Below, piece by piece: positions 1 to 64,000 of a stretch of 64,000 nt of DNA. How positions within the stretch are numbered: the stretch's first letter is position 1; every line of letters begins with the position of its first letter. This stretch comes from Nocardioides jishulii (lineage in GTDB: Bacteria > Actinomycetota > Actinomycetes > Propionibacteriales > Nocardioidaceae): the NCBI RefSeq assembly GCF_006007965.1, contig NZ_CP040748.1:3472001-3536000 (forward strand), written 5' to 3'. A program made the translations under genes and the position numbers. The notes beneath the pieces are model-generated. The model worked only from the letters and a program-made list of their open reading frames with translations. It had not been told where the DNA came from and ran no database searches.

Positions 1-33
1 GGGGCGGTCCGCCTGCCCGGACGTCTGGCTCAT
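1..33 (-). CDS. Start of an unidentified gene running off the left edge
   Basis: A reverse-strand ATG at 33-31 is preceded by purine-rich ribosome-binding sequence (GAGGAG and AGAAGG at about 37-52). It opens a frame that leaves the window after 11 codons (M-S-Q-T-S-G-Q...). It lies downstream of, and in the same direction as, the GT87 gene. No function can be assigned from so short a stretch. Confidence 0.3.
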   Translation of the reverse strand, partial: MSQTSGQADRP

Positions 34-97
34 CAGCCTTCTCTCCTCGCGGGGCGACGGCCGGCATCAGCAGACCGTCGGAGGACAACGCTGTCGT

Positions 98-1261
98 TCA
101 ACGATGGTGCGCACACGCCGTGCAGTCTGGCAACCGTCGACGAGCGACGACCCCCAGCGCCACCACGCCGAGCACCACGTAGGGACCTGAGGCGGCCACC
201 TGGAGCGGGTCCCACGAGAGCTCGGAGTCGTTGCCGGGGAGCGCCCACACGGCGTACGTCGCAGTAGTCGCCAGCACCGTGAGCAGGAGCAGCCACGAGC
301 GTTGCCACCCGAGCACCAGCATCGGCACGCACCAGACCCAGTGGTGCGTCCACGAGATGGGCGAGACCAGGAGCCCGGTCGCGGCCATGGCCACCAACCC
401 GCCCAGCTCGTCGCCGGCGCGGCTGGCCCGGAGAGCCACGACGGTCCCCACGAGCAGGACGGCGAGCACGACCACGAGCGTCACGGCGAGCTGCCAGGCG
501 TCGGGGTCGCGGTCTCCGAAGGCGCGGACCAGCCATCCCCGCACCGACTGGTTCGACACGTTCTCGGGCCGCCCGGCCCGTCGGTCGTCGACGAGGTGGC
601 GCGTCCAGAAGTCCCACGTCGCACGGGGAGCGACGAGCGCTGACAGCGCCACCGTGCCGACCGCCGTCACGGCGGCCGTCGCCCCGGCCCGGCGGGGCCC
701 GGCCAGCAGCAGGTAGACGATGAAGATCGCCGGAGTCACCTTCAGGCCGGCGGCCAGGCCGGTGCCCACGCCGGCCCACCGCGTGTCTCGCAGCACGGTC
801 AGGTCGGCGAGGACGAGGGCGACGAGCAGCAGGTTGACCTGGCCGAACCCGAGGGTGGACTGCACCGGCTCGCACCACACGGCGACGGCGAGCACGCCCG
901 CCGTACCGATGGTCAGTCGGCGGCCCTCGACACCGGCGAGGCGGAGCGCGAGGTGACCCACCACCGCCAGCAGGAACACGTTGGCGAGCACCGATGCCGG
1001 CTCGAGGAGCCCCATCGGCAGGAAGGTCGCCGGCACGAAGACCATCGCCGCGAACGGCGGGTAGGTGGCGAGACCCGTCACCCCCGGAAGGGGGCCGTAG
1101 AGGTCCCACCCGTGCCGCAGTGCCATGCCCTCAGCGCGGTAGATGCCCAGGTCGTAGAAGTCGGGTACGAGGTCGCCCTGGATCGTCCGGAGCGCCAGGA
1201 GGCAGGCCACCGACACGGCGGCGAGCGTCCAGGCGATCCTGGGAGTCAGGGTCGGCACCAC
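98..1261 (-). CDS. GT87 (DUF2029) polyprenyl-phosphate-sugar glycosyltransferase
   Basis: A polytopic membrane protein of about 387 residues, with hydrophobic helices through most of its length. It resembles actinobacterial GT87 mannosyl/arabinofuranosyltransferases, which use a polyprenyl-phosphate sugar on the outer face of the membrane. The acidic first-loop segment (DFYDLGIYRAEG) and the GLAAGLKVTPAIF stretch are typical of the family. I place the start at a GTG at 1261, just before the first helix; an open frame continues upstream but is only the antisense-like shadow of the alcohol dehydrogenase. No clear ribosome-binding site is visible. The gene lies 14 bp after the alcohol dehydrogenase stop and may be co-transcribed with it. 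A second GT87 gene sits at 31-32 kb. The sugar and acceptor are unknown. Confidence 0.75.
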   Translation of the reverse strand: MVPTLTPRIAWTLAAVSVACLLALRTIQGDLVPDFYDLGIYRAEGMALRHGWDLYGPLPGVTGLATYPPFAAMVFVPATFLPMGLLEPASVLANVFLLAVVGHLALRLAGVEGRRLTIGTAGVLAVAVWCEPVQSTLGFGQVNLLLVALVLADLTVLRDTRWAGVGTGLAAGLKVTPAIFIVYLLLAGPRRAGATAAVTAVGTVALSALVAPRATWDFWTRHLVDDRRAGRPENVSNQSVRGWLVRAFGDRDPDAWQLAVTLVVVLAVLLVGTVVALRASRAGDELGGLVAMAATGLLVSPISWTHHWVWCVPMLVLGWQRSWLLLLTVLATTATYAVWALPGNDSELSWDPLQVAASGPYVVLGVVALGVVARRRLPDCTACAHHR

Positions 1262-1275
1262 GCGGCGGATGGGGC

Positions 1276-2316
1276 TCAGTCGCGGAAGAGCGCGACCTTG
1301 AGCGCGCCGGTGTCGGAGGCGCGCTCGAAGACGTCGTAGCCGTCCTGCATCTCCTCCAGGCCGAAGCGGTGCGTCACGAAGCCCTCGGTGTTCACCCGAC
1401 CTTCGCCCATCAGCCGCAGCAGCGTGGGGGTGGAGTAGGTGTCGACCAGCCCGGTCGTGATGGTGACGTCCTTGATCCAGAGGTCCTCGAGGTGCAACGT
1501 CACCGGCGAGCCGTGCACGCCGACGTTCGCCACCGTGCCCCCCGGGCGCACCAGGCTGGTGCACAGCTCGAACGTCGCCGGGATGCCGACGGCCTCGATC
1601 ACGGTGTCGAAGCCCAGCCCTTCGGTGTAGGCCTCCAGCTCGGCGCGTACCTCGTCCGGGCCGGGGACCGCGAGGTCAGCCCCGAAGTGCACCGCCGCCT
1701 CACGCCGGCTGCTGGCAGGGTCCACGACCACGATGCGTGAGGGAGTGAGCAGCCGCGCGGTGATCACGGCGGCGAGGCCGACGGGGCCTGCCCCGACGAT
1801 CACCACGCTCGACCCGGGCGCCACCCGGCCGTTCAGCACGCCGACCTCGTACGCCGTGGGCAGGATGTCCGCGAGCAGGAGTGCCTGCTCGTCGGGGATG
1901 GTCTCGGGGAGCTTGTGGAGGCCACGGTCCGCGAAGGGAACGCGCACCAGCTCAGCCTGGGTGCCGTTGATGAGGTGGCCGAGGGCCCAGCCGCCGCCGC
2001 GCAGGCACTGGCCGTCCTGGTTGGCCCGGCAGAAGCGGCAACGGCCACACCCTCCGACGCAGGAGACGAGCACCCGGTCTCCCACCTTCACCCCACTGAC
2101 GCTGGTGCCGATCTCCATCACCGTGCCGACGGCCTCGTGGCCGAGGATGGTTCCCCGGGTCACCTCGGGCACGTCGCCCTTGAGGATGTGGAGGTCGGAG
2201 CCGCAGATGGTGACCGCGTCCACCCTGACGAGCGCGTCCTCCGGGCTCTCCACCGTGGCATCGGGGACGTCCTTCCAGATCCGTCGTCCGGGGCCGTCAT
2301 AGGTCATCGCCTTCAT
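1276..2316 (-). CDS. Zinc-dependent medium-chain alcohol dehydrogenase
   Basis: 346 residues, normal for the medium-chain dehydrogenase/reductase family. The catalytic-zinc ligands are visible (C38 in CGSDLH, H60-E61 in GHEAVG). So is the structural-zinc cysteine cluster (C90, C93, C96, C104) and a Rossmann GAGPVG motif for NAD(P). The protein should oxidise an alcohol or polyol to the aldehyde or ketone; the substrate cannot be told from sequence. The ATG at 2316 is chosen because AGGAGAG lies 4 nt upstream and the protein then starts MKAMTYDG, as relatives do; the frame is open for 42 codons further up without family similarity. It is followed closely by the GT87 gene. Confidence 0.85.
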   Translation of the reverse strand: MKAMTYDGPGRRIWKDVPDATVESPEDALVRVDAVTICGSDLHILKGDVPEVTRGTILGHEAVGTVMEIGTSVSGVKVGDRVLVSCVGGCGRCRFCRANQDGQCLRGGGWALGHLINGTQAELVRVPFADRGLHKLPETIPDEQALLLADILPTAYEVGVLNGRVAPGSSVVIVGAGPVGLAAVITARLLTPSRIVVVDPASSRREAAVHFGADLAVPGPDEVRAELEAYTEGLGFDTVIEAVGIPATFELCTSLVRPGGTVANVGVHGSPVTLHLEDLWIKDVTITTGLVDTYSTPTLLRLMGEGRVNTEGFVTHRFGLEEMQDGYDVFERASDTGALKVALFRD

Positions 2317-2497
2317 GGTGCTCTCCTGGGTTGGGGGCTCGACACGTCGAGCCTCCGTCCGAAAGAGGGGTGCACGGCACGGTCCTAGGACCCGGTGGGC
2401 CGTGACCTTTGCCTCCGTCCTGCCTGACGTTGTCCCCGTCATCCGCGGCGAACAGGGGGTCAGCGTCGATCACGGCCGCGGAGGCCGTGAAACGCCG

Positions 2498-2533
2498 AAG
2501 GGCCACCGTGACCGGGTGGTCACGATGGCCCTT
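2498..2533 (-). terminator. Stem-loop downstream of the DUF3352 gene
   Basis: Two 16-nt arms (2498-2513 and 2518-2533) pair with a single mismatch around a 4-nt loop. The hairpin starts 12 bp beyond the stop of the reverse-strand DUF3352 gene, so it is the likely terminator for that transcript. There is no long T-run after it. Confidence 0.6.
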
Positions 2534-2544
2534 CTGGGTGGGTC

Positions 2545-4023
2545 TCAGCGCAGCGACAACCGCGCGGTGAAGGTGGAGCTCTCGGCGTCGCCGGAGACGG
2601 AGAACCCGAAGGCGTCGAGGGGTGCGAAGCCGCGGTCGGGGTCCTCCTCGGCGGTGACCAGCTCGTCGAAGAGACGGCCGATGTCGACGAACCCGACCGC
2701 GGAGGCGGTGGAGGCGTCGGCGACGACCTTCCTGAACCGCTCGTTCCCACCCAGGCCTCCGGCCTCGGCCAGGGCGAGCGCGTCAGCGGAGGAACCGGCG
2801 ACGTAGTGGTCGGCGCGAGCCTCGGCGTACACGTCGTCGGCAGCGGCACCGGTCTCGCCCACGAGCGTCTCGATGAGGGACAGGACCCTCGCAGCGTCGG
2901 CGGTGCGGACCTTGCCGAAGACGGTGAGGTCCTCGGGGTCGCCGGGGCTCATCGTGGCACCGGCGGCCAGGTCGGTCCCGAGGATCGCGCGAAGGTCGTC
3001 GGGCAGGTCCAGGTCGAGCCTGCCCTCGGCCTCGGCGAGCATCTCGTCGGTGACCGCGCCGCTCTCGGCGAGGGAGTCGTACAGCGAGACCGCCGCCTCG
3101 CCCAGCCCGGAGACCGACACGGCAGCCACGGTGTCGGCGGGGAACTCGTTGACCAGGCCGGTGCCGGGCACGGAGGCGGGCTGCTCGATGCCGGTGGAGA
3201 GGTCGAGGGCCTTCGTGACGAACTCGATGTGGTCGGACTGGGCGTTGATGCCCATCACGAGGCTGCCGGTCGGCTCGAACTTGATGGGGTCGGCCGCGTC
3301 GGTGTCCACGTCGTAGAGGTCGAGGAGGTCCGCGGTCACGTCTTCGGGCATGGCGTCGTAGGTGGCCTCGACGTCGGCCCAGGCGGTGACGATCTGGTCG
3401 CCGCCGAGCGCCTCGATGTCGCCCTGGTAGTCGGCGTCGGCGGCGAGCACCTGCTCGGTCCCGGCGACCTCGTCGGCGATCTTCTGGTCCTCGGCGATGA
3501 CGACGTAGTCACCGCTGACGGCCCATGCGACGTCGTCGATCTCCTCGGCGCTCGGCGGGTCGGTCTCGAGGTCCGACGCGGCGCTCGCCTCGACCTTCTC
3601 CAGCCCGGCCTGCATCTTCTCCTCGTCGGTGAACTCGACCACCATCACCGGCGTGACGCTGTCCTGGCCGTCCGGGATGGCCGCGAGGGCTGCCCGGTCA
3701 CCGAGCCACGGCTTGATGTCCTTGTCGTAGTCGATGCCGTCCAAGCTGTCGGCGAAGAGCGGCTCCAGGAGGTCGTCCTTGATGCTGTCCTCCGAGGAGA
3801 CCTCGACGTCCTCGAACTTCTTCGACAACTTGTAGAGGTTGACCTTCTGCCCGGCGGCGGGGTCCATGTCGACCTTCACGAACGCGAGCGTGTTCGCAGG
3901 GAGGACGTCCTCAGGCTGGGCTCCGCCCCCGGACAGGAACGAGGTGGCAGCGAAGCCGCCCACCGTCAGGGCTGCGACGCCCACGACGCTCGAAGCGGTG
4001 ATCATGAGGCTCTTCTTGGTCAT
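2545..4023 (-). CDS. DUF3352 family membrane-anchored extracellular protein
   Basis: 492 residues: a short basic N-terminus, one hydrophobic segment (about residues 4-30, ending before SGGGAQPEDVLPANT), then a large acidic domain that should lie outside the cell. The opening after the helix (PEDVLPANTLAFVKVDMDP) and the later repeat of short GLDLS/ASVPGTG-type segments fit DUF3352, a family of unknown function common in actinobacteria. The ATG at 4023 has AAGGA 6 nt upstream; an earlier in-frame ATG at 4062 lacks a good site. It is a single gene followed by a stem-loop. The helix could be a signal anchor or a cleaved signal; no lipobox cysteine is present. Confidence 0.7.
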   Translation of the reverse strand: MTKKSLMITASSVVGVAALTVGGFAATSFLSGGGAQPEDVLPANTLAFVKVDMDPAAGQKVNLYKLSKKFEDVEVSSEDSIKDDLLEPLFADSLDGIDYDKDIKPWLGDRAALAAIPDGQDSVTPVMVVEFTDEEKMQAGLEKVEASAASDLETDPPSAEEIDDVAWAVSGDYVVIAEDQKIADEVAGTEQVLAADADYQGDIEALGGDQIVTAWADVEATYDAMPEDVTADLLDLYDVDTDAADPIKFEPTGSLVMGINAQSDHIEFVTKALDLSTGIEQPASVPGTGLVNEFPADTVAAVSVSGLGEAAVSLYDSLAESGAVTDEMLAEAEGRLDLDLPDDLRAILGTDLAAGATMSPGDPEDLTVFGKVRTADAARVLSLIETLVGETGAAADDVYAEARADHYVAGSSADALALAEAGGLGGNERFRKVVADASTASAVGFVDIGRLFDELVTAEEDPDRGFAPLDAFGFSVSGDAESSTFTARLSLR

Positions 4024-4286
4024 CGGTGTCCTTGGTGCGGCAGGGGCAGTCGTGCCCGGCATGCACGGTCAGCCCGCGCAGGCTCCCCGGGGAGACGCGG
4101 GCACGCACCCGCATGCCTGGGGAGGTCGGAAGAACCTCGAAGCGATTCTTGATCAGCACCACGGTGCAGCGCTCGGTTTTCAGATTTGTGTGACCAAGGC
4201 GCCGTCCTCCGCTGGCGCCGAGCAACCGGCCGCGTCAGGCGTGGCCACCCAGGACCTGCTGGAGGACGGTGACGTGCGTACGCCTG

Positions 4287-5783
4287 TCACTGCGCGGCCT
4301 CGTTGATCCTCTCGTTCGTCTCTCGCAGCTCGTTCAGCCTCGCGGCGTACGACGGGTTCTTGGCGAGGTTGCTGAGCTGGTACGGGTCGCTGACGAGGTC
4401 GAACAGCTCCTCGTGGCCGCGGAAGTTCACGTACGTCCACTGGTTGTCGACGCGCACGCCGGTGTAGAGCGGGTCCGGCTTCGTCGGGCCAGTGTGGTGC
4501 GGCCACCCTGACAGCGGGATGGTGCGCGAGACCTCGCCACGCTTCAGGTACGGACGGAAGTCGACGCCGTCGACCGTGCGGGTCGGCCTTGCGTGGGCGA
4601 TCGCAGCCCACGTGACCGGGATGTCGGCGTTCGTGACGGGCGTGGAGACCTTCTTGCCCTTCGGGATGCCGGGGCCGCGGAGCGTCATCGGCACCTTGAG
4701 CGACTCCTCGTACCAGAACAGCTTGCCGGAGAGGTTGTGCTCGCCGTTGAAGTAGCCGTTGTCGGAGGAGAACATGACGATCGTCCTCGACAGCTGGCGG
4801 GTCTTCTTCAGCGCCCTGATGTGGGAAGCGACCGCTTCGTCGACCGCCAGCAGCGACTCGAGCCGCTGCTGGTAGGACTCACGCATCGCTCTCCGGCCCG
4901 TCGCCGAGCGTGGGGTCGCGGACCTGGGGAAGATCTTGTCGGGGTGGACTCGCATCATGTTCGGCTTGTTCGGCAGGTTCACGAGCCTGAACGTGTTGCG
5001 GTGACGCTTGGCCGGCGAGGGGCTCTTGACGACGTCCTTGGCGAGAACGTCCTTCCAGGTCTCCGGGTCGTCGGGGTCGCGGGGTCCGCCGTGGTGCGGG
5101 GCGACGTAGTTGACCCACATGTACCAGGGCTTCTTATTGCTGGACTTCGCGTTGATCTTCTCGTTCGTGCGTCGAGCGAACTCGTCGGTCTGGTAGCGCT
5201 TGCGGCGCTCGAGCCTGCCGTTGTCGTTGATGACCGTCGTGGAGTAGTTGTAGGTCGCAGCAGCCGAGCCCTGCCAGTTCGACCAGCCCGGCGGGACGTA
5301 CCTCTGCGTGGTGTGCGTGCCGTACCCGTTCAGGTACTTGCCGACGAAGACGGTGTCGTAACCGGCGCGACGCAGCCACACGGGCAGCGTCTCGCGGTCC
5401 ATGAACGAGGCGGCTCCGCCGTAGGGCCCGCTGATCGACAGGGCGCCGTGGCTGGCGGCGTACTGACCCGTCATCAGCGTCGCGCGGGCAGGGACGCAGA
5501 TCGGTGTGGGCGCGATGCCGGACGTGAGGGTCGTGCCCTGGTTGGCGATGAGCCTGCGCGTCTTCGGCATGTACGCCAGGTCAGCCTGCGTGGCGTCGTC
5601 GGCGGTGATCATCAAGATGTTGGGGCGCTTGGACGCCTTCTGCGCAGCCTGCGACACCCCGGAGACCAGTGCTCCACGGTCCTGCGCGGAGGCAGAGGCT
5701 GGCGGGGCGACGACGGCGACGCACGTCGCCAGGGCAGACGTCGCCAGGGTGATCCCGAGGACCGGGTGGGAGCGTGGCTTCAC
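4287..5783 (-). CDS. Secreted arylsulfatase-type sulfatase
   Basis: 498 residues with a Sec-type signal peptide ending near an A-S-A-S-A run (about residues 28-33). The mature part opens with RPNILMITADD, where the two aspartates (D62, D63) are metal ligands. It then has the CVPAR motif (C96-R100), the CxPxR signature whose cysteine is converted to formylglycine. A later SSDNGY carries the second Asp-Asn metal pair. It should hydrolyse sulfate esters outside the cell; the substrate is unknown. The GTG at 5783 is chosen because AGGAGG lies 6 nt upstream and the protein then begins directly with the signal peptide; the open frame continues 82 codons upstream without coding character. Activity would need a formylglycine-generating enzyme, not seen in this window. 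Confidence 0.87.
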   Translation of the reverse strand: MKPRSHPVLGITLATSALATCVAVVAPPASASAQDRGALVSGVSQAAQKASKRPNILMITADDATQADLAYMPKTRRLIANQGTTLTSGIAPTPICVPARATLMTGQYAASHGALSISGPYGGAASFMDRETLPVWLRRAGYDTVFVGKYLNGYGTHTTQRYVPPGWSNWQGSAAATYNYSTTVINDNGRLERRKRYQTDEFARRTNEKINAKSSNKKPWYMWVNYVAPHHGGPRDPDDPETWKDVLAKDVVKSPSPAKRHRNTFRLVNLPNKPNMMRVHPDKIFPRSATPRSATGRRAMRESYQQRLESLLAVDEAVASHIRALKKTRQLSRTIVMFSSDNGYFNGEHNLSGKLFWYEESLKVPMTLRGPGIPKGKKVSTPVTNADIPVTWAAIAHARPTRTVDGVDFRPYLKRGEVSRTIPLSGWPHHTGPTKPDPLYTGVRVDNQWTYVNFRGHEELFDLVSDPYQLSNLAKNPSYAARLNELRETNERINEAAQ

Positions 5784-6085
5784 GGGAACCTCCTCGTGAT
5801 CGGCTCGGACGTGGACGGCCAGGAGCCCGTCCAGCGAGACCCCGTTCTCGAGCTGCTGGTACGCCCGTACGCCGTCCGAACCCTTGCCCTCCACGGTCTC
5901 ACGGAGGTGCGCATACGTCACGGTGTGCGGGGACGGGGACGTACGCCACCGATGGCGCCCGCCCCGGCCGCTCGCCGAGGTCGTGCAGATGGATCGATTT
6001 CGCGCCTGAGGTGAGGCAACCACTTCCATTCGGCGTACGTCACTGTGGTCGAGGGGCGATGCTCGACCCTCGGGAAGGAGTCGCG
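5784..6085. promoter_or_regulatory. Divergent intergenic region between sulfatase and sigma factor
   Basis: About 300 bp with no gene, from which the sulfatase reads left and the sigma factor reads right. It contains an inverted pair GACGTACGCC (5939-5948) and GGCGTACGTC (6032-6041). A GGCAAC (6015-6020) before the sigma gene could be an ECF -35, but no matching -10 is convincing. Confidence 0.4.
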
Positions 6086-6613
6086 ATGGCGCGCCGGGAC
6101 GAACAGGGGTTCGTGGAGTTCGTCGACGCCTACGAGGGGCGTCTGCGACGTGCGGCCTTCCTGATCACGGGTGACTGGGCGCTCGCCGACGACGTCACTC
6201 AGGAGGCGCTCGTGCGGATGTACGTCGCACTGCCCCGCCTGGGCCAGGTGGAGAGCCTCTTCGGGTACGCGCGCCGCACCGTGGTCAACGTCGCCATCGA
6301 CGCCGCACGCCGCCGCGGGACGCGGGAACGCTACGAGGCGAAGGAGTCGGTGCCGCCGCCGCTGCCCGACGTCGCGGGGGCCCACGCCGACCGCACCGCG
6401 GTCATGGCCGCGCTCGGCGGGCTCGCGCCCCGGCAGCGGGCGGTGGTGGTCCTGCGCTACTTCGAGGACCTCAGCGTCGCGCAGACCGCCGAGGTCCTGG
6501 GTTGCTCGCAGGGCACCGTGAAGAGCCAGACCGCACGCGGGCTCGACGCCCTGCGCGGCGCACTGGTCGGGGCCGGTTGGCACCACGAGGTGGAACTGGA
6601 AGTGAGTGAGTGA
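6086..6613 (+). CDS. SigE-family ECF RNA polymerase sigma factor
   Basis: 175 residues, the usual size of the small actinobacterial SigE-type ECF factors. Region 2 (about residues 5-75) has the FLITGDWALADDVTQEALVRMY core-binding helix. Region 4 (about 105-165) has LAPRQRAVVVLRYFEDLSVAQTA followed by the GCSQGTVKSQ recognition helix. The ATG at 6086 is preceded by GGAAGGAG at 5 nt, which settles the start against a long upstream open frame. The stop overlaps the start of the following membrane protein, a typical sigma/anti-sigma layout, so its activity is probably controlled by that protein. The signal is unknown. Confidence 0.88.
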   Translation: MARRDEQGFVEFVDAYEGRLRRAAFLITGDWALADDVTQEALVRMYVALPRLGQVESLFGYARRTVVNVAIDAARRRGTRERYEAKESVPPPLPDVAGAHADRTAVMAALGGLAPRQRAVVVLRYFEDLSVAQTAEVLGCSQGTVKSQTARGLDALRGALVGAGWHHEVELEVSE

Positions 6614-7350
6614 TGGTCGATCTCAAGAACCTGCTGGACGACGCCAGCCGCCAGGACGGGCGCGCAGTCGACGCCCTCGACGTCGTCCACGCCGGGCGTC
6701 GCCGCGTACGACGCCGTGGCGTCGTGCGCGCCGGTGCCGCCCTCGCCCTGGTGCTCGTCGTCTCCGCGACGGCGCTCACCGTCCGTCCGTGGGAGTCGGA
6801 AGAGCCCCGCCTGCTCGAACCCGTGAGTCCGCCGGCACCGAAGGTCAGCCCAGTGGCACCGAAGGACAGTGAGTTCACGTCGCCCGGCTCACTGCTGGAC
6901 ATCGGCGAGACGGCACGGGTCCCGGTCGAGCACGCCGATAGGCGAGGCAAGGTCGAGCTCACCGTCACGGCCGTACGTCGCGGCGACACCGCCGACCTGC
7001 TCGCGGACCCCGAAATTTCCGCCGATCTCCGCCAACGCCTCGAGACCGGGCAGATCTGGTACGTCGACGTCACGATCAGGTACCTGTCCGGGAAGATCGG
7101 TGGCTACTACCTGGACTCCGACGTGGAGCCGGTGCTCCGCGGCGGCGGGGGGCACAACCAGGTGAGCTACCTCTTCGACTTCGCGCCGTGCCCGTCGCTG
7201 GGGCTGTCGAGTCCGCCGGTTCCCGGGGAGAGTGTGAAGGACTGCGTCGTCTTCCGGACCCCGCCGGGCACCGACGTGGTCGGGTTGCGCTGGGGGCCGT
7301 TCGAGACCCCTTACTTCGTCGGGACCGAGAAGCCGGTGGTCTGGCGCTAG
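6613..7350 (+). CDS. Single-pass membrane protein, probable anti-sigma partner
   Basis: 245 residues: a cytoplasmic N-terminus of about 35 residues rich in arginine (AGRRRVRRRGVVRAG), one membrane helix (about 38-58), then an extracytoplasmic domain. That domain has two cysteines (in FDFAPCPSLG and VKDCVVF) and beta-rich character. The ATG overlaps the sigma stop in a TGATG arrangement, implying translational coupling. The short N-terminus lacks the HxxxCxxC zinc motif of classical anti-sigma factors, so binding of the sigma is inferred only from position and topology. The outer domain resembles small Ig-like DUF4352-type modules but I cannot assign it firmly. Confidence 0.6.
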   Translation: MVDLKNLLDDASRQDGRAVDALDVVHAGRRRVRRRGVVRAGAALALVLVVSATALTVRPWESEEPRLLEPVSPPAPKVSPVAPKDSEFTSPGSLLDIGETARVPVEHADRRGKVELTVTAVRRGDTADLLADPEISADLRQRLETGQIWYVDVTIRYLSGKIGGYYLDSDVEPVLRGGGGHNQVSYLFDFAPCPSLGLSSPPVPGESVKDCVVFRTPPGTDVVGLRWGPFETPYFVGTEKPVVWR

Positions 7351-7556
7351 GCGTCCTTGGTGGCTGCTCGGCCCCTCACTGCTGGACGACCAGCACTGGC
7401 TGGGCGAGTGTTGCGAGCTAAGGCTGCATCGGTTCCTGCCGGAGGCGAATAGCCCCAATGTGCGGAAGGATCCGCAATCCTCGCCAGCCGACGGCGTGTT
7501 GTGGCCAGAGCCACCGTAAGTCGTCGCGATCGCCTGCGGACGCGCCGGGCGGCACC

Positions 7557-7562
7557 TACGCT
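7557..7562 (+). promoter_or_regulatory. -10 element TACGCT, leaderless start
   Basis: TACGCT fits the actinobacterial TANNNT -10 and ends 8 nt before the ATG at 7571. Transcription would begin about 2 nt before the start codon. No ribosome-binding site is visible, which agrees with leaderless translation. Confidence 0.45.
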
Positions 7563-7570
7563 CGTTGCCC

Positions 7571-8740
7571 ATGGACTGGATGCTGTGGCTCGAGGCAATC
7601 ACAACCCTGGCCACGGTCGCTGCGGTCGCTCTGGCGTGGTGGGCCATCCACCTCGCCCGGGACGCCGTGGAGCTACAGCGCAAGGCCACGCTGCAGGACG
7701 TGACCGTCAACGTCCGCCGGGCCCTCGCCGATCTCACCACTGCGACCAGCGAGTTCAACGCCGAGCTACTGCCTTACTGGAAGGTGAGGTCGGCGGAGCA
7801 CGCGCCTGTCGAGCACCCGGACCGAGCAGCTGTCATCGGCGACGCCTGGGTCCAACAAGAGATCAAGGTGCACGCCCAGGCCCACCTGATGACCGGACTG
7901 GGACGGACCCTCGTCTCTGAGCTGAACGCGATGTACTCGTTCGCGCCGCACGCCTGGGAGAAGGCGGAGATCAAGCGCCTTGAGGCGTGGATCCTGGGGT
8001 TCACCCAAGCCGCTTGGTTCGCGCCGTACTCCGCGCTCGTCTCAAGCGATGAGTTGTCCGACTCACCGTTCAGCATGGTCGACTGGCTCCTCAAGGAGTC
8101 CTACGGAGGACTCCGGGAGTTCGCCATTGACTCGCTCTTCAACGAAATTCCCGGTTTCCCGCGGGAGGACGCCGCCAACGCCGCCAGCGCGTTCTTCGCT
8201 GCGGCGGAGAGCCACGTCGTGGACGCCGTGAACAGCGCGGTCGACCGTGCTGCACAGATGGTCGCGGGCGACCAGTCGCTTAAGGAGTTCCGGTCGAAGC
8301 AGTTCCTCGAGGGGGCACTCCCAAGTGCCGCGAAGGGGACTACCTCGGCAGCGGACGACGAGGCGGGGGCGGCCCCGAATCGGCAGTTCCGCTTCCGGCT
8401 CCGAGGTGGAAACATCCACGAGGGCACGCTGCGCATTCTCATGTCCCATATCGCCACCGACTACGCCGACTACACGTTCGATGAGCGGGTCGCCCTAGCG
8501 CGGCGCCAAGTCTCTGCCCTTCACTTCACCCGAAAGGCACAGGCGGACGGACCCGAGCGTGGCCCGCGCTACCTCGTCACGAGCGCATATGAGCCCCACA
8601 CGTCCGTCCCCCGGCCCGAGGGCGCACCGATCATCTGGGTAGACCCGGACACGGAGGGAGACTTCCTCACCTCCTTCGGCACGCTGGAGCCCATGGATGT
8701 GCGCAAGACCGCGGGCAAGGAGACGACACCTCACGCATAA
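7571..8740 (+). CDS. Uncharacterised membrane-anchored protein
   Basis: 389 residues that I do not recognise. A single hydrophobic helix at the N-terminus (about residues 4-24, LWLEAITTLATVAAVALAWW) is followed by a soluble, largely helical domain with many aromatic residues, and ends in a polar tail. This topology is common in accessory proteins of unknown function near defence genes. The ATG at 7571 is taken because a -10 element places transcription start almost at this codon; a TTG two codons upstream is also open. The gene stands alone, between the sigma-factor pair and a decayed restriction gene, in a patch that looks acquired. Confidence 0.6.
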   Translation: MDWMLWLEAITTLATVAAVALAWWAIHLARDAVELQRKATLQDVTVNVRRALADLTTATSEFNAELLPYWKVRSAEHAPVEHPDRAAVIGDAWVQQEIKVHAQAHLMTGLGRTLVSELNAMYSFAPHAWEKAEIKRLEAWILGFTQAAWFAPYSALVSSDELSDSPFSMVDWLLKESYGGLREFAIDSLFNEIPGFPREDAANAASAFFAAAESHVVDAVNSAVDRAAQMVAGDQSLKEFRSKQFLEGALPSAAKGTTSAADDEAGAAPNRQFRFRLRGGNIHEGTLRILMSHIATDYADYTFDERVALARRQVSALHFTRKAQADGPERGPRYLVTSAYEPHTSVPRPEGAPIIWVDPDTEGDFLTSFGTLEPMDVRKTAGKETTPHA

Positions 8741-9103
8741 AAGGCTGACGCGCTCAGGTGCAAGCACAGCCGCCTTGTCTGCTTCAAAACGCTGCCACCG
8801 TACGAGAGCACGTCGAGCCAAGGCGCCTCGCCGAGTCGAAGGTCGATGCCCTCGAACTTTGACCGGTCCACGCCCCGGGGGAGTCGTTCGTTAGCGTTGA
8901 GCAGCCACCGATATGGAGTCGAGGAGCCGGCCGAGCACAACGCAGAGGTTTGGCGTTTGCCGAGCTTGACGAGTGCGTCGACAAGCAATGACCTTCGCAC
9001 CTTGATCGCCCGTGCAGGTCAGCGTGATCCCACAGGTCACACACGTGCTCCCCGATCAGGAGGCCACAGTGGGTGGGGTCACCATTCGGTTGCCTCTGAG
9101 GTT
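8741..9103. other. Gene-free stretch in accessory patch
   Basis: About 360 bp with no frame that looks coding on either strand. Short frames are present but have poor codon character and no recognisable motif. It may be further decayed DNA belonging to the restriction remnant next to it. Confidence 0.5.
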
Positions 9104-9790
9104 TCAGGCACCGCGATTGACGTCGGAGTGAACGAGCTCAGCCAGCAGCTTCACGAGCTTGGCCTTGAAGGTGTCGTCGCTGAAGAACTTCTCGGTCATC
9201 TTGGTGTGCGCGACCCGCGTCGAGCACGGCGCCGGTCACGGCGTCCGAGAGGTCTGGGGACTCGACGAACTGCTTGGACGTGTTGGCGGCTGCCTGGGAA
9301 CGCACCGTGGCGTTCTCGCCGAGGACGGTGACGAGGCCTTCGACCCAGGAGCGTTGCTGACCGGGTGTGAAGTCCTCGCCGTCGAAGAGGGCGTTGACCT
9401 TGGCGAGCACTTCCTCGAGCAGCACCATGTGGGGGTCGCGGGACTGACCCGAACCGGCGGCGGTCATCGGCATCAGTGCCACGGTCTCGCCGGAGTTGAG
9501 GTCCAAGGTCTGGTCCTTGGCTCGGGCCTGCTTGATGTGGGTCAACTCGACCGAGGACAGGTCGATGATGTCGGAGGCCTCGGGGCGTACGAGGCGGCCC
9601 TTGAGCAGGCGTAGGAAGAGCGCGAGCTTCTCCAGATCGGGGTCCTCGTAGTTCACGATCTGGCTGAGGAAGTCGTAGAGCCGCACGTAGGAGCCGACGT
9701 CCTTGCGGAACAGCTCCAGCTCGTCCACGCGGGCCTTGTCCTTCGTCGCCTGGGCGGCGTGCCAGGCGTCTGCGAACCGGGCGGCGGCCG
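9104..9790 (-). pseudogene. C-terminal remnant of a type I restriction HsdR subunit
   Basis: The reverse strand encodes a stretch resembling the C-terminal helical part of type I restriction R subunits (KDVGSYVRLYDFLSQIV, then a KALFLRLL-like segment, then TKMTEKFFSDDTF near the end). There is no helicase or nuclease domain upstream. The frame is broken near 9215: reading with the first frame gives GRAHQDD, while a 1-nt shift restores TRVAHTKMTEKFF and runs to a stop at 9104. The gene is therefore truncated at its 5' end and frameshifted. No HsdM or HsdS is present. It records a lost restriction system. Family assignment is from remembered motif similarity and is moderately sure. Confidence 0.6.
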
Positions 9791-10014
9791 ACCCGAGCGG
9801 CGCGTAGGAGTCCCGGCACCAGGTCGGTCCGGGACTTACCTCGGCATTGTGCCGCGCTGGCACACTCGGCTCATAGGACTCGCCAGTTCTGGTCTTAGGC
9901 GACCCGGCCATGCCGGGAGGTACGTCCACGTCCGATTGAGTCAGCGACTCGCTTGGCCTACCATTCACCGCAGGTAGCTAGGGTTGCAACAGTTCCCGGT
10001 CGCAGATTCGAGTC

Positions 10015-10034
10015 GCCCACGCTCAGGCGTGGGC
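10015..10034. other. Small perfect hairpin
   Basis: GCCCACGC (10015-10022) and GCGTGGGC (10027-10034) form an 8-bp stem with loop TCAG. It lies upstream of the DUF488 gene. It may be a terminator for either direction or part of an old insertion junction; no T-run follows. Confidence 0.35.
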
Positions 10035-10140
10035 TTCGCCGTCTCCGGCCTCTTCTCCCAGCTCCACCAAGCTGTCGGAGCCGTAGGAAACAATCACCTC
10101 TACTGCTGGCCTACGTCGACGAGATCGGGAGGACACGCCC

Positions 10141-10584
10141 ATGACCCATGGCATCGTCTCCGTTGGATACGAAGGTCGCGGCATTGACGACTTCGTTGCC
10201 GCCCTCGTGGAGGCGGGCGTCCAGACCGTCGCCGACGTACGGCTCAACGCAATCAGCCGCAAGGCGGGCTTCTCCAAGACCCGCCTCCGAGATGCCCTGG
10301 CCGCAGCCGGCATCGACTACCGCCACATGCGGAGCCTGGGGAACGCAAGGGAGAACCGCAGCCCGTTCTGGGAGGGCCGCGTGGACGAGGGCCGACGTGT
10401 GTTCCGCCAGGCCATTACGAGCCCGGAGGCCGAGTCTTCTCTCCATGAGCTCTCCGCACTGGTGCGCGACCAGGTCGTCGCTGTGCTCTGCTTCGAGACC
10501 GACGTCGAGAAGTGCCATCGGAAGGTGATCATCGACGAGATCGTCGGAACCACCAACGCGCCAGTCGCGGCACTTCCCGTCTAA
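10141..10584 (+). CDS. DUF488 family protein
   Basis: 147 residues with the DUF488 pattern: an N-terminal VSVGYEGRGIDDFVAALVEAGV segment, VADVRLNAISRKAGFSK, and the C-terminal CFETDVEKCHRKVI motif with two cysteines and a histidine. The biochemical role of the family is not established. The ATG at 10141 has GGGAGGA about 7 nt upstream. The gene converges on the next one: its TAA (10582-10584) overlaps the last bases of the reverse-strand gene. The two may act together, since DUF488 genes often travel in accessory pairs, but that is inference. Confidence 0.8.
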   Translation: MTHGIVSVGYEGRGIDDFVAALVEAGVQTVADVRLNAISRKAGFSKTRLRDALAAAGIDYRHMRSLGNARENRSPFWEGRVDEGRRVFRQAITSPEAESSLHELSALVRDQVVAVLCFETDVEKCHRKVIIDEIVGTTNAPVAALPV

Positions 10585-11432
10585 GTCGCCTTCTTCGGGT
10601 AGTAGACGCCGAGGATGCTGAACGTCTGCGGACGCTTGGCCTGGTTGCCGACGTAGAACGCGACGTCGTTGCCCGACGCGCAGATCTCGTCATAGAACCG
10701 CTTGCGAATCGCGGCTGTCGCATCCGCGTCGGAGCGGTTCCACAGGTGCCGCTGGAGCGCGACGAACTCCCAGTCGATGATCGACTGCTCGTGGGTTGTG
10801 CACTGAGGATCGGCGCAGCGCCGCTTGTAGAAGCCCCGGTAACGAGGTGGCTCGAGAGGCGTCTTGTCCTGGGCCTCCTCGAAGACGTCGAGCTCGAGTT
10901 GGTTGACGTAGGCGTCGATCTTCGACTGCTCTCCCTTGCTCCATCCGGGATGCGGCTCCAGTCGGAACCCGAGGATCTCGGTCGGCCGCACGAGAGCCAG
11001 TGAGCGAGCTCGTGCGTCAGCGCTCGCAGCGTTGCGGATACGGCACATGGAGTCGTCGATGATGGGCTCGAGAAGTTCCTGCCGCCGCCGCCAGGGCGGC
11101 AGGTGGGTCTCGACGCGGAGGGTCGACATGTTCGGCTTCCACGACTCCAGCCGGGCTTCACCGGCGGGCTGGCAGTCCACCGTCACGATGTCGTACTTCT
11201 TGAAGGCCTCCGTCGCTGCAGGAAGATGCCGGAAGTTGATGGGATAGAGCCGGATCCATCCGGTCGCGCCGTAGGGACCGAGCAGGACGCCAGCTACGCA
11301 GACCGTTTCGCCATGGGTCTGCGACGGATTCGGGGCTGCCTTGACCGTGATCAGGACCCGGTGGCGCGCCGGGCCGGACGGCTTGCTCGCCGGGTGCTCG
11401 AACGCGTCGCCAAACAGTGTCTCCATCACCAT
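10581..11432 (-). CDS. Uncharacterised protein paired with DUF488 gene
   Basis: About 283 residues, soluble, with no motif that I can name. The N-terminal half has a beta-rich look (HRVLITVKAAPNPSQTHGETVCVAGVLLG), where a GETVCVAG segment resembles a small OB- or S1-like core. The C-terminal half has YRGFYKRRCADPQCTTHEQ with cysteines that could bind a metal. The start is uncertain: a TTG at 11444, an ATG at 11432 (GGTGGG 4 nt upstream, used here) and an ATG at 11426 are all in frame. It converges on the DUF488 gene with a 4-bp overlap. Nothing upstream suggests an operon. Confidence 0.6.
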   Translation of the reverse strand: MVMETLFGDAFEHPASKPSGPARHRVLITVKAAPNPSQTHGETVCVAGVLLGPYGATGWIRLYPINFRHLPAATEAFKKYDIVTVDCQPAGEARLESWKPNMSTLRVETHLPPWRRRQELLEPIIDDSMCRIRNAASADARARSLALVRPTEILGFRLEPHPGWSKGEQSKIDAYVNQLELDVFEEAQDKTPLEPPRYRGFYKRRCADPQCTTHEQSIIDWEFVALQRHLWNRSDADATAAIRKRFYDEICASGNDVAFYVGNQAKRPQTFSILGVYYPKKAT

Positions 11433-11444
11433 CACACCCACCAA

Positions 11445-11767
11445 GCCTTGATCGAGTCGTCAGGCCCCGAACGTAATGCTCAGCACCGACACTTCTTGGC
11501 AGTTCGCGAATAGGTCCGAGAACACCGCGCGACGGGGCGCCCGAACGCTTACGGGCCGTGAAGATCAACTGGGCGGGGGCTTGTTGACAGCGATCCGAGT
11601 CGTTCGAGCTTTCCCTGCGACATCTCTGGGCAGAGCGCCCCATCGCGTCGAACAACTTCTTGTCAGTCACGGCCCGTGGAATCTCGCCCCTCGCGCACCC
11701 CAATCTGCAACGGTTTCAGATTCAGCGTGCAGATTGCAGACTCACCAATCGTCGGCACGGGCAGTCG
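11445..11767. other. Gene-free stretch between accessory patch and dnaB
   Basis: About 320 bp with no gene. It holds a perfect 9-bp inverted repeat, CAATCTGCA at 11701-11709 and TGCAGATTG at 11728-11736, with an 18-nt spacer, about 30 bp beyond the dnaB stop. This may act in dnaB transcript ending, though no T-run follows. No tRNA or small ORF is convincing. Confidence 0.45.
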
Positions 11768-13186
11768 TCAGTGCGCCATGTCCACGAAGCGGCTGTAGTG
11801 GCCCTGGAAGGCGACGGTGATGTCACGCGTCGCGCCGTTGCGGTGCTTGGCCACGATCAGGTCGGCCTCGCCGGGGCGGGTCGACTCCTTCTCGTAGACG
11901 TCCTCGCGGTGGAGCAGGATCACCATGTCGGCGTCCTGCTCGATCGAGCCGGACTCACGCAGGTCGGACATCATCGGGCGCTTGTCGCCGCGCTGCTCGG
12001 GACCACGGTTCAGCTGCGAGAGCGCGATGATCGGGACCTCGATCTCCTTGGCGAGCAGCTTGATCTGACGGGAGAACTCCGAGACCTCGAGCTGACGCGA
12101 CTCGACCTTCTTGCCCGAGCTCATCAGCTGGAGGTAGTCGATCACGATCAGCTTGAGGTCGTGCTTCTGCTTGAGGCGGCGGGCCTTGGCCCGGATCTCC
12201 ATCATCGTCATGTTGGGTGAGTCGTCGATGTACATCGGCGCGGCGGAGACCTCGCCCATCTTCTTGGCCATCCGCTCCCAGTCGTCCTCGGTCATGTTGC
12301 CGGTACGGATGTGGTTGAGCGCGACCTTCGCCTCGGCCGAGAGCAGACGCATCACGATCTCGGCGCGCGTCATCTCCAGGCTGAAGAAGACGCTGGTCAT
12401 GTTGTTGTGGATCGACGCGGCCCGGCAGAAGTCCAGGGCCAGGGTCGACTTACCCATCGCGGGTCGGGCCGCGACGATGATCATCTGACCGGAGTGCAGA
12501 CCGTTGGTGAGCTCGTCGAAGTCGGCGAACCCGGTCGGGACGCCGTAGACGCCCTGCTCACGGTTGGCGATCGCCTCGATCTCGTCGAGGACGTCGTTCA
12601 TGATGTCGCTCAGCGGGACGTAGTCCTCCGCCGCGCGCTTCTCGGTGATCTTGTAGACCTCGGCCTGCGCCTGGTCGACGACGTCGTCGACCTGACCCTC
12701 GCCGGCGTAGCCAAGCTGGACGATCTTGGTGCCCGCCTCGACGAGCCGTCGCAGCATCGCCTTCTCGCGCACGATCTCCGCGTAGTAGCCGGCGTTGGCC
12801 GCGATCGGCACGTTGGCGGCGAGCGTGTGCAGGTAGGGAGCGCCGCCCACCTTGGCGAGCTCACCCCGACGCTGGAGCTCGGCGGCGACCGTGACCGGGT
12901 CGGCGGGCTCGCTGCGGCCGTACAGGTCGATGATCGCGTCGTGGATCTGCTCGTGGGCGGGCCGGTAGAAGTCGACTCCGCGCAGCACCTCGGAGACGTC
13001 GGCGATGGCGTCCTTGCTCAGCAGCATCGAGCCCAGGACGCTCTGCTCGGCGGCGTTGTCCTGCGGCGGCGTACGGTCGTTGGCTCCGCGCGGAGCGTGG
13101 CCCGGCTCGTACGACGCGGGGCCGTCACCCCAGTCCTCGAACGACGGCTCTCGGGGGCCGAGCAGGTCCTGCTCAGAGATGCTCAT
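11768..13186 (-). CDS. dnaB: Replicative DNA helicase DnaB
   Basis: 472 residues, standard length, with no intein. The N-terminal helical domain (about 40-145) carries PQDNAAEQSVLGSMLLS. The RecA-like domain follows, with Walker A RPAMGKST at 241-248, SLEM just after, and VIDYLQLM as Walker B, then the SQLNRGPE and DLRESGSIEQDADMV helicase motifs. It unwinds DNA ahead of the replication fork as a hexamer. The ATG at 13186 has GGAGG 5 nt upstream; the open frame continues about 140 codons further through non-coding DNA. The gene is transcribed away from the MATE gene, and the region between them carries DnaA-box sequences. The rplI-MATE-dnaB arrangement is, from memory, shared with Streptomyces. 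Confidence 0.96.
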   Translation of the reverse strand: MSISEQDLLGPREPSFEDWGDGPASYEPGHAPRGANDRTPPQDNAAEQSVLGSMLLSKDAIADVSEVLRGVDFYRPAHEQIHDAIIDLYGRSEPADPVTVAAELQRRGELAKVGGAPYLHTLAANVPIAANAGYYAEIVREKAMLRRLVEAGTKIVQLGYAGEGQVDDVVDQAQAEVYKITEKRAAEDYVPLSDIMNDVLDEIEAIANREQGVYGVPTGFADFDELTNGLHSGQMIIVAARPAMGKSTLALDFCRAASIHNNMTSVFFSLEMTRAEIVMRLLSAEAKVALNHIRTGNMTEDDWERMAKKMGEVSAAPMYIDDSPNMTMMEIRAKARRLKQKHDLKLIVIDYLQLMSSGKKVESRQLEVSEFSRQIKLLAKEIEVPIIALSQLNRGPEQRGDKRPMMSDLRESGSIEQDADMVILLHREDVYEKESTRPGEADLIVAKHRNGATRDITVAFQGHYSRFVDMAH

Positions 13187-13321
13187 ACGGTCCTCCGGAC
13201 ACGTGGTGACGATTGCTGACGCGGGCCGCACCGAACCCCGCGCTCCCACGCTAGAAGGGGGCGCCGACAGAACTGCGGACGTCGCGAACGTACGCGCCGA
13301 AGGGCCCTCGCCACCACCGGC

Positions 13322-13344
13322 GTATCCACAGGCCCTGTGGATAA
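13322..13344. promoter_or_regulatory. Inverted pair of DnaA boxes upstream of dnaB
   Basis: TGTGGATAA at 13336-13344 is a perfect 9-mer DnaA box (TTATCCACA on the reverse strand). GTATCCACA at 13322-13330 matches at eight of nine positions and faces it. Together they make a 9-bp inverted repeat (13323-13331 with 13335-13343, 3-nt spacer). A near match, TGTGCACAA, follows at 13401-13409. They lie 136-158 bp upstream of the dnaB start, within a roughly 490-bp region (13187-13680) that holds no gene. Confidence 0.65.
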
Positions 13345-13680
13345 CTTGGGCATGAGCGGTGCACCATCCCCAAGAAGTGCCCTGCATCTGTGGGGTGGCC
13401 TGTGCACAACTACGTGCAGGTAGGGGTGATACCGCCCCTGACCTGCACAAATGCAATCCACAGCCTGTGTAGGAAAAGATTGTCGCCACTGTTTTCTCGG
13501 CATGTGAACTGCTGCACAAAATTGTGGCAAAGCCGCTGAATCCCTGCCCGTGCATGTGATATCCCAAGGCTCTCCACAGGGTCTGGGGAGGGCCCTCGGG
13601 GGCCAAATTCGGCTCTGACCTGCGGTTTTACCTCGAGGGTGGTCGTGACGCAGGTCACACTCTTCTCATACCTAAACTCA

Positions 13681-15021
13681 ATGACTGTGCACACGACCGA
13701 TCGGCAGATCCTCCGACTCGCCATTCCGGCGTTCTTCGCCCTGGTCGCCGAGCCCCTCTTCCTGCTCACCGACACCGCCATCGTCGGGCGCCTCGGCACC
13801 CCGGAGCTCGCCGGCGTGGGCATCGCCGCGGTCGTCATGCAGACAGCCGTGGGCCTGTGCGTCTTCCTGGCCTACGGCACCACCGCAGGTGTCTCACGAC
13901 ACCTCGGGGCAGGCGACTCCCGCCGAGCCCTCACCCTGGGTGCCGACGGGATCTGGCTGGCGGTGGGCCTGGGCGTCCTGGTGACGACCGTCCTGCTCGC
14001 CTCCTCGCGGCACCTGATCGCGGCCTTCGGCGTCGGGGACACCGTCGCGGGCTACGCCGGGGACTACCTCAGCATCGCGCTGCTGGGCATCACGCCCCTG
14101 CTCGTCATGCTGGCCGCCACCGGAGTGCTGCGCGGGCTCCAGGACACCCGCACGCCCCTGTGGGTGGCGGTCGGGGGCAACGCGATCAACGTGGTGCTCA
14201 ACCTCGTCCTCGTCTTCGGCTACGGCCCCTTCCCGGCGCTGGGGGTGGCCGGCTCCGCCCTGGGCTCGGTGATTGCGCAGGTCGTGAGCGCCGCGGTGCT
14301 CGTCGCCGTGGTGGTCCGCGCGGCTCGCGCCGAGGGCGCCTCGTTGGCCCCGGACCTCGCCGGGATCCTCGACGCCGGACGCGCCAGCGTGCCGCTGGTC
14401 GTGCGTACGCTCGCCCTGCGCGCCGCTCTCGTCGTCGGCGCCTGGGCGGTCGCCAGCAGCGGAGACCCCGAGGGTGAGGCCGTGGCAGCCCACCAGGTCG
14501 CCTTCACCATCTGGACCTTCCTCGTCTTCGCGCTCGACGCCATCGCCATCGCCGCCCAGACCCTGACCGGTCACGCCCTCGGCGCGGGCGACCGCGAGGC
14601 CACCCGGGGGCTGACCCGTCGGATGATCCGTTGGGGCTGGGCCTCGGGGATCGTCGCCGGTCTCGTGCTGGCGGTGGCCAGCCCGTGGCTGGGGCCGCTC
14701 TTCACCCCGGACCCCGCGGTCCACGAGCTCCTGGTGCCGATCCTGCTCGTCGCCGCCCTGAGCCAGCCGATGGCCGGCGTCGTCTTCGTCCTCGACGGGG
14801 TGCTCATCGGGGCCGGCGACGGACGCTTCCTGGCGTGGGCCGGCGTGTGGACGCTGGTGGCGTACGTGCCCCCGGTGCTGGCCGTGCCGCTGGTGGCCAC
14901 CCAGGCGCAGTCCCTGCTGTGGATCTGGGTGCTCTTCAGCGGTCTCTTCATGGGCGTGCGCTGCGCCCTGCTGCTGCAGCGCTCCCGCGGCGAGAAGTGG
15001 ATGGTCCTCGGGGCCGACTGA
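13681..15021 (+). CDS. MATE family efflux transporter (DinF/NorM type)
   Basis: 446 residues with about twelve hydrophobic helices and the MATE pattern: RLAIPAFFALVAEPLFLLTDTAIVGRLG at the start, GVLRGLQDTRTP before helix 5, and a second-half VAAHQVAFTIWTFLVFALDAIAIAAQTL repeat. It should export cationic drugs or other small molecules in exchange for protons or sodium; the substrate is unknown. The ATG at 13681 is chosen because the protein then starts MTVHTTDRQI and a CATACC/TACCTA -10-like element lies 6-8 nt upstream, so the transcript may be leaderless. An upstream frame to 13639 adds no helix. It sits between rplI and dnaB and converges on rplI across a bidirectional terminator. Confidence 0.88.
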   Translation: MTVHTTDRQILRLAIPAFFALVAEPLFLLTDTAIVGRLGTPELAGVGIAAVVMQTAVGLCVFLAYGTTAGVSRHLGAGDSRRALTLGADGIWLAVGLGVLVTTVLLASSRHLIAAFGVGDTVAGYAGDYLSIALLGITPLLVMLAATGVLRGLQDTRTPLWVAVGGNAINVVLNLVLVFGYGPFPALGVAGSALGSVIAQVVSAAVLVAVVVRAARAEGASLAPDLAGILDAGRASVPLVVRTLALRAALVVGAWAVASSGDPEGEAVAAHQVAFTIWTFLVFALDAIAIAAQTLTGHALGAGDREATRGLTRRMIRWGWASGIVAGLVLAVASPWLGPLFTPDPAVHELLVPILLVAALSQPMAGVVFVLDGVLIGAGDGRFLAWAGVWTLVAYVPPVLAVPLVATQAQSLLWIWVLFSGLFMGVRCALLLQRSRGEKWMVLGAD

Positions 15022-15040
15022 GGGCAACAAGCAGCAAGCA

Positions 15041-15077
15041 CAAGGGCCCGCCCACCCCGGAGGGTGGACGGGCCTTG
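15041..15077. terminator. Bidirectional terminator between MATE gene and rplI
   Basis: A strong GC-rich stem (CAAGGGCCCGCCCACCC at 15041-15057 against GGGTGGACGGGCCTTG at 15062-15077, loop CGGA, with one bulge or mismatch) sits in the 72-bp gap between the convergent MATE and rplI genes. It should end both transcripts. Confidence 0.75.
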
Positions 15078-15093
15078 CGTCAGACGCCGTAGG

Positions 15094-15540
15094 TCAGGCA
15101 GAGGTCACGTTGAGCGAGACCTGGGCGGTCACGTCGTCGTGCAGCTTGACCGACACCGCGTGGGTGCCGAGCGACTTGATCGGGTTGCCGAGGACGATGG
15201 TGCGCTTGTCCACGGACTCACCGGCAGCGGTGGAGAGAGCCTCGGCGATGTCGTTGGCGGTGACGGCGCCGAACAGGCGACCACCCTCACCAGCGCGCAC
15301 CTTGAGCGCCACAGCGGCACCCTCGAGCTTGCCCTTGATCTCCTCGGCGTGGGCCTGGTCGCGGACGGCGCGCGACTTGCGGGCAGCCTTGATGGCGTCC
15401 ACAGTCTTCTCGCCACCCTTGGTCCAGCGAATGCCCTCGCCGCGCGGGATGAGGTAGTTGCGGCCGTAGCCGTCCTTCACCTCGACGATGTCACCGGGGC
15501 CACCGAGGCCGGTCACTTCCTGGGTCAGGATGAGCTTCAT
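15094..15540 (-). CDS. rplI: 50S ribosomal protein bL9
   Basis: 148 residues. The N-terminal domain opens [34 protein letters not shown] in essentially consensus form, followed by the long connecting helix and the C-terminal domain ([16 protein letters not shown]). bL9 binds 23S rRNA near the L1 stalk. The ATG at 15540 starts directly with the conserved MKLIL; CAGGAAC lies just upstream. It is the last gene of the rpsF-ssb-rpsR-rplI operon, 14 bp after rpsR. Confidence 0.97.
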
Positions 15541-15554
15541 GTTCCTGGCTCCCT

Positions 15555-15791
15555 TCAGCGTCCGGTCGAGGTGTACGGCAGGAGAGCGACCTCGCGGGCG
15601 TTCTTGACTGCCATGGCCACGTCGCGCTGGTGCTGGACGCAGTTTCCGGTCACACGACGCGCGCGGATCTTGCCACGGTCGGAGATGAACTTGCGGAGCA
15701 GCGTGGTGTCCTTGTAGTCGACACCGGTCGCCTTCTCCTTGCAGAACTGGCAAACCTTCTTCTTGGGCTTGCGAATCACTGCCTTGGCCAT
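15555..15791 (-). CDS. rpsR: 30S ribosomal protein bS18 (cysteine-containing form)
   Basis: 78 residues, standard size. It keeps CQFC near the N-terminus and a further cysteine in GNCVQHQ, so it is a zinc-ribbon-like C-plus form. Actinobacteria often also carry a cysteine-free paralogue used under zinc starvation; none is seen here. The [13 protein letters not shown] core is typical. AAGGAAG lies 7 nt before the ATG at 15791. It is the third gene of the rpsF operon; bS18 pairs with bS6 on the 30S platform. Confidence 0.97.
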
Positions 15792-15891
15792 TGTGGTGCT
15801 TCCTTTCTAGAAGCCCGGCCGTGAGGCCGGAATGGTTGAGGTGTATTCGGATGGGTTGACGGACCTGGCCGTCAGGGAGCCGATCTGGCGA

Positions 15892-16497
15892 TCAGAACGG
15901 GGGCTCGTCGGAGCCGACGCCCGGAGCGCCCCACGGGTCGGGCTGTGCGCCGCCACCCTGGGAGCCTCCGCCGCCGAAACCGCCGCCGCCCTGGGGCGCC
16001 TGCGGGGCCGCCGGAGCGCCCCACGGGTCGTCGGCCTGCTGGCCGCCGCCGAAGCCGCCGCCCTGCTGGCCGCCGCCGCCGCTGAAGCCGCCACGGTTGC
16101 CGCCGCCTCCGCCGAAGCCGCCGCCCCCGCCGCCGGAAGCACGCGTCACCTTGGCGGTGGCGTACTTCAGCGAGGGACCGATCTCTTCGACCTCGAGCTC
16201 GACGACCGTGCGCTTCTCGCCTTCACGGGTCTCGTACTGGCGCTGCTTGAGCCGTCCCTGCACCACGACCCGCATGCCCTTCTGGAGCGACTCGGCAACG
16301 TTCTCGGCTGCCTGACGCCAGATCGAGCAGGAGAGGAACAGCGCGTCGCCGTCCTTCCACTCATTGGTCTGCCGGTCGAAGGTCCGCGGCGTGGACGCGA
16401 TCCGGAAGTTCGCCACGGGTGCACCCGAGGGGGTGAAGCGCAGCTCCGGGTCGTCGACCAGGTTGCCGACCACGGTGATGACGGTCTCGCCTGCCAT
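15892..16497 (-). CDS. ssb: Single-stranded DNA-binding protein
   Basis: 201 residues. The OB-fold (about 1-110) begins [25 protein letters not shown] and includes the [18 protein letters not shown] strand pair. A long glycine-rich linker (about 118-190) follows, ending in the acidic tip D-E-P-P-F that docks repair and replication partners. It coats single-stranded DNA as a tetramer. AGGGAGACC precedes the ATG at 16497. It lies between rpsF and rpsR, the usual order. About 100 bp without a gene separate it from rpsR and include a small GC hairpin (CCGGCCGTGAGGCCGG at about 15818-15833). Confidence 0.97.
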
Positions 16498-16614
16498 TCA
16501 AGGTCTCCCTTGGTTAGTCCATCGGTTGGTGTTGCGGGGTGTGAATCCGCCACTGGCTTGCCGAACGACATCGTTGCCGATGTCGCCGACGTCTATGAAG
16601 GGTTGTGCACAAGC

Positions 16615-16905
16615 TCAGCGGTTGCCGGGCTTGATGACCTTCGTGCGCAGGATGGACTCGTTGAGGGTCAGCTGGCGGTCGAACTCCTTGACCGTGGCCG
16701 GCTCGGCCTCGATCGAGATGACTGCGTAGATGCCTTCGGCGTTCTTCTTGATCTCGTAGGCGAGACGGCGGCGTCCCCACACGTCAACCTTCTCGACGGT
16801 TCCACCGTCGGTGCGGATGACGTTGAGGTACTTGTCGAGCGAAGGCTCGATCGTGCGCTCTTCAAGACTGGGGTCGAGGATGACCATCACTTCATACTTA
16901 CGCAA
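16615..16905 (-). CDS. rpsF: 30S ribosomal protein bS6
   Basis: 96 residues, the family size, starting [17 protein letters not shown] after the initiator. In this frame the codon at the conserved start position is TTG (16905-16903), not ATG. A GTG four codons upstream sits directly on the AGGAGG and is too close to it, so TTG with GGTGGAG 6 nt upstream is the better start. bS6 binds 16S rRNA with bS18. It heads the rpsF-ssb-rpsR-rplI operon. A hairpin lies about 30 bp upstream in the leader. The TTG start could keep expression low or be part of autoregulation. Confidence 0.95.
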
Positions 16906-16935
16906 AGCGGTCTCCACCTCCTCTGGACTCAGGCG

Positions 16936-16954
16936 GCCACGGACTTTCCGTGGC
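16936..16954 (-). promoter_or_regulatory. Leader hairpin before rpsF, possible S6:S18 binding element
   Basis: A perfect 8-bp stem, GCCACGGA and TCCGTGGC, with a 3-nt loop lies 31 bp before the rpsF start, in its leader on the reverse strand. rpsF leaders in many bacteria carry an RNA element bound by the S6:S18 pair for feedback control. The position fits, but I cannot confirm the conserved motif. Confidence 0.4.
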
Positions 16955-17122
16955 AGGAGGGCTTGCGTTCGCGGCGCCGATCCACTGGACGGACCGAGCC
17001 ACGGCTCCCGGCGGTTCCCCCTATTGAGGAGGACACACAGAGAACTGGAGCAGGTTACCAGCGGCGTCGAGCACCCGGGGAATCCACGCACAGGCCCACC
17101 CGGAGCCGTCGGCGTCCGCCCC

Positions 17123-17128
17123 TAGGCT
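17123..17128 (+). promoter_or_regulatory. -10 element TAGGCT of endonuclease IV gene
   Basis: TAGGCT (TANNNT) ends 6 nt before the ATG at 17135, placing the first transcribed base at the start codon. No ribosome-binding site is seen. A leaderless mRNA is the likely reading. Confidence 0.55.
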
Positions 17129-17134
17129 GGCCGC

Positions 17135-17932
17135 ATGACTTCCTTCGCCATCGGTGCCCACGTCGCCTCCGACGACCCGGTCCAGCACGCGCAGGCGCGC
17201 GGCATGTCGGTCGTCCAGATGTTCCTCGGCGACCCGCAGAGCTACAAGGGCCCGGTCGTGGAGTACGCAGGCGGAGCGGAGGCGCTCAAGGCGGCGGCCG
17301 AGGAGGCCGGGGTCGACATCTACGTGCACGCCCCCTACGTGATCAACGTGGCCACCACCAACAACCGCATCCGGATCCCCAGCCGCAAGCTGCTGCAGCA
17401 GCACGTCAACGCGGCCGCCTCGATCGGCGCCAAGGGCCTGGTCGTGCACGGCGGCCACGTCAACAAGACCGACGACCCCGAGAAGGGTTTCGACAACTGG
17501 CGCAAGGCCATCGAGGCCACCGACCTCGCCGTGCCGGTGCTCATCGAGAACACCGCCGGTGGTGACAACGCGATGACGCGCCACCTCGACCGCATCGGCC
17601 GCGTATTCGAGGCAATCAGCAGCGCCGAGGGGGCCGACCGTGTCGGCTTCTGCCTCGACACCTGCCACGCCCACGCCGGCGGCAACGACCTGGAGACGGT
17701 CGTCGAGAGGGTGCGTGCGGTGACCGGACGGATCGACCTCGTGCACGGCAACGACAGTCGCGACGCCTTCGACTCCGGTGCCGACCGGCACGCCAACCTC
17801 GGCCACGGGCAGATTGACCCCGACCTGCTCGCCACCGTGATCCGCGCTGCCGGTGCGCCGGTCATCCTCGAGACCCCCGGCAGCGTCGAGGACCACGTCG
17901 CCGACGCGAGCTGGCTCACCTCCCGCCTCTGA
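17135..17932 (+). CDS. nfo: Endonuclease IV (AP endonuclease)
   Basis: 265 residues of the xylose-isomerase-like TIM barrel of endonuclease IV. Metal-ligand motifs are present in order: GAHV near the N-terminus, VVHGGHVNK, LIENTAGG, GFCLDTCHAHAGG, HGNDSRDAFDSGADRHANLGHGQI and ILETPG. It cuts abasic sites in DNA during base excision repair using a zinc cluster. The start at 17135 gives the family N-terminus and matches a leaderless promoter. It is divergent from the rpsF operon. Confidence 0.93.
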   Translation: MTSFAIGAHVASDDPVQHAQARGMSVVQMFLGDPQSYKGPVVEYAGGAEALKAAAEEAGVDIYVHAPYVINVATTNNRIRIPSRKLLQQHVNAAASIGAKGLVVHGGHVNKTDDPEKGFDNWRKAIEATDLAVPVLIENTAGGDNAMTRHLDRIGRVFEAISSAEGADRVGFCLDTCHAHAGGNDLETVVERVRAVTGRIDLVHGNDSRDAFDSGADRHANLGHGQIDPDLLATVIRAAGAPVILETPGSVEDHVADASWLTSRL

Positions 17933-18112
17933 CGGGCTCGCTGAGGAACCGAAATCCCCGTTCTTGCGTCATAGGTCACAACCTGACGCGTTCCACCCAT
18001 GTACGCCTCGGGTCGAGGAGGCGGCGGCGGACCTGTCCCGCGGGGGCGGACAGGTCCGCTGCCGCGTCCGGGGGCCGAGGAGCAGCGCCCCCTCGCAGCC
18101 GGGACCTACGGG

Positions 18113-18118
18113 TAGCCT
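18113..18118 (+). promoter_or_regulatory. -10 element TAGCCT of FemX-like gene
   Basis: TAGCCT (TANNNT) is followed by 7 nt and then the GTG at 18126. No ribosome-binding site lies between, so this is another probable leaderless start. It also decides the start against a long upstream open frame. Confidence 0.5.
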
Positions 18119-18125
18119 CGGGGCC

Positions 18126-19298
18126 GTGTCTTCCCGCCAGCTCGCCCAGCCCCTGACCCTGCGTGCAGTGACTCCCGCCGAGCACCTCGCATTCATCCGT
18201 ACCCAGCCGTCCGCCTCGTTCCTGCAGGTCCCGGCGTGGGGGCCGGTGAAGTCGGAGTGGCAGCACGAGTCGCTCGGATGGTTCCGCCCGGGTGCCGACG
18301 GCGAGGAGATGGTCGGTGCGGCGCTCGTGCTCTACCGCCAGCTCCCCAAGGTGAAGCGCTACCTGGCCTACCTGCCGGAGGGTCCCGTCATCGACTGGGC
18401 CTCCTTCACCGACCCCGACGCGCGGCTGGGCGACTGGCTCGACCCGCTGAGTGCGTACCTGAAGAAGAAGGGCGCCTTCGGCATCCGCATCGGGCCGCCC
18501 GTGGTCACCCGCCGGTGGTCGGCGGCGCAGATCAAGGAAGGGGTCTCCGACCCCGCCGTCCGTCGTCTCGACGACATCGCGCCCCTGGAGCGCACGCCCA
18601 CCGGTGCCGCGATCGTCTCCCAGCTGCACGAGCTGGGCTGGCAGCCGCAGGCCGCGGAGGGTGGCTTCGCCGCTGGCCAGCCGCAGTACAACTTCCACGT
18701 CCCGCTGACCGTCGACGGCCGCGCCAAGACCGAGGACGAGGTCCTCAAGTCGATGAACCAGCTCTGGCGCCGCAACATCAAGAAGGCCGCGAAGGCAGGC
18801 GTCGAGGTCACCCGCGGCACCCGTGACGACCTGGCGGCCTTCCACGAGCTGTACGTGCACACCGCCGAGCGCGACCACTTCACGCCGCGGCCGCTGTCGT
18901 ACTTCCAGAAGATGTGGGACTCCCTCACTCCGGAGGAGGACGACCGCTTCGTGCTCCACCTCGCCCGCCACGAGGGCGACCTGGTCGCCGCGACGATCTC
19001 GATCCGCGTCGGTCAGCATGCCTGGTACTCCTACGGCGCCTCCTCGACGGAGAAGCGCGACGTCCGTGGGTCCAACGCCGTGCAGTGGGAGATGATCCGC
19101 AGCGCGCTCGCCGCCGGCGCGACCGTCTACGACATGCGCGGCATCACCGACACCCTCGACGCCGACGACCCGCACGTGGGGCTGATCCAGTTCAAGGTCG
19201 GCACCGGCGGGGAGGCCGTCGAGTACGTCGGCGAGTGGGACCTGCCGATCAACCGCCCGATCTACGCGGCGTTCCAGCTCTACATGAAGAGGCGATGA
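18126..19298 (+). CDS. FemX/FemAB-type peptidoglycan interpeptide-bridge aminoacyltransferase
   Basis: 390 residues with the two GNAT-like halves of the Fem family. It has an N-terminal AEHLAFIRTQPSASFLQVPAWGPVK segment, an internal lysine/arginine-rich helical arm (NQLWRRNIKKAAKAGVEV), and the C-terminal YDMRGITDTLDADDPHVGLIQFKVGTGGE signature. These enzymes add amino acids from aminoacyl-tRNA to lipid II or peptidoglycan stem peptides in the cytoplasm. The GTG at 18126 is set by the leaderless promoter and by where family similarity begins. One base separates its stop from the next gene, so the two are co-transcribed. Which amino acid is transferred cannot be told. Confidence 0.87.
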   Translation: MSSRQLAQPLTLRAVTPAEHLAFIRTQPSASFLQVPAWGPVKSEWQHESLGWFRPGADGEEMVGAALVLYRQLPKVKRYLAYLPEGPVIDWASFTDPDARLGDWLDPLSAYLKKKGAFGIRIGPPVVTRRWSAAQIKEGVSDPAVRRLDDIAPLERTPTGAAIVSQLHELGWQPQAAEGGFAAGQPQYNFHVPLTVDGRAKTEDEVLKSMNQLWRRNIKKAAKAGVEVTRGTRDDLAAFHELYVHTAERDHFTPRPLSYFQKMWDSLTPEEDDRFVLHLARHEGDLVAATISIRVGQHAWYSYGASSTEKRDVRGSNAVQWEMIRSALAAGATVYDMRGITDTLDADDPHVGLIQFKVGTGGEAVEYVGEWDLPINRPIYAAFQLYMKRR

Positions 19299-19299
19299 G

Positions 19300-20376
19300 A
19301 TGACCCTGACCCTCCACGTCGACGGACCCCGCTGGCGCGAGCACCTGGTGGAAGTCGCCGAGCGCACCCCCGGACTCGTCCCGGTCGCCAAGGGCAACGG
19401 CTACGGCTTCGGCCTGGGGCGCCTCGCCAGGCGTACGCAGTGGCTCGCCGACCGCGGTGTGGGCACCGGCCAGACCTGGGGCGACGTGCTCGCCGTCGGG
19501 ACCTACGACGAGGTCGCCGAGGTCGCCGACCGCTTCCACGGCAGCATCCTCGTCCTCACCCCGTGGCGTCCCTTCGGCGCAGCCCTCGAGGTCGACCCGG
19601 CGTTCGCGGGACGGGTCATCCACACGGTGAGCCGCGCGGAGGACCTCGCCGCCCTGCTCGAGCGTCAGCCCGACGCCCGCTACGTGCTCGAGCTGGTCAC
19701 CTCGATGCTGCGCCACGGCATGACCGGCCGCGACCTGCGCGGCCTGGGCGGGCTCACCGCCCGGGGCCGCCTGGAGGGCATCGCCCTGCACCTCCCGCTG
19801 GCGCAGGGCTCCCACCTCTCCCAGGTGCAGCGACTGATCACCGACGCCGTCTCCGCCGACCTGCCCACGCGCACGCTGTGGGTGAGCCACCTGACCGACT
19901 CCGAGCACGAGCGGCTGCGCGCCTCCTACTCCGACTACACCATCCGACCGCGCATCGGCACCGGTCTGTGGTTGGGCGACCGCGGCGCGTTGAAGGTCAC
20001 CGCGCAGGTGCTCGACGTGCACCCGGTCGAGCGCGGCGACGTCTTCGGCTACCGCTCCCGTACGGCGCCCAAGAGCGGCCACGTGCTCATCGTCTCCGGG
20101 GGCACGGCCCACGGCATCGGCCTGGCGGCGCCCTCGGGCGACCTCTCGCTCAAGTCCCGGGCCGCCACCCTGGCCCGAGGCGGCCTGGACGCCGTCGGCT
20201 TCGTCCGCTCGCCCTACTTCATCGGCGGCAAGCAGTGCCTCTTCGCCGAGCCGCCGCACATGCAGGCCTCGATGCTCTTCCTGCCCCACGGCTCACCGGT
20301 GCCGGCGGTCGGCGACGAGATCGACGTACGCGTGCGCTTCACCACGACGTCGTTCGACCGGGTCGAGATTTCCTGA
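19300..20376 (+). CDS. Alanine racemase-like fold-type III PLP protein
   Basis: 358 residues. The N-terminal TIM barrel holds the PLP-lysine motif in the form PVAKGNGYGFG (K30), and HGMTG appears where alanine racemases have their substrate-contacting histidine. The C-terminal beta domain is recognisable by IGTGLWLGDRGALKVTAQVLDVHPVERGDVFGYR. The PLP motif differs from the usual VVKANAYGHG, and the protein may racemise another amino acid or supply a D-amino acid for the wall. Its start lies 1 bp after the FemX stop, so the pair likely works in the same peptidoglycan step. It converges on the DUF4241 gene. Confidence 0.75.
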   Translation: MTLTLHVDGPRWREHLVEVAERTPGLVPVAKGNGYGFGLGRLARRTQWLADRGVGTGQTWGDVLAVGTYDEVAEVADRFHGSILVLTPWRPFGAALEVDPAFAGRVIHTVSRAEDLAALLERQPDARYVLELVTSMLRHGMTGRDLRGLGGLTARGRLEGIALHLPLAQGSHLSQVQRLITDAVSADLPTRTLWVSHLTDSEHERLRASYSDYTIRPRIGTGLWLGDRGALKVTAQVLDVHPVERGDVFGYRSRTAPKSGHVLIVSGGTAHGIGLAAPSGDLSLKSRAATLARGGLDAVGFVRSPYFIGGKQCLFAEPPHMQASMLFLPHGSPVPAVGDEIDVRVRFTTTSFDRVEIS

Positions 20377-20395
20377 CCCCTCGTCAGCGGCCCTG

Positions 20396-21019
20396 CTACA
20401 CGGGCTGCGCCCCGTCGAGGATCTTGAGGTCCACCAGCACCGCGACTCCTTGGCCGTCACGGTCGAAGCCGACCCACGCCGCGTACTCGTCCGGGCCGTC
20501 CGGCACCTCGAACACCACGGCGGCGACCCGGCCCTGCACCTCCATCGTGACCACCTGCTCGGCCAGCGCCGCGTCGAAGACCCGCTTCATCTGCGCGTCG
20601 TCCTCGAACACCTCCTGCAGGAGCGCGGCGTCGGTGATGTCGTAGAAGGCGCCCAGTCCTGAGTCACAGTCGAGGTGGACGTGCTCCTCGGCCTGGACTA
20701 CCGGTTGCCACGTCGCGACGTCAGCGAGCCGACCGATCGACGCGGCGCATGCCATCGGCTGCGGCTCCGTGCCGCTCCCACGGGGAACGTCGATGGTGCT
20801 CAACGTCGTTGGCCACTCACCCTTCCCGAGGAGGACCGCCGGGAACTCCGGGGAGACCTCCGGGAACCAGGGATCGGCGATCGCCAGCATTCCCCACGGC
20901 AACTCGATCGACGGCCCGGCCACCGCCCGCAACGTCACGGTCCGCTGAGCACGACCCTCCTGCTCGGGCAGCACGAACCGGTCACCGAAACGAACGAGGT
21001 CGGACGGTTGTGTCGTCAC
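20396..21019 (-). CDS. DUF4241 family protein
   Basis: 207 residues with DUF4241-like features: FVLPEQEGRAQRTVTLRAVAGPSIELPWGMLAIADPW near the N-terminus, then CDSGLGAFYDITDA and a beta-rich C-terminus ending VAVLVDLKIL. No enzymatic residues are known to me. The GTG at 21019 has GGAGGA 6 nt upstream. It is the last of a reverse-strand group with a small membrane protein and a pentapeptide-like protein, next to the RHS array. A role as an immunity or accessory protein is possible from location only. Confidence 0.65.
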   Translation of the reverse strand: MTTQPSDLVRFGDRFVLPEQEGRAQRTVTLRAVAGPSIELPWGMLAIADPWFPEVSPEFPAVLLGKGEWPTTLSTIDVPRGSGTEPQPMACAASIGRLADVATWQPVVQAEEHVHLDCDSGLGAFYDITDAALLQEVFEDDAQMKRVFDAALAEQVVTMEVQGRVAAVVFEVPDGPDEYAAWVGFDRDGQGVAVLVDLKILDGAQPV

Positions 21020-21035
21020 TCGCACTCCTCCATCA

Positions 21036-21230
21036 TCATGGGTCCTCCGTGTCATGCACTTCTGGTGTCTCACTCGGATCACTACGTCCTGGGATCGACA
21101 GGAGGGCGAGGATCATGAAGAGGGATCCGGACTGCACCATGGTCAGGGGCGTCAGGGCGATCGCTGCGACCAGCAGCACAGCCAGGACCACCACCACCTG
21201 GAGGAGCGGGTCTGACTTGAGTCGCTCCAT
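21036..21230 (-). CDS. Small two-helix membrane protein
   Basis: 64 residues: a short polar start (MERLKSDPLL), two hydrophobic segments separated by a PLTMVQSG turn, and an acidic polar tail. I do not recognise it. GGGGAG lies 3 nt before the ATG at 21230; an ATG four codons earlier (21242) is also possible. It ends 16 bp before the DUF4241 start, and the two are probably co-transcribed. Confidence 0.5.
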   Translation of the reverse strand: MERLKSDPLLQVVVVLAVLLVAAIALTPLTMVQSGSLFMILALLSIPGRSDPSETPEVHDTEDP

Positions 21231-21352
21231 GGTCTCCCCCATCTGCTCTCACACGTGGCATGGCCCCGCACGACACGGTCCCACGATCGGTGGGCGACAG
21301 CAGCGGATCCGCCACCGACGTTCGACCGGTTCGAGGACCGCCGGGGCCCATG

Positions 21353-22114
21353 TCAGCCATCGGGCAGTTCCACCGCGATCAGCGCGCGCCACATCCGCCT
21401 CCACGTGCCATCCATCAAGGGGTCGTCCAGACGCACGACCTTGGTGCTCTGCACGTTCGCAGGCTCGAGGTCGACCCAGTAGAACTCCAACCACCGCAGC
21501 AGCTCCGGGTCACTCCCATCCTGCTCGAGCCTGCTGCGCAGCGCCCGCATCCGGTCCGGCACGCGGTCGACACGGACGTGGTGCTCGTCGCGCGGCCACA
21601 GTTGGTCATCCACCGGCACCTCGGCAGACAGCCCCATCCCCAGCAGGTCTGCCCGGCTGAAGTCGTTGCCGATGATCACGTTGCGCGGAGCACCCGGCTC
21701 GTCCTCACGACCCCACAGCGACAGACTGTCGACCGTGCCGATGAAACGGTTGCGCACCAGGTCGACGGCGAAGAAGTGAGCGTTCCACCGGCACGAGTCG
21801 AACGTGCAGTCCTCGAACCTGACCCGCCGGGCGAACACCCTCCTCAAGTCACAGCGGGTGAAGACGCACCTCGTGAAGCGAGACGCAGCATCGGGATCAG
21901 GCAACGGGCTCCCCAGGTACCAGTCGAGCCTGCAGTCGACGAACTCGCTGTCCACGAAGTCGCAGTCCCGGAAGGACAACCAGTCCGGCCCATCCTTGAT
22001 CCGCTCGAAGCGCACGCCCTCCAGCCGGCGGCCGTCAAACCGCCACTGCACCCCATCGCGCGGACGCTTGCGCACCACAGTCCCGGGAGGCAGGTCGGGT
22101 CCCTCGACGAACAT
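21353..22114 (-). CDS. Pentapeptide-repeat-like protein
   Basis: 253 residues. The central part (about 35-160) has a quasi-repeated alternation of hydrophobic and polar residues with F/C at spaced positions (FRDCDFVDSEFVDCRLD, TRCVFTRCDLRRVFARRVRFEDCTFDSC), as in right-handed beta-helix pentapeptide proteins. The C-terminal 90 residues are helical with many tryptophans. Its role is unknown; some pentapeptide proteins mimic DNA or protect targets. AGGAG lies 6 nt before the ATG at 22114. It stands just beyond the end of the RHS array in the same orientation, so an array-related function is conceivable. The 110 bp after it hold nothing clear. Confidence 0.65.
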   Translation of the reverse strand: MFVEGPDLPPGTVVRKRPRDGVQWRFDGRRLEGVRFERIKDGPDWLSFRDCDFVDSEFVDCRLDWYLGSPLPDPDAASRFTRCVFTRCDLRRVFARRVRFEDCTFDSCRWNAHFFAVDLVRNRFIGTVDSLSLWGREDEPGAPRNVIIGNDFSRADLLGMGLSAEVPVDDQLWPRDEHHVRVDRVPDRMRALRSRLEQDGSDPELLRWLEFYWVDLEPANVQSTKVVRLDDPLMDGTWRRMWRALIAVELPDG

Positions 22115-22167
22115 GCTGGACTCCTCTCGACTCACGGCTCAGAAGAACCAGCCAGGCCAACGGTAGG

Positions 22168-22566
22168 TCACCCCCATCGCGTCGACGTACTGCTTGCCCT
22201 GGTCAGGCGAACGCACCCGAGAATGAGACCGACCGCGAGAACAGCCCACCCGAAGGTCACGACCCACTCGCTGCGCAGTGCCGCGACCGTGCCCTTGATG
22301 ATCGCGATGGCGACCAAGGCCAGGACCACCTTGACGCTCACACCCGTCAGGTCGGTCCCTCGACTCCCGCTCGCGCCACGGGGTCCCGCGCCGAGGTCCG
22401 TCAGCACCATGACAAGTGCAAGCACCAGCATCGCCAAGGTCACGGCCAACGCCAACGGCAGCGGCCACCGCTGGTGGGTCTCCGCGATCATCATCGATGT
22501 CGTGAGCACGAGCCCGGCGACGACGAGACGTTCAGGAGCCGCGGGCGCCTGTCTCCTATTTCGCAT
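22168..22566 (-). CDS. Putative immunity membrane protein of the last RHS unit
   Basis: 132 residues with four hydrophobic helices and short polar loops. I do not recognise a family. The ATG at 22566 overlaps the end of the RHS reading frame by 11 bp, with GGTGGAG 6 nt upstream inside the RHS gene, so the two are translationally coupled. By position it should neutralise the tip encoded by the RHS frame ending at 22556. This is inference from toxin/immunity gene order; no motif proves it. Confidence 0.55.
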   Translation of the reverse strand: MRNRRQAPAAPERLVVAGLVLTTSMMIAETHQRWPLPLALAVTLAMLVLALVMVLTDLGAGPRGASGSRGTDLTGVSVKVVLALVAIAIIKGTVAALRSEWVVTFGWAVLAVGLILGCVRLTRASSTSTRWG

Positions 22567-23197
22567 GGCAGGCTCCACCAGGACGTATCGACATCGCATA
22601 GTCGACGAACGCCACCAACGCTGTGCCCGCCTGCGCATAGCGCGCGGCTTTGAGTGCCAATGCGTTCGCGAAGTGGACCGTCGAGAACTGCGCTGCGACG
22701 AACCCCGCGCCTGTCACCAGTGTGGTGAACACTGAATAGCGACAACCGATGGTGACCTGACCATAAGTTGCGATGTCCCGGAACAGTCGCATCACGCCTG
22801 TGATCACCACATTGTTCGTCGTGCCGATGGCAGCGAGCGCGGCCGCGTCGTAGGAGCGACTCGAACCCCCTTCCGCCACGGGCGCGTAGCTGACCGCCAT
22901 CTCCCCCGTGGGGTCGACGTACGAGTAAGGCTGGTTGCCCACGTACGGATACCAGTTCAACGCGTCCACCGGGTCCTCAGACGCGAACCGACCCACCCCG
23001 GCGTCGTACCAGCGGGCCCGGGCGAAGTGCATCCCCACGTCACCGTCCCACGCGTGACCGGTGTACCCGTAGACGTCACCCAGGCCCACCGCACCCGTAC
23101 CGGCCGGCTGACCGAACACCGAGTACGCCGAGGACGACACCACCCCGCCGCACGCCGCACACCGTCTCACCATCAGACGTCGACTGCAGCGGATCAC
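22556..23197 (-). CDS. 5'-truncated RHS fragment with hydrophobic tip (unit A)
   Basis: The RHS core runs from SSSAYSVFGQPAGTG through YTGHAWDGD, RWYDAGVGRFASEDPVDA and YVDPTGEMA. A tip of about 110 residues follows, with hydrophobic segments and the ending G-G-A-C-H-A-K. The first 18 codons are not RHS-like: compared with the other copies, about 50 bp of core have been deleted at 23150-23160, shifting the frame. Upstream RHS DNA (23161-23217) is still recognisable in another frame. No start codon with a good ribosome site is evident, so this is a remnant or is expressed only after recombination. It is followed by an overlapping membrane protein. Confidence 0.65.
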   Translation of the reverse strand: MIRCSRRLMVRRCAACGGVVSSSAYSVFGQPAGTGAVGLGDVYGYTGHAWDGDVGMHFARARWYDAGVGRFASEDPVDALNWYPYVGNQPYSYVDPTGEMAVSYAPVAEGGSSRSYDAAALAAIGTTNNVVITGVMRLFRDIATYGQVTIGCRYSVFTTLVTGAGFVAAQFSTVHFANALALKAARYAQAGTALVAFVDYAMSIRPGGACHAK

Positions 23198-23294
23198 CCG
23201 AAGGCGCCGTCACGAACGTCCAGACCAGCACCCCCGAGCACACCGACTCCGAGACCCGGTCGTCAGTGCACGGCTCAGGCGCCGCGTCCGTCGA

Positions 23295-23690
23295 TCACGA
23301 GGACGTCGCACGGGAGCGTAGGAACAGCATGAGGGCCGTGCCCACCGTCAGAGCGCCAAGCGACACCAACGACACCAGGAGCCTCCCGTCCCAGGCGGCG
23401 GCCACCATCGTCCAGCCCAACCCCACAGCCACGATGCCGATGAAGAGGTGATCCGAGAGAGAAGCCGCTTTCGGTGACTGCATGCGCGGTCGACGTACGA
23501 CCATCCAGACGACCAGCGCAGCCACCACCCCCACCCAGGCCATCCCCAGCCAGAACGTGTAGTGGTCAAGGTCGGAATCGAGCCCCATGAACCACAACAC
23601 CATCGCCCACATCGCCAACGGCGTGAGCAAATGGTCCCGCTCGACACCAGCCCTGGATGTGGAGGTGCCGACGCCTCGGTCAGTTGCCAC
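23295..23690 (-). CDS. Putative immunity membrane protein, duplicated copy 1
   Basis: 131 residues with three to four hydrophobic helices. It lies wholly in the 615-bp repeat and differs from the copy at 25681-26076 by two residues that I can see (S/P and I/N in the SDHLF region). The GTG at 23690 overlaps by 11 bp the end of a tip remnant that ends in S-C-G-N. An in-frame start 20 codons upstream is open, but its extra residues lie within the tip DNA. Its cognate tip is only a remnant here. Confidence 0.55.
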   Translation of the reverse strand: MATDRGVGTSTSRAGVERDHLLTPLAMWAMVLWFMGLDSDLDHYTFWLGMAWVGVVAALVVWMVVRRPRMQSPKAASLSDHLFIGIVAVGLGWTMVAAAWDGRLLVSLVSLGALTVGTALMLFLRSRATSS

Positions 23691-23793
23691 AACTGCCCCG
23701 CCTCTTGAGGTGGTCGATGTAGGTCTTGAGCCAGTGCGCCTCCGCTGCATCAGACGTCACCGGCAGCCGAAAGCTGGAGACAATCACGGCTCT
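23680..23793 (-). pseudogene. RHS tip remnant ending S-C-G-N, copy 1
   Basis: About 37 codons in frame (VSSFRLPVTSDAAEAHWLKT and following) end with a stop at 23680 inside the downstream membrane protein start. It looks like the last part of a variable tip without its RHS core. An almost identical copy lies at 26066-26179. Confidence 0.45.
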
Positions 23794-24179
23794 TCCAGCT
23801 CGTCGCCACCATCGTGGCTGAGGGTCGACACCCGCCCGCCTTGTGGAGACCGTGGCGGAATCCAGGCAACCAGAGTCAGGAGCAGAGCTGGAAGTACCCA
23901 CCACCCGGCTCCTGAGGCGTCATCGAGCCAAGCGTCGATGAAGCCCCAGATGCACACCCCTACGCCGATGAGCCAAGGCGCCATGCCGACACCCGTGCCC
24001 ATGCCGATCTCTCTCAGGAGGAGGACCAACCCCACAGAAACAGCCCAGGGGACGGCCATCGCGACGAGGTCCCATGCGCCGACCTGCGGCCACGAGAGCA
24101 CTGCCACCGCCACGTACGCGGCCATCAACGCGAACCCGATGCCCCAGAGGTGCACGCGTGACTCAGACGCCACGGCCAC
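23784..24179 (-). CDS. Putative immunity membrane protein (four helices)
   Basis: 131 residues with about four membrane helices (SRVHLWGIGFALMAAYVAVAV, AWDLVAMAVPWAVSVGLVLLL, a third at WLIGVGVCIWGFI, and WWVLPALLLTLVAWI). The GTG at 24179 overlaps by about 17 bp the end of a tip remnant finishing G-A-C-G-R-G-V. A shortened relative with an internal deletion lies at 30248-30436, so this membrane protein family occurs twice in the array. Function is inferred from position. Confidence 0.55.
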   Translation of the reverse strand: MAVASESRVHLWGIGFALMAAYVAVAVLSWPQVGAWDLVAMAVPWAVSVGLVLLLREIGMGTGVGMAPWLIGVGVCIWGFIDAWLDDASGAGWWVLPALLLTLVAWIPPRSPQGGRVSTLSHDGGDELEEP

Positions 24180-24348
24180 ATGCTCCGTTGGTCGTCATGC
24201 TGGACACGTAGCTAACCGCAGCGCTCACGAACTCCGCCAATGCGACGGCCGCCTTCGTGTAGGCCGCTGCCTTCGCACTGATGTTCGTGTACTTGAGAAC
24301 ATCTTTGAAGAGCACGGACACGCTCATCGACCCCGCAACGACGAAGTC
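24163..24348 (-). pseudogene. RHS tip remnant ending G-A-C-G-R-G-V
   Basis: An in-frame stretch (from about VVAGSMSVSVLFKDVLKY) resembles the tip of unit A: compare AKAAAYTKAAVALAEFV with LALKAARYAQAGTALVAFV. It has no RHS core in frame. Directly upstream (24350-24405) is a 56-bp piece nearly identical to part of the tip at 29973-30028 in a different frame, so this is a chimeric scar. Confidence 0.5.
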
Positions 24349-24431
24349 CCCACCATCAGCAGCTTGGCTTTTGCGTAGACCATCGCTCCCCGGTCTGCGG
24401 ACATCGCGAGTGAGGATGCCCGTTGGGCGAC

Positions 24432-24905
24432 TCACAGGGCCTCGAGGGAGGCGGCACCCAGGATGAGGAATCCGCTCAGAACGAGCAGTGCGCCATAGGC
24501 CCCGTCCTTGGCGGACCGGCGGCGCGCTCCCAGTAACGCCCCGAGGACGACCGACAGACACCCGGCCAGCAACAGCACGGCCCACGGCGGCACCGCCTCA
24601 CGCATCGCCACCGGCGGGAGAGTCACAGCAGCGACGGCCAGCATGCCCCGCCCATGCGGAGACGGCAATCCCTGCTTCCCTTCCGTCTCTGGGTCGGCGA
24701 AGCCTCCCAAAGCGAACACTGCCTCCTGTGCCACCACCAGGGCGACCGCCCCCAGCATGACCGCGAGGACAACGAACAGCAGCGAGGCCCCACCCGCCAG
24801 GCCCGACACCGACGACGCGATGCCGAAACCCGGGACCAGAAGTACCGGCCAGGCCCTGGCGGGAACCTCCCACAGCCCCCCCGCCGACGAGTGGTCCACT
24901 GCCAT
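24432..24905 (-). CDS. Putative immunity membrane protein of RHS unit B
   Basis: 157 residues, about four to five hydrophobic helices, not recognised. The ATG shares its first base with the last base of the RHS stop codon (TGATG at 24907-24903), so translation is coupled to the RHS tip. By gene order it is the candidate immunity protein for unit B. No conserved motif is visible. Confidence 0.6.
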   Translation of the reverse strand: MAVDHSSAGGLWEVPARAWPVLLVPGFGIASSVSGLAGGASLLFVVLAVMLGAVALVVAQEAVFALGGFADPETEGKQGLPSPHGRGMLAVAAVTLPPVAMREAVPPWAVLLLAGCLSVVLGALLGARRRSAKDGAYGALLVLSGFLILGAASLEAL

Positions 24906-25627
24906 CAGTCCTCACACGTCGAGCCCAGAGCCAACAGCTCGGTGGTCAGGAACCAAGCCAACTCCGCCAGAAGCAACTTGGAACGTGCGTACACCGACAA
25001 CCCTGGGGTCACATTGGCACCCATCAGGATCCACACCGCTGTCGCGTGAATGGCGAGGAGCTCCGCCCCGTCGCCATAAGCCTGACGCGCGCATCCTCCC
25101 CAGGGATTTGATGAGGCCAAAGAGGAGAGCAACGAGTATCCCCCCAACGCCCCGCTCGTGAAGTAGGTGACGATCAGCGCACCGGTAGACCCGATGATTC
25201 GCATCGCGGGGTCGAGGATCCGGGCGTAGAAGACCGCCACCTCGCCCGTGGGATCGGTGAGATCCATGGATCGGTTGCCCACGTACGTGTACAGGTTCAT
25301 CGCGTCAATCGGGTCTTCCGAGGCAAAACGCCCCACCCCGGCGTCGTACCACCGCGCCCGCGCGAAGTGCATCCCCGCGTCACCGTCCCACGCGTGACCG
25401 GTGTAGCCGAACGCGTCACCCAGACCCACCGCACCCGTACCGGCCGGCTGACCGAAGACCGAGTACGCCGAGGACGACACCACCGCGCCGGCAGAATCCA
25501 GCGTCCCCGTCCCCGTCACCGATCCCAGTCCGTCCAGCACGCCGCACACCGTCTCACCCTCAGCGGTCCAGCGCAGCGGATCACCGAAGGAACCGTCACG
25601 GCCGTCCAGACCAGCACCCCCGAGCAC
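24905..25627 (-). CDS. 5'-truncated RHS fragment with hydrophobic tip (unit B)
   Basis: 240-codon frame. The RHS core runs from GDPLRWTAEGETVCGVLDGLGSVTG to DLTDPTGEVA. The tip is about 105 residues, with FYARILDPAMRIIGSTGALIV, an internal G-G-C-A-R and the end S-T-C-E-D. Just upstream of the core start, one C is missing from the run present in sister copies (near 25583), so the frame shifts into unrelated codons and the first residues are not RHS. The tip is clearly related to those of units D and E. An overlapping membrane protein follows. Confidence 0.7.
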   Translation of the reverse strand: MLGGAGLDGRDGSFGDPLRWTAEGETVCGVLDGLGSVTGTGTLDSAGAVVSSSAYSVFGQPAGTGAVGLGDAFGYTGHAWDGDAGMHFARARWYDAGVGRFASEDPIDAMNLYTYVGNRSMDLTDPTGEVAVFYARILDPAMRIIGSTGALIVTYFTSGALGGYSLLSSLASSNPWGGCARQAYGDGAELLAIHATAVWILMGANVTPGLSVYARSKLLLAELAWFLTTELLALGSTCED

Positions 25628-25680
25628 ACCGACTCCGAGACCCGGTCGTCAGTGCACGGCTCAGGCGCCGCGTCCGTCGA

Positions 25681-26076
25681 TCACGAGGACGTCGCACGGG
25701 AGCGTAGGAACAGCATGAGGGCCGTGCCCACCGTCAGAGCGCCAAGCGACACCAACGACACCAGGAGCCTCCCGTCCCAGGCGGCGGCCACCATCGTCCA
25801 GCCCAACCCCACGGCCACGATGCCGTTGAAGAGGTGATCCGAGGGAGAAGCCGCTTTCGGTGACTGCATGCGCGGTCGACGTACGACCATCCAGACGACC
25901 AGCGCAGCCACCACCCCGACCCAGGCCATCCCCAGCCAGAACGTGTAGTGGTCAAGGTCGGAATCGAGCCCCATGAACCACAACACCATCGCCCACATCG
26001 CCAACGGCGTGAGCAAATGGTCCCGCTCGACACCAGCCCTGGATGTGGAGGTGCCGACGCCTCGGTCAGTTGCCAC
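25681..26076 (-). CDS. Putative immunity membrane protein, duplicated copy 2
   Basis: 131 residues, all but identical to the protein at 23295-23690. The GTG at 26076 overlaps the tip remnant ending at 26066. Its right-hand neighbour differs from that of copy 1, so one of the two is out of its original context. Three to four membrane helices are visible. Function is inferred. Confidence 0.55.
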   Translation of the reverse strand: MATDRGVGTSTSRAGVERDHLLTPLAMWAMVLWFMGLDSDLDHYTFWLGMAWVGVVAALVVWMVVRRPRMQSPKAASPSDHLFNGIVAVGLGWTMVAAAWDGRLLVSLVSLGALTVGTALMLFLRSRATSS

Positions 26077-26179
26077 AACTGCCCCGCCTCTTGAGGTGGT
26101 CGATGTAGGTCTTGAGCCAGTGCGCCTCCGCTGCATCGGACGTCACCGGCAGCCGAAAGCTGGAGACAATCACGGCTCT
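26066..26179 (-). pseudogene. RHS tip remnant ending S-C-G-N, copy 2
   Basis: The counterpart of the remnant at 23680-23793, carried by the duplicated segment. It lacks an RHS core and its upstream sequence is unrelated to RHS. It ends inside the start of the membrane protein. Confidence 0.45.
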
Positions 26180-26253
26180 TCCAGCTCGTCGCCACCATCG
26201 TGGCTGAGGGTCGACACACCAATCCCTCGCCCCCTGTCAGGCGGCTCTTGGTC

Positions 26254-26805
26254 TCAACCCCTCCCCGACGGACGCGACGATGGACCGCGATCGTCGTTGA
26301 CGGTGGGGCCCGTGGGCCCGTCCTGCAGTTGCCTCGCTGCAACCAGCGCAAGAACCGTCAGATGCAGCGCACCGAAGAGGCTCACGACCCACAACGCCGG
26401 TAACTCCGCGTGTCGCCCCGCGCTCAAGATCCAGAGCCACACCCCCGCAGTCAAAGTCTCTCCCACCAAGGTCCCCCAAGGAGCCTTCCGATCACGTTTC
26501 CAGCGCGCCAGCGTCCACTTGAGGAAAAGGACAATCAGCAGCGCTAGAGGCAGCCATGCCACTCTCTGATCGACGCCAGGAATGGCCGAAGTCAGGAGCT
26601 GACTCGCCACCACGCCCTGGTAGGTCCAGACGCCCATGAAGATCGCGATCCACCCATACGAAGCGGCCAGCCGGTCCCTGGCCATGACTGCGACAGCAGT
26701 GGCCACCCCCACGACCACAGTGAGCCACGCGGATGACATCGCCCCGGCGGAGGCGAGGACCACGGCAGCGACCCACCAGCGTGTGTGACCAGATCGGGCG
26801 TCCAC
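26254..26805 (-). CDS. Membrane protein downstream of a decayed RHS piece
   Basis: 183 residues with five or six hydrophobic helices, larger than the other membrane proteins of the array. The frame is open upstream into RHS-derived sequence (TAPSGDPLQSTAEGGTVCSM), which would make a fusion. However, a GTG at 26805 with GAGGA 5 nt upstream gives a normal start just before the first helix and is preferred. It may be the immunity protein of a lost tip. Confidence 0.5.
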   Translation of the reverse strand: MDARSGHTRWWVAAVVLASAGAMSSAWLTVVVGVATAVAVMARDRLAASYGWIAIFMGVWTYQGVVASQLLTSAIPGVDQRVAWLPLALLIVLFLKWTLARWKRDRKAPWGTLVGETLTAGVWLWILSAGRHAELPALWVVSLFGALHLTVLALVAARQLQDGPTGPTVNDDRGPSSRPSGRG

Positions 26806-26825
26806 ACGCGTCCTCGTAGATGGCT

Positions 26826-26985
26826 CCGATCCCAGTCCGCCCAGCATGCTGCACACCGTCCCACCTTCCGCGGTCGACTGCAGGGGATCACCCGAGGGAG
26901 CCGTCGCGCACACCGTCCAACCGTTGTAACCCACGTGGTCACCCGACCATCCGAAGACCGGACCGCCTGGACCCGAAGCGCACCT
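26826..26985 (-). pseudogene. Decayed RHS core piece
   Basis: Recognisable RHS sequence in two frames: RVQAVRSSDGRVTTW in one, then TAPSGDPLQSTAEGGTVCSM in another. Compared with the intact unit at 27.3-28.1 kb, a block including the GYNGSSVAAVWRQ part is missing and the frame is broken. No tip follows. Confidence 0.6.
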
Positions 26986-27063
26986 TCGCGTCTGCGCCAT
27001 CGATGCCTGGCCGCGGAGAAGTGGAAGATGCCCCCAAGGCAGCCGTGGGCCCAGGGAGAACCC

Positions 27064-27258
27064 TCAGCTCGGTGGGTGGAACTCATCCCGTCGTCGCAGT
27101 TCCCGCCACACCAATCCTGTGAAGAGCAGAATGATGAGGACAGACGCCAACTGCGAATACCAGGCTCCTGGCATCAGAGCGAGTTTGGCGAGGAGTATTC
27201 CCACCACCATCACGTACGCCGCCAGGAGGGGGCGCTTGGAACTCCGTTCTCCCCCCAT
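27064..27258 (-). CDS. Small two-helix putative immunity protein of RHS unit C
   Basis: 64 residues: a basic start (MGGERSSKRP), two hydrophobic helices joined by a short polar loop, and a charged tail. The ATG at 27258 lies 2 bp after the RHS stop codon, so it is translated with unit C. It is much smaller than the other membrane proteins of the array. Confidence 0.5.
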   Translation of the reverse strand: MGGERSSKRPLLAAYVMVVGILLAKLALMPGAWYSQLASVLIILLFTGLVWRELRRRDEFHPPS

Positions 27259-27260
27259 GA

Positions 27261-28154
27261 CTACGCACCGCCGCCTGCGTTGCATGAGCCTCCAGCACGG
27301 AGCGATTCAAACGTGATGGCCCAGAAACTTGCAGTGACGGTTGTGTCCCACAGGCACGCACGATTGACGCCGTGCTTGCCCATGCCGATCAGCTGGGGAA
27401 GAAGCGTCAAAGCACCAAACGCAGGCACCGCGACGTATTGAGTCGCCTTCGCGAAGTCAGCCCCAAACTGACTCGTGGCCGCGACTTCGACGGCGAACTC
27501 GCCCGTCGGATCGTGATAGTCCAGTGGCTGGTTGCCCACGTACGAATACAGGTTCATCGCGTCCACCGGGTCCTCAGACGCGAACCGACCCACCCCGGCG
27601 TCGTACCAGCGGGCCCGGGCGAAGTGCATCCCCGCGTCACCGTCCCACGCGTGACCGGTGTAGCCGACCGCGTCACCCAGACCTACCGCACCCGTACCGG
27701 CCGGCTGGCCGAAGACCGAGTACGCCGAGGAAGACGCCACCGCGCCGGAAGCATCCAGCGTCCCCGTCACCGACCCGAGACCGTCCAGCATGCTGTACAC
27801 CGTCTCACCATCGGACGTCGACTGCAGCGGATCACCCGAGGGAGCCGTCACGAACGTCGACACCAGCACCCGCGGCTCACCGGCCGTCTGGCGCCACACC
27901 GCCGCCACCGACGACCCGTTGTAGCCCCACGTGGTCACCCGACCGTCCGAGGACCGGGTCGCCTGGACCCGCATCCCGGCCGCGTCGTAGCGGTAGCGCA
28001 CCGTGGCACCCGACGGCTTCACCAGCTCGACCAGCCGGTGCTCGGAGTCCCACACGAACCGGGTCGTCGCGCCCGAGGCCCGCACCTTCTTCGACGTCAG
28101 GTTACCCTCGCCGTCGTAGGTGTAGTCGTGCTTCGCATCGCGCACCAGGCACAC
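27261..28154 (-). CDS. 5'-truncated RHS gene with variable tip (unit C, longest)
   Basis: 297-codon frame with the best-preserved RHS sequence of the array. YD-type repeats (YDGEGNLTSKKVRASG, VRYRYDAAGMRVQA) are followed by the core through SEDPVDAMNLYSYVGNQ and YHDPTGEFA. A tip of about 75 residues ends G-S-C-N-A-G-G-G-A. The RHS similarity starts abruptly at about 28140, in the middle of a repeat, directly after a foreign tip remnant, so the 5' part of the gene was cut off by recombination. There is no ribosome site at the first ATG. RHS proteins deliver such tips to other cells; this piece could serve as a donor for tip exchange. Confidence 0.75.
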   Translation of the reverse strand: MCLVRDAKHDYTYDGEGNLTSKKVRASGATTRFVWDSEHRLVELVKPSGATVRYRYDAAGMRVQATRSSDGRVTTWGYNGSSVAAVWRQTAGEPRVLVSTFVTAPSGDPLQSTSDGETVYSMLDGLGSVTGTLDASGAVASSSAYSVFGQPAGTGAVGLGDAVGYTGHAWDGDAGMHFARARWYDAGVGRFASEDPVDAMNLYSYVGNQPLDYHDPTGEFAVEVAATSQFGADFAKATQYVAVPAFGALTLLPQLIGMGKHGVNRACLWDTTVTASFWAITFESLRAGGSCNAGGGA

Positions 28155-28300
28155 ACGGTCGCCCCATTCTTCTCGGTGGCCGCGTCTGCCACGATGCTGA
28201 TCGCGGACACCAGGAAGCCAGTGGCCGCTGCTGTGTCAAAGGGGGTCCCGGCAAGACAACTGGCCGTCGCTCTGGATCGGTTTGGGCACCTGACGGATGT
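28155..28300 (-). pseudogene. Tip-like remnant between units C and D
   Basis: One frame reads TPFDTAAATGFLVSAISIVADAATEKNGATVCAW, with the hydrophobic helix and late cysteine seen in other tips, and then runs into the unit C repeat out of frame. It has no core of its own. It is probably the end of another lost cassette. Confidence 0.35.
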
Positions 28301-28311
28301 CACCGAACTGC

Positions 28312-28764
28312 TCATGCCCCTGCGGCCGCACCGAGCAGCATCAGCAGGACCCCCGCCGTCAGGAAGAGCGGCACAGCCACCGGAGCAACTGAACGTCGCC
28401 AGTGGGCGACACCGCCGAGGACCAGGCTGACGACACCCGCCATCCACATGGACAGACGGGCATCGACCGACACCGACGACACCGCCGCCACCACGAGCAC
28501 CACCGCGAAGAGACCAGTCAGGCGCACTCGCTCCGCGGACGGGCGCCCCGAGCGCGTGTTACGGTCCCGCTCCGGCTCCTCGGTGAGCCAGCCGATCATC
28601 AGCATTCCGATCACGATCAGGACCCCGAGATACCACCAAGTGGGTCCTAGGGCGATCTCATGGGCGGCCACCGCCAGGACGAAGCCGGTTTCACCTCCCC
28701 GCCACCGCTTGAATCTGGTTGTGCCACCTGTTGGCTGACTCGTCGGCACGTCATCGCGTGTCAC
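28312..28764 (-). CDS. Putative immunity membrane protein of RHS unit D
   Basis: 150 residues, four hydrophobic helices. The GTG start overlaps the RHS stop as GTGA (28764-28761), a classic coupled arrangement. It is a close paralogue of the protein at 29457-29897: both share RSGRPS-ERVRLTGLFAVVLVVAAVSSVS and an AHWRRS-AP segment. The tips before these two genes are also related, which supports a matched toxin/immunity family. Function is inferred from position and this co-variation. Confidence 0.62.
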   Translation of the reverse strand: MTRDDVPTSQPTGGTTRFKRWRGGETGFVLAVAAHEIALGPTWWYLGVLIVIGMLMIGWLTEEPERDRNTRSGRPSAERVRLTGLFAVVLVVAAVSSVSVDARLSMWMAGVVSLVLGGVAHWRRSVAPVAVPLFLTAGVLLMLLGAAAGA

Positions 28765-29453
28765 AGGTCCACACACCTCGTCCTCAGCCCGTTCAGAGTG
28801 GTGGCAACGGCCAGCACAAACTCCGCCATGAGCCACTTGGACATCCCGAAAATCACAGCGCCCCTCTGGGTAGGAGCGGCCATGAGAATCATGACAGCCT
28901 GAACGTGGAGGGCAGACCATGCCACCCCCGAGAGGTAGTCATTCCCTGCACAACCTCCCAGTCGATCATCGTTGGGAAAGTGCTTGAGGAACGAATGAGC
29001 CGCCATGACACCCGAGGTGAAGTACATGACGAACCACGCGCCCACACTGCCGACAATCCGCATGCCGTTGTCAAGGAAGCCCGCGTAAGAGAACGCCATC
29101 CGTCCAGTCGGATCAACCCAATCCATCGGCTGGTTGCCCACGTACGGGTAAAGGTTCATCGCATCCACCGGGTCCTCAGACGCGAACCGACCCACCCCCG
29201 CGTCGTACCAGCGGGCCCGGGCGAAGTGCATCCCCGCGTCACCGTCCCACGCGTGACCGGTGTAGCCGAACGCGTCACCCAGACCCACCGCACCCGTACC
29301 GGCCGGCTGGCCGAAGACCGAGTACGCCGAGGAAGACGCGACCCCGCCGGAAGCATCCAGCGTCCCCGTCACCGACCCGAGACCGTCCAGCATGCTGTAC
29401 ACCGTCTCACCATCGGACGTGGACTGCAGCGGATCGCCCGAGGGAGCCGTCAC
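28761..29453 (-). CDS. 5'-truncated RHS fragment with hydrophobic tip (unit D)
   Basis: 230 codons, intact core from TAPSGDPLQSTSDGETVYSM to DWVDPTGRMA. The tip is about 105 residues, with FSYAGFLDNGMRIVGSVGAW, an internal G-G-C-A-G-N and the end T-R-C-V-D-L. The frame opens with a GTG only 4 bp after the stop of the preceding membrane protein, exactly at the V-T-A-P-S-G-D-P point where several other pieces of the array also begin. It could be translated by re-initiation from the gene before it. The tip is related to units B and E. Confidence 0.72.
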   Translation of the reverse strand: MTAPSGDPLQSTSDGETVYSMLDGLGSVTGTLDASGGVASSSAYSVFGQPAGTGAVGLGDAFGYTGHAWDGDAGMHFARARWYDAGVGRFASEDPVDAMNLYPYVGNQPMDWVDPTGRMAFSYAGFLDNGMRIVGSVGAWFVMYFTSGVMAAHSFLKHFPNDDRLGGCAGNDYLSGVAWSALHVQAVMILMAAPTQRGAVIFGMSKWLMAEFVLAVATTLNGLRTRCVDL

Positions 29454-29456
29454 CGC

Positions 29457-29897
29457 TCATGTCCCTGCGACCGCACCGAGCAGGATCAGCAGTACTCCTG
29501 CCATGAGGAAGAGCGGCGCAGCCAGCGGAGCGGCGGAACGCCGCCAGTGGGCCACACAGCCGAAGACCAGGCTGACGACACCCGCCACCAACATCGACCA
29601 GCGCGCGTCGAGCGACACCGACGACACGGCCGCCACCACAAGCACCACCGCGAAGAGACCGGTCAGGCGCACCCGCTCCACGGAAGGGCGCCCCGAGCGC
29701 GTGTGGCGGTCCGTCTCTGGCTCAGCCTCCGAAATGGCCACACCGATCATCCCGACTCCGCAGACGACTAGGAGCGCCAAGAACCACCAACTAGGTCCCC
29801 ACGCAATCTCCCGTGCTGCCCAGGCCAGGATGAGCCCGGCGAATAGCGCCGACCCACGACTGTCTCGATTCACACCACCCGTGCGCTGACTCAACAT
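29457..29897 (-). CDS. Putative immunity membrane protein of RHS unit E
   Basis: 146 residues, four hydrophobic helices, paralogue of the protein at 28312-28764. The ATG at 29897 lies 13 bp after the RHS stop at 29911; a GTG at 29924 that overlaps the tip gene is also open. Shared residues with the paralogue begin around the S-Q-x-T-G-G near the start, favouring the shorter form. Role inferred. Confidence 0.58.
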   Translation of the reverse strand: MLSQRTGGVNRDSRGSALFAGLILAWAAREIAWGPSWWFLALLVVCGVGMIGVAISEAEPETDRHTRSGRPSVERVRLTGLFAVVLVVAAVSSVSLDARWSMLVAGVVSLVFGCVAHWRRSAAPLAAPLFLMAGVLLILLGAVAGT

Positions 29898-29910
29898 GCG
29901 GGGGTTCCCG

Positions 29911-30231
29911 TCACCGGTTCTCACACGTCGTCCTCAGCGAGTTCAGAGCGCCACCTATTGCCACCGCAAGTTCCACCATCAGCAGCTTGGCTCTTGCGTA
30001 GACCATCGCTCCCCGGTCTGCGGCCATCACTCCTGTGGTGGAGTACGCGACGATCAAGGCTCCCGTGGTGCCGACAAGCCGCGCGCCACTGTCCATCAGG
30101 CCGCCGTAGAAGACCGCCTCCCCACCGGCAGCATCCAGCGTCCCCGTCACCGACCCGAGACCGTCCAGCACGCTGCACACCGTCTCACCATCGGCTGTCG
30201 ACTGCAGCGGATCGCCCGAAGGAGCCGTCAC
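29911..30231 (-). CDS. Core-deleted RHS fragment with hydrophobic tip (unit E)
   Basis: 106 codons. It begins with the same TAPSGDPLQSTADGETVCSVLDGLGS stretch as other units, but jumps in frame from the D-A-A-G-G after SVTGT straight into the tip (EAVFYGGLMDSGARLVGTTGA). About 80 codons of the core, including the D-P-T-G boundary, have been removed. The tip ends T-T-C-E-N-R. The exact in-frame join leaves an uninterrupted tip frame, so it may be more than random decay. Confidence 0.62.
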   Translation of the reverse strand: MTAPSGDPLQSTADGETVCSVLDGLGSVTGTLDAAGGEAVFYGGLMDSGARLVGTTGALIVAYSTTGVMAADRGAMVYARAKLLMVELAVAIGGALNSLRTTCENR

Positions 30232-30247
30232 GAAGCTCTGGACCAGC

Positions 30248-30436
30248 TCATGCTGGTTTGCTGGACAGGAGGGGAACCCAGGCGAGCAAGGTCAGGAGGA
30301 GCGCTGGAAGCGCCCACGCTCTCAGGACGAGAACTATCAGCACTGAACCAGTCCACGGGACAGACAACGCGACGAGGTCCCACACACCGGCCGCCGGCCA
30401 CGACATCACAGCGCCCACCGCGTAGCCACCGGCAGC
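30248..30436 (-). pseudogene. Shortened relative of the membrane protein at 23784-24179
   Basis: The frame reads GYAVGAVMSWPAAGVWDLVALSVPW, then jumps to ALPALLLTLLAWVP, matching the other protein with its third helix region deleted. It has no good start codon and overlaps the end of the next gene. It marks another displaced cassette. Confidence 0.5.
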
Positions 30437-30438
30437 GG

Positions 30439-30669
30439 TCAGTCCTTGGACGGGCGGTTGCCGCGCCGCAGCCGAGCCCACCGCACGAGTCCGACGATGC
30501 CGACGAGACACCCGATGCCGGTCACCGTAACTCCGATGCCCAGCTTGGCACCCATACCGTTTCTCTGCACGTCGTCCAGCGCCAGACACAGCCAGAACAG
30601 CGAGGAGAGACTGAGTGCAAGCATGAAGACGGCAAACTCACCGCTCCGCTCGAAGTCGCTCTCACTCAT
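30439..30669 (-). CDS. Small two-helix membrane protein at the head of the array
   Basis: 76 residues: acidic start (MSESDFERSG), two hydrophobic helices, basic tail (RWARLRRGNRPSKD). It is not recognised. It is the first gene of the array in the direction of transcription. No strong ribosome site precedes the ATG. It may be an orphan immunity protein. Confidence 0.45.
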   Translation of the reverse strand: MSESDFERSGEFAVFMLALSLSSLFWLCLALDDVQRNGMGAKLGIGVTVTGIGCLVGIVGLVRWARLRRGNRPSKD

Positions 30670-30954
30670 AGCGACTCGAGCATGTCTCTGATGCCGCGTT
30701 CCCGGCGACCAGAACTCCGGTTTCTACCCAGAATGAGGGATAAGGGGTCTAGACCTACTGTCCTCGTCCCGAAAGCAAGAAAAAGCACCAAATGGCAGGT
30801 TTTACCCCGTCTCAAGTGGGCATACTGCGCTCGGTCTCGCGCCATGTCTCGGGGATGGCGCGACTCGGACGGGCACTGATTCGTCAGTGCACCGCTGACC
30901 GGACGAGAGTCATCCCGACGCCCCGCGGCTCGCCCCTACGCTGCGGGGCGTCTC
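30670..30954. other. Intergenic region at the head of the RHS array
   Basis: About 285 bp without a gene, somewhat richer in A/T than its flanks. On the right it ends in a stem-loop (30918-30952) beyond the GT87 stop. A promoter for the array would have to lie here, but I see no clear -35/-10 pair. Confidence 0.4.
30918..30952 (-). terminator. Stem-loop after GT87 gene
   Basis: GACGCCCCGC (30918-30927) pairs perfectly with GCGGGGCGTC (30943-30952), beginning 2 bp past the GT87 stop codon. No T-run follows on the reverse strand, so it is a likely but not textbook terminator. Confidence 0.6.
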
Positions 30955-32358
30955 TCATTTCTGGGTCGCGGGCCGCGCATCCACCAGTGCTGACTCGACG
31001 GCAGGATCACGGCCGCCCACGGGATCCTCGTCAGGGTCGAGCACGCCGCGGACCACCATCGCGACCAACCACAGCTGCGCGGCGATGCGCAGCGCGATCG
31101 CCGCCCAGTAGATGACCGAGTACTCGCCCTGGGCCGGATCCAGGAGGCCGCCGAGCCACCACCAGACGGCGGCGAAGTAGAAGATCTCACCGGCCTGCCA
31201 GATGAGCAGGTCGCGCCACCTCGGGTGGGCGAGCACGGCCAGAGGCAGCAGCCACAGGACGTACTGCGGGGAGTAGACCTTGTTGACCAGCAGGAAGCCG
31301 GCCAGGATCAGGAAGCCGAGCTGGGCGAAGCGCGGTGACTGCGGGGCCTTGAGACCCAGCACCAGGACGCCGACGCACCACAGCAGGAAGAAGGCCCACG
31401 AGCCGTCGTTGATCAGGCCCACGTCGATCCAGGTGCCCGGGCCCATCATCTGCTGGACCATCAGCCAGACCGACCCCAGGTCGGCGCCACGGTCGGAGTT
31501 GAACGACCAGAACACCTTCCACTGCTCCGGACCGGTCAGCAGGGCTGGAGCGTTGGCGAGCAGCCACGCCACGGCGGCACCCAGGAACGCTCCCGCCAGG
31601 GCCGTCCACCGACGACCCCGCAGGCAGATCACGAGGACCGCGCCGAGCAGGAAGAGTGGATAGAGCTTGACCGCCGTCCCCACTCCGATGAGTACGCCGG
31701 TGAGCACCGGCCGGTCCTTGGCCCAGGCCCACGCGGCCCCCGCGACGAAGACCACGGCGAGCAGGTCCCAGTTCATGATGCCGGTGACGGCCAGCGCAGG
31801 GGCCAGCGCGAAGCCGGCCGCGTCCCACGGACGTCGCCGGGTCACGCCGGCCATGAACCAGGTCGTCAGCAGGGCGACCAGGGCGAAGCCAACGGCGTTG
31901 ACCGCGACGTACAGGGTGCCTTCGCGGGGCATGTCACGCGCGGGGTCGTCGACGTCGGGGGCTCCGCTGAGCGCCCAGGTGACCACGCCGGTGCCCCACG
32001 CCCAGTAGGAGATCCCGGCGGGATACTCCATGACCTCGAACTCCGCGCGGACCTCGGCGTCGTCGGTGTAGGGCCAGTGCAGGTCGGCCATGCCACGCAA
32101 CCCGTAGAGGAAGGGCAGGTCGGAGTAGCACATGTGGGTGTAGCGCAGGGTGTTGTCCTGCCACTCGTCAGCAGCACACGGCGCCTTGGCGAGCATCCCC
32201 GCCGCGAACGTCAGGGCGGTGAGCACCAGCAGTACGCGCACCGGTGACCACCACGGGTGACGCCCGGCCCGCTGGCCCATCGGGCCCCCGACCGACTCTG
32301 ACAGCGCGGCCACCGTCGGGTCGTCGTGGGTGGGGTGCACCCACGACGACTCGCTCAC
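30955..32358 (-). CDS. GT87 (DUF2029) membrane glycosyltransferase next to ponA
   Basis: 467 residues with ten or more hydrophobic helices. It has the GT87-like first loop (NTLRYTHMCYSDLPFLYGLRG) and a VLIGVGTAVKLYPLFLLGAV segment in mid-protein. It should move a sugar from a polyprenyl-phosphate carrier outside the cell. From memory, genes of this type follow ponA in mycobacteria and Streptomyces, so a cell-envelope role is likely. The GTG at 32358 has GGGAGGGAC just upstream; an ATG at 32382, 4 bp after the ponA stop, is an alternative. It is co-transcribed with ponA. Confidence 0.78.
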   Translation of the reverse strand: MSESSWVHPTHDDPTVAALSESVGGPMGQRAGRHPWWSPVRVLLVLTALTFAAGMLAKAPCAADEWQDNTLRYTHMCYSDLPFLYGLRGMADLHWPYTDDAEVRAEFEVMEYPAGISYWAWGTGVVTWALSGAPDVDDPARDMPREGTLYVAVNAVGFALVALLTTWFMAGVTRRRPWDAAGFALAPALAVTGIMNWDLLAVVFVAGAAWAWAKDRPVLTGVLIGVGTAVKLYPLFLLGAVLVICLRGRRWTALAGAFLGAAVAWLLANAPALLTGPEQWKVFWSFNSDRGADLGSVWLMVQQMMGPGTWIDVGLINDGSWAFFLLWCVGVLVLGLKAPQSPRFAQLGFLILAGFLLVNKVYSPQYVLWLLPLAVLAHPRWRDLLIWQAGEIFYFAAVWWWLGGLLDPAQGEYSVIYWAAIALRIAAQLWLVAMVVRGVLDPDEDPVGGRDPAVESALVDARPATQK

Positions 32359-32385
32359 CGTCCCTCCCTGCGGCGAGCCCATGCC

Positions 32386-34638
32386 TCAGTCCTGACGCTC
32401 TAGGCGCAGGGGAGGCTTCGGCGTGCCGTTGAGTTCATCCGGTGTGGGCGTGGGTGTCGGCACCGGTGTGGGTGTCGGGGTGGGCGTCGGCGTCGGAGTG
32501 GGCGTCGGCGTGGGGGTCGGCGTCGGGGTGGGCGTCGGCGTCGGCTTCGGCTTCTTCGACGGCTTCGGCTCCTGCGACGGCGCCGGGCGCGGCTGCGGGT
32601 TGCTCGGCGGGGTGTAGCTGCCCTTCGTGGACTCGCCACCGTCGAGGAACTCCGGGTCCGGGAAGTCCTCCACCTCCTCGCCGTCCATCAGCCGATCCAT
32701 GATGGCGGTCCAGGTCTCGGTCGGGTAGCGCCCGCCGTAGAAGGAGGGCAGCCAGTCGTCGAGCTGGTCGTCGCCGTCGCCACGGACGTACATCACCGCG
32801 GTCGACAGCTGCGGCGTGAAGCCGACGAACCAGGACGACGACACGTGCACGTTCTCGCGGTCGGCGCCAGCAGTCGCGGTGCCGGTCTTGCCCGCGGCGG
32901 GGCGGTTGATCTTGCGGGCGGTGGAGCCGGAGCCGTTCTTCACGACGTCCTCGAGCGCGTACACCGTGTCGGCGTTGACCTCGGGGTCGATGGCCTGGCG
33001 GGTCTCGACCTTGCGGCTGAACGAGGTCTCGCCGTCGGCCTCGACGACCTTGGCGACCACGTGGACGTCGGCACGCTCACCGAAGTTGGCGAAGGTGGCG
33101 TAGGCGTTGGCCATGTTGATGGGGCTGACGCGCGCCTTGCCGAGCGTGATCAGCGAGTCCTTCGGGCTGAGGTCTCCGGTCCGCATCGGGATGCCCGGGA
33201 ACTCCGTGTCGGCCTCCTCCGGCGGGAGGCCGGCACGCAGGGCCGTGCGGTAGATCTTGCGCGGACCGTCCTCCATGGAGGCGGACATGTCGACGAACGC
33301 GGTGTTGGTCGACTTCGCGGTGGCCGTGGTCATCGAGACGTAGCGGCCCATGTCGGACGCGCCCTCGCCGGCGTTGTAGACCTTCAGGCCACCGGGGTAG
33401 ACGTAGGGCGAGTTGCCCTGGAAGGAGTCACGCAGGCTGAAGCCCTCCTCGATGGCGGTGGCCACCGTGAAGGCCTTCATCGTGGAGCCCGCCATGCCGC
33501 CGGTCGCGGCCCAGTTGATCTGCGACTGCAGGAAGTCCTGGCCACCGTAGAAGGCGCGCAGGCGTCCGGTGCCGGGCTCGACGGTGGCAGCACCGACGTG
33601 GAGCTGCTTGTCGCCGAAGCCCTCGGGACGCGCCTCGACCACCGCCTCCTCGACCTGCTTCATCATCTCGTCGTTGAGGGTCGTGGTGACGCGCAGGCCA
33701 CCGCCGTCGATCTGCTCCGGCGTGTAGCCCAGCCGCAGGAGCTCGTCCCTGACGAGCTTGAGCATGTGGCCGCGCTGTCCGCCCTGGGCGGACTGGGCCT
33801 TCTGCTTCGGGAAGGCCGGCAGGCGCTTGGACGCGCGGGTCGCCTTCTCGGCGTAGTCCGGGTTGTCGGCGGCCATCCGGCGCAGGGTGTAGTCGAAGCG
33901 CTCCTTCAGCTCGGCCTTCGCCTCGGGGCCGTTGGAAGGGTCGAGCGCGTTGGGGCTGTTCAGGACGCTGGCCAGCACCGCGGACTCACGCAGGTTGATG
34001 TCCTTGACGTCCTTGCCGAAGTACGCCTTCGACGCGGCCTGGACGCCGTAGGCGCCGCGGCCGAAGTAGATGGTGTTGAGGTAACCCTCGAGGATCTCCC
34101 GCTTGCTCATCTCACGCTGGATCTTGAGCGAGAGGATCGCCTCCTTCGCCTTGCGGGTGAGGCGCTGCTCACTGCTCAGGTAGAGGATCTTCACGTACTG
34201 CTGGGTGATCGTGGACCCACCCCCGACCGTCTCGCCGGCCTTCGCGTTGGAGAAGGCGGCGCGCAGGATGCCCTTCGGGTCGATGCCCGAGTCGGTCCAG
34301 AAGGTCTTGTTCTCCGCGGAGACGACTGCGTCCTGGAGATGCTGCGGCATGTCGTCGAGCGGCACCGCGACGCGGTTCTGCTTGACGTAGCGTCCGATCT
34401 CCTTCTCGCCGTCGTCGTAGTAGACGAAGGAGGTCTGGCTCTTGAACTCAGCGTTGGCGTCGGGCAGGTCGATGGTCGTGTAGGCGATCAGGAACGCGCC
34501 GACCGCGCCGACCGCGCCGAGCAGGCCGAGGGCGCACAGCCACAACAGGACCTTGCGCGCGCGCTGACCGGCCGACTTCTTCGGCTTCCGGGGCCGACGG
34601 GTGACCGCCTTGCCGGGGGCTCTACGGGAGTTACTCAC
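32386..34638 (-). CDS. ponA: Class A penicillin-binding protein (glycosyltransferase/transpeptidase)
   Basis: 750 residues: a basic cytoplasmic start and one helix (about 28-53). The GT51 domain carries SAENKTFW with catalytic E109, then GGGSTITQQ. The transpeptidase domain has S385-T-M-K, S443-T-N and K584-T-G. It polymerises and cross-links peptidoglycan on the outer face. The C-terminal 80 residues are a proline/threonine-rich tail of alternating P-T units after a lysine-proline stretch, probably spanning the wall. The GTG at 34638 has no ribosome site, but a TACCCT -10 lies 7 nt upstream, giving a leaderless start. It is divergent from padR-ino1 and followed by a GT87 gene. Confidence 0.94.
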   Translation of the reverse strand: MSNSRRAPGKAVTRRPRKPKKSAGQRARKVLLWLCALGLLGAVGAVGAFLIAYTTIDLPDANAEFKSQTSFVYYDDGEKEIGRYVKQNRVAVPLDDMPQHLQDAVVSAENKTFWTDSGIDPKGILRAAFSNAKAGETVGGGSTITQQYVKILYLSSEQRLTRKAKEAILSLKIQREMSKREILEGYLNTIYFGRGAYGVQAASKAYFGKDVKDINLRESAVLASVLNSPNALDPSNGPEAKAELKERFDYTLRRMAADNPDYAEKATRASKRLPAFPKQKAQSAQGGQRGHMLKLVRDELLRLGYTPEQIDGGGLRVTTTLNDEMMKQVEEAVVEARPEGFGDKQLHVGAATVEPGTGRLRAFYGGQDFLQSQINWAATGGMAGSTMKAFTVATAIEEGFSLRDSFQGNSPYVYPGGLKVYNAGEGASDMGRYVSMTTATAKSTNTAFVDMSASMEDGPRKIYRTALRAGLPPEEADTEFPGIPMRTGDLSPKDSLITLGKARVSPINMANAYATFANFGERADVHVVAKVVEADGETSFSRKVETRQAIDPEVNADTVYALEDVVKNGSGSTARKINRPAAGKTGTATAGADRENVHVSSSWFVGFTPQLSTAVMYVRGDGDDQLDDWLPSFYGGRYPTETWTAIMDRLMDGEEVEDFPDPEFLDGGESTKGSYTPPSNPQPRPAPSQEPKPSKKPKPTPTPTPTPTPTPTPTPTPTPTPTPTPVPTPTPTPDELNGTPKPPLRLERQD
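32440..32555 (-). repeat. Pro-Thr coding simple repeat in ponA
   Basis: A run of imperfect 6-nt units (reverse strand CCGACG/CCCACG-like, forward GTCGGC/GTGGGC) encodes about 20 alternating P-T pairs at the ponA C-terminus. Such repeats can change length by slippage. Confidence 0.75.
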
Positions 34639-34645
34639 GGGAGCA

Positions 34646-34651
34646 AGGGTA
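34646..34651 (-). promoter_or_regulatory. -10 element TACCCT of ponA, leaderless
   Basis: Reverse-strand TACCCT is followed by 7 nt and the GTG start of ponA. The 93-bp gap to padR therefore holds two divergent promoters. Confidence 0.5.
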
Positions 34652-34709
34652 GAGGGCCGATCGAAGTCCGCCCATTGTTCGACCAGACACCCGCGCTGGA
34701 CCGATCCGG

Positions 34710-34728
34710 ATATATCGCTACGATAGAT
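34710..34728 (+). promoter_or_regulatory. padR promoter -10 with overlapping inverted repeat
   Basis: ATATATCG (34710-34717) and CGATAGAT (34721-34728) form an inverted repeat with one mismatch and a CTA spacer. The -10 element TACGAT (34719-34724) lies inside it and ends 7 nt before the padR ATG. This is a good candidate operator for PadR autorepression and possibly for the nearby ponA promoter. Confidence 0.55.
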
Positions 34729-34731
34729 CGC

Positions 34732-35394
34732 ATGTCACGACGCGGCGAGACGATCGAGCTGGCAGTCCTCGGGCTGTTGCACGAGGGTCCGCTGCACGGG
34801 TACGAGATTCGTCGGCGCCTCAACCTCATGCTGGGGTGGGGGCTCGGACGAGTGCTCTCGTACGGGTCTCTCTACCCGGCCCTGAAGAAGATGTCGCGGG
34901 GCGGCCTGATCAGCGAGGACGACTCCGTCCCCACCCTGGTCACCGGGCGTCCCCGGATCGTCTACCGGGTGACCGACGACGGCCGCGCGGCCTTCGCGCG
35001 ACTCATGTCGGAGGCGGGACCGTCCGCCTGGGAGGACGACGACTTCGGGATCCGCTTCACCTTCTTCGCCTCGGCGCCCACCGAGATCCGGCTGCGGGTC
35101 CTGGAGGGCCGGCGTACGCGGCTGGAGGAGCGCCTGGCGCGCGTCAGGGCAGACCTGGAACGTTCGCCCCGGAAGGCCGACCGGTACGCGTCGGAGTTCC
35201 ACCGGCACCGCATCGAGTCCGTGGAGCGCGAGGTCCGCTGGCTCTCCGACCTCATCACCGCTGAACGCGAGCGGCACATGGGCCGGGAGGGCGGCGGCCG
35301 GGCAGCGGGTCGACCCGTGCACCACCCCGAGCAGACCCCAGAACGACAGCCAGAGCACCAAGGACACACGGGTCACGCCCTTCCCGGCGCGTGA
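34732..35394 (+). CDS. PadR family transcriptional regulator
   Basis: 220 residues. The winged-helix domain (about 1-95) has [39 protein letters not shown] and [19 protein letters not shown]-terminal helical dimerisation region follows, and a histidine/proline-rich tail of about 40 residues ([16 protein letters not shown]) that is not typical. It should bind DNA as a dimer and respond to a small ligand. The ATG at 34732 follows a leaderless promoter. It overlaps or abuts nothing, and ino1 starts 29 bp later; from memory the same PadR-ino1 pair occurs in mycobacteria (Rv0047c-Rv0046c). It likely controls inositol synthesis. Confidence 0.88.
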
Positions 35395-35423
35395 CCCCCA
35401 GCCAATTGATCAAGGAGAGCCCC

Positions 35424-36506
35424 ATGAGCTCAGTACGAGTTGGAATCGTGGGCGTGGGCAACTGCGCCACCTCGCTCATCCAGGGCGTGGAGTACTACAA
35501 GGACGCTGACCCGGCGGGCACCGTCCCCGGGCTCATGCACGTCAAGTTCGGCGAATACCACGTCTCCGACGTGAAGTTCGTCGCAGCGTTCGACGTCGAC
35601 GCCAAGAAGGTCGGCTTCGACCTCTCGGAGGCCATCACCGCCTCCGAGAACAACACCATCAAGATCGCCGACGTGCCGCCCCTGGGCGTCACCGTCCAGC
35701 GTGGCCCGACCCTCGACGGCCTCGGCAAGTACTACTCGATGACCATCGAGGAGTCCGACGCGGAAGCCGTCGACGTCGTGCAGGCGCTCAAGGACGCCGA
35801 GGTCGACGTGCTCGTCTCCTACCTCCCGGTGGGCTCCGAGAAGGCTGACAAATTCTACGCCCAGTGCGCCATCGACGCCGGCGTCGGCTTCGTCAACGCG
35901 CTGCCCGTCTTCATCGCGTCCGACCCCGAGTGGGCCGCGAAGTTCGAGGCTGCCGGCGTCCCGATCGTCGGTGACGACATCAAGTCGCAGGTCGGCGCCA
36001 CCATCACCCACCGCGTGATGGCGAAGCTGTTCGAGGACCGTGGCGTGACGCTGGACCGCACCTACCAGCTCAACGTCGGCGGCAACATGGACTTCAAGAA
36101 CATGCTCGAGCGCGAGCGCCTGGAGTCCAAGAAGGTCTCCAAGACCCAGGCCGTCACGTCCAACCTGACCGGCTCGCTGGCCGGCCTCACCGACAGCCGC
36201 AACGTCCACATCGGTCCCAGCGACTACGTGGCCTGGCTCGACGACCGCAAGTGGGCGTACGTCCGCCTCGAGGGCCGCGCGTTCGGTGACGTCCCGCTCA
36301 ACCTGGAGTACAAGCTCGAGGTCTGGGACTCGCCCAACTCGGCCGGCATCATCATCGACGCCGTGCGCGCCGCCAAGATCGCCATGGACCGCGGCGTCGG
36401 TGGCCCGATCCTCCCGGCCTCGGCCTACCTGATGAAGTCGCCGCCGGTGCAGATGGCCGACGACGAGGGACGCGCCCAGCTCGAGGCGTTCATCATCGGC
36501 GCCTGA
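35424..36506 (+). CDS. ino1: Inositol-3-phosphate synthase
   Basis: 360 residues, the actinobacterial/archaeal size. It has the NAD-binding start [18 protein letters not shown]. The conserved catalytic stretch is [15 protein letters not shown], followed by LNVGGNMDF and TSNLTGS, and then [20 protein letters not shown]. It converts glucose 6-phosphate to inositol 3-phosphate, the precursor of mycothiol and phosphatidylinositol. The ATG at 35424 has AGGAGAG 5 nt upstream; an open frame starts 33 bp earlier inside the padR end. It is co-transcribed with padR and ends at a strong terminator. Confidence 0.95.
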
Positions 36507-36521
36507 GTCCTTCTGCCTCCC

Positions 36522-36559
36522 GACAGGCCTTGGTGTGCTCCGGCACGCCAAGGCCTGTC
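36522..36559 (+). terminator. Terminator of the padR-ino1 operon
   Basis: A perfect 12-bp stem, GACAGGCCTTGG (36522-36533) with CCAAGGCCTGTC (36548-36559), follows the ino1 stop by 16 bp. It is trailed by GTCCATTTTGG, a short T-run. Confidence 0.85.
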
Positions 36560-36566
36560 GTCCATT

Positions 36567-36594
36567 TTGGCAAACGAACGATCGAGCGTAAGTT
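36567..36594 (+). promoter_or_regulatory. Housekeeping-type promoter of the Tat-protein gene
   Basis: TTGGCA (36567-36572), 16 nt, then TAAGTT (36589-36594) form a good sigma-A-like promoter just past the ino1 terminator. The predicted leader to the ATG at 36653 is about 50 nt. Confidence 0.6.
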
Positions 36595-36652
36595 TGGATT
36601 CAGTCCACCCGTTCGGCGGGATCTCGGGGACCGCCATGCTTCAGGAGCCACG

Positions 36653-37429
36653 ATGCCCCCCGAGTTGTCCTCCGCCGACTCCACGCCCGTCGCCAGCGTT
36701 GTCCCGTCCCGCCGCGGTGTCCTGGCCGGCGCAGCCTGGAGCATCCCGGCGGTCACGATTGCCACCGCCGACAGCGTGACCTCAGTGGGCTACTCCTCGC
36801 AGCCCTCCGGCGGCTGGACGACGCTCGAAGGGCCCGGCGCGTACAACGTCAACGGCCGTCTCCACGTGGCGGACCCGAGCCTGGGCGGCACCCCGCAGCA
36901 CCTCGTCGACTACCCCGACAAGGTGGCCTCGCGCCGCACCCTGGCCGGGCGACGCACCGTCTCGTGGACGATGAGCAGTGGAGCCGGCGGCTTCTACTGG
37001 CGCCCTGACGTCACGGGCGCCACCCGCGGCACCACTCACGACCTGCCCGCGGTCCCGGCGCGGTCGACGCCGGTGGGCGAGGACGTCTTCCTCCCCCTCG
37101 ACAAGGACCGTCTCATCCGCGGCACGACGTCCCACTCGCCCGGCGTCACCATCGACTCGGCCTACGCAGCCATCGTCGGCGACGACTCCGTGGCCACGGT
37201 CTGGTACACGCTGGCAGGCAGCAACAGTCACTTCGAGTGGCGCCCAGACGGCACCGTCACCCACGTGACCCCGGCATCGGTGAGCGGCAACCCCGGCTCG
37301 ATGGGGGCCCTGGGCTACGGGTACTTCCGCCGCAGGAGCCTGTACTACTTCGGCGGTCAGGAGATCTTCTGGGGTGACGCGAGGCCGTACGTCACGTCCT
37401 CCGGGACCGGTCTCTTCGGCACGAACTGA
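36653..37429 (+). CDS. Tat-exported protein of unknown function
   Basis: 258 residues. The N-terminus has a twin-arginine signal (S-R-R-G-V-L at about residues 19-24, then AGAAWSIPAVTIATA). The mature part is beta-rich, with repeated tyrosine/tryptophan motifs (GYSSQPSGGW, GGFYWRPD, SLYYFGGQEIFW). I cannot assign a family; surface or cell-wall proteins of actinobacteria look like this. AGGAG precedes the ATG at 36653 by 6 nt. It has its own promoter and is convergent with the sigma-factor gene on its right. Confidence 0.65.
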   Translation: MPPELSSADSTPVASVVPSRRGVLAGAAWSIPAVTIATADSVTSVGYSSQPSGGWTTLEGPGAYNVNGRLHVADPSLGGTPQHLVDYPDKVASRRTLAGRRTVSWTMSSGAGGFYWRPDVTGATRGTTHDLPAVPARSTPVGEDVFLPLDKDRLIRGTTSHSPGVTIDSAYAAIVGDDSVATVWYTLAGSNSHFEWRPDGTVTHVTPASVSGNPGSMGALGYGYFRRRSLYYFGGQEIFWGDARPYVTSSGTGLFGTN

Positions 37430-37494
37430 GACCCCACGGCCCCCTTGGTGTCATGCGCTTGGCACACAGGGGCCCGCCACTGGCCGTCCCAGGG

Positions 37495-38478
37495 TCAGGC
37501 GTCGAGGACGAGCGGGAGCCCGGCCAACCTGAAGAAGTGGGGGTCCAACCAGCCGACGACGTCGTCGACGAGTCCGTCAGGGCTCACGGTGAGCGCCTGG
37601 AACTGGAACGCCTCGTACTGGCGTCCCTCGCGCAGGTACATGCCCAGCGCCGGCTGCCCGTTCGAACGGGTGGTGAGGTAGCGCAGGTCGCCGGCCGCTC
37701 GGGCCGGGCAGTGCGTGAACGAAAGCAGGGCCGCGTCGCGGGCGCCGACGTAGTGGCGGTCGAAGGGCGGCATCTGCCACGTCACCCCCTCGGACATCGA
37801 GGCGACGATCGCGTCGAAGTCGTGGGCCTCGAAGGCGTCGACGAAGCGGCGTACGGCCTCCCGCTCGACCTCAGTGTCGACGCCCGCCACCCGGCCCCCG
37901 GGGAGACCATTGCCGATCCCGGCCCGTCCGCGTTGGAGCGCCGAGTTGACCGCGGCGACCGACGCGCCGAGCACCTCCGCGGTCTCCTCGGCGGAGAGCT
38001 GGAGCACCTCGCGCAGCAGCAGCGCCGCGCGCTGGTTGGGCGGCAGGTGCTGGAGGGCCGCGATCCAGGCGATGGTCACGTCCTCCCGGGCGAGCAGCTC
38101 ATCCTCGGGGGTGGGCGTGGCCTGCTGCCAGAGCACGGCGTCGGGCAGCGGCTCCAGCCACGCCTCGTCACGCTCGACCAGCTCGGCCGTCGGGTCTCCC
38201 GGCGGAGCCCCAAGACTCTGGGGCAGCACGCGCCGCGACGCCGCGGTGAGGGAGGAGAGGCAGGTGTTGGTGGCGACCTTGTACATCCAGGTCCGCACCG
38301 ACGAACGCCCCTCGAAGGTGTGGAACGCCTTCCACGCCCGCAGGTAGGTCTCCTGCACCGCGTCCTCGGCGTCGGCCAACGACCCGGTCATCCGGTAGCA
38401 GTGCGCCAGGAGCTCCGTACGCAGGTGCGACGTCCGGGCCGCGAAGTCGCCCTGCCGCCCGACGTCATCCTCGCCCAT
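37495..38478 (-). CDS. ECF sigma factor with C-terminal SnoaL-like domain
   Basis: 327 residues. Regions 2 and 4 lie in the first 190 residues: LLAHCYRMTGSLADAEDAVQETYLRAW is region 2, and LPPNQRAALLLREVLQLSAEETAEVLG with SVAAVNSALQRGR is region 4. A C-terminal NTF2/SnoaL-like domain follows (FVDAFEAHDFDAIVASMSEGVTWQMPP). Such long ECF factors (SigG/SigJ type) are self-regulated by that domain and lack a separate anti-sigma. GGGGAGAGTC precedes the ATG at 38478. The VOC gene ends 27 bp upstream, so the two are an operon. Confidence 0.87.
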   Translation of the reverse strand: MGEDDVGRQGDFAARTSHLRTELLAHCYRMTGSLADAEDAVQETYLRAWKAFHTFEGRSSVRTWMYKVATNTCLSSLTAASRRVLPQSLGAPPGDPTAELVERDEAWLEPLPDAVLWQQATPTPEDELLAREDVTIAWIAALQHLPPNQRAALLLREVLQLSAEETAEVLGASVAAVNSALQRGRAGIGNGLPGGRVAGVDTEVEREAVRRFVDAFEAHDFDAIVASMSEGVTWQMPPFDRHYVGARDAALLSFTHCPARAAGDLRYLTTRSNGQPALGMYLREGRQYEAFQFQALTVSPDGLVDDVVGWLDPHFFRLAGLPLVLDA

Positions 38479-38505
38479 GACTCTCCCCCTCACCCACGGC
38501 CGCGG

Positions 38506-38988
38506 TCAGCCGAACGCCCCGGCAGCGGTGGCCTTCTCGACGTCCATCCACAGGATCTCCCAGATGTGGCCGTCGAGGTCGGCGTAGGAACGGCCGTGCA
38601 TGTAGTCGCCCGCCTCCTGCTTGCCGACCTCACGGCCTCCGGCGGCCACGGCCGCGTCGACGAGCCTGTCGACCTCCGCGGCACTTGCGGCGTCGAGGCA
38701 GGTCAGCAGCTCGTGGCTACCGGGCTCGGTGGTCGAGCCCCGGTGGAAGGTGGCGAAGAAGTCGCGGCGCAGCAGCATCGCGTAGATGTTGGGGCCCAGC
38801 TGGAGCGCCAGGGCCTCCCCGTTGCACAGCTGCTCGTCGAACCCGTAGCCCACCGCCGTGAAGAAGGCGCGGGTGGCGTCGAGGTCGGCGACCGGCAGGT
38901 TGACGAAGACCATCGCGTGGCTGAGCCGGTCCGGAGCGGCGGCGTCTGTGCTGGTCCGGGTGGTGTGGGTGCTGCTCTCGGTGCTCAT
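38506..38988 (-). CDS. VOC/glyoxalase family protein
   Basis: 160 residues with one VOC module (AMVFVNLPVADLDATRAFFTAVGYGFDEQ, ending YADLDGHIWEILWMD), where the final E/H-type metal positions are partly visible. It may be a metal-dependent lyase, dioxygenase or resistance protein; the PhnB/YqjT-like pattern suggests no fixed substrate. GGGGAGAGAC lies just before the ATG at 38988, nearly the same ribosome site as the sigma gene that follows in the operon. Confidence 0.82.
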   Translation of the reverse strand: MSTESSTHTTRTSTDAAAPDRLSHAMVFVNLPVADLDATRAFFTAVGYGFDEQLCNGEALALQLGPNIYAMLLRRDFFATFHRGSTTEPGSHELLTCLDAASAAEVDRLVDAAVAAGGREVGKQEAGDYMHGRSYADLDGHIWEILWMDVEKATAAGAFG

Positions 38989-39144
38989 GTCTCTCCCCTT
39001 GTCGTGTCGGCCCCGGGGTCGGGGCCCTCACCGTGTGGACCGACGGGAGAGCCCGAACTCATCGCTGCGAGCGGAACTTCGCGCGAGTACCTCCCTCCCA
39101 CAACCCGGGCCACGCCTCGACGCACCGCTCGACGGGGCCTTGCG

Positions 39145-39624
39145 TCACTGCTCCGCGAGGTGCTTGACCCTGGTCAAGGTCTGCCGCATCCCTGCCTGGA
39201 GCTCGGCCTGGAAGACCGCCTGACCGCCCAGGAACCGGTCGGTCAACGAGATGGACAGCTCGCTCAGCCCCTTGGGGGCCTCACGACGCTGCACCAGGCG
39301 GGTGCCGGTCGGCGTCGGCTGGAGGGTGAACGACCAGGTGGTGCGGTTGTCGTCGATGCGCCAGGCGATCTCACGCCCCGGCTCGTAACGCACCACCCGG
39401 GAGCGGGTGGGCCACACCAGCAGGCCGCGGCGGTTGACGTTGAGCAGCCGGGTCCCTTCGCGGATCTCTCCGCCGCGGACGAAGCTCTTCACGACCTGGG
39501 GGCTCCACTCCGCCAGGCGCGGCAGGTCGCTGACCAGGGGCCACACCTTCTCCGGTGGAGCGGCGACGTCGACGGAATGCTCGATGTGCTTGAGGACCAG
39601 GTGTCGGGTGCCGTCTGTCGCCAT
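39145..39624 (-). CDS. SRPBCC (START-like) superfamily protein
   Basis: 159 residues with the ligand-pocket pattern SVDVAAPPEKVWPLVSDLPRLAEWSPQVV, then WRIDDNRTTWSFTLQPTPTGTRLVQRRE and a C-terminal long helix. These small proteins bind hydrophobic ligands or act as cyclases; the role is unknown. The ATG at 39624 lacks a clear ribosome site; GACACT 9 nt upstream may be a weak -10. It is divergent from mgtA. Confidence 0.75.
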   Translation of the reverse strand: MATDGTRHLVLKHIEHSVDVAAPPEKVWPLVSDLPRLAEWSPQVVKSFVRGGEIREGTRLLNVNRRGLLVWPTRSRVVRYEPGREIAWRIDDNRTTWSFTLQPTPTGTRLVQRREAPKGLSELSISLTDRFLGGQAVFQAELQAGMRQTLTRVKHLAEQ

Positions 39625-39774
39625 GACGGTCAGTGTCGCGGGTCATCCCGGCGTCGGCAAGGTGTGCGGGCACCCCGCTGGTCTTGCCACTGGGCCATGT
39701 CGCCGACGCCCGGCACGGCGTACGTTGGGCGGTGACGAGGCAGCTGCGCTGGTGCGACGACAGGCGGTCCCGAC

Positions 39775-42468
39775 ATGATCGACGCCGACGGATCGCAGGC
39801 GAACGCGCCCCGCAGGGACGAGCGCACGGCAGACACGGTCACGGCAGACACCGTCGAGGCAGACCCGCCGCCGACCTACTGGGCGTTGCCCGTCGACGAG
39901 GTGCTGCGCAGGGCGGGGACCACCGAGTCCGGGCTCGGCGCCGAGGAGGCCGCGCGCCGGCTGGATGCCGTCGGACCCAACCGCTTGGCGCCCACGCACC
40001 GGGGTTCGTGGCTGCGGGCGCTGGCCAAGCAGTTCACCGAGCCGATCATCCTCATCCTGATCGCCGCGAGCGTGGTGTCGATGGTGCTGCACGACGTCAC
40101 CGACGCCGCCATCATCCTGGCGATCGTGGGCCTCAGCGGGCTGCTCAGCTTCTGGCAGGAGCACCGTGCGTCGGTGGAGGTGCAGCGGCTGCTCGACATG
40201 GTCCAGGTGCACGCAGACCTGCGGCGCGACGGCACGCCGGTCGAGGTGTCGCTGGAGGAGGTGGTGCCGGGCGACGTCGTGGTCCTCAACGCCGGCGACG
40301 TGGTGCCGGGCGACTGCCGGGTGATCGAGGCGGACGCACTCCAGGTGGACCAGGCGGCTCTGACCGGGGAGACCTTCCCCGCGTACAAGCACCCCGAGCC
40401 CACCGGTGAGGACGCCGAGCTCGGGGAGCGGCACAGCGCGCTCTTCCTCGGCTCCCACGTGGTCAGCGGGCGGGGGCTGGCCGTCGTGGTGGCCACGGGG
40501 TCGCACACCGAGCTCGGAGGGCTCTCACGGCGCGTGGCGCAGGAGGCCCCCGTGACCGGGTTCCAGCAGGGGATCCGCCAGTTCGGGATGATGCTGGCCC
40601 GGGTCACCGGGATCCTGGCGGTGGCGATCATGGCGCTGAACCTGGTGCTGGACCGCCCCTTCACGGAGTCGCTGCTCTTCTCCCTCTCCCTCGCCGTCGG
40701 GCTGACCCCCCAGATGCTCCCGGCGATCGTCGCGGTCAGCCTGTCGCGCGGAGCACACCGCATGGCGCGCGAGCAGGTGATCGTGCGTCGGCTCGACGCG
40801 ATCCAGGACTTCGGCGCCATGGACGTGCTGTGCACCGACAAGACCGGCACCCTCACCGAGGGCGCCGTGCACCTGCACGCCGCGCTGGACACCACCGGCA
40901 CCCCGAGTGCGCTGGTGCAGGAGCTGGCGGCGGCGAACGCGGGCCTGCAGGACGGCTTCGCCAACCCCATCGACACCGCGATCCTCGCCTCGCACCCGCT
41001 GGACCCGGCGTACCGCGCGGTCGCGGAGCTGCCCTACGACTTCAGCCGCAAGCGGCTCAGCGTGCTGGTCGACGCACCCGACGGGCGACAGCTCGTCTGC
41101 AAGGGCGCGTACGACTCCGTGGTCGACGCCTGCCGTGTCACCGACCGTGTCACCGACCGTGCCGCGCTGGACGCGCACTTCGCCCAGCTGAGCCAGGAGG
41201 GCTACCGGGTGCTGGGCATCGCGCGGCGGAGGCTGCCCGACGTCGACGCCGTGACCCTGGCCGACGAGCAGGACCTGGAGTTCATGGGGTTCCTCGCCTT
41301 CGCCGACCCCGCCAAGGCGGGCACCCGTGAGGCGCTCGGCGAGCTGCGGGCAGCCGGGGTCAGCGTCCGCATGATCACCGGCGACAACCGGCTCGCGGCG
41401 GCACACATCGCCGCCGAGGTCGGGATGGACGTCGGCACCGTGCTGACCGGTCGCGACGTCGACGAGCTGGACCACGAGCAACTGGTGCGCCGGGCGCAGG
41501 AGGTCGAGGTCTTCGCCGAGATGGACCCGCTGCGCAAGGAACGGGTCATCTCCTCCCTGCGGGACTCCGGGGCGACGGTGGGCTACCTCGGCGACGGGAT
41601 CAACGACGCCGCCGCACTGCACCTCGCCGACGTCGGGATCTCGGTCGACACCGCGGTCGACGTGGCCAAGAACGCAGCCGCCATCGTGCTGCTCGACAAG
41701 GACCTGGCCGTGCTGGGGCACGGCGTGCGACTGGGACGCCAGACCTTCGCCAACACCCTGAAGTACGTCTTCACCACGGTCAGCGCCAACTTCGGCAACG
41801 TGGCCAGCATGGTGGTCGCCTCGGCCTTCCTCCCCTTCCTGCCGCTGCTGCCCCGGCAGCTGCTCCTGCTCAACTTCCTGTCCGACATCCCCAGCACCAC
41901 CATCGCGGTCGACAACGTGGACAGCGAGCAGCTGGAGCGCCCCCAGCACTGGGACCTCCGCTTCGTCCGCGACTTCATGGTGGTCTTCGGCCTGCTGAGC
42001 ACCCTGTTCGACCTGCTGACCTTCGCGGTGCTGCTGCACGTCTTCGACGCCGACTCGACCCTGTTCCGGTCGGCCTGGTTCGTCGGGTCGACCCTGACCG
42101 AGCTGGCCGTGCTGATGGTGCTGCGCACCCGACGCCCCGCGATCCGCAGCCGTCCCGGGTCGGGTCTGGTCCTGACCTCCGTGGCCGCTGCCGCGGTCAC
42201 CCTCGCGCTGCCCTTCGTGCCCGGGTTGTCCGGGCTGCTGGGTCTCGACGCCCTGCCGGCCAGGGTGGTGGTGGCCCTGTTGCTGATCACCCTCGGCTAC
42301 GTGCTGGCGGCCGAGGCACTCAAGCGACGCTTCTACCGGTCGTCGCAGCAGACGCCTCGCCCCGGCGTACGCAGGCCCGGGCGGGAGCGCCTGCTGCACG
42401 TCATCCGCGAGCACGGAGGGGTCAGGCGCACCCGGCCCACGGGCGTCCCGCCGGGCGCAGGGGTCTGA
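39775..42468 (+). CDS. mgtA: Magnesium-translocating P-type ATPase
   Basis: 897 residues, MgtA/MgtB-sized. It has an N-terminal acidic extension, LTGET (actuator loop, about 196-200), helix M4 with LTPQMLP, D355-K-T-G-T-L-T (phosphorylated aspartate), and GDGINDAAAL. Six helices lie in the C-terminal part. It imports Mg2+ (or another divalent cation) down its gradient at the cost of ATP. The ATG at 39775 is used; no strong ribosome site is seen, and a TACGTT -10-like element lies about 50 bp upstream. It converges with the CCA enzyme gene, 9 bp apart. A short V-T-D-R direct repeat lies in the nucleotide-binding domain. Confidence 0.92.
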   Translation: MIDADGSQANAPRRDERTADTVTADTVEADPPPTYWALPVDEVLRRAGTTESGLGAEEAARRLDAVGPNRLAPTHRGSWLRALAKQFTEPIILILIAASVVSMVLHDVTDAAIILAIVGLSGLLSFWQEHRASVEVQRLLDMVQVHADLRRDGTPVEVSLEEVVPGDVVVLNAGDVVPGDCRVIEADALQVDQAALTGETFPAYKHPEPTGEDAELGERHSALFLGSHVVSGRGLAVVVATGSHTELGGLSRRVAQEAPVTGFQQGIRQFGMMLARVTGILAVAIMALNLVLDRPFTESLLFSLSLAVGLTPQMLPAIVAVSLSRGAHRMAREQVIVRRLDAIQDFGAMDVLCTDKTGTLTEGAVHLHAALDTTGTPSALVQELAAANAGLQDGFANPIDTAILASHPLDPAYRAVAELPYDFSRKRLSVLVDAPDGRQLVCKGAYDSVVDACRVTDRVTDRAALDAHFAQLSQEGYRVLGIARRRLPDVDAVTLADEQDLEFMGFLAFADPAKAGTREALGELRAAGVSVRMITGDNRLAAAHIAAEVGMDVGTVLTGRDVDELDHEQLVRRAQEVEVFAEMDPLRKERVISSLRDSGATVGYLGDGINDAAALHLADVGISVDTAVDVAKNAAAIVLLDKDLAVLGHGVRLGRQTFANTLKYVFTTVSANFGNVASMVVASAFLPFLPLLPRQLLLLNFLSDIPSTTIAVDNVDSEQLERPQHWDLRFVRDFMVVFGLLSTLFDLLTFAVLLHVFDADSTLFRSAWFVGSTLTELAVLMVLRTRRPAIRSRPGSGLVLTSVAAAAVTLALPFVPGLSGLLGLDALPARVVVALLLITLGYVLAAEALKRRFYRSSQQTPRPGVRRPGRERLLHVIREHGGVRRTRPTGVPPGAGV

Positions 42469-42477
42469 CCGGGCTGG

Positions 42478-43929
42478 TCAGCCCTGTCGGGCCGCCCACC
42501 AGTCGAGCAGGGCCTTCGTGGCGGCCTCCTCGGACATCGGACCCTCGTCCATGCGGAGCTCCAGCAGGAACTTGTACGCCTGCCCGACCTCGCGACCGGG
42601 CGCGATGCCGAGGATCTCCATGATCTGGGTGCCGTCGAGGTCGGGGCGGATGGAGGCCATCTCCTCCTGCTCCGACAGCTGGGCGATGCGGGCCTCGAGG
42701 TCGTCGTACGTCCGTCGCAGGCGCGCGGCCTTGCGCGCGTTGCGGGTGGTGCAGTCGGCGCGGGTGAGGATGTGCAGGCGCTCGAGCTGGTCACCGGCGT
42801 CGCGCACGTAGCGGCGGACGGCAGAGTCGGTCCACTCACCGGAGCCGTAGCCGTGGAAGCGCAGGTGCAGCTCGACCAGCTTGCTGACCGCGTCGATCTG
42901 GTCGTTGGAGAAGCGCAACGCCTTCATCCGCTTGCGGGTCATCTTGGCGCCGACCACGTCGTGGTGGTGGAAGGTGACGGTGCCGTCATCGACGAACTTG
43001 CGCGTACGCGGCTTGCCCACGTCGTGCATGAGGGCGGCGAAACGCGCCACGAAGTCGGGGCCGCCGAGGCGGTCCTCCTGGTCGATGGTCTGCTCGAGCA
43101 CGGTCAGCGTGTGCTCGTAGACGTCCTTGTGGCGGTGGTGCTCGTCGCGCTCCAGCGCCAGCGCAGGCAGCTCCGGCAGGACCAGCTCGGCGAGCCCGGT
43201 CTGCACCAGCAGGGTGAGCCCCTTGCGTGGCCACGGCGCACAGATCAGCTTGACCAGCTCGTCGCGCACCCGCTCGGCGGAGATGATCTCGATGCGCGGG
43301 GCCATCTCCGTCATCGCCTCGACCACCTCGGGCGCGACGTCGAAGCCGAGCTGAGCGGCGAAGCGGGCGGCGCGCATCATGCGCAGCGGGTCGTCGGAGA
43401 AGGAGTCCTGCGGACGTCCGGGCGTACGCAGCACGCGCTGCGCCAGGTCGACGACGCCGTGGTGCGGGTCCTCGAAGACGCGGCCCGGCACCGACACGGC
43501 CATCGCGTTGACGGTGAAGTCGCGACGGCCCAGGTCGCCGGCGAGGCTGTCACCGAAGTCGACCTCGGGCTTGCGGGAGTCGGGGTCGTAGGACTCCGCG
43601 CGGTAGGTCGTGATCTCGATCTGCCAGTCGCCCTTGCGACAGCCGATGGTGCCGAAGGCGCGGCCCATGTCCCAGGTCGCGTCCGCCCAGCCCTTCAGCA
43701 GCCTCTCGGTCTCGTCGGGGCGGGCCGAGGTGGTGAAGTCGAGGTCGTTCTGGAGCCGGCCGAGCATCGCGTCGCGCACCGGCCCTCCGACCAGGAAGAG
43801 CTCGTGGCCGGCGGCGGCGAACCGCTCTCCCAGAGGGTCGATGACTTCGCTGATCCGGTCGAGCTCCGCACCGACGGTCTGCTGGATCTCGACCATGCTG
43901 GGAGCGGGGGGAAGCGCGGCGTCGGACAC
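42478..43929 (-). CDS. cca: CCA tRNA nucleotidyltransferase
   Basis: 483 residues. The polymerase-beta-like head has LVGGPVRDAMLGR and the metal-binding DLDFTT, then RRDFTVNAMAV and the RMMRAARFAAQLGF neck. A C-terminal HD domain (HTLTVLEQT, ALMHDVGKPRT, HHHDVVGA) makes it the long form. It adds CCA to tRNA 3' ends. The GTG at 43929 is set by a TAGACT -10 placed 8 nt upstream, so the leader is 0-2 nt; a later ATG 11 codons in is also open. It is divergent from the DUF6049 gene, as in mycobacteria apart from a missing mutT4. Confidence 0.94.
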   Translation of the reverse strand: MSDAALPPAPSMVEIQQTVGAELDRISEVIDPLGERFAAAGHELFLVGGPVRDAMLGRLQNDLDFTTSARPDETERLLKGWADATWDMGRAFGTIGCRKGDWQIEITTYRAESYDPDSRKPEVDFGDSLAGDLGRRDFTVNAMAVSVPGRVFEDPHHGVVDLAQRVLRTPGRPQDSFSDDPLRMMRAARFAAQLGFDVAPEVVEAMTEMAPRIEIISAERVRDELVKLICAPWPRKGLTLLVQTGLAELVLPELPALALERDEHHRHKDVYEHTLTVLEQTIDQEDRLGGPDFVARFAALMHDVGKPRTRKFVDDGTVTFHHHDVVGAKMTRKRMKALRFSNDQIDAVSKLVELHLRFHGYGSGEWTDSAVRRYVRDAGDQLERLHILTRADCTTRNARKAARLRRTYDDLEARIAQLSEQEEMASIRPDLDGTQIMEILGIAPGREVGQAYKFLLELRMDEGPMSEEAATKALLDWWAARQG

Positions 43930-43937
43930 GACGAGCC

Positions 43938-43943
43938 AGTCTA
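43938..43943 (-). promoter_or_regulatory. -10 element TAGACT of the CCA enzyme gene
   Basis: Reverse-strand TAGACT ends 8 nt before the GTG at 43929. It implies a leader of at most about 2 nt. Confidence 0.5.
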
Positions 43944-44035
43944 GGCCACCCGGAGCCCCGCACCACGGTCGAGCAGCCAGTCGACGCGCGGGCCACCAAC
44001 CCGGCGGCCATCCGAGCAACCTCAGGGGCAACAAC

Positions 44036-44041
44036 TAGAGT
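44036..44041 (+). promoter_or_regulatory. -10 element TAGAGT of the DUF6049 gene
   Basis: TAGAGT is followed by 7 nt and the GTG at 44049. With the divergent TAGACT at 43938 it gives two leaderless promoters in a 119-bp gap. Confidence 0.5.
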
Positions 44042-44048
44042 CTGGTGG

Positions 44049-46259
44049 GTGCCCCGCCGATCACCGCTGACGTCGCTGTGCGCGTTCGTGGTCTCACTCG
44101 GCGTGCTGCTCGCCGGTCCCGCGGCGCTCGCCGCTGGCCCTCCGAGCACCGTCGACGTCGCCCGCACGCCGCTGGCCCACGTGGACTCCTCGAAGACCGA
44201 TCCGCTCGAGCTCACGATCCAGCGGCTGACCCCCGCGGTCGTCACCGGCGAGCGCGACGTGGTGATCTCGGGCACGGTCACCAACACCAGCGACGAGACG
44301 TGGCGCGACATCAACATCGCCCCCTTCCGCAGCGCCTTCCCGATCACCGACACGAGCACCCTCAACGCCGCCGCCGACCTGCCCGACGACGAGTACGTCG
44401 GCGACCGCCTGGTCGACGCCGCGGCGATCTTCAAGGTCGTGTCGCTGGCCCCCGGCGCCAGCTCGATCTTCACCGCCCGGATCCCGCGTGACCGGCTCGG
44501 CCGCAGCAACGGCGTCTACTGGGTGGGCGTGCACGCGAGCGGCGTCACCGACACCCAGCCGCGCGACGACTTCACCGACGGACGCGCACGCACCTTCCTC
44601 CCGGTCGCCGACGCCGACGTCCGCCCGCTGCGTACGTCGGTGGTGCTGCCGCTGAAGGCCGACGTCCGCCACACCGCGGACGGCCGCATCGACGGCACCG
44701 ACGACTGGGTCACGCTGCTGGGCCCCGGCGGACGCCTGGCCTCCCTGCTCGACGTCGCCGAGTCCACCGACGTCCCGATCACGTGGCTCGTCGACCCGGC
44801 GGTGCCCCACGCGGTGAGCCGCCTGGCCGCCGGCAACCCGGGTTGGTCGCTCGCTGCGTTGCCGCGTGAGCAACCGAGCGAGGCCCCGCGCGGTGACGAG
44901 GAGAGGACCCCCGCGCCCAGCCTGCCGGTGCTGCCGTCGGACTCCCCGACCGAGAGCGAGGGACCCGACCCGGAGATGACGGCCCTCGCCGCGCTCGCCA
45001 GCGCCTGGCTGGAGCGCTTCACCACGGCGATGTCCAGCGCCGAGGTGCTGGCCCTGCCCTACGGCGACGTCGACGTGGCTGCCCTCAGCGCCGCCGACCC
45101 CGACTTCCTGAAGGCTGCCTACACCCGGTCGAGCGAGGTGCTCGACGCGTTGGGCGTGCGCTCCACCCCCGTGGTCACCTCCCCCGATGGCCGCCTGACG
45201 CGCCTCGCGGTGGAGACCTCACCCGATGCGGCCGTGGTGCTGCTCGGTGAACGGGGCCTGACCACCGACGAGGGTCCCCTGCCCACGACCGGCACGGTGC
45301 TCGGCCACGACTTCGCCGCCACCTCGGCCGGCATCAGCCGCGGTGGGCCCGGCCCAGGGCCTGCCAGCACGGCGGTGGGGGTCCGTCAACGCGTCGTCAG
45401 CGAGGCCGTGCTGCGCGAGCTCGCCGGCGACCGGACGCCGCTCGTCGTGCTGCCGCCGACCGGGTGGGACGCCGCCGACGCCGGCGAGGAGCTCTTCGCC
45501 GCGCTGCAGACGCGACGCTTCCGGATGCGACCGCTGGGCACGTTGCTCGCCCAGGCCGACGGCCCCACCCTGGGTGCCCGCTCCCTCGTCCACACCGACG
45601 ACGACCGCGCGGCCCAGGTGCCGCGTACGCAGATCGACGCCGCCCTCGAGCTCGTCGACCGCGCCGGGGTCCTGGAGTCGGTGCTGACCAACCCCTCCGG
45701 CTTCGACCTTCAGGTGCGCGACACCGCGTGGAGCGACCTCGCCAACCAGACCCGCCGCCGTCCCGCCCTCGCCATGGAGGAGATCGCCGCCGGGGTCGAC
45801 CACGTCGACGACCTGCTGGGCTCGATCACCGTCTCGGGTCCCGACTCAGCGCGGTTGTCGGGTGACGGCACGATCGGCGCCACCGTCGCCAACGACCTCG
45901 ACGTGTCGGTGACCGTCGACGTCGCGGTCACCTCGACGGGCGACGTCCGCGTGGAGGTGCCCAACCCCGTCACCATCCCGTCGAGCTCGCGCCGCCGGCT
46001 GCTGCTCCCCACGAGCACCGGGCGGGAGGGCGTGCAGTCGCTGACCCTGCGGGTGACCGACGCCGAGGGCGAAGCCCTGGGCAGCCGGACCACCGTGCAG
46101 GTGCGGGCCTCCGAGACCAGCGGCCTGCTGTGGCTCATCGTGGGGTCCGGGGCCATCGTCCTCTTCGGCACGATCATCCTGCGCCTCCGCCGCCGTGGGC
46201 TGGCGACGCGCAGCCAGCTCGAGGAGCAGCAGGAACCCTCCGGACAGGAGGAGAAGTGA
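44049..46259 (+). CDS. DUF6049 family exported membrane protein
   Basis: 736 residues: a signal peptide (about 1-28, ending AALAAGPPS), a large extracytoplasmic part, and one C-terminal helix (SGLLWLIVGSGAIVLFGTIIL) with a basic cytoplasmic tail. The outer part has an Ig-like start (LTIQRLTPAVVTGERDVVISGTVTN) and a later NEW-like/lipid-binding-protein look. This matches the actinobacterial family next to murJ (Rv3909 in M. tuberculosis, from memory). It is thought to work with the flippase; the exact role is unknown. The stop overlaps the murJ start, so both are made together. The start GTG is leaderless. Confidence 0.82.
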   Translation: MPRRSPLTSLCAFVVSLGVLLAGPAALAAGPPSTVDVARTPLAHVDSSKTDPLELTIQRLTPAVVTGERDVVISGTVTNTSDETWRDINIAPFRSAFPITDTSTLNAAADLPDDEYVGDRLVDAAAIFKVVSLAPGASSIFTARIPRDRLGRSNGVYWVGVHASGVTDTQPRDDFTDGRARTFLPVADADVRPLRTSVVLPLKADVRHTADGRIDGTDDWVTLLGPGGRLASLLDVAESTDVPITWLVDPAVPHAVSRLAAGNPGWSLAALPREQPSEAPRGDEERTPAPSLPVLPSDSPTESEGPDPEMTALAALASAWLERFTTAMSSAEVLALPYGDVDVAALSAADPDFLKAAYTRSSEVLDALGVRSTPVVTSPDGRLTRLAVETSPDAAVVLLGERGLTTDEGPLPTTGTVLGHDFAATSAGISRGGPGPGPASTAVGVRQRVVSEAVLRELAGDRTPLVVLPPTGWDAADAGEELFAALQTRRFRMRPLGTLLAQADGPTLGARSLVHTDDDRAAQVPRTQIDAALELVDRAGVLESVLTNPSGFDLQVRDTAWSDLANQTRRRPALAMEEIAAGVDHVDDLLGSITVSGPDSARLSGDGTIGATVANDLDVSVTVDVAVTSTGDVRVEVPNPVTIPSSSRRRLLLPTSTGREGVQSLTLRVTDAEGEALGSRTTVQVRASETSGLLWLIVGSGAIVLFGTIILRLRRRGLATRSQLEEQQEPSGQEEK

Positions 46260-47968
46260 GCGCACGCGAGCCTGACGGCGCCGAGAGCCCAGTGCCCGAC
46301 AGCCCAGTGCCCGACAGCCCAGTGCCCGAGAAGGCGAAGCAGTCGATCCTCGCCTCGAGCGCGGTGATGGCGGCCGGCACCACCTTCTCCCGCTTCTCCG
46401 GGTTCATCCGCTCCGCGCTGCTCGTCGCGGCGCTGGGCAACGGGATCCAGGCCGACACCTTCCAGGTCGCCAACACCGTGCCCAACATGCTCTACATCCT
46501 GCTGGCGGGCGGTGTCTTCAACGCCGTGCTCGTGCCCCAGCTGGTGCGGGCCCTGAAGAACGACGCCGACGGCGGCGAGGCCTACACCAACCGGATCATC
46601 ACCCTCGCCGCGCTCTTCCTCGGCGCGGTCTCGGTGCTGCTCGTGGCGCTCGCCCCGGCCGTCATGGCCCTCATGCTCGACAACCAGTACGACAGCGCAG
46701 CGCTGGCAGCCCAGCGCGAGTCGGCGATCGTGCTGGCGCGCTACTGCCTGCCCCAGGTCTTCTTCTACGGCATGTTCGTCCTGGTCGGGCAGGTCCTCAA
46801 CGCCCGCGGCAGCTTCGGCCCGATGATGTGGGCCCCGATCGCCAACAACGTCATCGCGGTCGCGGTGCTCGGCACCTACCTGGTCGTGTTCGGTCCGGCC
46901 GCCGACCCCTCGTCCGCCCTGACCGCCGAGCGCGAGCTGCTCCTGGGCGTGGGCTCCACGGTGGGGATCGCGGTGCAGTTCCTGATCCTCGTCCCGGTGC
47001 TGCGCAGGGTCGGCTTCCGTTACCGGCCCCGCTTCGACTTCCGCCACACCGGCCTGGGCCACACCTTCCGGCTCGCCGTGTGGACGGTGCTCTTCGTCGT
47101 GGTCAACCAGGCGGCCTACGTCGTGGTGACGCGACTGGCGACCCGTGGCTCGGCCGACGGCGGCACCGGTGCGACCGTCTACGGCAACACCTACCTGCTC
47201 ACGATGCTGCCGCACGGCATCGTCACCGTCTCCCTGGTGACCGCGCTGCTGCCCCGCCTGTCCGCGTACGCCGCCGACGGAAGCCTCGGTCGCGTGGGCA
47301 CCACGCTCGCCTCGACGCTGCGGACGGCGATGCTCGTGGTCCTGCCGTACGCCGCGCTGCTCGCGGTGATCGGCGGCGACATGGCCAACGTGATCTTCGG
47401 CTTCGGCGCCGGCCAGGGTGCCTTCGCGTCCTACCGCCCGGGCCTGGCCGTCTTCGCAGTGGCGCTGGTCTTCTTCACCGTGCACTTCTTCATGCTGCGC
47501 GGGTTCTACGCCCTCGAGCAGACGCGCACGGTCTTCCTCGTGCAGTGCGTCGTGGGCACCGTCAACGTGGGCGCCGCGATCGCGCTGGTGGCCGTCGCCC
47601 CGCCGCGGATGACGGTGGCCGCCCTGGCTGCGGCGTACGCCTTGGCCTACCTGGCCGGCTCGATCGTGAGCTGGTGGGTGCTTCGGCGGCAGGTGGGCGG
47701 TCTCGACGAGCGTCGTACCGCGCGGTTCGCGGTGCGGATGCTGGCCGTGGTCGCGATCTCCACCGCGATCTCGTACGCCGTGTGGTGGCTGCTGGGGGGC
47801 AACGACCCGGACCCCACCAGCCTCGGCTCCTTCCTCCGCGGCGCCGTGGTCGGCCTGTGCCAGCTCATCACCTATCTCGTGCTGACCAAGGTCTTCCGCA
47901 TCCGCGAGATGGCGGAGATCATCGAGCCCGTGCGCAACGCCGTGCTGCGTCGCCTCGGTCGGGTCTGA
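46256..47968 (+). CDS. murJ: Lipid II flippase MurJ
   Basis: 570 residues with about fourteen helices of the MviN/MurJ family: SSAVMAAGTTFSRFSGFIRSALLVAALG at the start and NTVPNMLYILLAGGVFNAVLVPQL in the first bundle. It moves lipid II to the outer face for peptidoglycan synthesis. The GTG start overlaps the previous stop as GTGA, with AGGAGGAGAA before it. The cytoplasmic N-terminus has three 15-nt tandem repeats (46289-46333) encoding S-P-V-P-D. In mycobacteria the pseudokinase is fused to MurJ; here it is the separate next gene. Confidence 0.93.
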   Translation: MSAREPDGAESPVPDSPVPDSPVPEKAKQSILASSAVMAAGTTFSRFSGFIRSALLVAALGNGIQADTFQVANTVPNMLYILLAGGVFNAVLVPQLVRALKNDADGGEAYTNRIITLAALFLGAVSVLLVALAPAVMALMLDNQYDSAALAAQRESAIVLARYCLPQVFFYGMFVLVGQVLNARGSFGPMMWAPIANNVIAVAVLGTYLVVFGPAADPSSALTAERELLLGVGSTVGIAVQFLILVPVLRRVGFRYRPRFDFRHTGLGHTFRLAVWTVLFVVVNQAAYVVVTRLATRGSADGGTGATVYGNTYLLTMLPHGIVTVSLVTALLPRLSAYAADGSLGRVGTTLASTLRTAMLVVLPYAALLAVIGGDMANVIFGFGAGQGAFASYRPGLAVFAVALVFFTVHFFMLRGFYALEQTRTVFLVQCVVGTVNVGAAIALVAVAPPRMTVAALAAAYALAYLAGSIVSWWVLRRQVGGLDERRTARFAVRMLAVVAISTAISYAVWWLLGGNDPDPTSLGSFLRGAVVGLCQLITYLVLTKVFRIREMAEIIEPVRNAVLRRLGRV

Positions 47969-48034
47969 ACTCGGCCTACTATGAGCCAGGAAGGGCGCCG
48001 CCAGGTGCCGGGACCGCGCGAGACGGGGAGGGAC

Positions 48035-49960
48035 GTGACTGCCTCGATCCGTGCCGGCGAGGTCCTGGCTGGCCGCTACCGCATGGTCGACCTGCTCGGT
48101 GAAGCCAAGGGCGGGTGGTTCTGGTGCGCCCACGACGAGATCCTGCACCGCCCCGTCGCCGTCCACCTCCTGGCCGCCGGCGACGACCGCGCCGACGTGC
48201 TGATGGATGCGGCCCGTCGCGCCGCCGTGCTCAACGACCGCCGCAACCTGCGGGTGCTCGACGCCGACACCACCGACCGGTTGGCCTACGTGGTCAACGA
48301 GTGGGGCCAGGGCGAGTCGCTCGACCTGCTGCTGGCCGAGGGGCCGATGTCGCCCTACCGCGCCGCTTGGATGGTCTCCGAGGTTGCCGACACGATCGCG
48401 CGCGCCCACGCCGCTGGGGTCTCCCACGACCAGCTCACCCCCGAGCACGTGCTCCTCGACGAGAACGGCCAGGTCCGCATCATCGGCCTGGCCGTCGACG
48501 CAGCCCTCCACGGTGTCCCGGCGCACCGCGCCGAGGAGGACGTCACCCACCTGGGCTCGCTGCTGTACGCCGCCCTCACCGGCAAGTGGCCGGGCCCCGG
48601 CCACTCCGAGCTGGCGCCCGCCCCGACCGAGCACGACAAGGTGCTGCGGCCGCGCCAGGTGCGTGCGGGCATCCCCCGGGCCCTGGACCGGATCTGCGAC
48701 GAGATGCTGCTGGGCGGGCACCACTCCCGCTCGCTGGGGCTGGGCGCCATGCTCGGCCACCGCGACGAGCACGACCTCACCACGGCGCAGGGCGTACGGG
48801 ACGCCCTGGAGGAGTTCCTGGCCGATCCCTCGGCGCAGGCCGCGGTGGGCGCTGCCCAGGAGGAGCACCACAACGGCAACGGGCGTCGCGGCGTCCCGGT
48901 GATGCCGCCGGCGCCGGAGTGGTCGCCCCGACGCTCGCAGCCTGCCTCCGCCCCGTCGTCCGGTCCCTCCTTCGCCGACCAGACGGCCGACAGCTCGACG
49001 ACGGCTCCCGGCACCGCGTCGGACGACGGTTCGACCCCGACCCCGACCCCGACCACCGGCAGCAACGGCCAGGCGGGTCACGTCGAGGTCCCCACCGAGG
49101 CCGGCATGCCCGTCTTCCACGAGGAGGACGTCGAGTGGCTGCGGGCGCGTGCCCACAAGCCGGATCCGCCGCCCGCCTTCGACGAGGCCGCCGAGCGACC
49201 GCTCTTCGCGCCCGACCCCGCCGACGGGCAGCCGGCCAGGCGCTCACGGCCCACCCCTGCCCGTCCGCACCACGGTGACGACTACTGGCCCTGGGACACC
49301 GGTGCGGGCAACGGACCGCCCTCACTCACGGGTTCAGGGATGATGCGTCGGGTCGAGGAGCCCGTGCCGGGCCGCTCGATGATGCGGCTGGCCTGGCTCG
49401 TCGCCTTCTCCGCCTTCCTGGTCCTGATCGTGGCCGCGGCCTACCAGTTCGGGCTCACCAGCAACGACGACACGCCCCCCGACGACGCCCCCACCTCGCC
49501 GAGCGCCGTCGCCCCCACCACGACGACCCTGACGGCCACCGCCCGCGACTTCGACCCGCAGGGCGACCCTGCGGAGGAGAACCCCGACGCCGCGCCGCTG
49601 GCGGTCGACGACGACCCGTCGACGGCGTGGACGACCTCGTCCTACAAGCAGCAGTTCGGACCCGACGGCTTCAAGACAGGTGTCGGACTGGTCCTCGACC
49701 TCGACGGCGCGACGGCGGTGCGCCAGGTGCAGATCACCGTGCTGGGCGGGGAGACCGCCGCCCAGGTCTACGTGACCGACCAGGCGCCGACGTCACTGGA
49801 CGGCCTCGAACCGGTCGGCGCGGGCGCCAGTGACGGCGTCATCACGGTGACCCTGCCCGAGCCCGTACGCGGGTCGCACGTCGTCGTCTGGCTCACCAAG
49901 GTGCCCTCGGGGCCGGACGGCTTCCGTGGACAGGTCGCCGAGGTCGAGGTCTTCGGGTGA
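48035..49960 (+). CDS. Membrane pseudokinase linked to MurJ
   Basis: About 641 residues. The N-terminal protein-kinase-like domain (about 12-270) has a GRYRMVDLLGEAKGGWFWCAHDEILHRPVAVHLL lobe. The catalytic H-R-D is replaced by H-D-Q-L and the D-F-G by I-G-L-A, so it should be inactive. A disordered acidic/proline region, one helix (RLAWLVAFSAFLVLIVAAAYQF) and a C-terminal discoidin-like domain (LAVDDDPSTAWTTSSY...) follow. It probably regulates MurJ by binding phospho-partners such as FHA proteins. The GTG at 48035 has GGGGAGG 4 nt upstream; an ATG at 47981 without a ribosome site is the alternative. It overlaps sigM by 4 bp. Confidence 0.82.
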   Translation: MTASIRAGEVLAGRYRMVDLLGEAKGGWFWCAHDEILHRPVAVHLLAAGDDRADVLMDAARRAAVLNDRRNLRVLDADTTDRLAYVVNEWGQGESLDLLLAEGPMSPYRAAWMVSEVADTIARAHAAGVSHDQLTPEHVLLDENGQVRIIGLAVDAALHGVPAHRAEEDVTHLGSLLYAALTGKWPGPGHSELAPAPTEHDKVLRPRQVRAGIPRALDRICDEMLLGGHHSRSLGLGAMLGHRDEHDLTTAQGVRDALEEFLADPSAQAAVGAAQEEHHNGNGRRGVPVMPPAPEWSPRRSQPASAPSSGPSFADQTADSSTTAPGTASDDGSTPTPTPTTGSNGQAGHVEVPTEAGMPVFHEEDVEWLRARAHKPDPPPAFDEAAERPLFAPDPADGQPARRSRPTPARPHHGDDYWPWDTGAGNGPPSLTGSGMMRRVEEPVPGRSMMRLAWLVAFSAFLVLIVAAAYQFGLTSNDDTPPDDAPTSPSAVAPTTTTLTATARDFDPQGDPAEENPDAAPLAVDDDPSTAWTTSSYKQQFGPDGFKTGVGLVLDLDGATAVRQVQITVLGGETAAQVYVTDQAPTSLDGLEPVGAGASDGVITVTLPEPVRGSHVVVWLTKVPSGPDGFRGQVAEVEVFG

Positions 49961-50679
49961 GCGCGTCGGAACAGACCGACGCCGACCTCCTCGCCGCGCA
50001 CGTCGACGGTGACCCCGAGGCCTTCGGCCGACTCTTCGCCCGCCACCGTGACCGCCTGTGGGCGGTGGCGCTGCGCACCGCCGGCAACCCCGACGACGCT
50101 GCCGACGCGCTGCAGGACGCGATGATCTCCGCCTTCCGGCGCGCGGCGAGCTTCCGCGGCCAGTCGTCGGTGACCACGTGGCTGCACCGCATCGTGGTCA
50201 ACGCCTGCCTCGACCGGCACCGTCACCTCAAGGTGCGCGCCGCCTCTCCCCTGCCCGACGACCTCGACCGCACGCCGTCCGCCACCACCGCGCCGGAGCA
50301 CGCGCAGCCGGCCGATCCCGCCGACGCGGCCGTCGACTCCGAGCGGCGGCGTCGGGTGCTGACGGCGTTGGCGACCCTCCCGCCGGAGCACCGGGCCGCG
50401 CTGGTGCTCGTCGACATGGAGGGGTACTCGGTCGCCGAGGTGGCCGCGATCCTCAACTGCCCGCCCGGCACGGTGAAGTCGCGGTGCTCGCGGGGCCGGG
50501 CCAAGCTCCGGGCGCTGCTGGCCGACGACCTGGGGGACGGCCTCGCGGACGGCGATGGCGGCGGCGGCGGTGACGGCGCAGCGGCTCCCCCCGGGAACCC
50601 ACCCCCTCCTTCAACCGTCCCATCCCTGGAGATCCCCCCACCCGCGACGTCCACCAGCCCAGGAGGAGGTGCACCGTGA
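49957..50679 (+). CDS. sigM: ECF sigma factor SigM
   Basis: 240 residues. Region 2 has LFARHRDRLWAVALRTAGNPDDAADALQDAM and SSVTTWLHRIVVNACLDRHR. Region 4 has LPPEHRAALVLVDMEGYSVAEVAAIL and CPPGTVKSRCSRGRAKLR. A proline/glycine-rich tail of about 50 residues after region 4 is unusual. The GTG overlaps the pseudokinase stop as GTGA. Gene order (murJ-pseudokinase-sigM-anti-sigma-trxB-trxA) is that of SigM in other actinobacteria. It should respond to envelope or thiol stress. Confidence 0.92.
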   Translation: MSASEQTDADLLAAHVDGDPEAFGRLFARHRDRLWAVALRTAGNPDDAADALQDAMISAFRRAASFRGQSSVTTWLHRIVVNACLDRHRHLKVRAASPLPDDLDRTPSATTAPEHAQPADPADAAVDSERRRRVLTALATLPPEHRAALVLVDMEGYSVAEVAAILNCPPGTVKSRCSRGRAKLRALLADDLGDGLADGDGGGGGDGAAAPPGNPPPPSTVPSLEIPPPATSTSPGGGAP

Positions 50680-51485
50680 CCGACCGCAACCGCGACGACG
50701 ACCGCGACACCGTCTCCGGCGACCCCTCCGTCCCCGGTGCTGACCGGTCCGACGACGGCGTCGACGAGGAGGTGCGCGGCCTCCTGGCCGACGCCGCTGG
50801 CGACGCGCCCATCCCGAGCGAGGTCGCCGCACGGCTCGACGCCGTGCTGGCCGGCCTGGTGGCCGAGCGAGCCGACTCCGCCGTGCCCACGGCGGACCGT
50901 GAGGACGCCTCGAGCCCCGTCGACCTGGCGGCCGAGCGGGGGCGCCGCCGCCGGCGTACGTGGTGGGGGGTGGCGGCAGCCGCCGTCGTCCTGGTCGCCG
51001 CCGGGGTGGCGTTGCCGCAGCTCACCGACGACGACTCCACCACCAGTGCCGACTTCACGGCAGGTGCCGTCCAGGGGGAGGGCCCAGAGGCGGGCACGAC
51101 AGCCACCGACGGCCCCACCCTGACCAGGCGGGGTCTCGCGAACGAGGTCGAGGCCTACCTGCTCGACCAGGCACGGGCCGGGAGGTACGCGCGTGACGAG
51201 TCGTTTGCCGGGGCGAGGAGCCCCGGCGTCTCCCCAGCCAGTCCTTCCGAAGCGCTCGACGCGCCACAGAAACTCAGCGGCGGCCCGTTGGAGTGCACCT
51301 GGCAGGGCGCCGGCGAGGTGCGGGAGGCGACGTACGAGGGAGAGACCGTGAGCCTCGTGCTGACCGAGGACGCCCGCGGACGGGTGGTCGCCCGGGTCGT
51401 CACCTGCCGTGGCGCCGAGAGCGTCGTCCTGCGGACCATCACCCTTCCGTCCGACGTCCCCCTCCCTGAGGCTCCTCGGCCCTGA
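50676..51485 (+). CDS. Anti-sigma-M factor, single-pass membrane protein
   Basis: 269 residues: an acidic cytoplasmic N-terminus (VDEEVRGLLADAAGDAPIPSEVAARLDAVLAGL binding helices), an arginine cluster, one helix (TWWGVAAAAVVLVAAGVALP) and an extracytoplasmic part with two cysteines (in LECTWQG and VVTCRGA) that could form a disulfide. There is no zinc HxxxCxxC motif. The GTG overlaps the sigM stop as GTGA. Position and topology make it the SigM antagonist. Confidence 0.8.
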   Translation: MTDRNRDDDRDTVSGDPSVPGADRSDDGVDEEVRGLLADAAGDAPIPSEVAARLDAVLAGLVAERADSAVPTADREDASSPVDLAAERGRRRRRTWWGVAAAAVVLVAAGVALPQLTDDDSTTSADFTAGAVQGEGPEAGTTATDGPTLTRRGLANEVEAYLLDQARAGRYARDESFAGARSPGVSPASPSEALDAPQKLSGGPLECTWQGAGEVREATYEGETVSLVLTEDARGRVVARVVTCRGAESVVLRTITLPSDVPLPEAPRP

Positions 51486-51529
51486 GGTGGCTCGGCTCGG
51501 GTGATGTTGCTGGCATCCGCGCCCGCCGG

Positions 51530-51555
51530 GGAACACCCAGCCCCTACGATCGGTT
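51530..51555 (+). promoter_or_regulatory. ECF-type promoter before trxB
   Basis: GGAAC (51530-51534), 18 nt, then GTT (51553-51555) match the GGAAC/T-N18-GTT layout used by stress ECF sigma factors such as SigR/SigH/SigE/SigM. A TACGAT at 51545-51550 could serve the housekeeping sigma as well. The leader to the trxB ATG is about 70 nt. Confidence 0.6.
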
Positions 51556-51629
51556 GTGCAGTTGCTCGGTCCCCGAGGGCCGATGCACCAGATCCTCCGC
51601 CTCGTACACCCCAGGGAGTCACAGTCGCC

Positions 51630-52637
51630 ATGAGCGAGATCCAGCCGCGCAACGTGATCATCATCGGCTCCGGCCCGTCGGGCTACACCGCCGCCGTGTA
51701 CGCCGCCCGCGCCAACCTGGAGCCCTTGGTCTTCGAGGGGTCCGTCACCGCCGGTGGCGCGCTGATGAACACCACCGAGGTCGAGAACTTCCCGGGCTTC
51801 CGCGACGGCATCATGGGCCCAGCCCTGATGGACGAGATGCGCGCCCAGGCCGAGCGCTTCGGCGCCGAGCTGGTCACCGACGACGTGGTCGAGGTCGACC
51901 TCACCGGTGACGTCAAGGTCGTGAAGACCTATGACAAGACCTACACCGCGCGCTCGGTGATCCTGGCCACCGGTTCGGCCTACCGCAAGCTCGGCCTGCC
52001 CCGTGAGGACGAGCTGTCGGGCCGCGGCGTCTCGTGGTGCGCGACCTGCGACGGATTCTTCTTCCGCGACAAGGTGATCGCCGTCGTCGGTGGCGGTGAC
52101 TCCGCTGTCGAGGAGGCCACCTTCCTCACGCGCTTCGCATCGAAGGTCTACCTGCTGCACCGCCGCGAGGAGCTCCGCGCCTCCAAGGTCATGCAGGAGC
52201 GCGCCTTCGCCGACCCCAAGCTCGAGATCATCTGGAACTCCGAGGTCGCCGAGATCCACGGCGAGCAGTCGCTGGAGAAGATCACCCTGCGCGACACCGT
52301 CACGGGCGACCTCAAGGACCTCGAGGTCTCGGGTCTCTTCATCGCCATCGGTCACGACCCGCGCTCCGAGCTGGTCAAGGGTCAGGTCGAGCTCGACGAC
52401 GAGGGCTACGTGAAGGTGGCCTCGCCCTCGACGGCCACCAACCTGACCGGCGTCTTCGCTGCCGGCGACCTGGTCGACCACACCTACCAGCAGGCCATCA
52501 CCGCCGCCGGGACCGGTTGCGCCGCGGCCCTGGACGCCGAGCGCTACATCGCGGCGCTCGACCAGGCCGCCTCGAGCGCGGGCTCCGCGGAGGAGACCGC
52601 CGCCCTCGTGGACGAGATCGTCGCCGAGACCGTCTGA
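51630..52637 (+). CDS. trxB: Thioredoxin-disulfide reductase
   Basis: 335 residues: FAD-binding GSGPSG (13-18), the redox pair C137-A-T-C140-D, the NADPH-binding [10 protein letters not shown], and [23 protein letters not shown] near the end. It passes electrons from NADPH to thioredoxin. The ATG at 51630 has AGGGAG about 12 nt upstream, a wide spacing. It follows the sigM/anti-sigma pair and is preceded by an ECF-type promoter. trxA follows 99 bp later; both should be induced by thiol stress. Confidence 0.96.
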
Positions 52638-52736
52638 CGCACTGTCCGCGGCGGGAACATTTCGTCCCCGCCGTGCTGTTCACTCCACACGGGTAGGGCT
52701 TCCCGCCCCTCCACCGAACGTCCGGAAGGATCCACG

Positions 52737-53060
52737 ATGTCCAACCTCACCGCCGTCACCGACGCGAACTTCGAGACCGAGGTCCTCAAGTCCGACAAGC
52801 CCGTTCTCGTCGACTTCTGGGCCGAGTGGTGCGGACCGTGCCGTCAGGTCGCCCCGATCCTCGACGAGATCGCAGGTGCCCACGGCGACAAGATGAGCTT
52901 CGTCAAGCTCAACATCGACGAGAACCCGGTCACCCCGTCGACCTACCGCGTGACGGGCATCCCGACCATCAACGTGTACCAGAACGGCGAGGTCGTCCGG
53001 ACCATCGTCGGTGCCCGTCCGAAGGCCGCGATCCTCAAGGAGCTCGAGGGCCTGATCTGA
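52737..53060 (+). CDS. trxA: Thioredoxin
   Basis: 107 residues with WAEWCGPCR (C32, C35), the cis-proline in TGIPT, and GARPKAAILKEL at the end. It reduces protein disulfides. GGAAGGA lies 6 nt before the ATG at 52737. It is co-transcribed with trxB and ends at a perfect 8-bp stem-loop (53070-53091). Confidence 0.97.
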   Translation: MSNLTAVTDANFETEVLKSDKPVLVDFWAEWCGPCRQVAPILDEIAGAHGDKMSFVKLNIDENPVTPSTYRVTGIPTINVYQNGEVVRTIVGARPKAAILKELEGLI

Positions 53061-53715
53061 GCCCCCCGGCCTCCGGCTTCATCGCCGGAGGTCGGAGCCC
53101 CGGTTTCATCGCAGGGCGCACAGCACCCACCAGGCGTTCCAGCGCTGACTCGACCTCGCTCTTCCAGGTCCGGGTCGCGCGGAGCTCCATCCGCAGACGC
53201 GGGGTGGTGCTGTGCGCCCTGTGCGTCGTGAAGCCCACCGACTCCAGGAAGTCGATCGGCTGCAGGCAGCGACCGCGTACGTCGTCGTCCTCTCCGCGGC
53301 GGGTCCCGAACGCCTCCACCGCCGCCACCTCACGCGTGACGAGGTCGCGCGCCATGGCCAGGACCAGGCGCTTGGCGTCACTCGTGCGGCCCGCTCCCGC
53401 CGGGAGGGCCATCTCGGCCAGGACCACGGCGTCGGACGACGCGGGCGCGGTCGGTACGTCCCCCAGTCCGGGCAGGAAGGCGGGCGGGGAGTAGAGAATG
53501 TAGCCAGCAGGCTCGTCGTCGACCACCAGCAGCTGGCCACAGACGCCCCAGTGCTCCTCGACCTCAGCCACCCACTCCTCGAGCGCCTCGCCCTCCCGCT
53601 CCTCGGGGATGGTGGCCGCGGTGACGGGGTCGTACTTCCAGCGCAGGCAGATGCCAGCGTCCGCCCGCAGCCCGCGCAGGCCCTCCACGTCCAGGTCGAG
53701 CGTTCTGCGAGCCAC
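53035..53715 (-). CDS. GNAT family acetyltransferase overlapping the trxA end
   Basis: 226 residues resembling actinobacterial GNAT proteins (WVAEVEEHWGVCGQLLVVDDEPAGYILYSPPAFLPG, AMARDLVTREVAAVEAFG, FLESVGFTTHRAH), though no clear Q/RxxGxG/A loop is seen. The GTG at 53715 has GGAGG 5 nt upstream; a long antisense open frame continues beyond. The last 25 residues (AMKPGLRPPAMKP...) are read through the trxA terminator stem, and the stop lies 26 bp inside trxA on the other strand. The tail probably has no fixed structure. Confidence 0.72.
   Translation of the reverse strand: MARRTLDLDVEGLRGLRADAGICLRWKYDPVTAATIPEEREGEALEEWVAEVEEHWGVCGQLLVVDDEPAGYILYSPPAFLPGLGDVPTAPASSDAVVLAEMALPAGAGRTSDAKRLVLAMARDLVTREVAAVEAFGTRRGEDDDVRGRCLQPIDFLESVGFTTHRAHSTTPRLRMELRATRTWKSEVESALERLVGAVRPAMKPGLRPPAMKPEAGGLRSGPRAP
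53070..53091 (+). terminator. Terminator of trxBA
   Basis: CCTCCGGC (53070-53077) pairs with GCCGGAGG (53084-53091), loop TTCATC, starting 9 bp after the trxA stop. No long T-run follows. The same DNA codes for the tail of the opposing GNAT gene. Confidence 0.7.
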
Positions 53716-53799
53716 GAGAACCTCCATCCGATGTGTGCCACGGCACCTCTGCGGGATATTCCATGGTAGGCGCTGGTGGTGACCTGAAAGGATGGTCAC

Positions 53800-55014
53800 G
53801 TGCGCCCGATCAAGCAGAGCAAGAAGTTGCAGAACGTCCGCTACGACGTGCGGGGTCCCATCCTCGTCGAGGCCCAGCGCCTTGAGGCGGAGGGGCATCG
53901 CATCCTCAAGCTCAACATCGGCAACACGGCTCCCTTCGGCTTCGAGGCGCCCCAGGCGATCCTCGCCGACATGATCCACCACCTCCCGACCTCGACGGGC
54001 TACAGCGACTCGCGCGGCATCTGGTCGGCCCGCACGGCGGTGATGAACTACTACCAGTCCCACGGCCTGCGCGACGTCGGCGTGGAGGACGTCTTCATCG
54101 GCAACGGCGTCTCCGAGCTGATCTCGATGGTGCTGCAGGCGTTCGTCGACGACGGCAACGAGATCCTCGTCCCGGCGCCCGACTACCCGCTGTGGACCGG
54201 GGCCGTCACCCTCTCGGGGGGTACGCCCGTCCACTACGTCTGCGACGAGGCCAACGACTGGAACCCCGACCTCGCCGACATCGAGTCGAAGATCACCGAA
54301 AACACCCACGGCCTGGTGATCATCAACCCGAACAACCCCACCGGCGCGGTCTACAGCGAGGAGATCGTCAAGGGCCTGGTCGACATCGCCCGTCGCCACG
54401 ACCTGGTCATCTTCGCCGACGAGATCTACGAGAAGATCCTCTTCGAGGATGCCCAGCACCACCACGTGGCGACCTACGCCGGTGACGACGTCCTCGTGCT
54501 GACGTTCTCAGGGCTCTCCAAGGCCTACCGGGTGTGCGGCTACCGCGCTGGCTGGGTGATGATCTCGGGCCCCAAGGAGCTGGCGGCCGACTTCCTCGAG
54601 GGACTCACCCTCATCGCCAACATGCGGATGTGCGCCAACGTCCCGGCGCAGCACGCGATCCAGACCGCCCTGGGCGGCTACCAGTCGATCGAGGAGTTCA
54701 TCGGGCCTGGCGGCAGGTTCTACGAGCAGTCGATGCTGGCCCACCGTCTGCTGAACGAGATCCCGGGCGTCTCGAACGTGAAGCCCCGTGGTGCTCTCTA
54801 CTGCTTCCCGCGCCTCGACCCCGAGGTCTACCAGATCGAGAACGACGAGGACTTCGTCATCGACCTGCTGCGCGCCAAGAAGATCCTGGTCACCCACGGC
54901 AGCGGCTTCAACTGGCCCGCGCCGGACCACTTCCGACTGGTGACGCTGCCCGACGCCGAGATCCTCGAAGAGGCCATCGGTCGCATCGCGGAGTTCCTCG
55001 CCACCCGTCGCTGA
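53800..55014 (+). CDS. PLP-dependent aminotransferase (AlaA/AspC type)
   Basis: 404 residues, fold-type I class I aminotransferase. It begins KQSKKLQNVRYDVRGPI, a known alanine/aspartate aminotransferase opening, then YSDSRGIWSARTAV, INPNNPTGAVY, FADEIYEKI and the PLP lysine in SGLSKAYR. It likely interconverts pyruvate and alanine with glutamate. The GTG at 53800 has AAGGA 7 nt upstream. The gene stands alone between the GNAT gene and plsC. Confidence 0.9.
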   Translation: MRPIKQSKKLQNVRYDVRGPILVEAQRLEAEGHRILKLNIGNTAPFGFEAPQAILADMIHHLPTSTGYSDSRGIWSARTAVMNYYQSHGLRDVGVEDVFIGNGVSELISMVLQAFVDDGNEILVPAPDYPLWTGAVTLSGGTPVHYVCDEANDWNPDLADIESKITENTHGLVIINPNNPTGAVYSEEIVKGLVDIARRHDLVIFADEIYEKILFEDAQHHHVATYAGDDVLVLTFSGLSKAYRVCGYRAGWVMISGPKELAADFLEGLTLIANMRMCANVPAQHAIQTALGGYQSIEEFIGPGGRFYEQSMLAHRLLNEIPGVSNVKPRGALYCFPRLDPEVYQIENDEDFVIDLLRAKKILVTHGSGFNWPAPDHFRLVTLPDAEILEEAIGRIAEFLATRR

Positions 55015-55074
55015 GTCCGCCTGCTCTAGGCTTCGGGACGTCCACCGTCTCGACTGCCAGGAGCTCCGTGCGCC

Positions 55075-55875
55075 ATGCGTGACATCACCTATCCCCCGGT
55101 CATCGCGACCTGCAAGACCTTGTTCAAGGTCTTGGGTCAGAAGATCACCATCACGGGGGCCGAGAACATCCCGCGCACCGGTGGCGCCCTGATGGCCTTC
55201 AACCACATCGGGTACGTCGACTTCGTGTACGGCGGTCTCGCTGCCCAGCCGGCCGGCGGTCGGGTGGTGCGCTTCATGGCGAAGAAGGAGGTCTTCGACC
55301 ATCCTGTCGGCGGACCGATCATGCGGTCGCTGCACCACATCCCCGTCGACCGCGGTGATGGCGTCGCCTCCTTCCGCCAGGCCGTCGACTACCTGAAGAA
55401 GGGTGAGCTCGTCGGCATCTTCCCGGAGGCAACCATCTCGAGGGCGATGGAGCTCAAGGAGTTCAAGAACGGTGCCGTACGCATCGCCGCCACCGCCGGC
55501 GTCCCCGTCATCCCGGTCGTGCTGTGGGGCACCCAGCTCATGATGACCAAGGATCACCCCAAGGACTTCACGCGCGGCAAGCACATCACCATCCGAGTGG
55601 GTGAGCCACTCATGTTCACCGGCGAAGACGCAAACGCCGACAACGCCGAGCTGCACCGCGTCATGAGCGAGATGCTGGAGGAGGTCATCGCGGCCTACCC
55701 CGCCGACCAGCAGCCTCCCGGCTCATGGTGGGTGCCGGCGCGGCTCGGTGGCAGCGCGCCCACCCTGGAGCGTGCCGCGGAGATGGACGCCGAGGAGAAG
55801 CGTGAACGCGCGCGTCGCCGGGCCGAGAAGCGGGCAGCCGCCGCGGCCAAGAAGGCGGGCAAGACCTCGAAGTAG
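55075..55875 (+). CDS. 1-acyl-glycerol-3-phosphate acyltransferase (PlsC family)
   Basis: 266 residues with the acyltransferase blocks NHIGYVD (catalytic NHx4D), FPEATIS and VIPVVLWGTQ. It acylates a lysophospholipid at the inner membrane face. The C-terminal 45 residues are highly charged, rich in arginine, alanine and lysine (KRERARRRAEKRAAAAAKK), often seen in actinobacterial members. AGGAG lies 11 nt before the ATG at 55075. A TAGGCT -10 lies about 45 bp upstream. A perfect parS site follows 6 bp after the stop. Confidence 0.9.
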   Translation: MRDITYPPVIATCKTLFKVLGQKITITGAENIPRTGGALMAFNHIGYVDFVYGGLAAQPAGGRVVRFMAKKEVFDHPVGGPIMRSLHHIPVDRGDGVASFRQAVDYLKKGELVGIFPEATISRAMELKEFKNGAVRIAATAGVPVIPVVLWGTQLMMTKDHPKDFTRGKHITIRVGEPLMFTGEDANADNAELHRVMSEMLEEVIAAYPADQQPPGSWWVPARLGGSAPTLERAAEMDAEEKRERARRRAEKRAAAAAKKAGKTSK

Positions 55876-55880
55876 ACGAC

Positions 55881-55896
55881 TGTTTCACGTGAAACA
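55881..55896. other. parS site 1 (perfect)
   Basis: TGTTTCACGTGAAACA, the consensus ParB-binding palindrome, lies just after plsC. Confidence 0.95.
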
Positions 55897-55900
55897 GGTG

Positions 55901-55932
55901 AATCCCCTTATCGAGTCATCGATAAGGGGATT
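55901..55932 (+). terminator. Strong terminator after plsC
   Basis: A 14-bp perfect stem (AATCCCCTTATCGA at 55901-55914 with TCGATAAGGGGATT at 55919-55932, loop GTCA) is followed by TTGTCATTTTG. It begins 5 bp after parS site 1. Confidence 0.85.
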
Positions 55933-57889
55933 TGTCATTTTGTCGACATATCGTGTCAGGCATCCCGGGTGGCCGCGGAGACGGCAGCGAGCGGGCCGTA
56001 GCTGTGGACAACTGCGGACCAACGCCCTCCACGGCGGTCTGGGCCGGAGGACGGTCACCGAGCACCTGGCCAGTGCTCACCGCCCCGCCGTCCAGCCACT
56101 TCCCCAGGTAGGCACGCCATTGACTCAGCCCATGGCCGGCCGCGATTGCTCGGCGGGCCGTACTCCTCCCTCCGCGCGCGTGGTCCGGGAGTCGCGCCGA
56201 CGCCGACCCGCGGACGCCGAGCGGGTCCTGTTCGGTTGCGTGGGATTCGCACCGTCCTGATGACCACTTGCCGCCTCGCCCCTGGGACCCGGATCGGCGC
56301 CGGAGGACCCTCTGGAACGGTCCATTTTGAGCCAAGTAGCCAACGCGCGTGCGTGGGGCACTTCGCTCAGAATCGTTCTGACAGAACTGTTCCGCGCCCT
56401 CCTCCACGCCACGTTAAAACGTTATATCGACATATCCACATATCGTTACCTCGCTTGGTCTGGCGGCTCTACGGCGAGCCCGCTCCCAGCTGACCAGGCA
56501 TCCCCACCAGTCCCACAGGGGATCGACGTCCTCACGCCCTCTTCCTCTGGGCACGGCTGTCTGGCCGCTCCACGCGAACGTCGCCGGGTAGTCCTGCCTC
56601 AGTCCATGGCGGCGGGGCGTCCCACGTCAGTCTGGGCCTGCCCCGGTCCTCTTCTGCGACAGGACGTTCCGGGCAGCAGCAGTCAGTCGTCCCCGTTGGC
56701 TCCTACCGCTGGACGCTCGCACGCGCCCTTGGTTGCCAACCCCCGCAGGCAACCCCAAGACGGCCGGGCGACTCGGTCCGTGGGCCCGCGGAGTTCGTCG
56801 GAGTTTCCTTCACGCCCGGGGCGCCACACCCATCAGGCGCTACTTACGCCCGGCCACTGCCCAGGTCGCGCGCCCCCCTACTGGTGAATGCGTCTTCGTC
56901 CGACGACGTATCAGCTGCGGCCCCAGCACCCGAGGGCTTGGCGTCGCGTGGCCAGCTGTACCTGCTCAGCACCGCCCCCTCACGACACTGCATCAGCGGC
57001 CAGGGGCGGGACGCTGCAGAGTGCTCGAGGGAACGTTTCATCGGTTCTTCTGCGGCCCCTCATCAGCCCCTTGCGTCACGACCCGATCGCCCAGCGCCGG
57101 CGAAAGACACGTCACCCCGCGCCCGCCCCTCATCGACAAGGCTCTTCCCGCGCCGGTGGCGTGCACCGCACTCCCCCCGACTCGTCTGCAAGGCGCCTCG
57201 GCCTGGCGCGGTTCGCCTCGCAGTCTCCGCTGCCTCACTGCCTCACTGCCTCCAGCACGTGTCACCGCCTGGCCCACGGCACGCATCTATTCGCCCACTG
57301 CGCCCCTTGCGCCCCGCGCTCCGTTCGCACCATTGCATTCAACTCGGCCCACTGCTCTCTATAGGCCCCACTGCCTGCCGTACGCATCACCATCCCTGTG
57401 GACCTCAATTGCACCGCTCGCCTCACGGGCACCGCACCCCTTCATGGCCGTTCTTCTGGGCCCTTGCCGCACCCTCGGTCGCCTTCGTGGGGGACTTGCC
57501 AGGAGTAAGCCCCTGCGCCCCGTCACGTACGCCCGCGCCTTCTGTGTCGCGCCCCTCTTCACCTCATGGTTTCGTCCCTTCGGCTCGCGCTCGGTCTGGA
57601 CGCGCTCGGTCTGGACGCGGCTCCGCGTCAATCGGCCTTGTTCGGCTTCCTGTAGTCAGCGGCGCCCCCGACGTCCACGCCGTCTTCCGCGAGGCAGCGA
57701 CGCGAAAGGAACGAGGGGCGTGATTGGGAGCGAGGGTCACAGGCGAAGAGCCTTGTCGCAGTCGTACGGCTCGACTACCAAGGCTCCTGGCCTCCTGGTT
57801 GTCGACTCTCTGGGCTCAGCCGCGCATTCCTGATCCTCCAGCGGGGATCGACCGGCTGCATTTGCTACGAAGGTCTTAGCCTCTAGGCG

Positions 57890-57905
57890 TGTTTCACGTG
57901 AAACG
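57890..57905. other. parS site 2
   Basis: TGTTTCACGTGAAACG matches consensus at 15 of 16 positions, with the GTTTCACGTGAAAC core intact. Confidence 0.92.
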
Positions 57906-58009
57906 ACGCGTGGCGCAAGCCTGACAGCGGGACAACTCCCCATCCACCCGGGGCAGCAGTCGGACTGGCATGAGACCGGGCATCGCTGAAGCGGGGAGCG
58001 CGTGACGCA

Positions 58010-58025
58010 CGTTTCACGTGAAACG
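58010..58025. other. parS site 3
   Basis: CGTTTCACGTGAAACG keeps the full 14-bp core; both outer bases differ. It lies 120 bp from site 2. Confidence 0.9.
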
Positions 58026-58177
58026 AGACAGCACGTGCGCAACAAACAGGCATCACCCACCACCTAGGCGGACGCACCGGCGACTCCAGCAACCGTCTCC
58101 ACAGCTCTTGAAGTGGACTGCCCCCCGCAGCCACAGACGGCCGGGCGCCGAGGCCCGCGTAGAAGCCCACACGCAAG

Positions 58178-58205
58178 CGGGCCGGACACAAGGGTGTCCG
58201 GCCCG
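58178..58205 (-). terminator. Terminator of parAB
   Basis: A 12-bp perfect stem, CGGGCCGGACAC (58178-58189) with GTGTCCGGCCCG (58194-58205), loop AAGG, lies 31 bp beyond the parB stop. Confidence 0.8.
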
Positions 58206-58235
58206 CCACGGCGCCTCTGAGTGGCGTCAGACGCC

Positions 58236-59276
58236 TCAGATGGCCCGGTCCTCGCGATTCCTGGGGTCCATCAGGTTCATGATGCGTTGCAGATCGTCCA
58301 GCGACGCGAACTCCACCGTGATCTTGCCCTTGGAACGACCCAGGTCGACCTTCACACGCGTCTCAAACCGATCAGAAAGTCGGTCTGCGATCTCCGACAA
58401 CCCCGGGGCAGACGGCTTGTTGCGACGTACCTTGCGCTCAGGACGGGCGGGATCACCAAGCGCGACGATCTCCTCTAGAGCACGCACGCTGATGCCTTCG
58501 GATACGACCCGCTGCGCGAGCCGATCCTGGGCCTCCGAATCGTCGAGCGCGAGCAACGCTCGCGCGTGACCCGCCGAGAGCACTCCTGCGGCAACTCGGC
58601 GCTGAACCGCGGGACTCAGCTTCAGCAGGCGAAGGGTGTTGCTGATCTGGGGTCGCGACCGGCCAATGCGCTGAGCCAACTCGTCGTGGGTGCAGCCGAA
58701 GTCCTCCAACAACTGACCGTAGGCCGCCGCCTCTTCCAAGGGATTCAGCTGCGAACGGTGGAGGTTCTCCAGCAGGGCGTCCCGAAGCATGTCGGCGTCT
58801 TCGGTCTCCCGCACGATCGCTGGGATCGTCTCGAGCCCCGCCTCCTGTGACGCACGCCAACGCCGCTCGCCCATGATGAGCTCGTACTCGTCCACGCCCG
58901 AGGGACGCACGACGATGGGCTGCAGCAGTCCGACCTCTTGGATGGAGTGCACGAGCTCAGCCAGCGCCTCCTCCTCGAAGACTTGGCGAGGCTGCCACTG
59001 GTTGGGTCGCACCTGAGCAATGGGAAGCTCACGGAAGTAGGCGCCGGACACCGCGAGGGGCTGCGACGACCCGTTCTCGGTTCTGTCAGCGCCATTTTGA
59101 GCCGAGTTGCTCTCGGGGCACTCACCCTCAATCCGCTCAGAATCGGCCGTGGCGACACCCGAAAAGCCGCTTTCGGGGGCATCATCCGCGGAGATTGCGG
59201 GAGCCGTAGGGATCAAGGCACCAAGGCCACGACCGAGACCACGTCGTGCCGCAGGACGGCTGGGTGGCTTGCTCAT
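58236..59276 (-). CDS. parB: Chromosome partition protein ParB
   Basis: 346 residues: the N-terminal [13 protein letters not shown] box that contacts ParA, a disordered linker of about 50 residues, the CTPase domain with GERRWRA (136-142) and [14 protein letters not shown] (170-183), the HTH with [17 protein letters not shown], and a C-terminal dimer domain with a lysine-rich strand. It loads at parS, slides as a CTP clamp and forms the segregation complex. The ATG overlaps the parA stop as ATGA. Confidence 0.97.
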
Positions 59277-60637
59277 GTCTTCGGGGCTCCCTTCGTCGCG
59301 ATCTCACGCGCCGCCTCCAGGTAGGAGAGCGCACCCGGCGAGGCCGGGTCGTACGTCATCACGGTCTGGCTGTACGAGGGCGCTTCCGAGACCCGCACGG
59401 AACGGGGAACCATCGTCTTGAGGACGGTGTCGCCGAAGTGCTCTCGTACCTCGCTCGCCACGTTCGCAGCGAGTCGAGTGCGGGCGTCGTACATCGTCAG
59501 CAGAATGGTGGAGACGTTCAGACGTTGGTTGAGGTGCGACCGCACCATCTCGACGGTCTCCAGCAGCTGTCCGAGACCCTCGAGCGCGTAGTACTCGGCC
59601 TGGATCGGGATCACCATCTCCTCGCCGGCCACCAGGGCGTTGAGCGTCAGGAGTCCCAGGGACGGCGGGCAGTCGACGAAGACGAAGTCGAACCGCTCGT
59701 CACCCACCTCGGTGGACGTTCCCACCCACGGATGGGCCTGGATGGCCTTGTGGAGGCGGTTCTCGCGAGCCACGACCGACACCAGCTCGATCTCTGCACC
59801 GGCGAGGTCGATGGTGGCGGGCACAACCTTGAGGTTGGGGAGCTCGGGGCAGTCAGTGATCACGTCCGCCAAGGCGGCGCCATCCACAAGCAGGTCGTAC
59901 GTGGAGGGCGTGCCTCGTCGGTGGTCCACGTTCAACGCCGTGGACGCGTTGCCCTGAGGGTCGAGGTCGATGACCAGGACACGAAAACCCAGCTGCGACA
60001 GGGCCGCCGCCAGATTGACGGTGGTGGTGGTCTTTCCCACCCCGCCCTTCTGGTTCGCCACCACCATCACGCGCGTCTTGTCCGGACGCTTGGGAGCGTT
60101 GCGTACGAGGTGTCCGTGCCGCGCCAGGACGACGTGCTCGGCCGCCTTGGCCAGTGGCGTGCTGTCGTCGTACGGGGTGCTCCCGGTCGCCGCAATGTCT
60201 GCCGCGGTACGGAACTTGGTTCCACGTGAAACAGCGCTGCCGGAACCTGCGGAATCGTTGCTCGACAAGTCGTGTGCTCCTGAGGGGGTGGATGCAGGGG
60301 GAGAGAGTGGGTGGGAGGTCTGGTCGCGGCCCTCGGCGGGCGATGCGCTGGCGAGCAGGGCGTCGTAGGGATCAGCCACGACCCGGCTCAGCGTCGATCC
60401 CTCACCCGCGTCGGGCAGCCCCGTCTTCGCGGACGTCAGGACGTCAATCAGGTGTCCCGCCGTTTCACGTGAAACAGACCCGTCCGCGCCAGCGTAGGGC
60501 CCTTGGTCCGCCGATGGGGAAGAAGTCGATACCTGTGGATAACTTCCACTGATCTGTGGAGATTCACGCTCAGGGGCGGGGCTTTCGCCAGTGGATAACT
60601 CTGAGGGCAACGCGGTCGACTCGTCCTCCCGATCCAC
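59273..60637 (-). CDS. parA: Chromosome partition ATPase ParA (Soj) with long N-terminal extension
   Basis: 454 residues. The deviant Walker [13 protein letters not shown] (K-G-G-V-G-K-T at about 197-203), [11 protein letters not shown] and [11 protein letters not shown] form the ATPase of about 255 residues. Before it lies an extension of about 190 residues, acidic and serine/proline-rich, far longer than in Soj proteins. That part is encoded by DNA with two parS-like sites and two DnaA boxes. The GTG at 60637 has AAGGGG about 8 nt upstream; later in-frame starts are possible but would lose much of the extension. It forms an operon with rsmG upstream and parB downstream. Confidence 0.93.
60218..60233. 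other. parS-like site 4, inside parA
   Basis: GGTTCCACGTGAAACA matches consensus at 14 of 16; one mismatch lies inside the core, so binding may be weak. It encodes V-S-R-G-T in the ParA extension. Confidence 0.65.
60461..60476. other. parS site 5, inside parA
   Basis: CGTTTCACGTGAAACA matches at 15 of 16 with a perfect core. It encodes V-S-R-E-T at about residues 55-59 of ParA. Confidence 0.9.
60534..60542 (-). other. DnaA box inside parA
   Basis: TGTGGATAA is a perfect DnaA 9-mer (TTATCCACA on the reverse strand), encoding part of S-Y-P-Q near residue 33. A second copy with one mismatch, AGTGGATAA, lies at 60590-60598. Confidence 0.6.
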
Positions 60638-60702
60638 GACGTGTCCCCTTCGCAAGTGAGTTCTGCTGATGCGTGCCTGCCCCCGAAGGACACCCACGGC
60701 CG

Positions 60703-61425
60703 TCAACGACGTCGCTTGCCCTTGCCCTTCGATCCGGTGGACGAAGCAGACTTCCCACGAATCAGGTGCAACGGTAGCGCGGATGGATCTGCCCACGAAA
60801 CCCTCACTGCGTATGTGGGGGAGTCGAGAACACCGTCCCCCAGTTCAATCACGACGGGCTCGTCACACGTGAACTTCTCCAAGGTCTCTCGGGCGTTCTC
60901 GATCTCCTCGACGACGGAGGAACCCTTGAGAGCGAGCAGCTCCCCCTCGGGTGCCACAAGGGGCATGGACCACTCCAGCAATCGGTCCAGGGGCGCCACC
61001 GCCCGCGACGTCACCATGTCGAAGGTGCGGCTTCCGTGAAGGGCGTCTGCACGGCCGCGTACGACCTCCACGTTGTCGAGGCCGAGGGACTCCACGACTT
61101 CCTCCAGAAAGGTGGTCCGCCGGAGCAACGGCTCCACGAGGGTCACCCGCAGGTCGGGACGCACGATGGCCACCACCATGCCCGGAAGCCCGGCACCACT
61201 CCCGACGTCGCAGAGCGTGATCCCTTCGGGGACCACCGTGCTGAGGATGGCCGAGTTGGCGATGTGGCGGTCCCAGAGTCGCGGTACTTCGCGTGGACCG
61301 ATCAGACCCCGGACGACCCCGTCCGTGGCCAGCAGGGCGGCGTACTCCTCGAGCAGGGGGAGGCGCTCAGACGCACACACCCCCCGTACCGACTCCGGAG
61401 GGGCGGGCAAGGGGGGTGTGTCCAT
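60703..61425 (-). CDS. rsmG: 16S rRNA (guanine527-N7)-methyltransferase RsmG
   Basis: 240 residues: IGPREVPRLWDRHIANSAIL, the SAM-binding LCDVGSGAGLPGM, LVEPLLRRTTFLEEVV and VTSRAVAPLDRLLEW. It methylates G527 of 16S rRNA. The basic C-terminal tail (GSKGKGKRRR) is longer than usual. CTGGAGCC directly precedes the ATG at 61425. parS site 6 lies in the 41-bp gap to jag. Confidence 0.96.
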   Translation of the reverse strand: MDTPPLPAPPESVRGVCASERLPLLEEYAALLATDGVVRGLIGPREVPRLWDRHIANSAILSTVVPEGITLCDVGSGAGLPGMVVAIVRPDLRVTLVEPLLRRTTFLEEVVESLGLDNVEVVRGRADALHGSRTFDMVTSRAVAPLDRLLEWSMPLVAPEGELLALKGSSVVEEIENARETLEKFTCDEPVVIELGDGVLDSPTYAVRVSWADPSALPLHLIRGKSASSTGSKGKGKRRR

Positions 61426-61433
61426 GGCTCCAG

Positions 61434-61449
61434 TGTTTCACGTGAAACA
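61434..61449. other. parS site 6 (perfect)
   Basis: TGTTTCACGTGAAACA lies in the short gap between jag and rsmG, about 9 bp before the rsmG start. ParB spreading from here could affect rsmG-parAB transcription. Confidence 0.95.
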
Positions 61450-61466
61450 GGAGCCCGATGAAGCGA

Positions 61467-61991
61467 CTAGGCGGGGAGGATGACCACCCGGCGGCGGGGC
61501 TCGACGCCCTCCGACTCGGAGACCAGACCAGCGGCGGTCACCTCGTCGTGGACGACCTTGCGCTCGAACGAGGTCATCGGGTCGAGGGAGACCTTCTGAC
61601 CCGTCTCGCGCACCTGGGCGATCAGGCCAGCGGCGAGCTCGATGAGCTCCTCGCGCTTGGTGGCCCGGTAGCCGGAGATGTCCAGCATGAGGCGCGACCG
61701 CTCACCGGTCTCGCGGTAGACAGCCAGGCGGGTGAGCTCCTGAAGAGCCTCCAGCACCTCGCCGTCCCGGCCCACGAGCATCGAGAGGTCGGCGCCCACG
61801 ATCGAGACCGAGGCCCGGTCTCCGTCGACGTCCATGTCGAGGTCGCCGTCGAGGTCGGCGATGTCGAGGAGCTCCTCCAGGTAGTCGGCGGCGATGTCGC
61901 CCTCCGCCTCCAAGCGCTCCAGCTTGCTGAGTCGCGGGGTCTCCACGACCTCGATGCCCTCGTCCGGGCCGTCGTTCTGGGTCTCGGTCAC
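61467..61991 (-). CDS. jag: RNA-binding protein KhpB (Jag) with KH and R3H domains
   Basis: 174 residues: an acidic start, a KH-like domain (VSIVGADLSMLVGRDGEVLEALQELTRLAV) and a C-terminal R3H domain (MTSFERKVVHDEV...SEGVEPRRRVVI). It lacks the separate Jag-N domain seen in firmicutes. It binds RNA with KhpA and affects cell division and wall synthesis. The GTG at 61991 has AGGAGAAG 2 nt upstream. Confidence 0.94.
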   Translation of the reverse strand: MTETQNDGPDEGIEVVETPRLSKLERLEAEGDIAADYLEELLDIADLDGDLDMDVDGDRASVSIVGADLSMLVGRDGEVLEALQELTRLAVYRETGERSRLMLDISGYRATKREELIELAAGLIAQVRETGQKVSLDPMTSFERKVVHDEVTAAGLVSESEGVEPRRRVVILPA

Positions 61992-62048
61992 AACTTCTCC
62001 TGCTGTGTAGGGAAAGGGCGACGCCGCGGCGTCACGGTGAAACGGGGG

Positions 62049-63026
62049 TCAGCTCTTCTTCCGCTGCGAGCGCGTCTTGCGCTTCGGCTGCTGGCGAGCT
62101 GAGGGCTTCGTGCTGGACTCCGGCTGGACCTCCACGACCTCGGTCGCGACGGGCTCGGGCTCACCGCGGCGGGCGCGACGACGAGCCTCCTTGGCCGCGT
62201 CGCGCTCCTGCTTCGCCTTCTCGGCGGGCGTGCCCGGGGCCGGGTTGTTGCGGATCACGTAGAACTGCTGACCCATGGTCCAGAGGTTCGAGACGGTCCA
62301 GTAGATGAGGACGCCGATGGGGAAGGCCACACCGGAGATGCCGAAGACGAGAGGGAGGACGTAGAGCAGCATCTTCTGCTGCTGCGCGTACGGGCCACTG
62401 AGCGCCTCGGCAGGCATGTTCTTGGCCATCAGCTGACGCTGGGTCATGAACGTGGTGCCGGTCATCGCCAGCACCAGGACGATCGCGACGATGATGACCG
62501 CGATGCTGCCGCCACCGGTGGCGTTCTCCCAGAAGGTCTCCGAGATCGGCACCACGCCGAAGATCTCGGCCCTGCCGAACTGGCTCGCCAGCTCGTCGCT
62601 CAGGACGCCCCGGCCCTCACCGTTGCGGGAGGCCTGGTCAAGCATCCGGAAGAGCGCCAGGAAGATCGGCATCTGCACCAAGATGGGCAGGCAGGACGCG
62701 AACGGGTTGGTCCCGGCGTCCTTGTAGAGGTTCATCGTCTCCTGGGCGAGACGTTCCCGGTCGTGACCGTACTTCTTCTGCAGCTCACGGACCTTGGGCT
62801 GCAGCAGCTGCATGTTGCGGCTGGACTTGATCTGCTTCACGAAGAGCGGGATCAGCGCGGCTCGGATCACCAGCGTCAGACCGATGATGGAGAGCACCCA
62901 TGCAGCACCGCCATCCTTCGGCAGCACCAGGCTGAACAGCGAGTGGAAGCCGACCAGCACCACGGAGACGATGTAGTAGAGCGGCGTCATGATGGCGCTG
63001 CCGATGGCTCCGAAGAAGTCGAACAC
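62049..63026 (-). CDS. yidC: Membrane protein insertase YidC
   Basis: 325 residues, the short Gram-positive form with five helices: VLSIIGLTLVIRAALIPLFVKQIKSSRNM holds the conserved arginine of the hydrophilic groove, then TNPFASCLPILVQMPIFLALFRML, and a last pair near LLYVLPLVFGISGVAFPIGVLIYW. The tail is strongly basic for ribosome contact. There is no lipobox cysteine. AAGGAG precedes the GTG at 63026; the yidD stop abuts it (TGAGTG). Confidence 0.97.
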   Translation of the reverse strand: MFDFFGAIGSAIMTPLYYIVSVVLVGFHSLFSLVLPKDGGAAWVLSIIGLTLVIRAALIPLFVKQIKSSRNMQLLQPKVRELQKKYGHDRERLAQETMNLYKDAGTNPFASCLPILVQMPIFLALFRMLDQASRNGEGRGVLSDELASQFGRAEIFGVVPISETFWENATGGGSIAVIIVAIVLVLAMTGTTFMTQRQLMAKNMPAEALSGPYAQQQKMLLYVLPLVFGISGVAFPIGVLIYWTVSNLWTMGQQFYVIRNNPAPGTPAEKAKQERDAAKEARRRARRGEPEPVATEVVEVQPESSTKPSARQQPKRKTRSQRKKS

Positions 63027-63278
63027 TCAAGCTCCTTGAGTAGGGGTGGTGCCCGCACGCTGGCGGCGGGGTGGAACGGGGTCGTATCCGCCGGCGGCCC
63101 ACGGGTGGCACCGGCCCAGGCGCCGCAGTGCGAGCCACGAGCCCTTCAGGCTCCCATACTCACGCACAGCATCAAGGGCGTACGCGGAACAGCTGGGGTG
63201 GTAGCGGCACACCTGACCGTAGAGCGGGCTGATGAACGTCCGGTACGCCTTCAGGAAGCCGATCAGCAGGTACTTCAC
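63027..63278 (-). CDS. yidD: Membrane protein insertion efficiency factor YidD
   Basis: 83 residues: [27 protein letters not shown] with the three conserved cysteines, and [15 protein letters not shown]. It helps YidC insert proteins. The GTG overlaps the rnpA stop as GTGA (63278-63275) and its own stop abuts yidC. Confidence 0.97.
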
Positions 63279-63625
63279 GACCGGGTCCCGGCAGGCTGCA
63301 GACGGTGCAACCCCTTCCGCAGGTCGCCCTGCAGTGACTGGTACGACGCCTCGGCGGCGGACGGGTTGGCCCGGACCACGAGCACACCACGACCCGGGAG
63401 CTCCTGGAGGTGCTCCCGGGTCAGGTGACGAAGTCGTCGCTGCACGCGATTGCGGGCCACGGCATTGCCCACTGCCTTGCTCACCACGAAACCCACCTGT
63501 GACGGATCGATCCCGTCGTCGGCGAGCCAGTGGAGCACCAGGGTGCGGGTCCCGGTGCGCTGCCCGCGCCGGACCGCCTGCCGAAAGCGCGAGCTCTCAG
63601 TCAGCCGATGATGACGCGGAAGCAC
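63275..63625 (-). CDS. rnpA: Ribonuclease P protein component
   Basis: 116 residues with the RNP motif [19 protein letters not shown] and the N-terminal [20 protein letters not shown]. It aids the RNA subunit in cutting tRNA precursors. The GTG at 63625 is used; no strong ribosome site is visible, and translation may depend on rpmH, 31 bp upstream. Confidence 0.97.
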
Positions 63626-63656
63626 GGTGTCCCCGCAGTGAGGCCGTGGACGGCGC

Positions 63657-63794
63657 TCAGACCGTGAGGCTGCTGCGGCCCTTGCGGCGGCGCGCCGACA
63701 GGATGGCGCGGCCGGCGCGGGTGCGCATGCGCAGGCGGAAACCGTGCACCTTGTGACGGCGACGGTTGTTCGGCTGGTACGTACGCTTGCTCAC
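63657..63794 (-). CDS. rpmH: 50S ribosomal protein bL34
   Basis: 45 residues, [19 protein letters not shown] and following, the full consensus. The GTG at 63794 has GGAG 5 nt upstream; an open frame upstream is not part of the gene. It heads the rpmH-rnpA-yidD-yidC-jag-rsmG-parA-parB series and marks the edge of the origin region. Confidence 0.98.
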
Positions 63795-64000
63795 GAGAAC
63801 TCCAGTGTTGTTGTTACGGGGTGTCCACTCCGGCGGAAGCACGGATTCAGCATTCGGCTGGCACCGCTCTCCCCACGGCACACCCGGGATCTGGGGGGTG
63901 AATTTCCGTGGACGTGCGGCACCGGTCGACCGCGAGAGGACGTCGGGTGACCTGCCAACGGTACGCGGAGCGTCGTCCGAGGGTCAAACCAGCGACAACG
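63795..64000. other. Start of the rpmH-dnaA intergenic region
   Basis: About 200 bp with no gene; it should hold the rpmH promoter (reverse strand) and lead to dnaA/oriC beyond the window. I see no perfect DnaA box in this part. Confidence 0.5.

Follow-up and report, generated by a model that had tools for sequence, protein, structure and literature searches.

Organization of the RHS array

The window (the whole 64-kb stretch of DNA that was analysed) contains an array at 22168-30669 that lies entirely on the minus strand, and from TM76 through TM132 the gaps between genes range from -25 to 207 nt. It holds five RHS 3′ pieces (30231-29911, 29453-28761, 28154-27261, 25627-24905 and 23197-22556), along with a core stub and a number of tip remnants; these features, the membrane-protein genes between them and three adjoining genes are listed from the TM76 end.

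30439..30669, minus: TM76, two-segment membrane protein; first array gene, 285 nt downstream of a same-strand gene; no tip recognised ahead, no SD-like motif
30273..30445, minus: remnant of a TM131-related membrane gene; DNA matches in two stretches (24116-24011 and 23901-23857) and protein match
29911..30231, minus: RHS piece 1, core fragment joined to a 70-aa tip that is shortened internally; GTG start, no SD-like motif
29457..29924, minus: TM155, four-segment putative immunity protein; 14-nt overlap with tip 1; SD-like motif
28761..29453, minus: RHS piece 2, core and hydrophobic 114-aa tip with Cys 52 and 111; Rhs_assc_core match, ORF, hydropathy
28312..28764, minus: TM2, putative immunity protein, 68% to TM155; 4-nt overlap with tip 2; SD-like motif
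28165..28310, minus: probable tip remnant with Cys at its end, continuing into the piece 3 core; translation read by eye
27261..28154, minus: RHS piece 3, longest core (RHS/YD repeats, Rhs_assc_core) and 80-aa tip; domain matches
27064..27285, minus: TM73, two-segment putative immunity protein; 25-nt overlap with tip 3; SD-like motif
26826..26975, minus: core stub, internally deleted, sharing one open frame with TM186; DNA match of 66 + 86 nt
26254..26814, minus: TM186, membrane protein after the core stub; no tip recognised
25681..26076, minus: TM151a, putative immunity protein, ahead of it only the C-terminal remnant of a tip, whose stop ends at 26066; SD-like motif
24905..25627, minus: RHS piece 4, core and 113-aa tip with Cys 52 and 111; Rhs_assc_core match, hydropathy
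24432..24905, minus: TM157, four-segment putative immunity protein; 1-nt overlap with tip 4; SD-like motif
24163..24405, minus: tip remnant, C-terminal ~60 aa, ahead of it a 56-nt stretch 96% like tip 1 DNA; DNA match, translation
23784..24179, minus: TM131, four-segment putative immunity protein; 17-nt overlap with the tip remnant; SD-like motif
23295..23690, minus: TM151b, 98.7% copy of TM151a within a 997-column repeat (90%); tip remnant ahead; SD-like motif
22556..23197, minus: RHS piece 5, core with a deletion and 116-aa tip with Cys 55 and 113; common to Nocardioides malaquae
22168..22566, minus: TM132, putative immunity protein, 95% to N. malaquae; 11-nt overlap with tip 5; SD-like motif
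21353..22135, minus: pentapeptide-like gene adjoining tip 5/TM132 in both species; protein comparison
21036..21242, minus: 68-aa membrane protein with two segments, downstream accessory; hydropathy
20396..21082, minus: DUF4241-like protein, downstream accessory; match below the Pfam cut-off

All five tips overlap the membrane-protein gene that follows, by 14, 4, 25, 1 and 11 nt for tips 1 to 5, and each overlapping gene encodes two to four membrane segments by hydropathy; three further membrane genes are preceded by tip remnants, and membrane genes are more numerous than tips in the array. Piece 1 is truncated, the end of its core being gone and its tip partly gone.

Cores, tips and membrane proteins

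The core DNA of three copies is 94, 85 and 79% identical to that of the longest copy (piece 3) over 350-403 nt, and the core of the copy at 30247 (piece 1) is 88% identical to it over 146 nt; the core fragments measure 146-681 nt. Downstream of D-P-T-G the tips diverge, with tips 3, 4 and 5 sharing 16, 41 and 20% identity with tip 2. The preliminary description of this locus, a one-strand row of RHS 3′ pieces and tip remnants with a small membrane protein directly after most pieces, and with cores alike until D-P-T-G and tips that then differ, is thus borne out by the anatomy (overlaps of 1-25 nt at five of five tips, core DNA identities of 79-94%, dissimilar tips 2-5). Its placement of the array near the replication origin would fit the window ending 142 bases short of the end of the 3,536,142-base contig. 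Direct repeats are a usual cause of assembly artefacts or collapsed repeats, and the N. malaquae scaffold contains 100 N inside the locus; yet the array genome is one contig and 100% complete, most cores differ by 6-21% and are each accompanied by different following genes, and the same locus type occurs in a second species, so that an artefact is extremely improbable.

The four long pieces scored above the cut-off of the NCBIfam model Rhs_assc_core (61-66 bits vs. 32.5), which piece 1 did not match. RHS families were the only ones found above the Pfam/NCBIfam cut-offs in the RHS pieces, with no toxin or immunity family matched, and the ten open membrane proteins had no match over these cut-offs. 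Tip structure prediction was good in only one of five runs; the tip 4 model had no Foldseek match at E ≤ 0.001, and its VIA-align Z scores of up to 8.8 against helical bundles lie within the range that the notes of VIA-align term uninformative. The TM132 model was poor (mean pLDDT 56). All five tips are hydrophobic (GRAVY 0.42-0.64) and have membrane-protein partners; short and mostly with two cysteines, they are probably helical domains and probably damage or depolarise membranes, while the overlapping small membrane proteins are probably their immunity proteins. Together, tips and partners may represent a hitherto undescribed type of Gram-positive toxin that acts on membranes.

Search for a parent RHS gene

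Searches by protein, Pfam RHS_repeat and core DNA turned up no further RHS gene whose core matches that of the array, either in the window or in the rest of the single-contig 3.54-Mb genome; the sole long RHS gene of the genome (2098 aa) has no core-DNA match to the array (blastn). The core-DNA search covered 215 genomes of the genus, with the three best candidates per genome scored; in the array's own genome these were three of the array copies, and no matching RHS gene was found in the 214 others (E ≤ 1e-5). A pattern scan of viral contigs returned no relatives of the array core, and among plasmids 1148 records were all below 60% identity. A profile of tips 2 and 4, run against the 215 genus genomes, gave strong matches in the array genome only and weak matches in G073 (E 0.002) and G080 (E 0.04), and no full-length RHS protein with a homologous tip, so no attacker emerged from this set. 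The long RHS genes of other genomes were also considered as a source of similar tips and set aside; the parsed tips were soluble-looking in the first loci, and the regular-expression parse gave no result in 10 of 21. No paper combining Nocardioides, Rhs and polymorphic toxins was found among the open-access papers searched, which does not imply absence from print.

Parent-plus-orphan loci in the genus

Eight loci in seven genomes of the genus, chosen because two core matches lie on the same strand no more than 10 kb apart, each contain a long RHS frame and a further copy of the core, and a direct repeat spans both cores at 77-99.9% DNA identity; repeat identity over the cores is 84.6-99.9% in seven of these loci and 76.9% in the eighth (L073), where a 93% repeat lies outside the cores. 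The design of hydrophobic tip and membrane ORF found in the array recurs in one of the eight chosen loci, in genome G022. Here, a 1159-aa RHS frame with a signal-like N terminus ends in a 78-aa hydrophobic two-cysteine tip accompanied by a two-segment ORF; downstream, an orphan core (92.9% over 618 bp) carries another hydrophobic tip with two cysteines, 66 aa long, together with a two-segment frame.

Comparison with Nocardioides malaquae

Nocardioides malaquae carries an array with a different set of genes at the same chromosomal site; it shares one cassette with the array described here and has relatives of two of the membrane genes. The gap between the flanking genes is 10,584 bp in the array genome, while in 83 of 97 paired genomes of the genus it does not exceed 300 bp. 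The shared tip 5/TM132 pair differs between the two species at 21 of 731 positions and the adjoining core at 24 of 252; a low-divergence block (22943-21934) differs at 29 of 1010 positions, a value reached in none of 100 shuffles, and dS is 0.03-0.05 in the cassette vs. 0.35 and 0.59 in the conserved genes on either side. A near-identical tip/membrane pair amid more diverged surroundings indicates a cassette-sized transfer between species, and therefore that cassettes move as units. The adjacent pentapeptide-like gene had no match at E ≤ 1e-20 among the 214 other genus genomes. N. malaquae also has membrane ORFs after core stubs of 56-57 nt, with no tip recognised. The left ends of the core pieces cluster, with five of six breakpoints within 31 nt by our own scoring (rough scan p 0.00025, post hoc and with two copies merged), a pattern that could also come from microhomology deletion; site-specific integration of cassettes was considered as well and set aside, as no recombinase was recognised by eye among the ORFs at 18-34 kb.

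These comparisons bear on the possibility that the array is a cassette reservoir that feeds tips to a full-length RHS gene by homologous recombination, in the manner of the orphan rhs-CT/rhsI module of Salmonella (Koskiniemi 2014, PMC3967940), which likewise consists of a fragmentary RHS sequence and an immunity-type gene with initiation and export signals lacking or unclear. In Salmonella, the orphan recombines with the main gene, the two having 522 bp in common at 95% identity (PMC3967940), and the cores here are of a size that recombines elsewhere; moreover, the cassette sets of the two species are unlike, one cassette has moved recently, and the genus contains parent-plus-orphan loci. However, no such recombination partner was found here, neither in the single-contig genome nor, by DNA, in 214 others of the genus; the pattern scan of N. 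malaquae returned only the array locus, and the tips are mostly decayed by our own scoring. Since no other RHS gene with a matching core was detected in the genome, it is unlikely that the array feeds a resident parent at present, and we regard the reservoir as improbable. The preliminary description had reported that no parent gene lies nearby, which agrees with the searches for matching cores in the window and in the rest of the genome; its view of parentless orphan tip/immunity-like cassettes in an actinobacterium agrees with the anatomy and the parent searches. Between the two origins that it had proposed, a reservoir for tip switching or the scar of one, the scar is favoured. It had also named two findings as contrary to its reading, the lack of a matching full-length RHS gene and an array that does not vary between strains; no such gene was found in this genome or, by core DNA, in 214 others of the genus, whereas the array does differ between the two species.

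Gene retention, selection and expression signals

By our own scoring, 10 of 11 membrane genes vs. 4 of 11 tips are intact (one-sided Fisher test, 0.012), although an open frame says little in GC-rich DNA; the one decayed membrane gene persists as a remnant. SD-like motifs, with start sites partly picked by hand, precede eight of eight tip-following membrane genes and one of five RHS pieces, against a background of 76 in 594; within the overlaps they may simply be inherited from once-working pairs. Among TM2, TM155 and their homologue in N. malaquae, dN/dS is 0.35-0.55 over dS of 0.6-0.8, a sign of selection that may be older than the orphaning. Between the species, dN/dS is 0.62 for tip 5 and 0.89 for TM132 on few changes, with no constraint visible there. 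GC3 is 0.70-0.82 in the array vs. 0.91 and 0.94 in two neighbours; no consensus promoter was found in the array, and terminator-like sites were not above chance.

Several of these features would also be expected of a dead RHS locus whose frames stay open, free of selection, because the DNA is young and GC-rich: numerous deletions, fused pieces and remnants, GC3 below that of two neighbours, a TM132 dN/dS near 1 on few changes, and four of five RHS pieces that lack an SD-like motif. The unequal survival of membrane genes and tips argues against such a plain scar, as do the dN/dS values of TM2, TM155 and their homologue, though that selection may have preceded orphaning; a locus in passive decay is possible but unlikely. 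To both this and the reservoir, the origins given in the preliminary description, we prefer a reading absent from that description, in which it is the membrane immunity genes that are retained, not the tips.

Proposed origin and relation to known systems

We estimate a probability of roughly 60% that the array consists of displaced tip/immunity cassettes whose parent was lost and whose decay tends towards a set of membrane immunity genes. An exported RHS gene would formerly have resided at the array site, or passed through it; recombination in the conserved core would have brought in a new tip and membrane immunity gene and displaced the previous pair downstream, internal duplication (TM151a/b) would have added copies, and the 5′ parent would subsequently have been lost. 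With no parent, the presumably toxic tips would be undeliverable and in decay. The mostly intact membrane genes, with SD-like start signals and on the same strand downstream of a conserved gene (GT87), could be expressed by read-through and would probably guard against attack by related cells in which such tips are still in use, a protection for which selection may have kept them. Counting against this account are the lack of a full-length RHS protein with a tip 2/4 homologue in the 215 genus genomes, the absence of visible constraint on tip 5 and TM132, the one decayed membrane gene, the lower GC3, the missing consensus promoter and the lack of toxin or immunity family matches.

Dissociated rhs tip arrays arise by C-terminal displacement (Jackson 2009, PMC2935791), and the array described here resembles them in its tandem partial cores that are much alike, its dissimilar tips, mostly without start signals, and its partial degeneration. 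In Jackson 2009 (PMC2935791) the fragments follow a complete rhs gene that has the same core, whereas here the searches found no such gene upstream or elsewhere in the genome. The present array also belongs to an actinobacterium, and its five tips are all of the hydrophobic, membrane-partnered type. In T6SS immunity-gene arrays of V. cholerae, built by sequential effector displacement, old immunity genes are kept and old effectors lost (Kirchberger 2017, PMC5361080), a pattern that the unequal survival of membrane genes and tips here may parallel, within the limits of open frames as evidence; different from the V. cholerae arrays (PMC5361080), neither a secretion cluster nor a current effector is recognised at the array head, and the array consists of RHS cores and membrane proteins. 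Polymorphic membrane-depolarising toxin ends with strings of 2-16 membrane immunity paralogues are known from TspA/TsaI of S. aureus (PMC9484751, PMC10765036), a likeness at which the hydrophobic tips and the two- to four-segment partners only hint; TspA is an LXG/T7SSb toxin whose gene is present, and the portions of these reports cited here do not describe RHS core pieces between immunity genes.

Polyimmunity loci, known from some actinobacteria, are tandem, co-directional, closely spaced immunity-type genes that vary between relatives (Zhang 2012, PMC3482391), as does the array; in the account cited, they are never interrupted by toxin genes or cassettes, whereas here tips and core pieces interrupt the membrane genes. 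More tentatively than the displacement scenario, the array could be a polyimmunity locus caught forming: displaced cassettes of a membrane-attacking RHS class would insert at a chromosomal site flanked by two conserved, convergently oriented genes, pass from species to species as units with no resident parent, break repeatedly at one short core stretch, and lose their tips until only co-directional membrane immunity genes after core stubs remain, an end state that would be visible in N. malaquae. The principle is already known; new here is the actinobacterial, parentless, membrane-type variant. As far as the sources cited extend, the origin of stand-alone immunity banks has been deduced mainly from Gram-negative secretion loci, and the array is a possible place to watch an "immunity bank" form. 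One actinobacterial genus displays the candidate steps, from a long RHS gene with tip, through parent plus orphan and a parentless mixed array, to membrane ORFs after core stubs, which makes it possible to test in what order the events took place and which genes selection retains.

Anatomy of the array

The array of RHS 3' pieces, tip remnants and small membrane-protein genes derives, with a probability of roughly 0.9, from displaced RHS tip/immunity cassettes, and its parent RHS gene has likely been lost. We favour, with clearly less assurance, the joint reading in which the cassettes were displaced, the parent was lost and the membrane genes would now serve as a stock of putative immunity genes, a role that we infer.

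19300-20376, plus strand: conserved flanking gene, which we take to be AlaR-like
22168-30669, minus strand: the array
27261-28154, minus strand: RHS piece 3 with its tip, holding the longest core copy
30955-32382, minus strand: conserved flanking gene, presumably GT87

The core DNA of the five RHS 3' pieces, called nearly identical in the preliminary description, is 79-94% identical to the longest copy; pieces 2-5 extend to a conserved D-P-T-G motif, after which the sequences diverge, piece 1 has lost this motif, and NCBIfam Rhs_assc_core matches the four pieces that keep it. The five tips (the C-terminal ends of pieces 1-5) are 70-116 amino acids long with GRAVY values of 0.42-0.64; tips 2, 4 and 5 each contain a pair of cysteines at a spacing of 58-59 residues, the two cysteines of tip 3 lie 24 apart, and the shortened tip 1 has one. 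Identity to tip 2 is 41% for tip 4, 20% for tip 5 and 16% for tip 3. Tip 4 is modelled as four helices; of five runs the best reached a mean pLDDT of 80 and the others 47-53, and no relative of the model was found. By our own scoring, five of six core breakpoints in truncated or deleted copies fall within a 31-nt core stretch (27851-27882 in the window and its equivalents; position 10177 in L037, the Nocardioides malaquae locus).

All five tips overlap the start of the next membrane-protein gene by 1-25 nt; TM151a, TM131 and TM151b are preceded only by C-terminal tip remnants, TM186 follows a core stub, and TM76 has nothing recognised before it. One further membrane gene is reduced to a remnant; by our scoring, ten of eleven membrane genes are intact (open) vs. 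four of eleven tips (one-sided Fisher 0.012). Shine-Dalgarno-like motifs precede all eight tip-following membrane genes vs. one of the five RHS pieces, against an array background of 76 in 594 start codons; in this scoring some starts were hand-picked and TM186 was left out for its ambiguous start. TM76 lacks such a motif. The ten open membrane proteins match no Pfam or NCBIfam family above cut-off, and their sub-threshold hits are spread across unrelated membrane families. That the array has grown by internal duplication as well as import is shown by a repeat of 997 columns at 90% identity (25224-26217 and 22884-23831), which carries a tip remnant, TM151 and core.

Because the array lies behind GT87 on the same strand, 285 nt away, read-through from this gene may occur. 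A search of the array for sigma-70-like promoters found none, and terminator-like sites within it occur at chance level; both results carry little weight for an actinobacterium.

Among TM2, TM155 and their N. malaquae homologue, synonymous differences exceed nonsynonymous ones (dN/dS 0.35-0.55; Fisher 1e-7 and 3e-5 for both comparisons involving TM2), and tips 2 and 4 yield a dN/dS of 0.43 (Fisher 0.001). Against the constraint seen in the TM2 and TM155 comparisons count the values between this genome and N. malaquae, 0.89 for TM132 on ten changes and 0.62 for tip 5 on eleven; TM151a and TM151b differ too little for a dN/dS comparison. The selection detected may be older than the orphaning.

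Search for a parent RHS gene

A protein search of the own genome returned the array and, at 1.568 Mb, a single RHS frame that is 32% identical. This frame (about 465-466 amino acids) is orphan-like, with an Ntox24 tip, and an ORF follows it (frame and ORF at L056:5611-7456); transposase-like and integrase-like ORFs, named by eye, lie close by. The Pfam RHS_repeat search added one long gene at about 0.22 Mb (L062:4566-10862), the sole long RHS gene found in this genome; it encodes 2098 amino acids, the N terminus of which looks signal-like by eye, and is preceded by a 1038-aa ORF. Its tip has no Pfam match, and the gene shows no DNA match to the array core (top protein match E 3e-4). Among the 214 other genus genomes, none gave a match to the array core DNA, with the best three candidates per genome scored. 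By protein (E<=1e-12) the core matched in five other genus genomes, best in G069 (60% over 92 amino acids), where a lone orphan core end at another locus (L054:5668-6966) carries a hydrophobic tip with two cysteines 60 apart, followed by a 6-segment membrane protein and adjoined by a response-regulator-like ORF.

Parent-plus-orphan loci in the genus

Across 215 genus genomes, Rhs_assc_core has 126 matches (E<=1e-6), distributed over 62 of them; six matches lie in the own genome. Eight loci from seven genomes were picked for two same-strand core matches <=10 kb apart, with close pairs of long copies in G067, G088 and G219 left outside the comparison. A direct repeat spans both cores in all eight (84.6-99.9% in seven, 76.9% in L073), and the first frame is always the longer (1159-4032 amino acids), the second measuring 183-955 amino acids in seven loci and 1293 in L073. 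In G022, the N terminus of the 1159-aa long frame looks signal-like by eye, and its hydrophobic 78-aa tip (GRAVY 0.72, two cysteines) is followed by a 2-segment ORF; the orphan core downstream (92.9% over 618 bp) bears a 66-aa tip (GRAVY 1.12, two cysteines) with a 2-segment frame. In the remaining loci, where the tip could be parsed, tips were not hydrophobic by the same measure.

Outside the own genome there are 120 core matches; a census of the tips at 80 of them found five that are hydrophobic (GRAVY>=0.3), of which four sit on frames >1000 amino acids; the next ORF had at least two membrane segments for three of these five vs. nine of the 75 others. Since only 5/80 census tips are hydrophobic, five of five in the array is unusual (Fisher 8e-6, on five non-independent tips).

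Comparison with known systems

Jackson 2009 (PMC2935791) describes displaced tip arrays downstream of full rhs genes, and Koskiniemi 2014 (PMC3967940) recombination of displaced rhs tips with the parent gene; according to Kirchberger 2017 (PMC5361080), effector displacement leaves immunity arrays. Polyimmunity loci, including actinobacterial ones, are never interrupted by toxin cassettes according to Zhang 2012 (PMC3482391). Our array differs from the arrays of Jackson 2009 in that no parent was found and from polyimmunity loci in containing cassettes, and is intermediate between the two. An orphan Rhs immunity protein is reported as protective in PMC10539506. The nearest functional parallel known to us is TspA/TsaI (PMC9484751, PMC10765036), in which a membrane toxin is accompanied by strings of genes for membrane immunity proteins.

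Chromosomal site and probable cassette movement

The genome is a single contig of 3,536,142 bases (completeness 100%), of which the window (3472001-3536000) is the last part. A search of 215 genus genomes paired both flanking genes in 97, among the matches listed; in these the gap is <=300 bp in 83, 301-1000 bp in eight and >1 kb in six, with a median of 55 bp vs. 10,584 bp here. The site accepts differing inserts, because other ORFs (named by eye) occupy it in the closest genomes with larger gaps: a pentapeptide-repeat-like ORF in G023, and flavohaemoglobin-like and luciferase-like ORFs in G094, the latter adjoining the AlaR-like gene.

The closest named relative found is Nocardioides malaquae Y6, which makes Nocardioides the probable genus. 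It carries at the same site, in an order that is provisional given 100 N within the locus, a cassette whose tip and partner have no predicted membrane segments, then core, tip 5, TM132 and a pentapeptide-like gene, and last four short hydrophobic ORFs, each predicted to have 1-3 segments, two of them related to TM151 (51%) and TM2 (63%). The two genomes differ at 21 sites out of 731 in tip 5 plus TM132 and at 24 out of 252 in the core next to them; the block of low divergence (22943-21934) runs into the pentapeptide-like gene with 29 differences in 1010 (equally extreme shuffles 0/100). Synonymous divergence is 0.03-0.05 for tip 5 and TM132, whereas the core (0.25), the pentapeptide-like gene (0.23), the AlaR-like gene (0.35) and GT87 (0.59) all show higher values. 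These figures fit a recent transfer of the tip 5/TM132 cassette as a unit. Two N. malaquae membrane ORFs lie directly 3' of core stubs of 56-57 nt (scores 28-30 with the best reference vs. shuffle maxima of 19-21; weaker for the second stub with the other references), which suggests that they originated as RHS cassettes and have since lost their tips; by eye, no tips were recognised behind these stubs. A luciferase-like monooxygenase ORF occurs twice in this locus (L037:8630-9800 and 12142-13110), flanking the RHS/TM/pentapeptide block, with the 100-N gap at the first copy; an N. malaquae ORF of this type matches Pfam Bac_luciferase.
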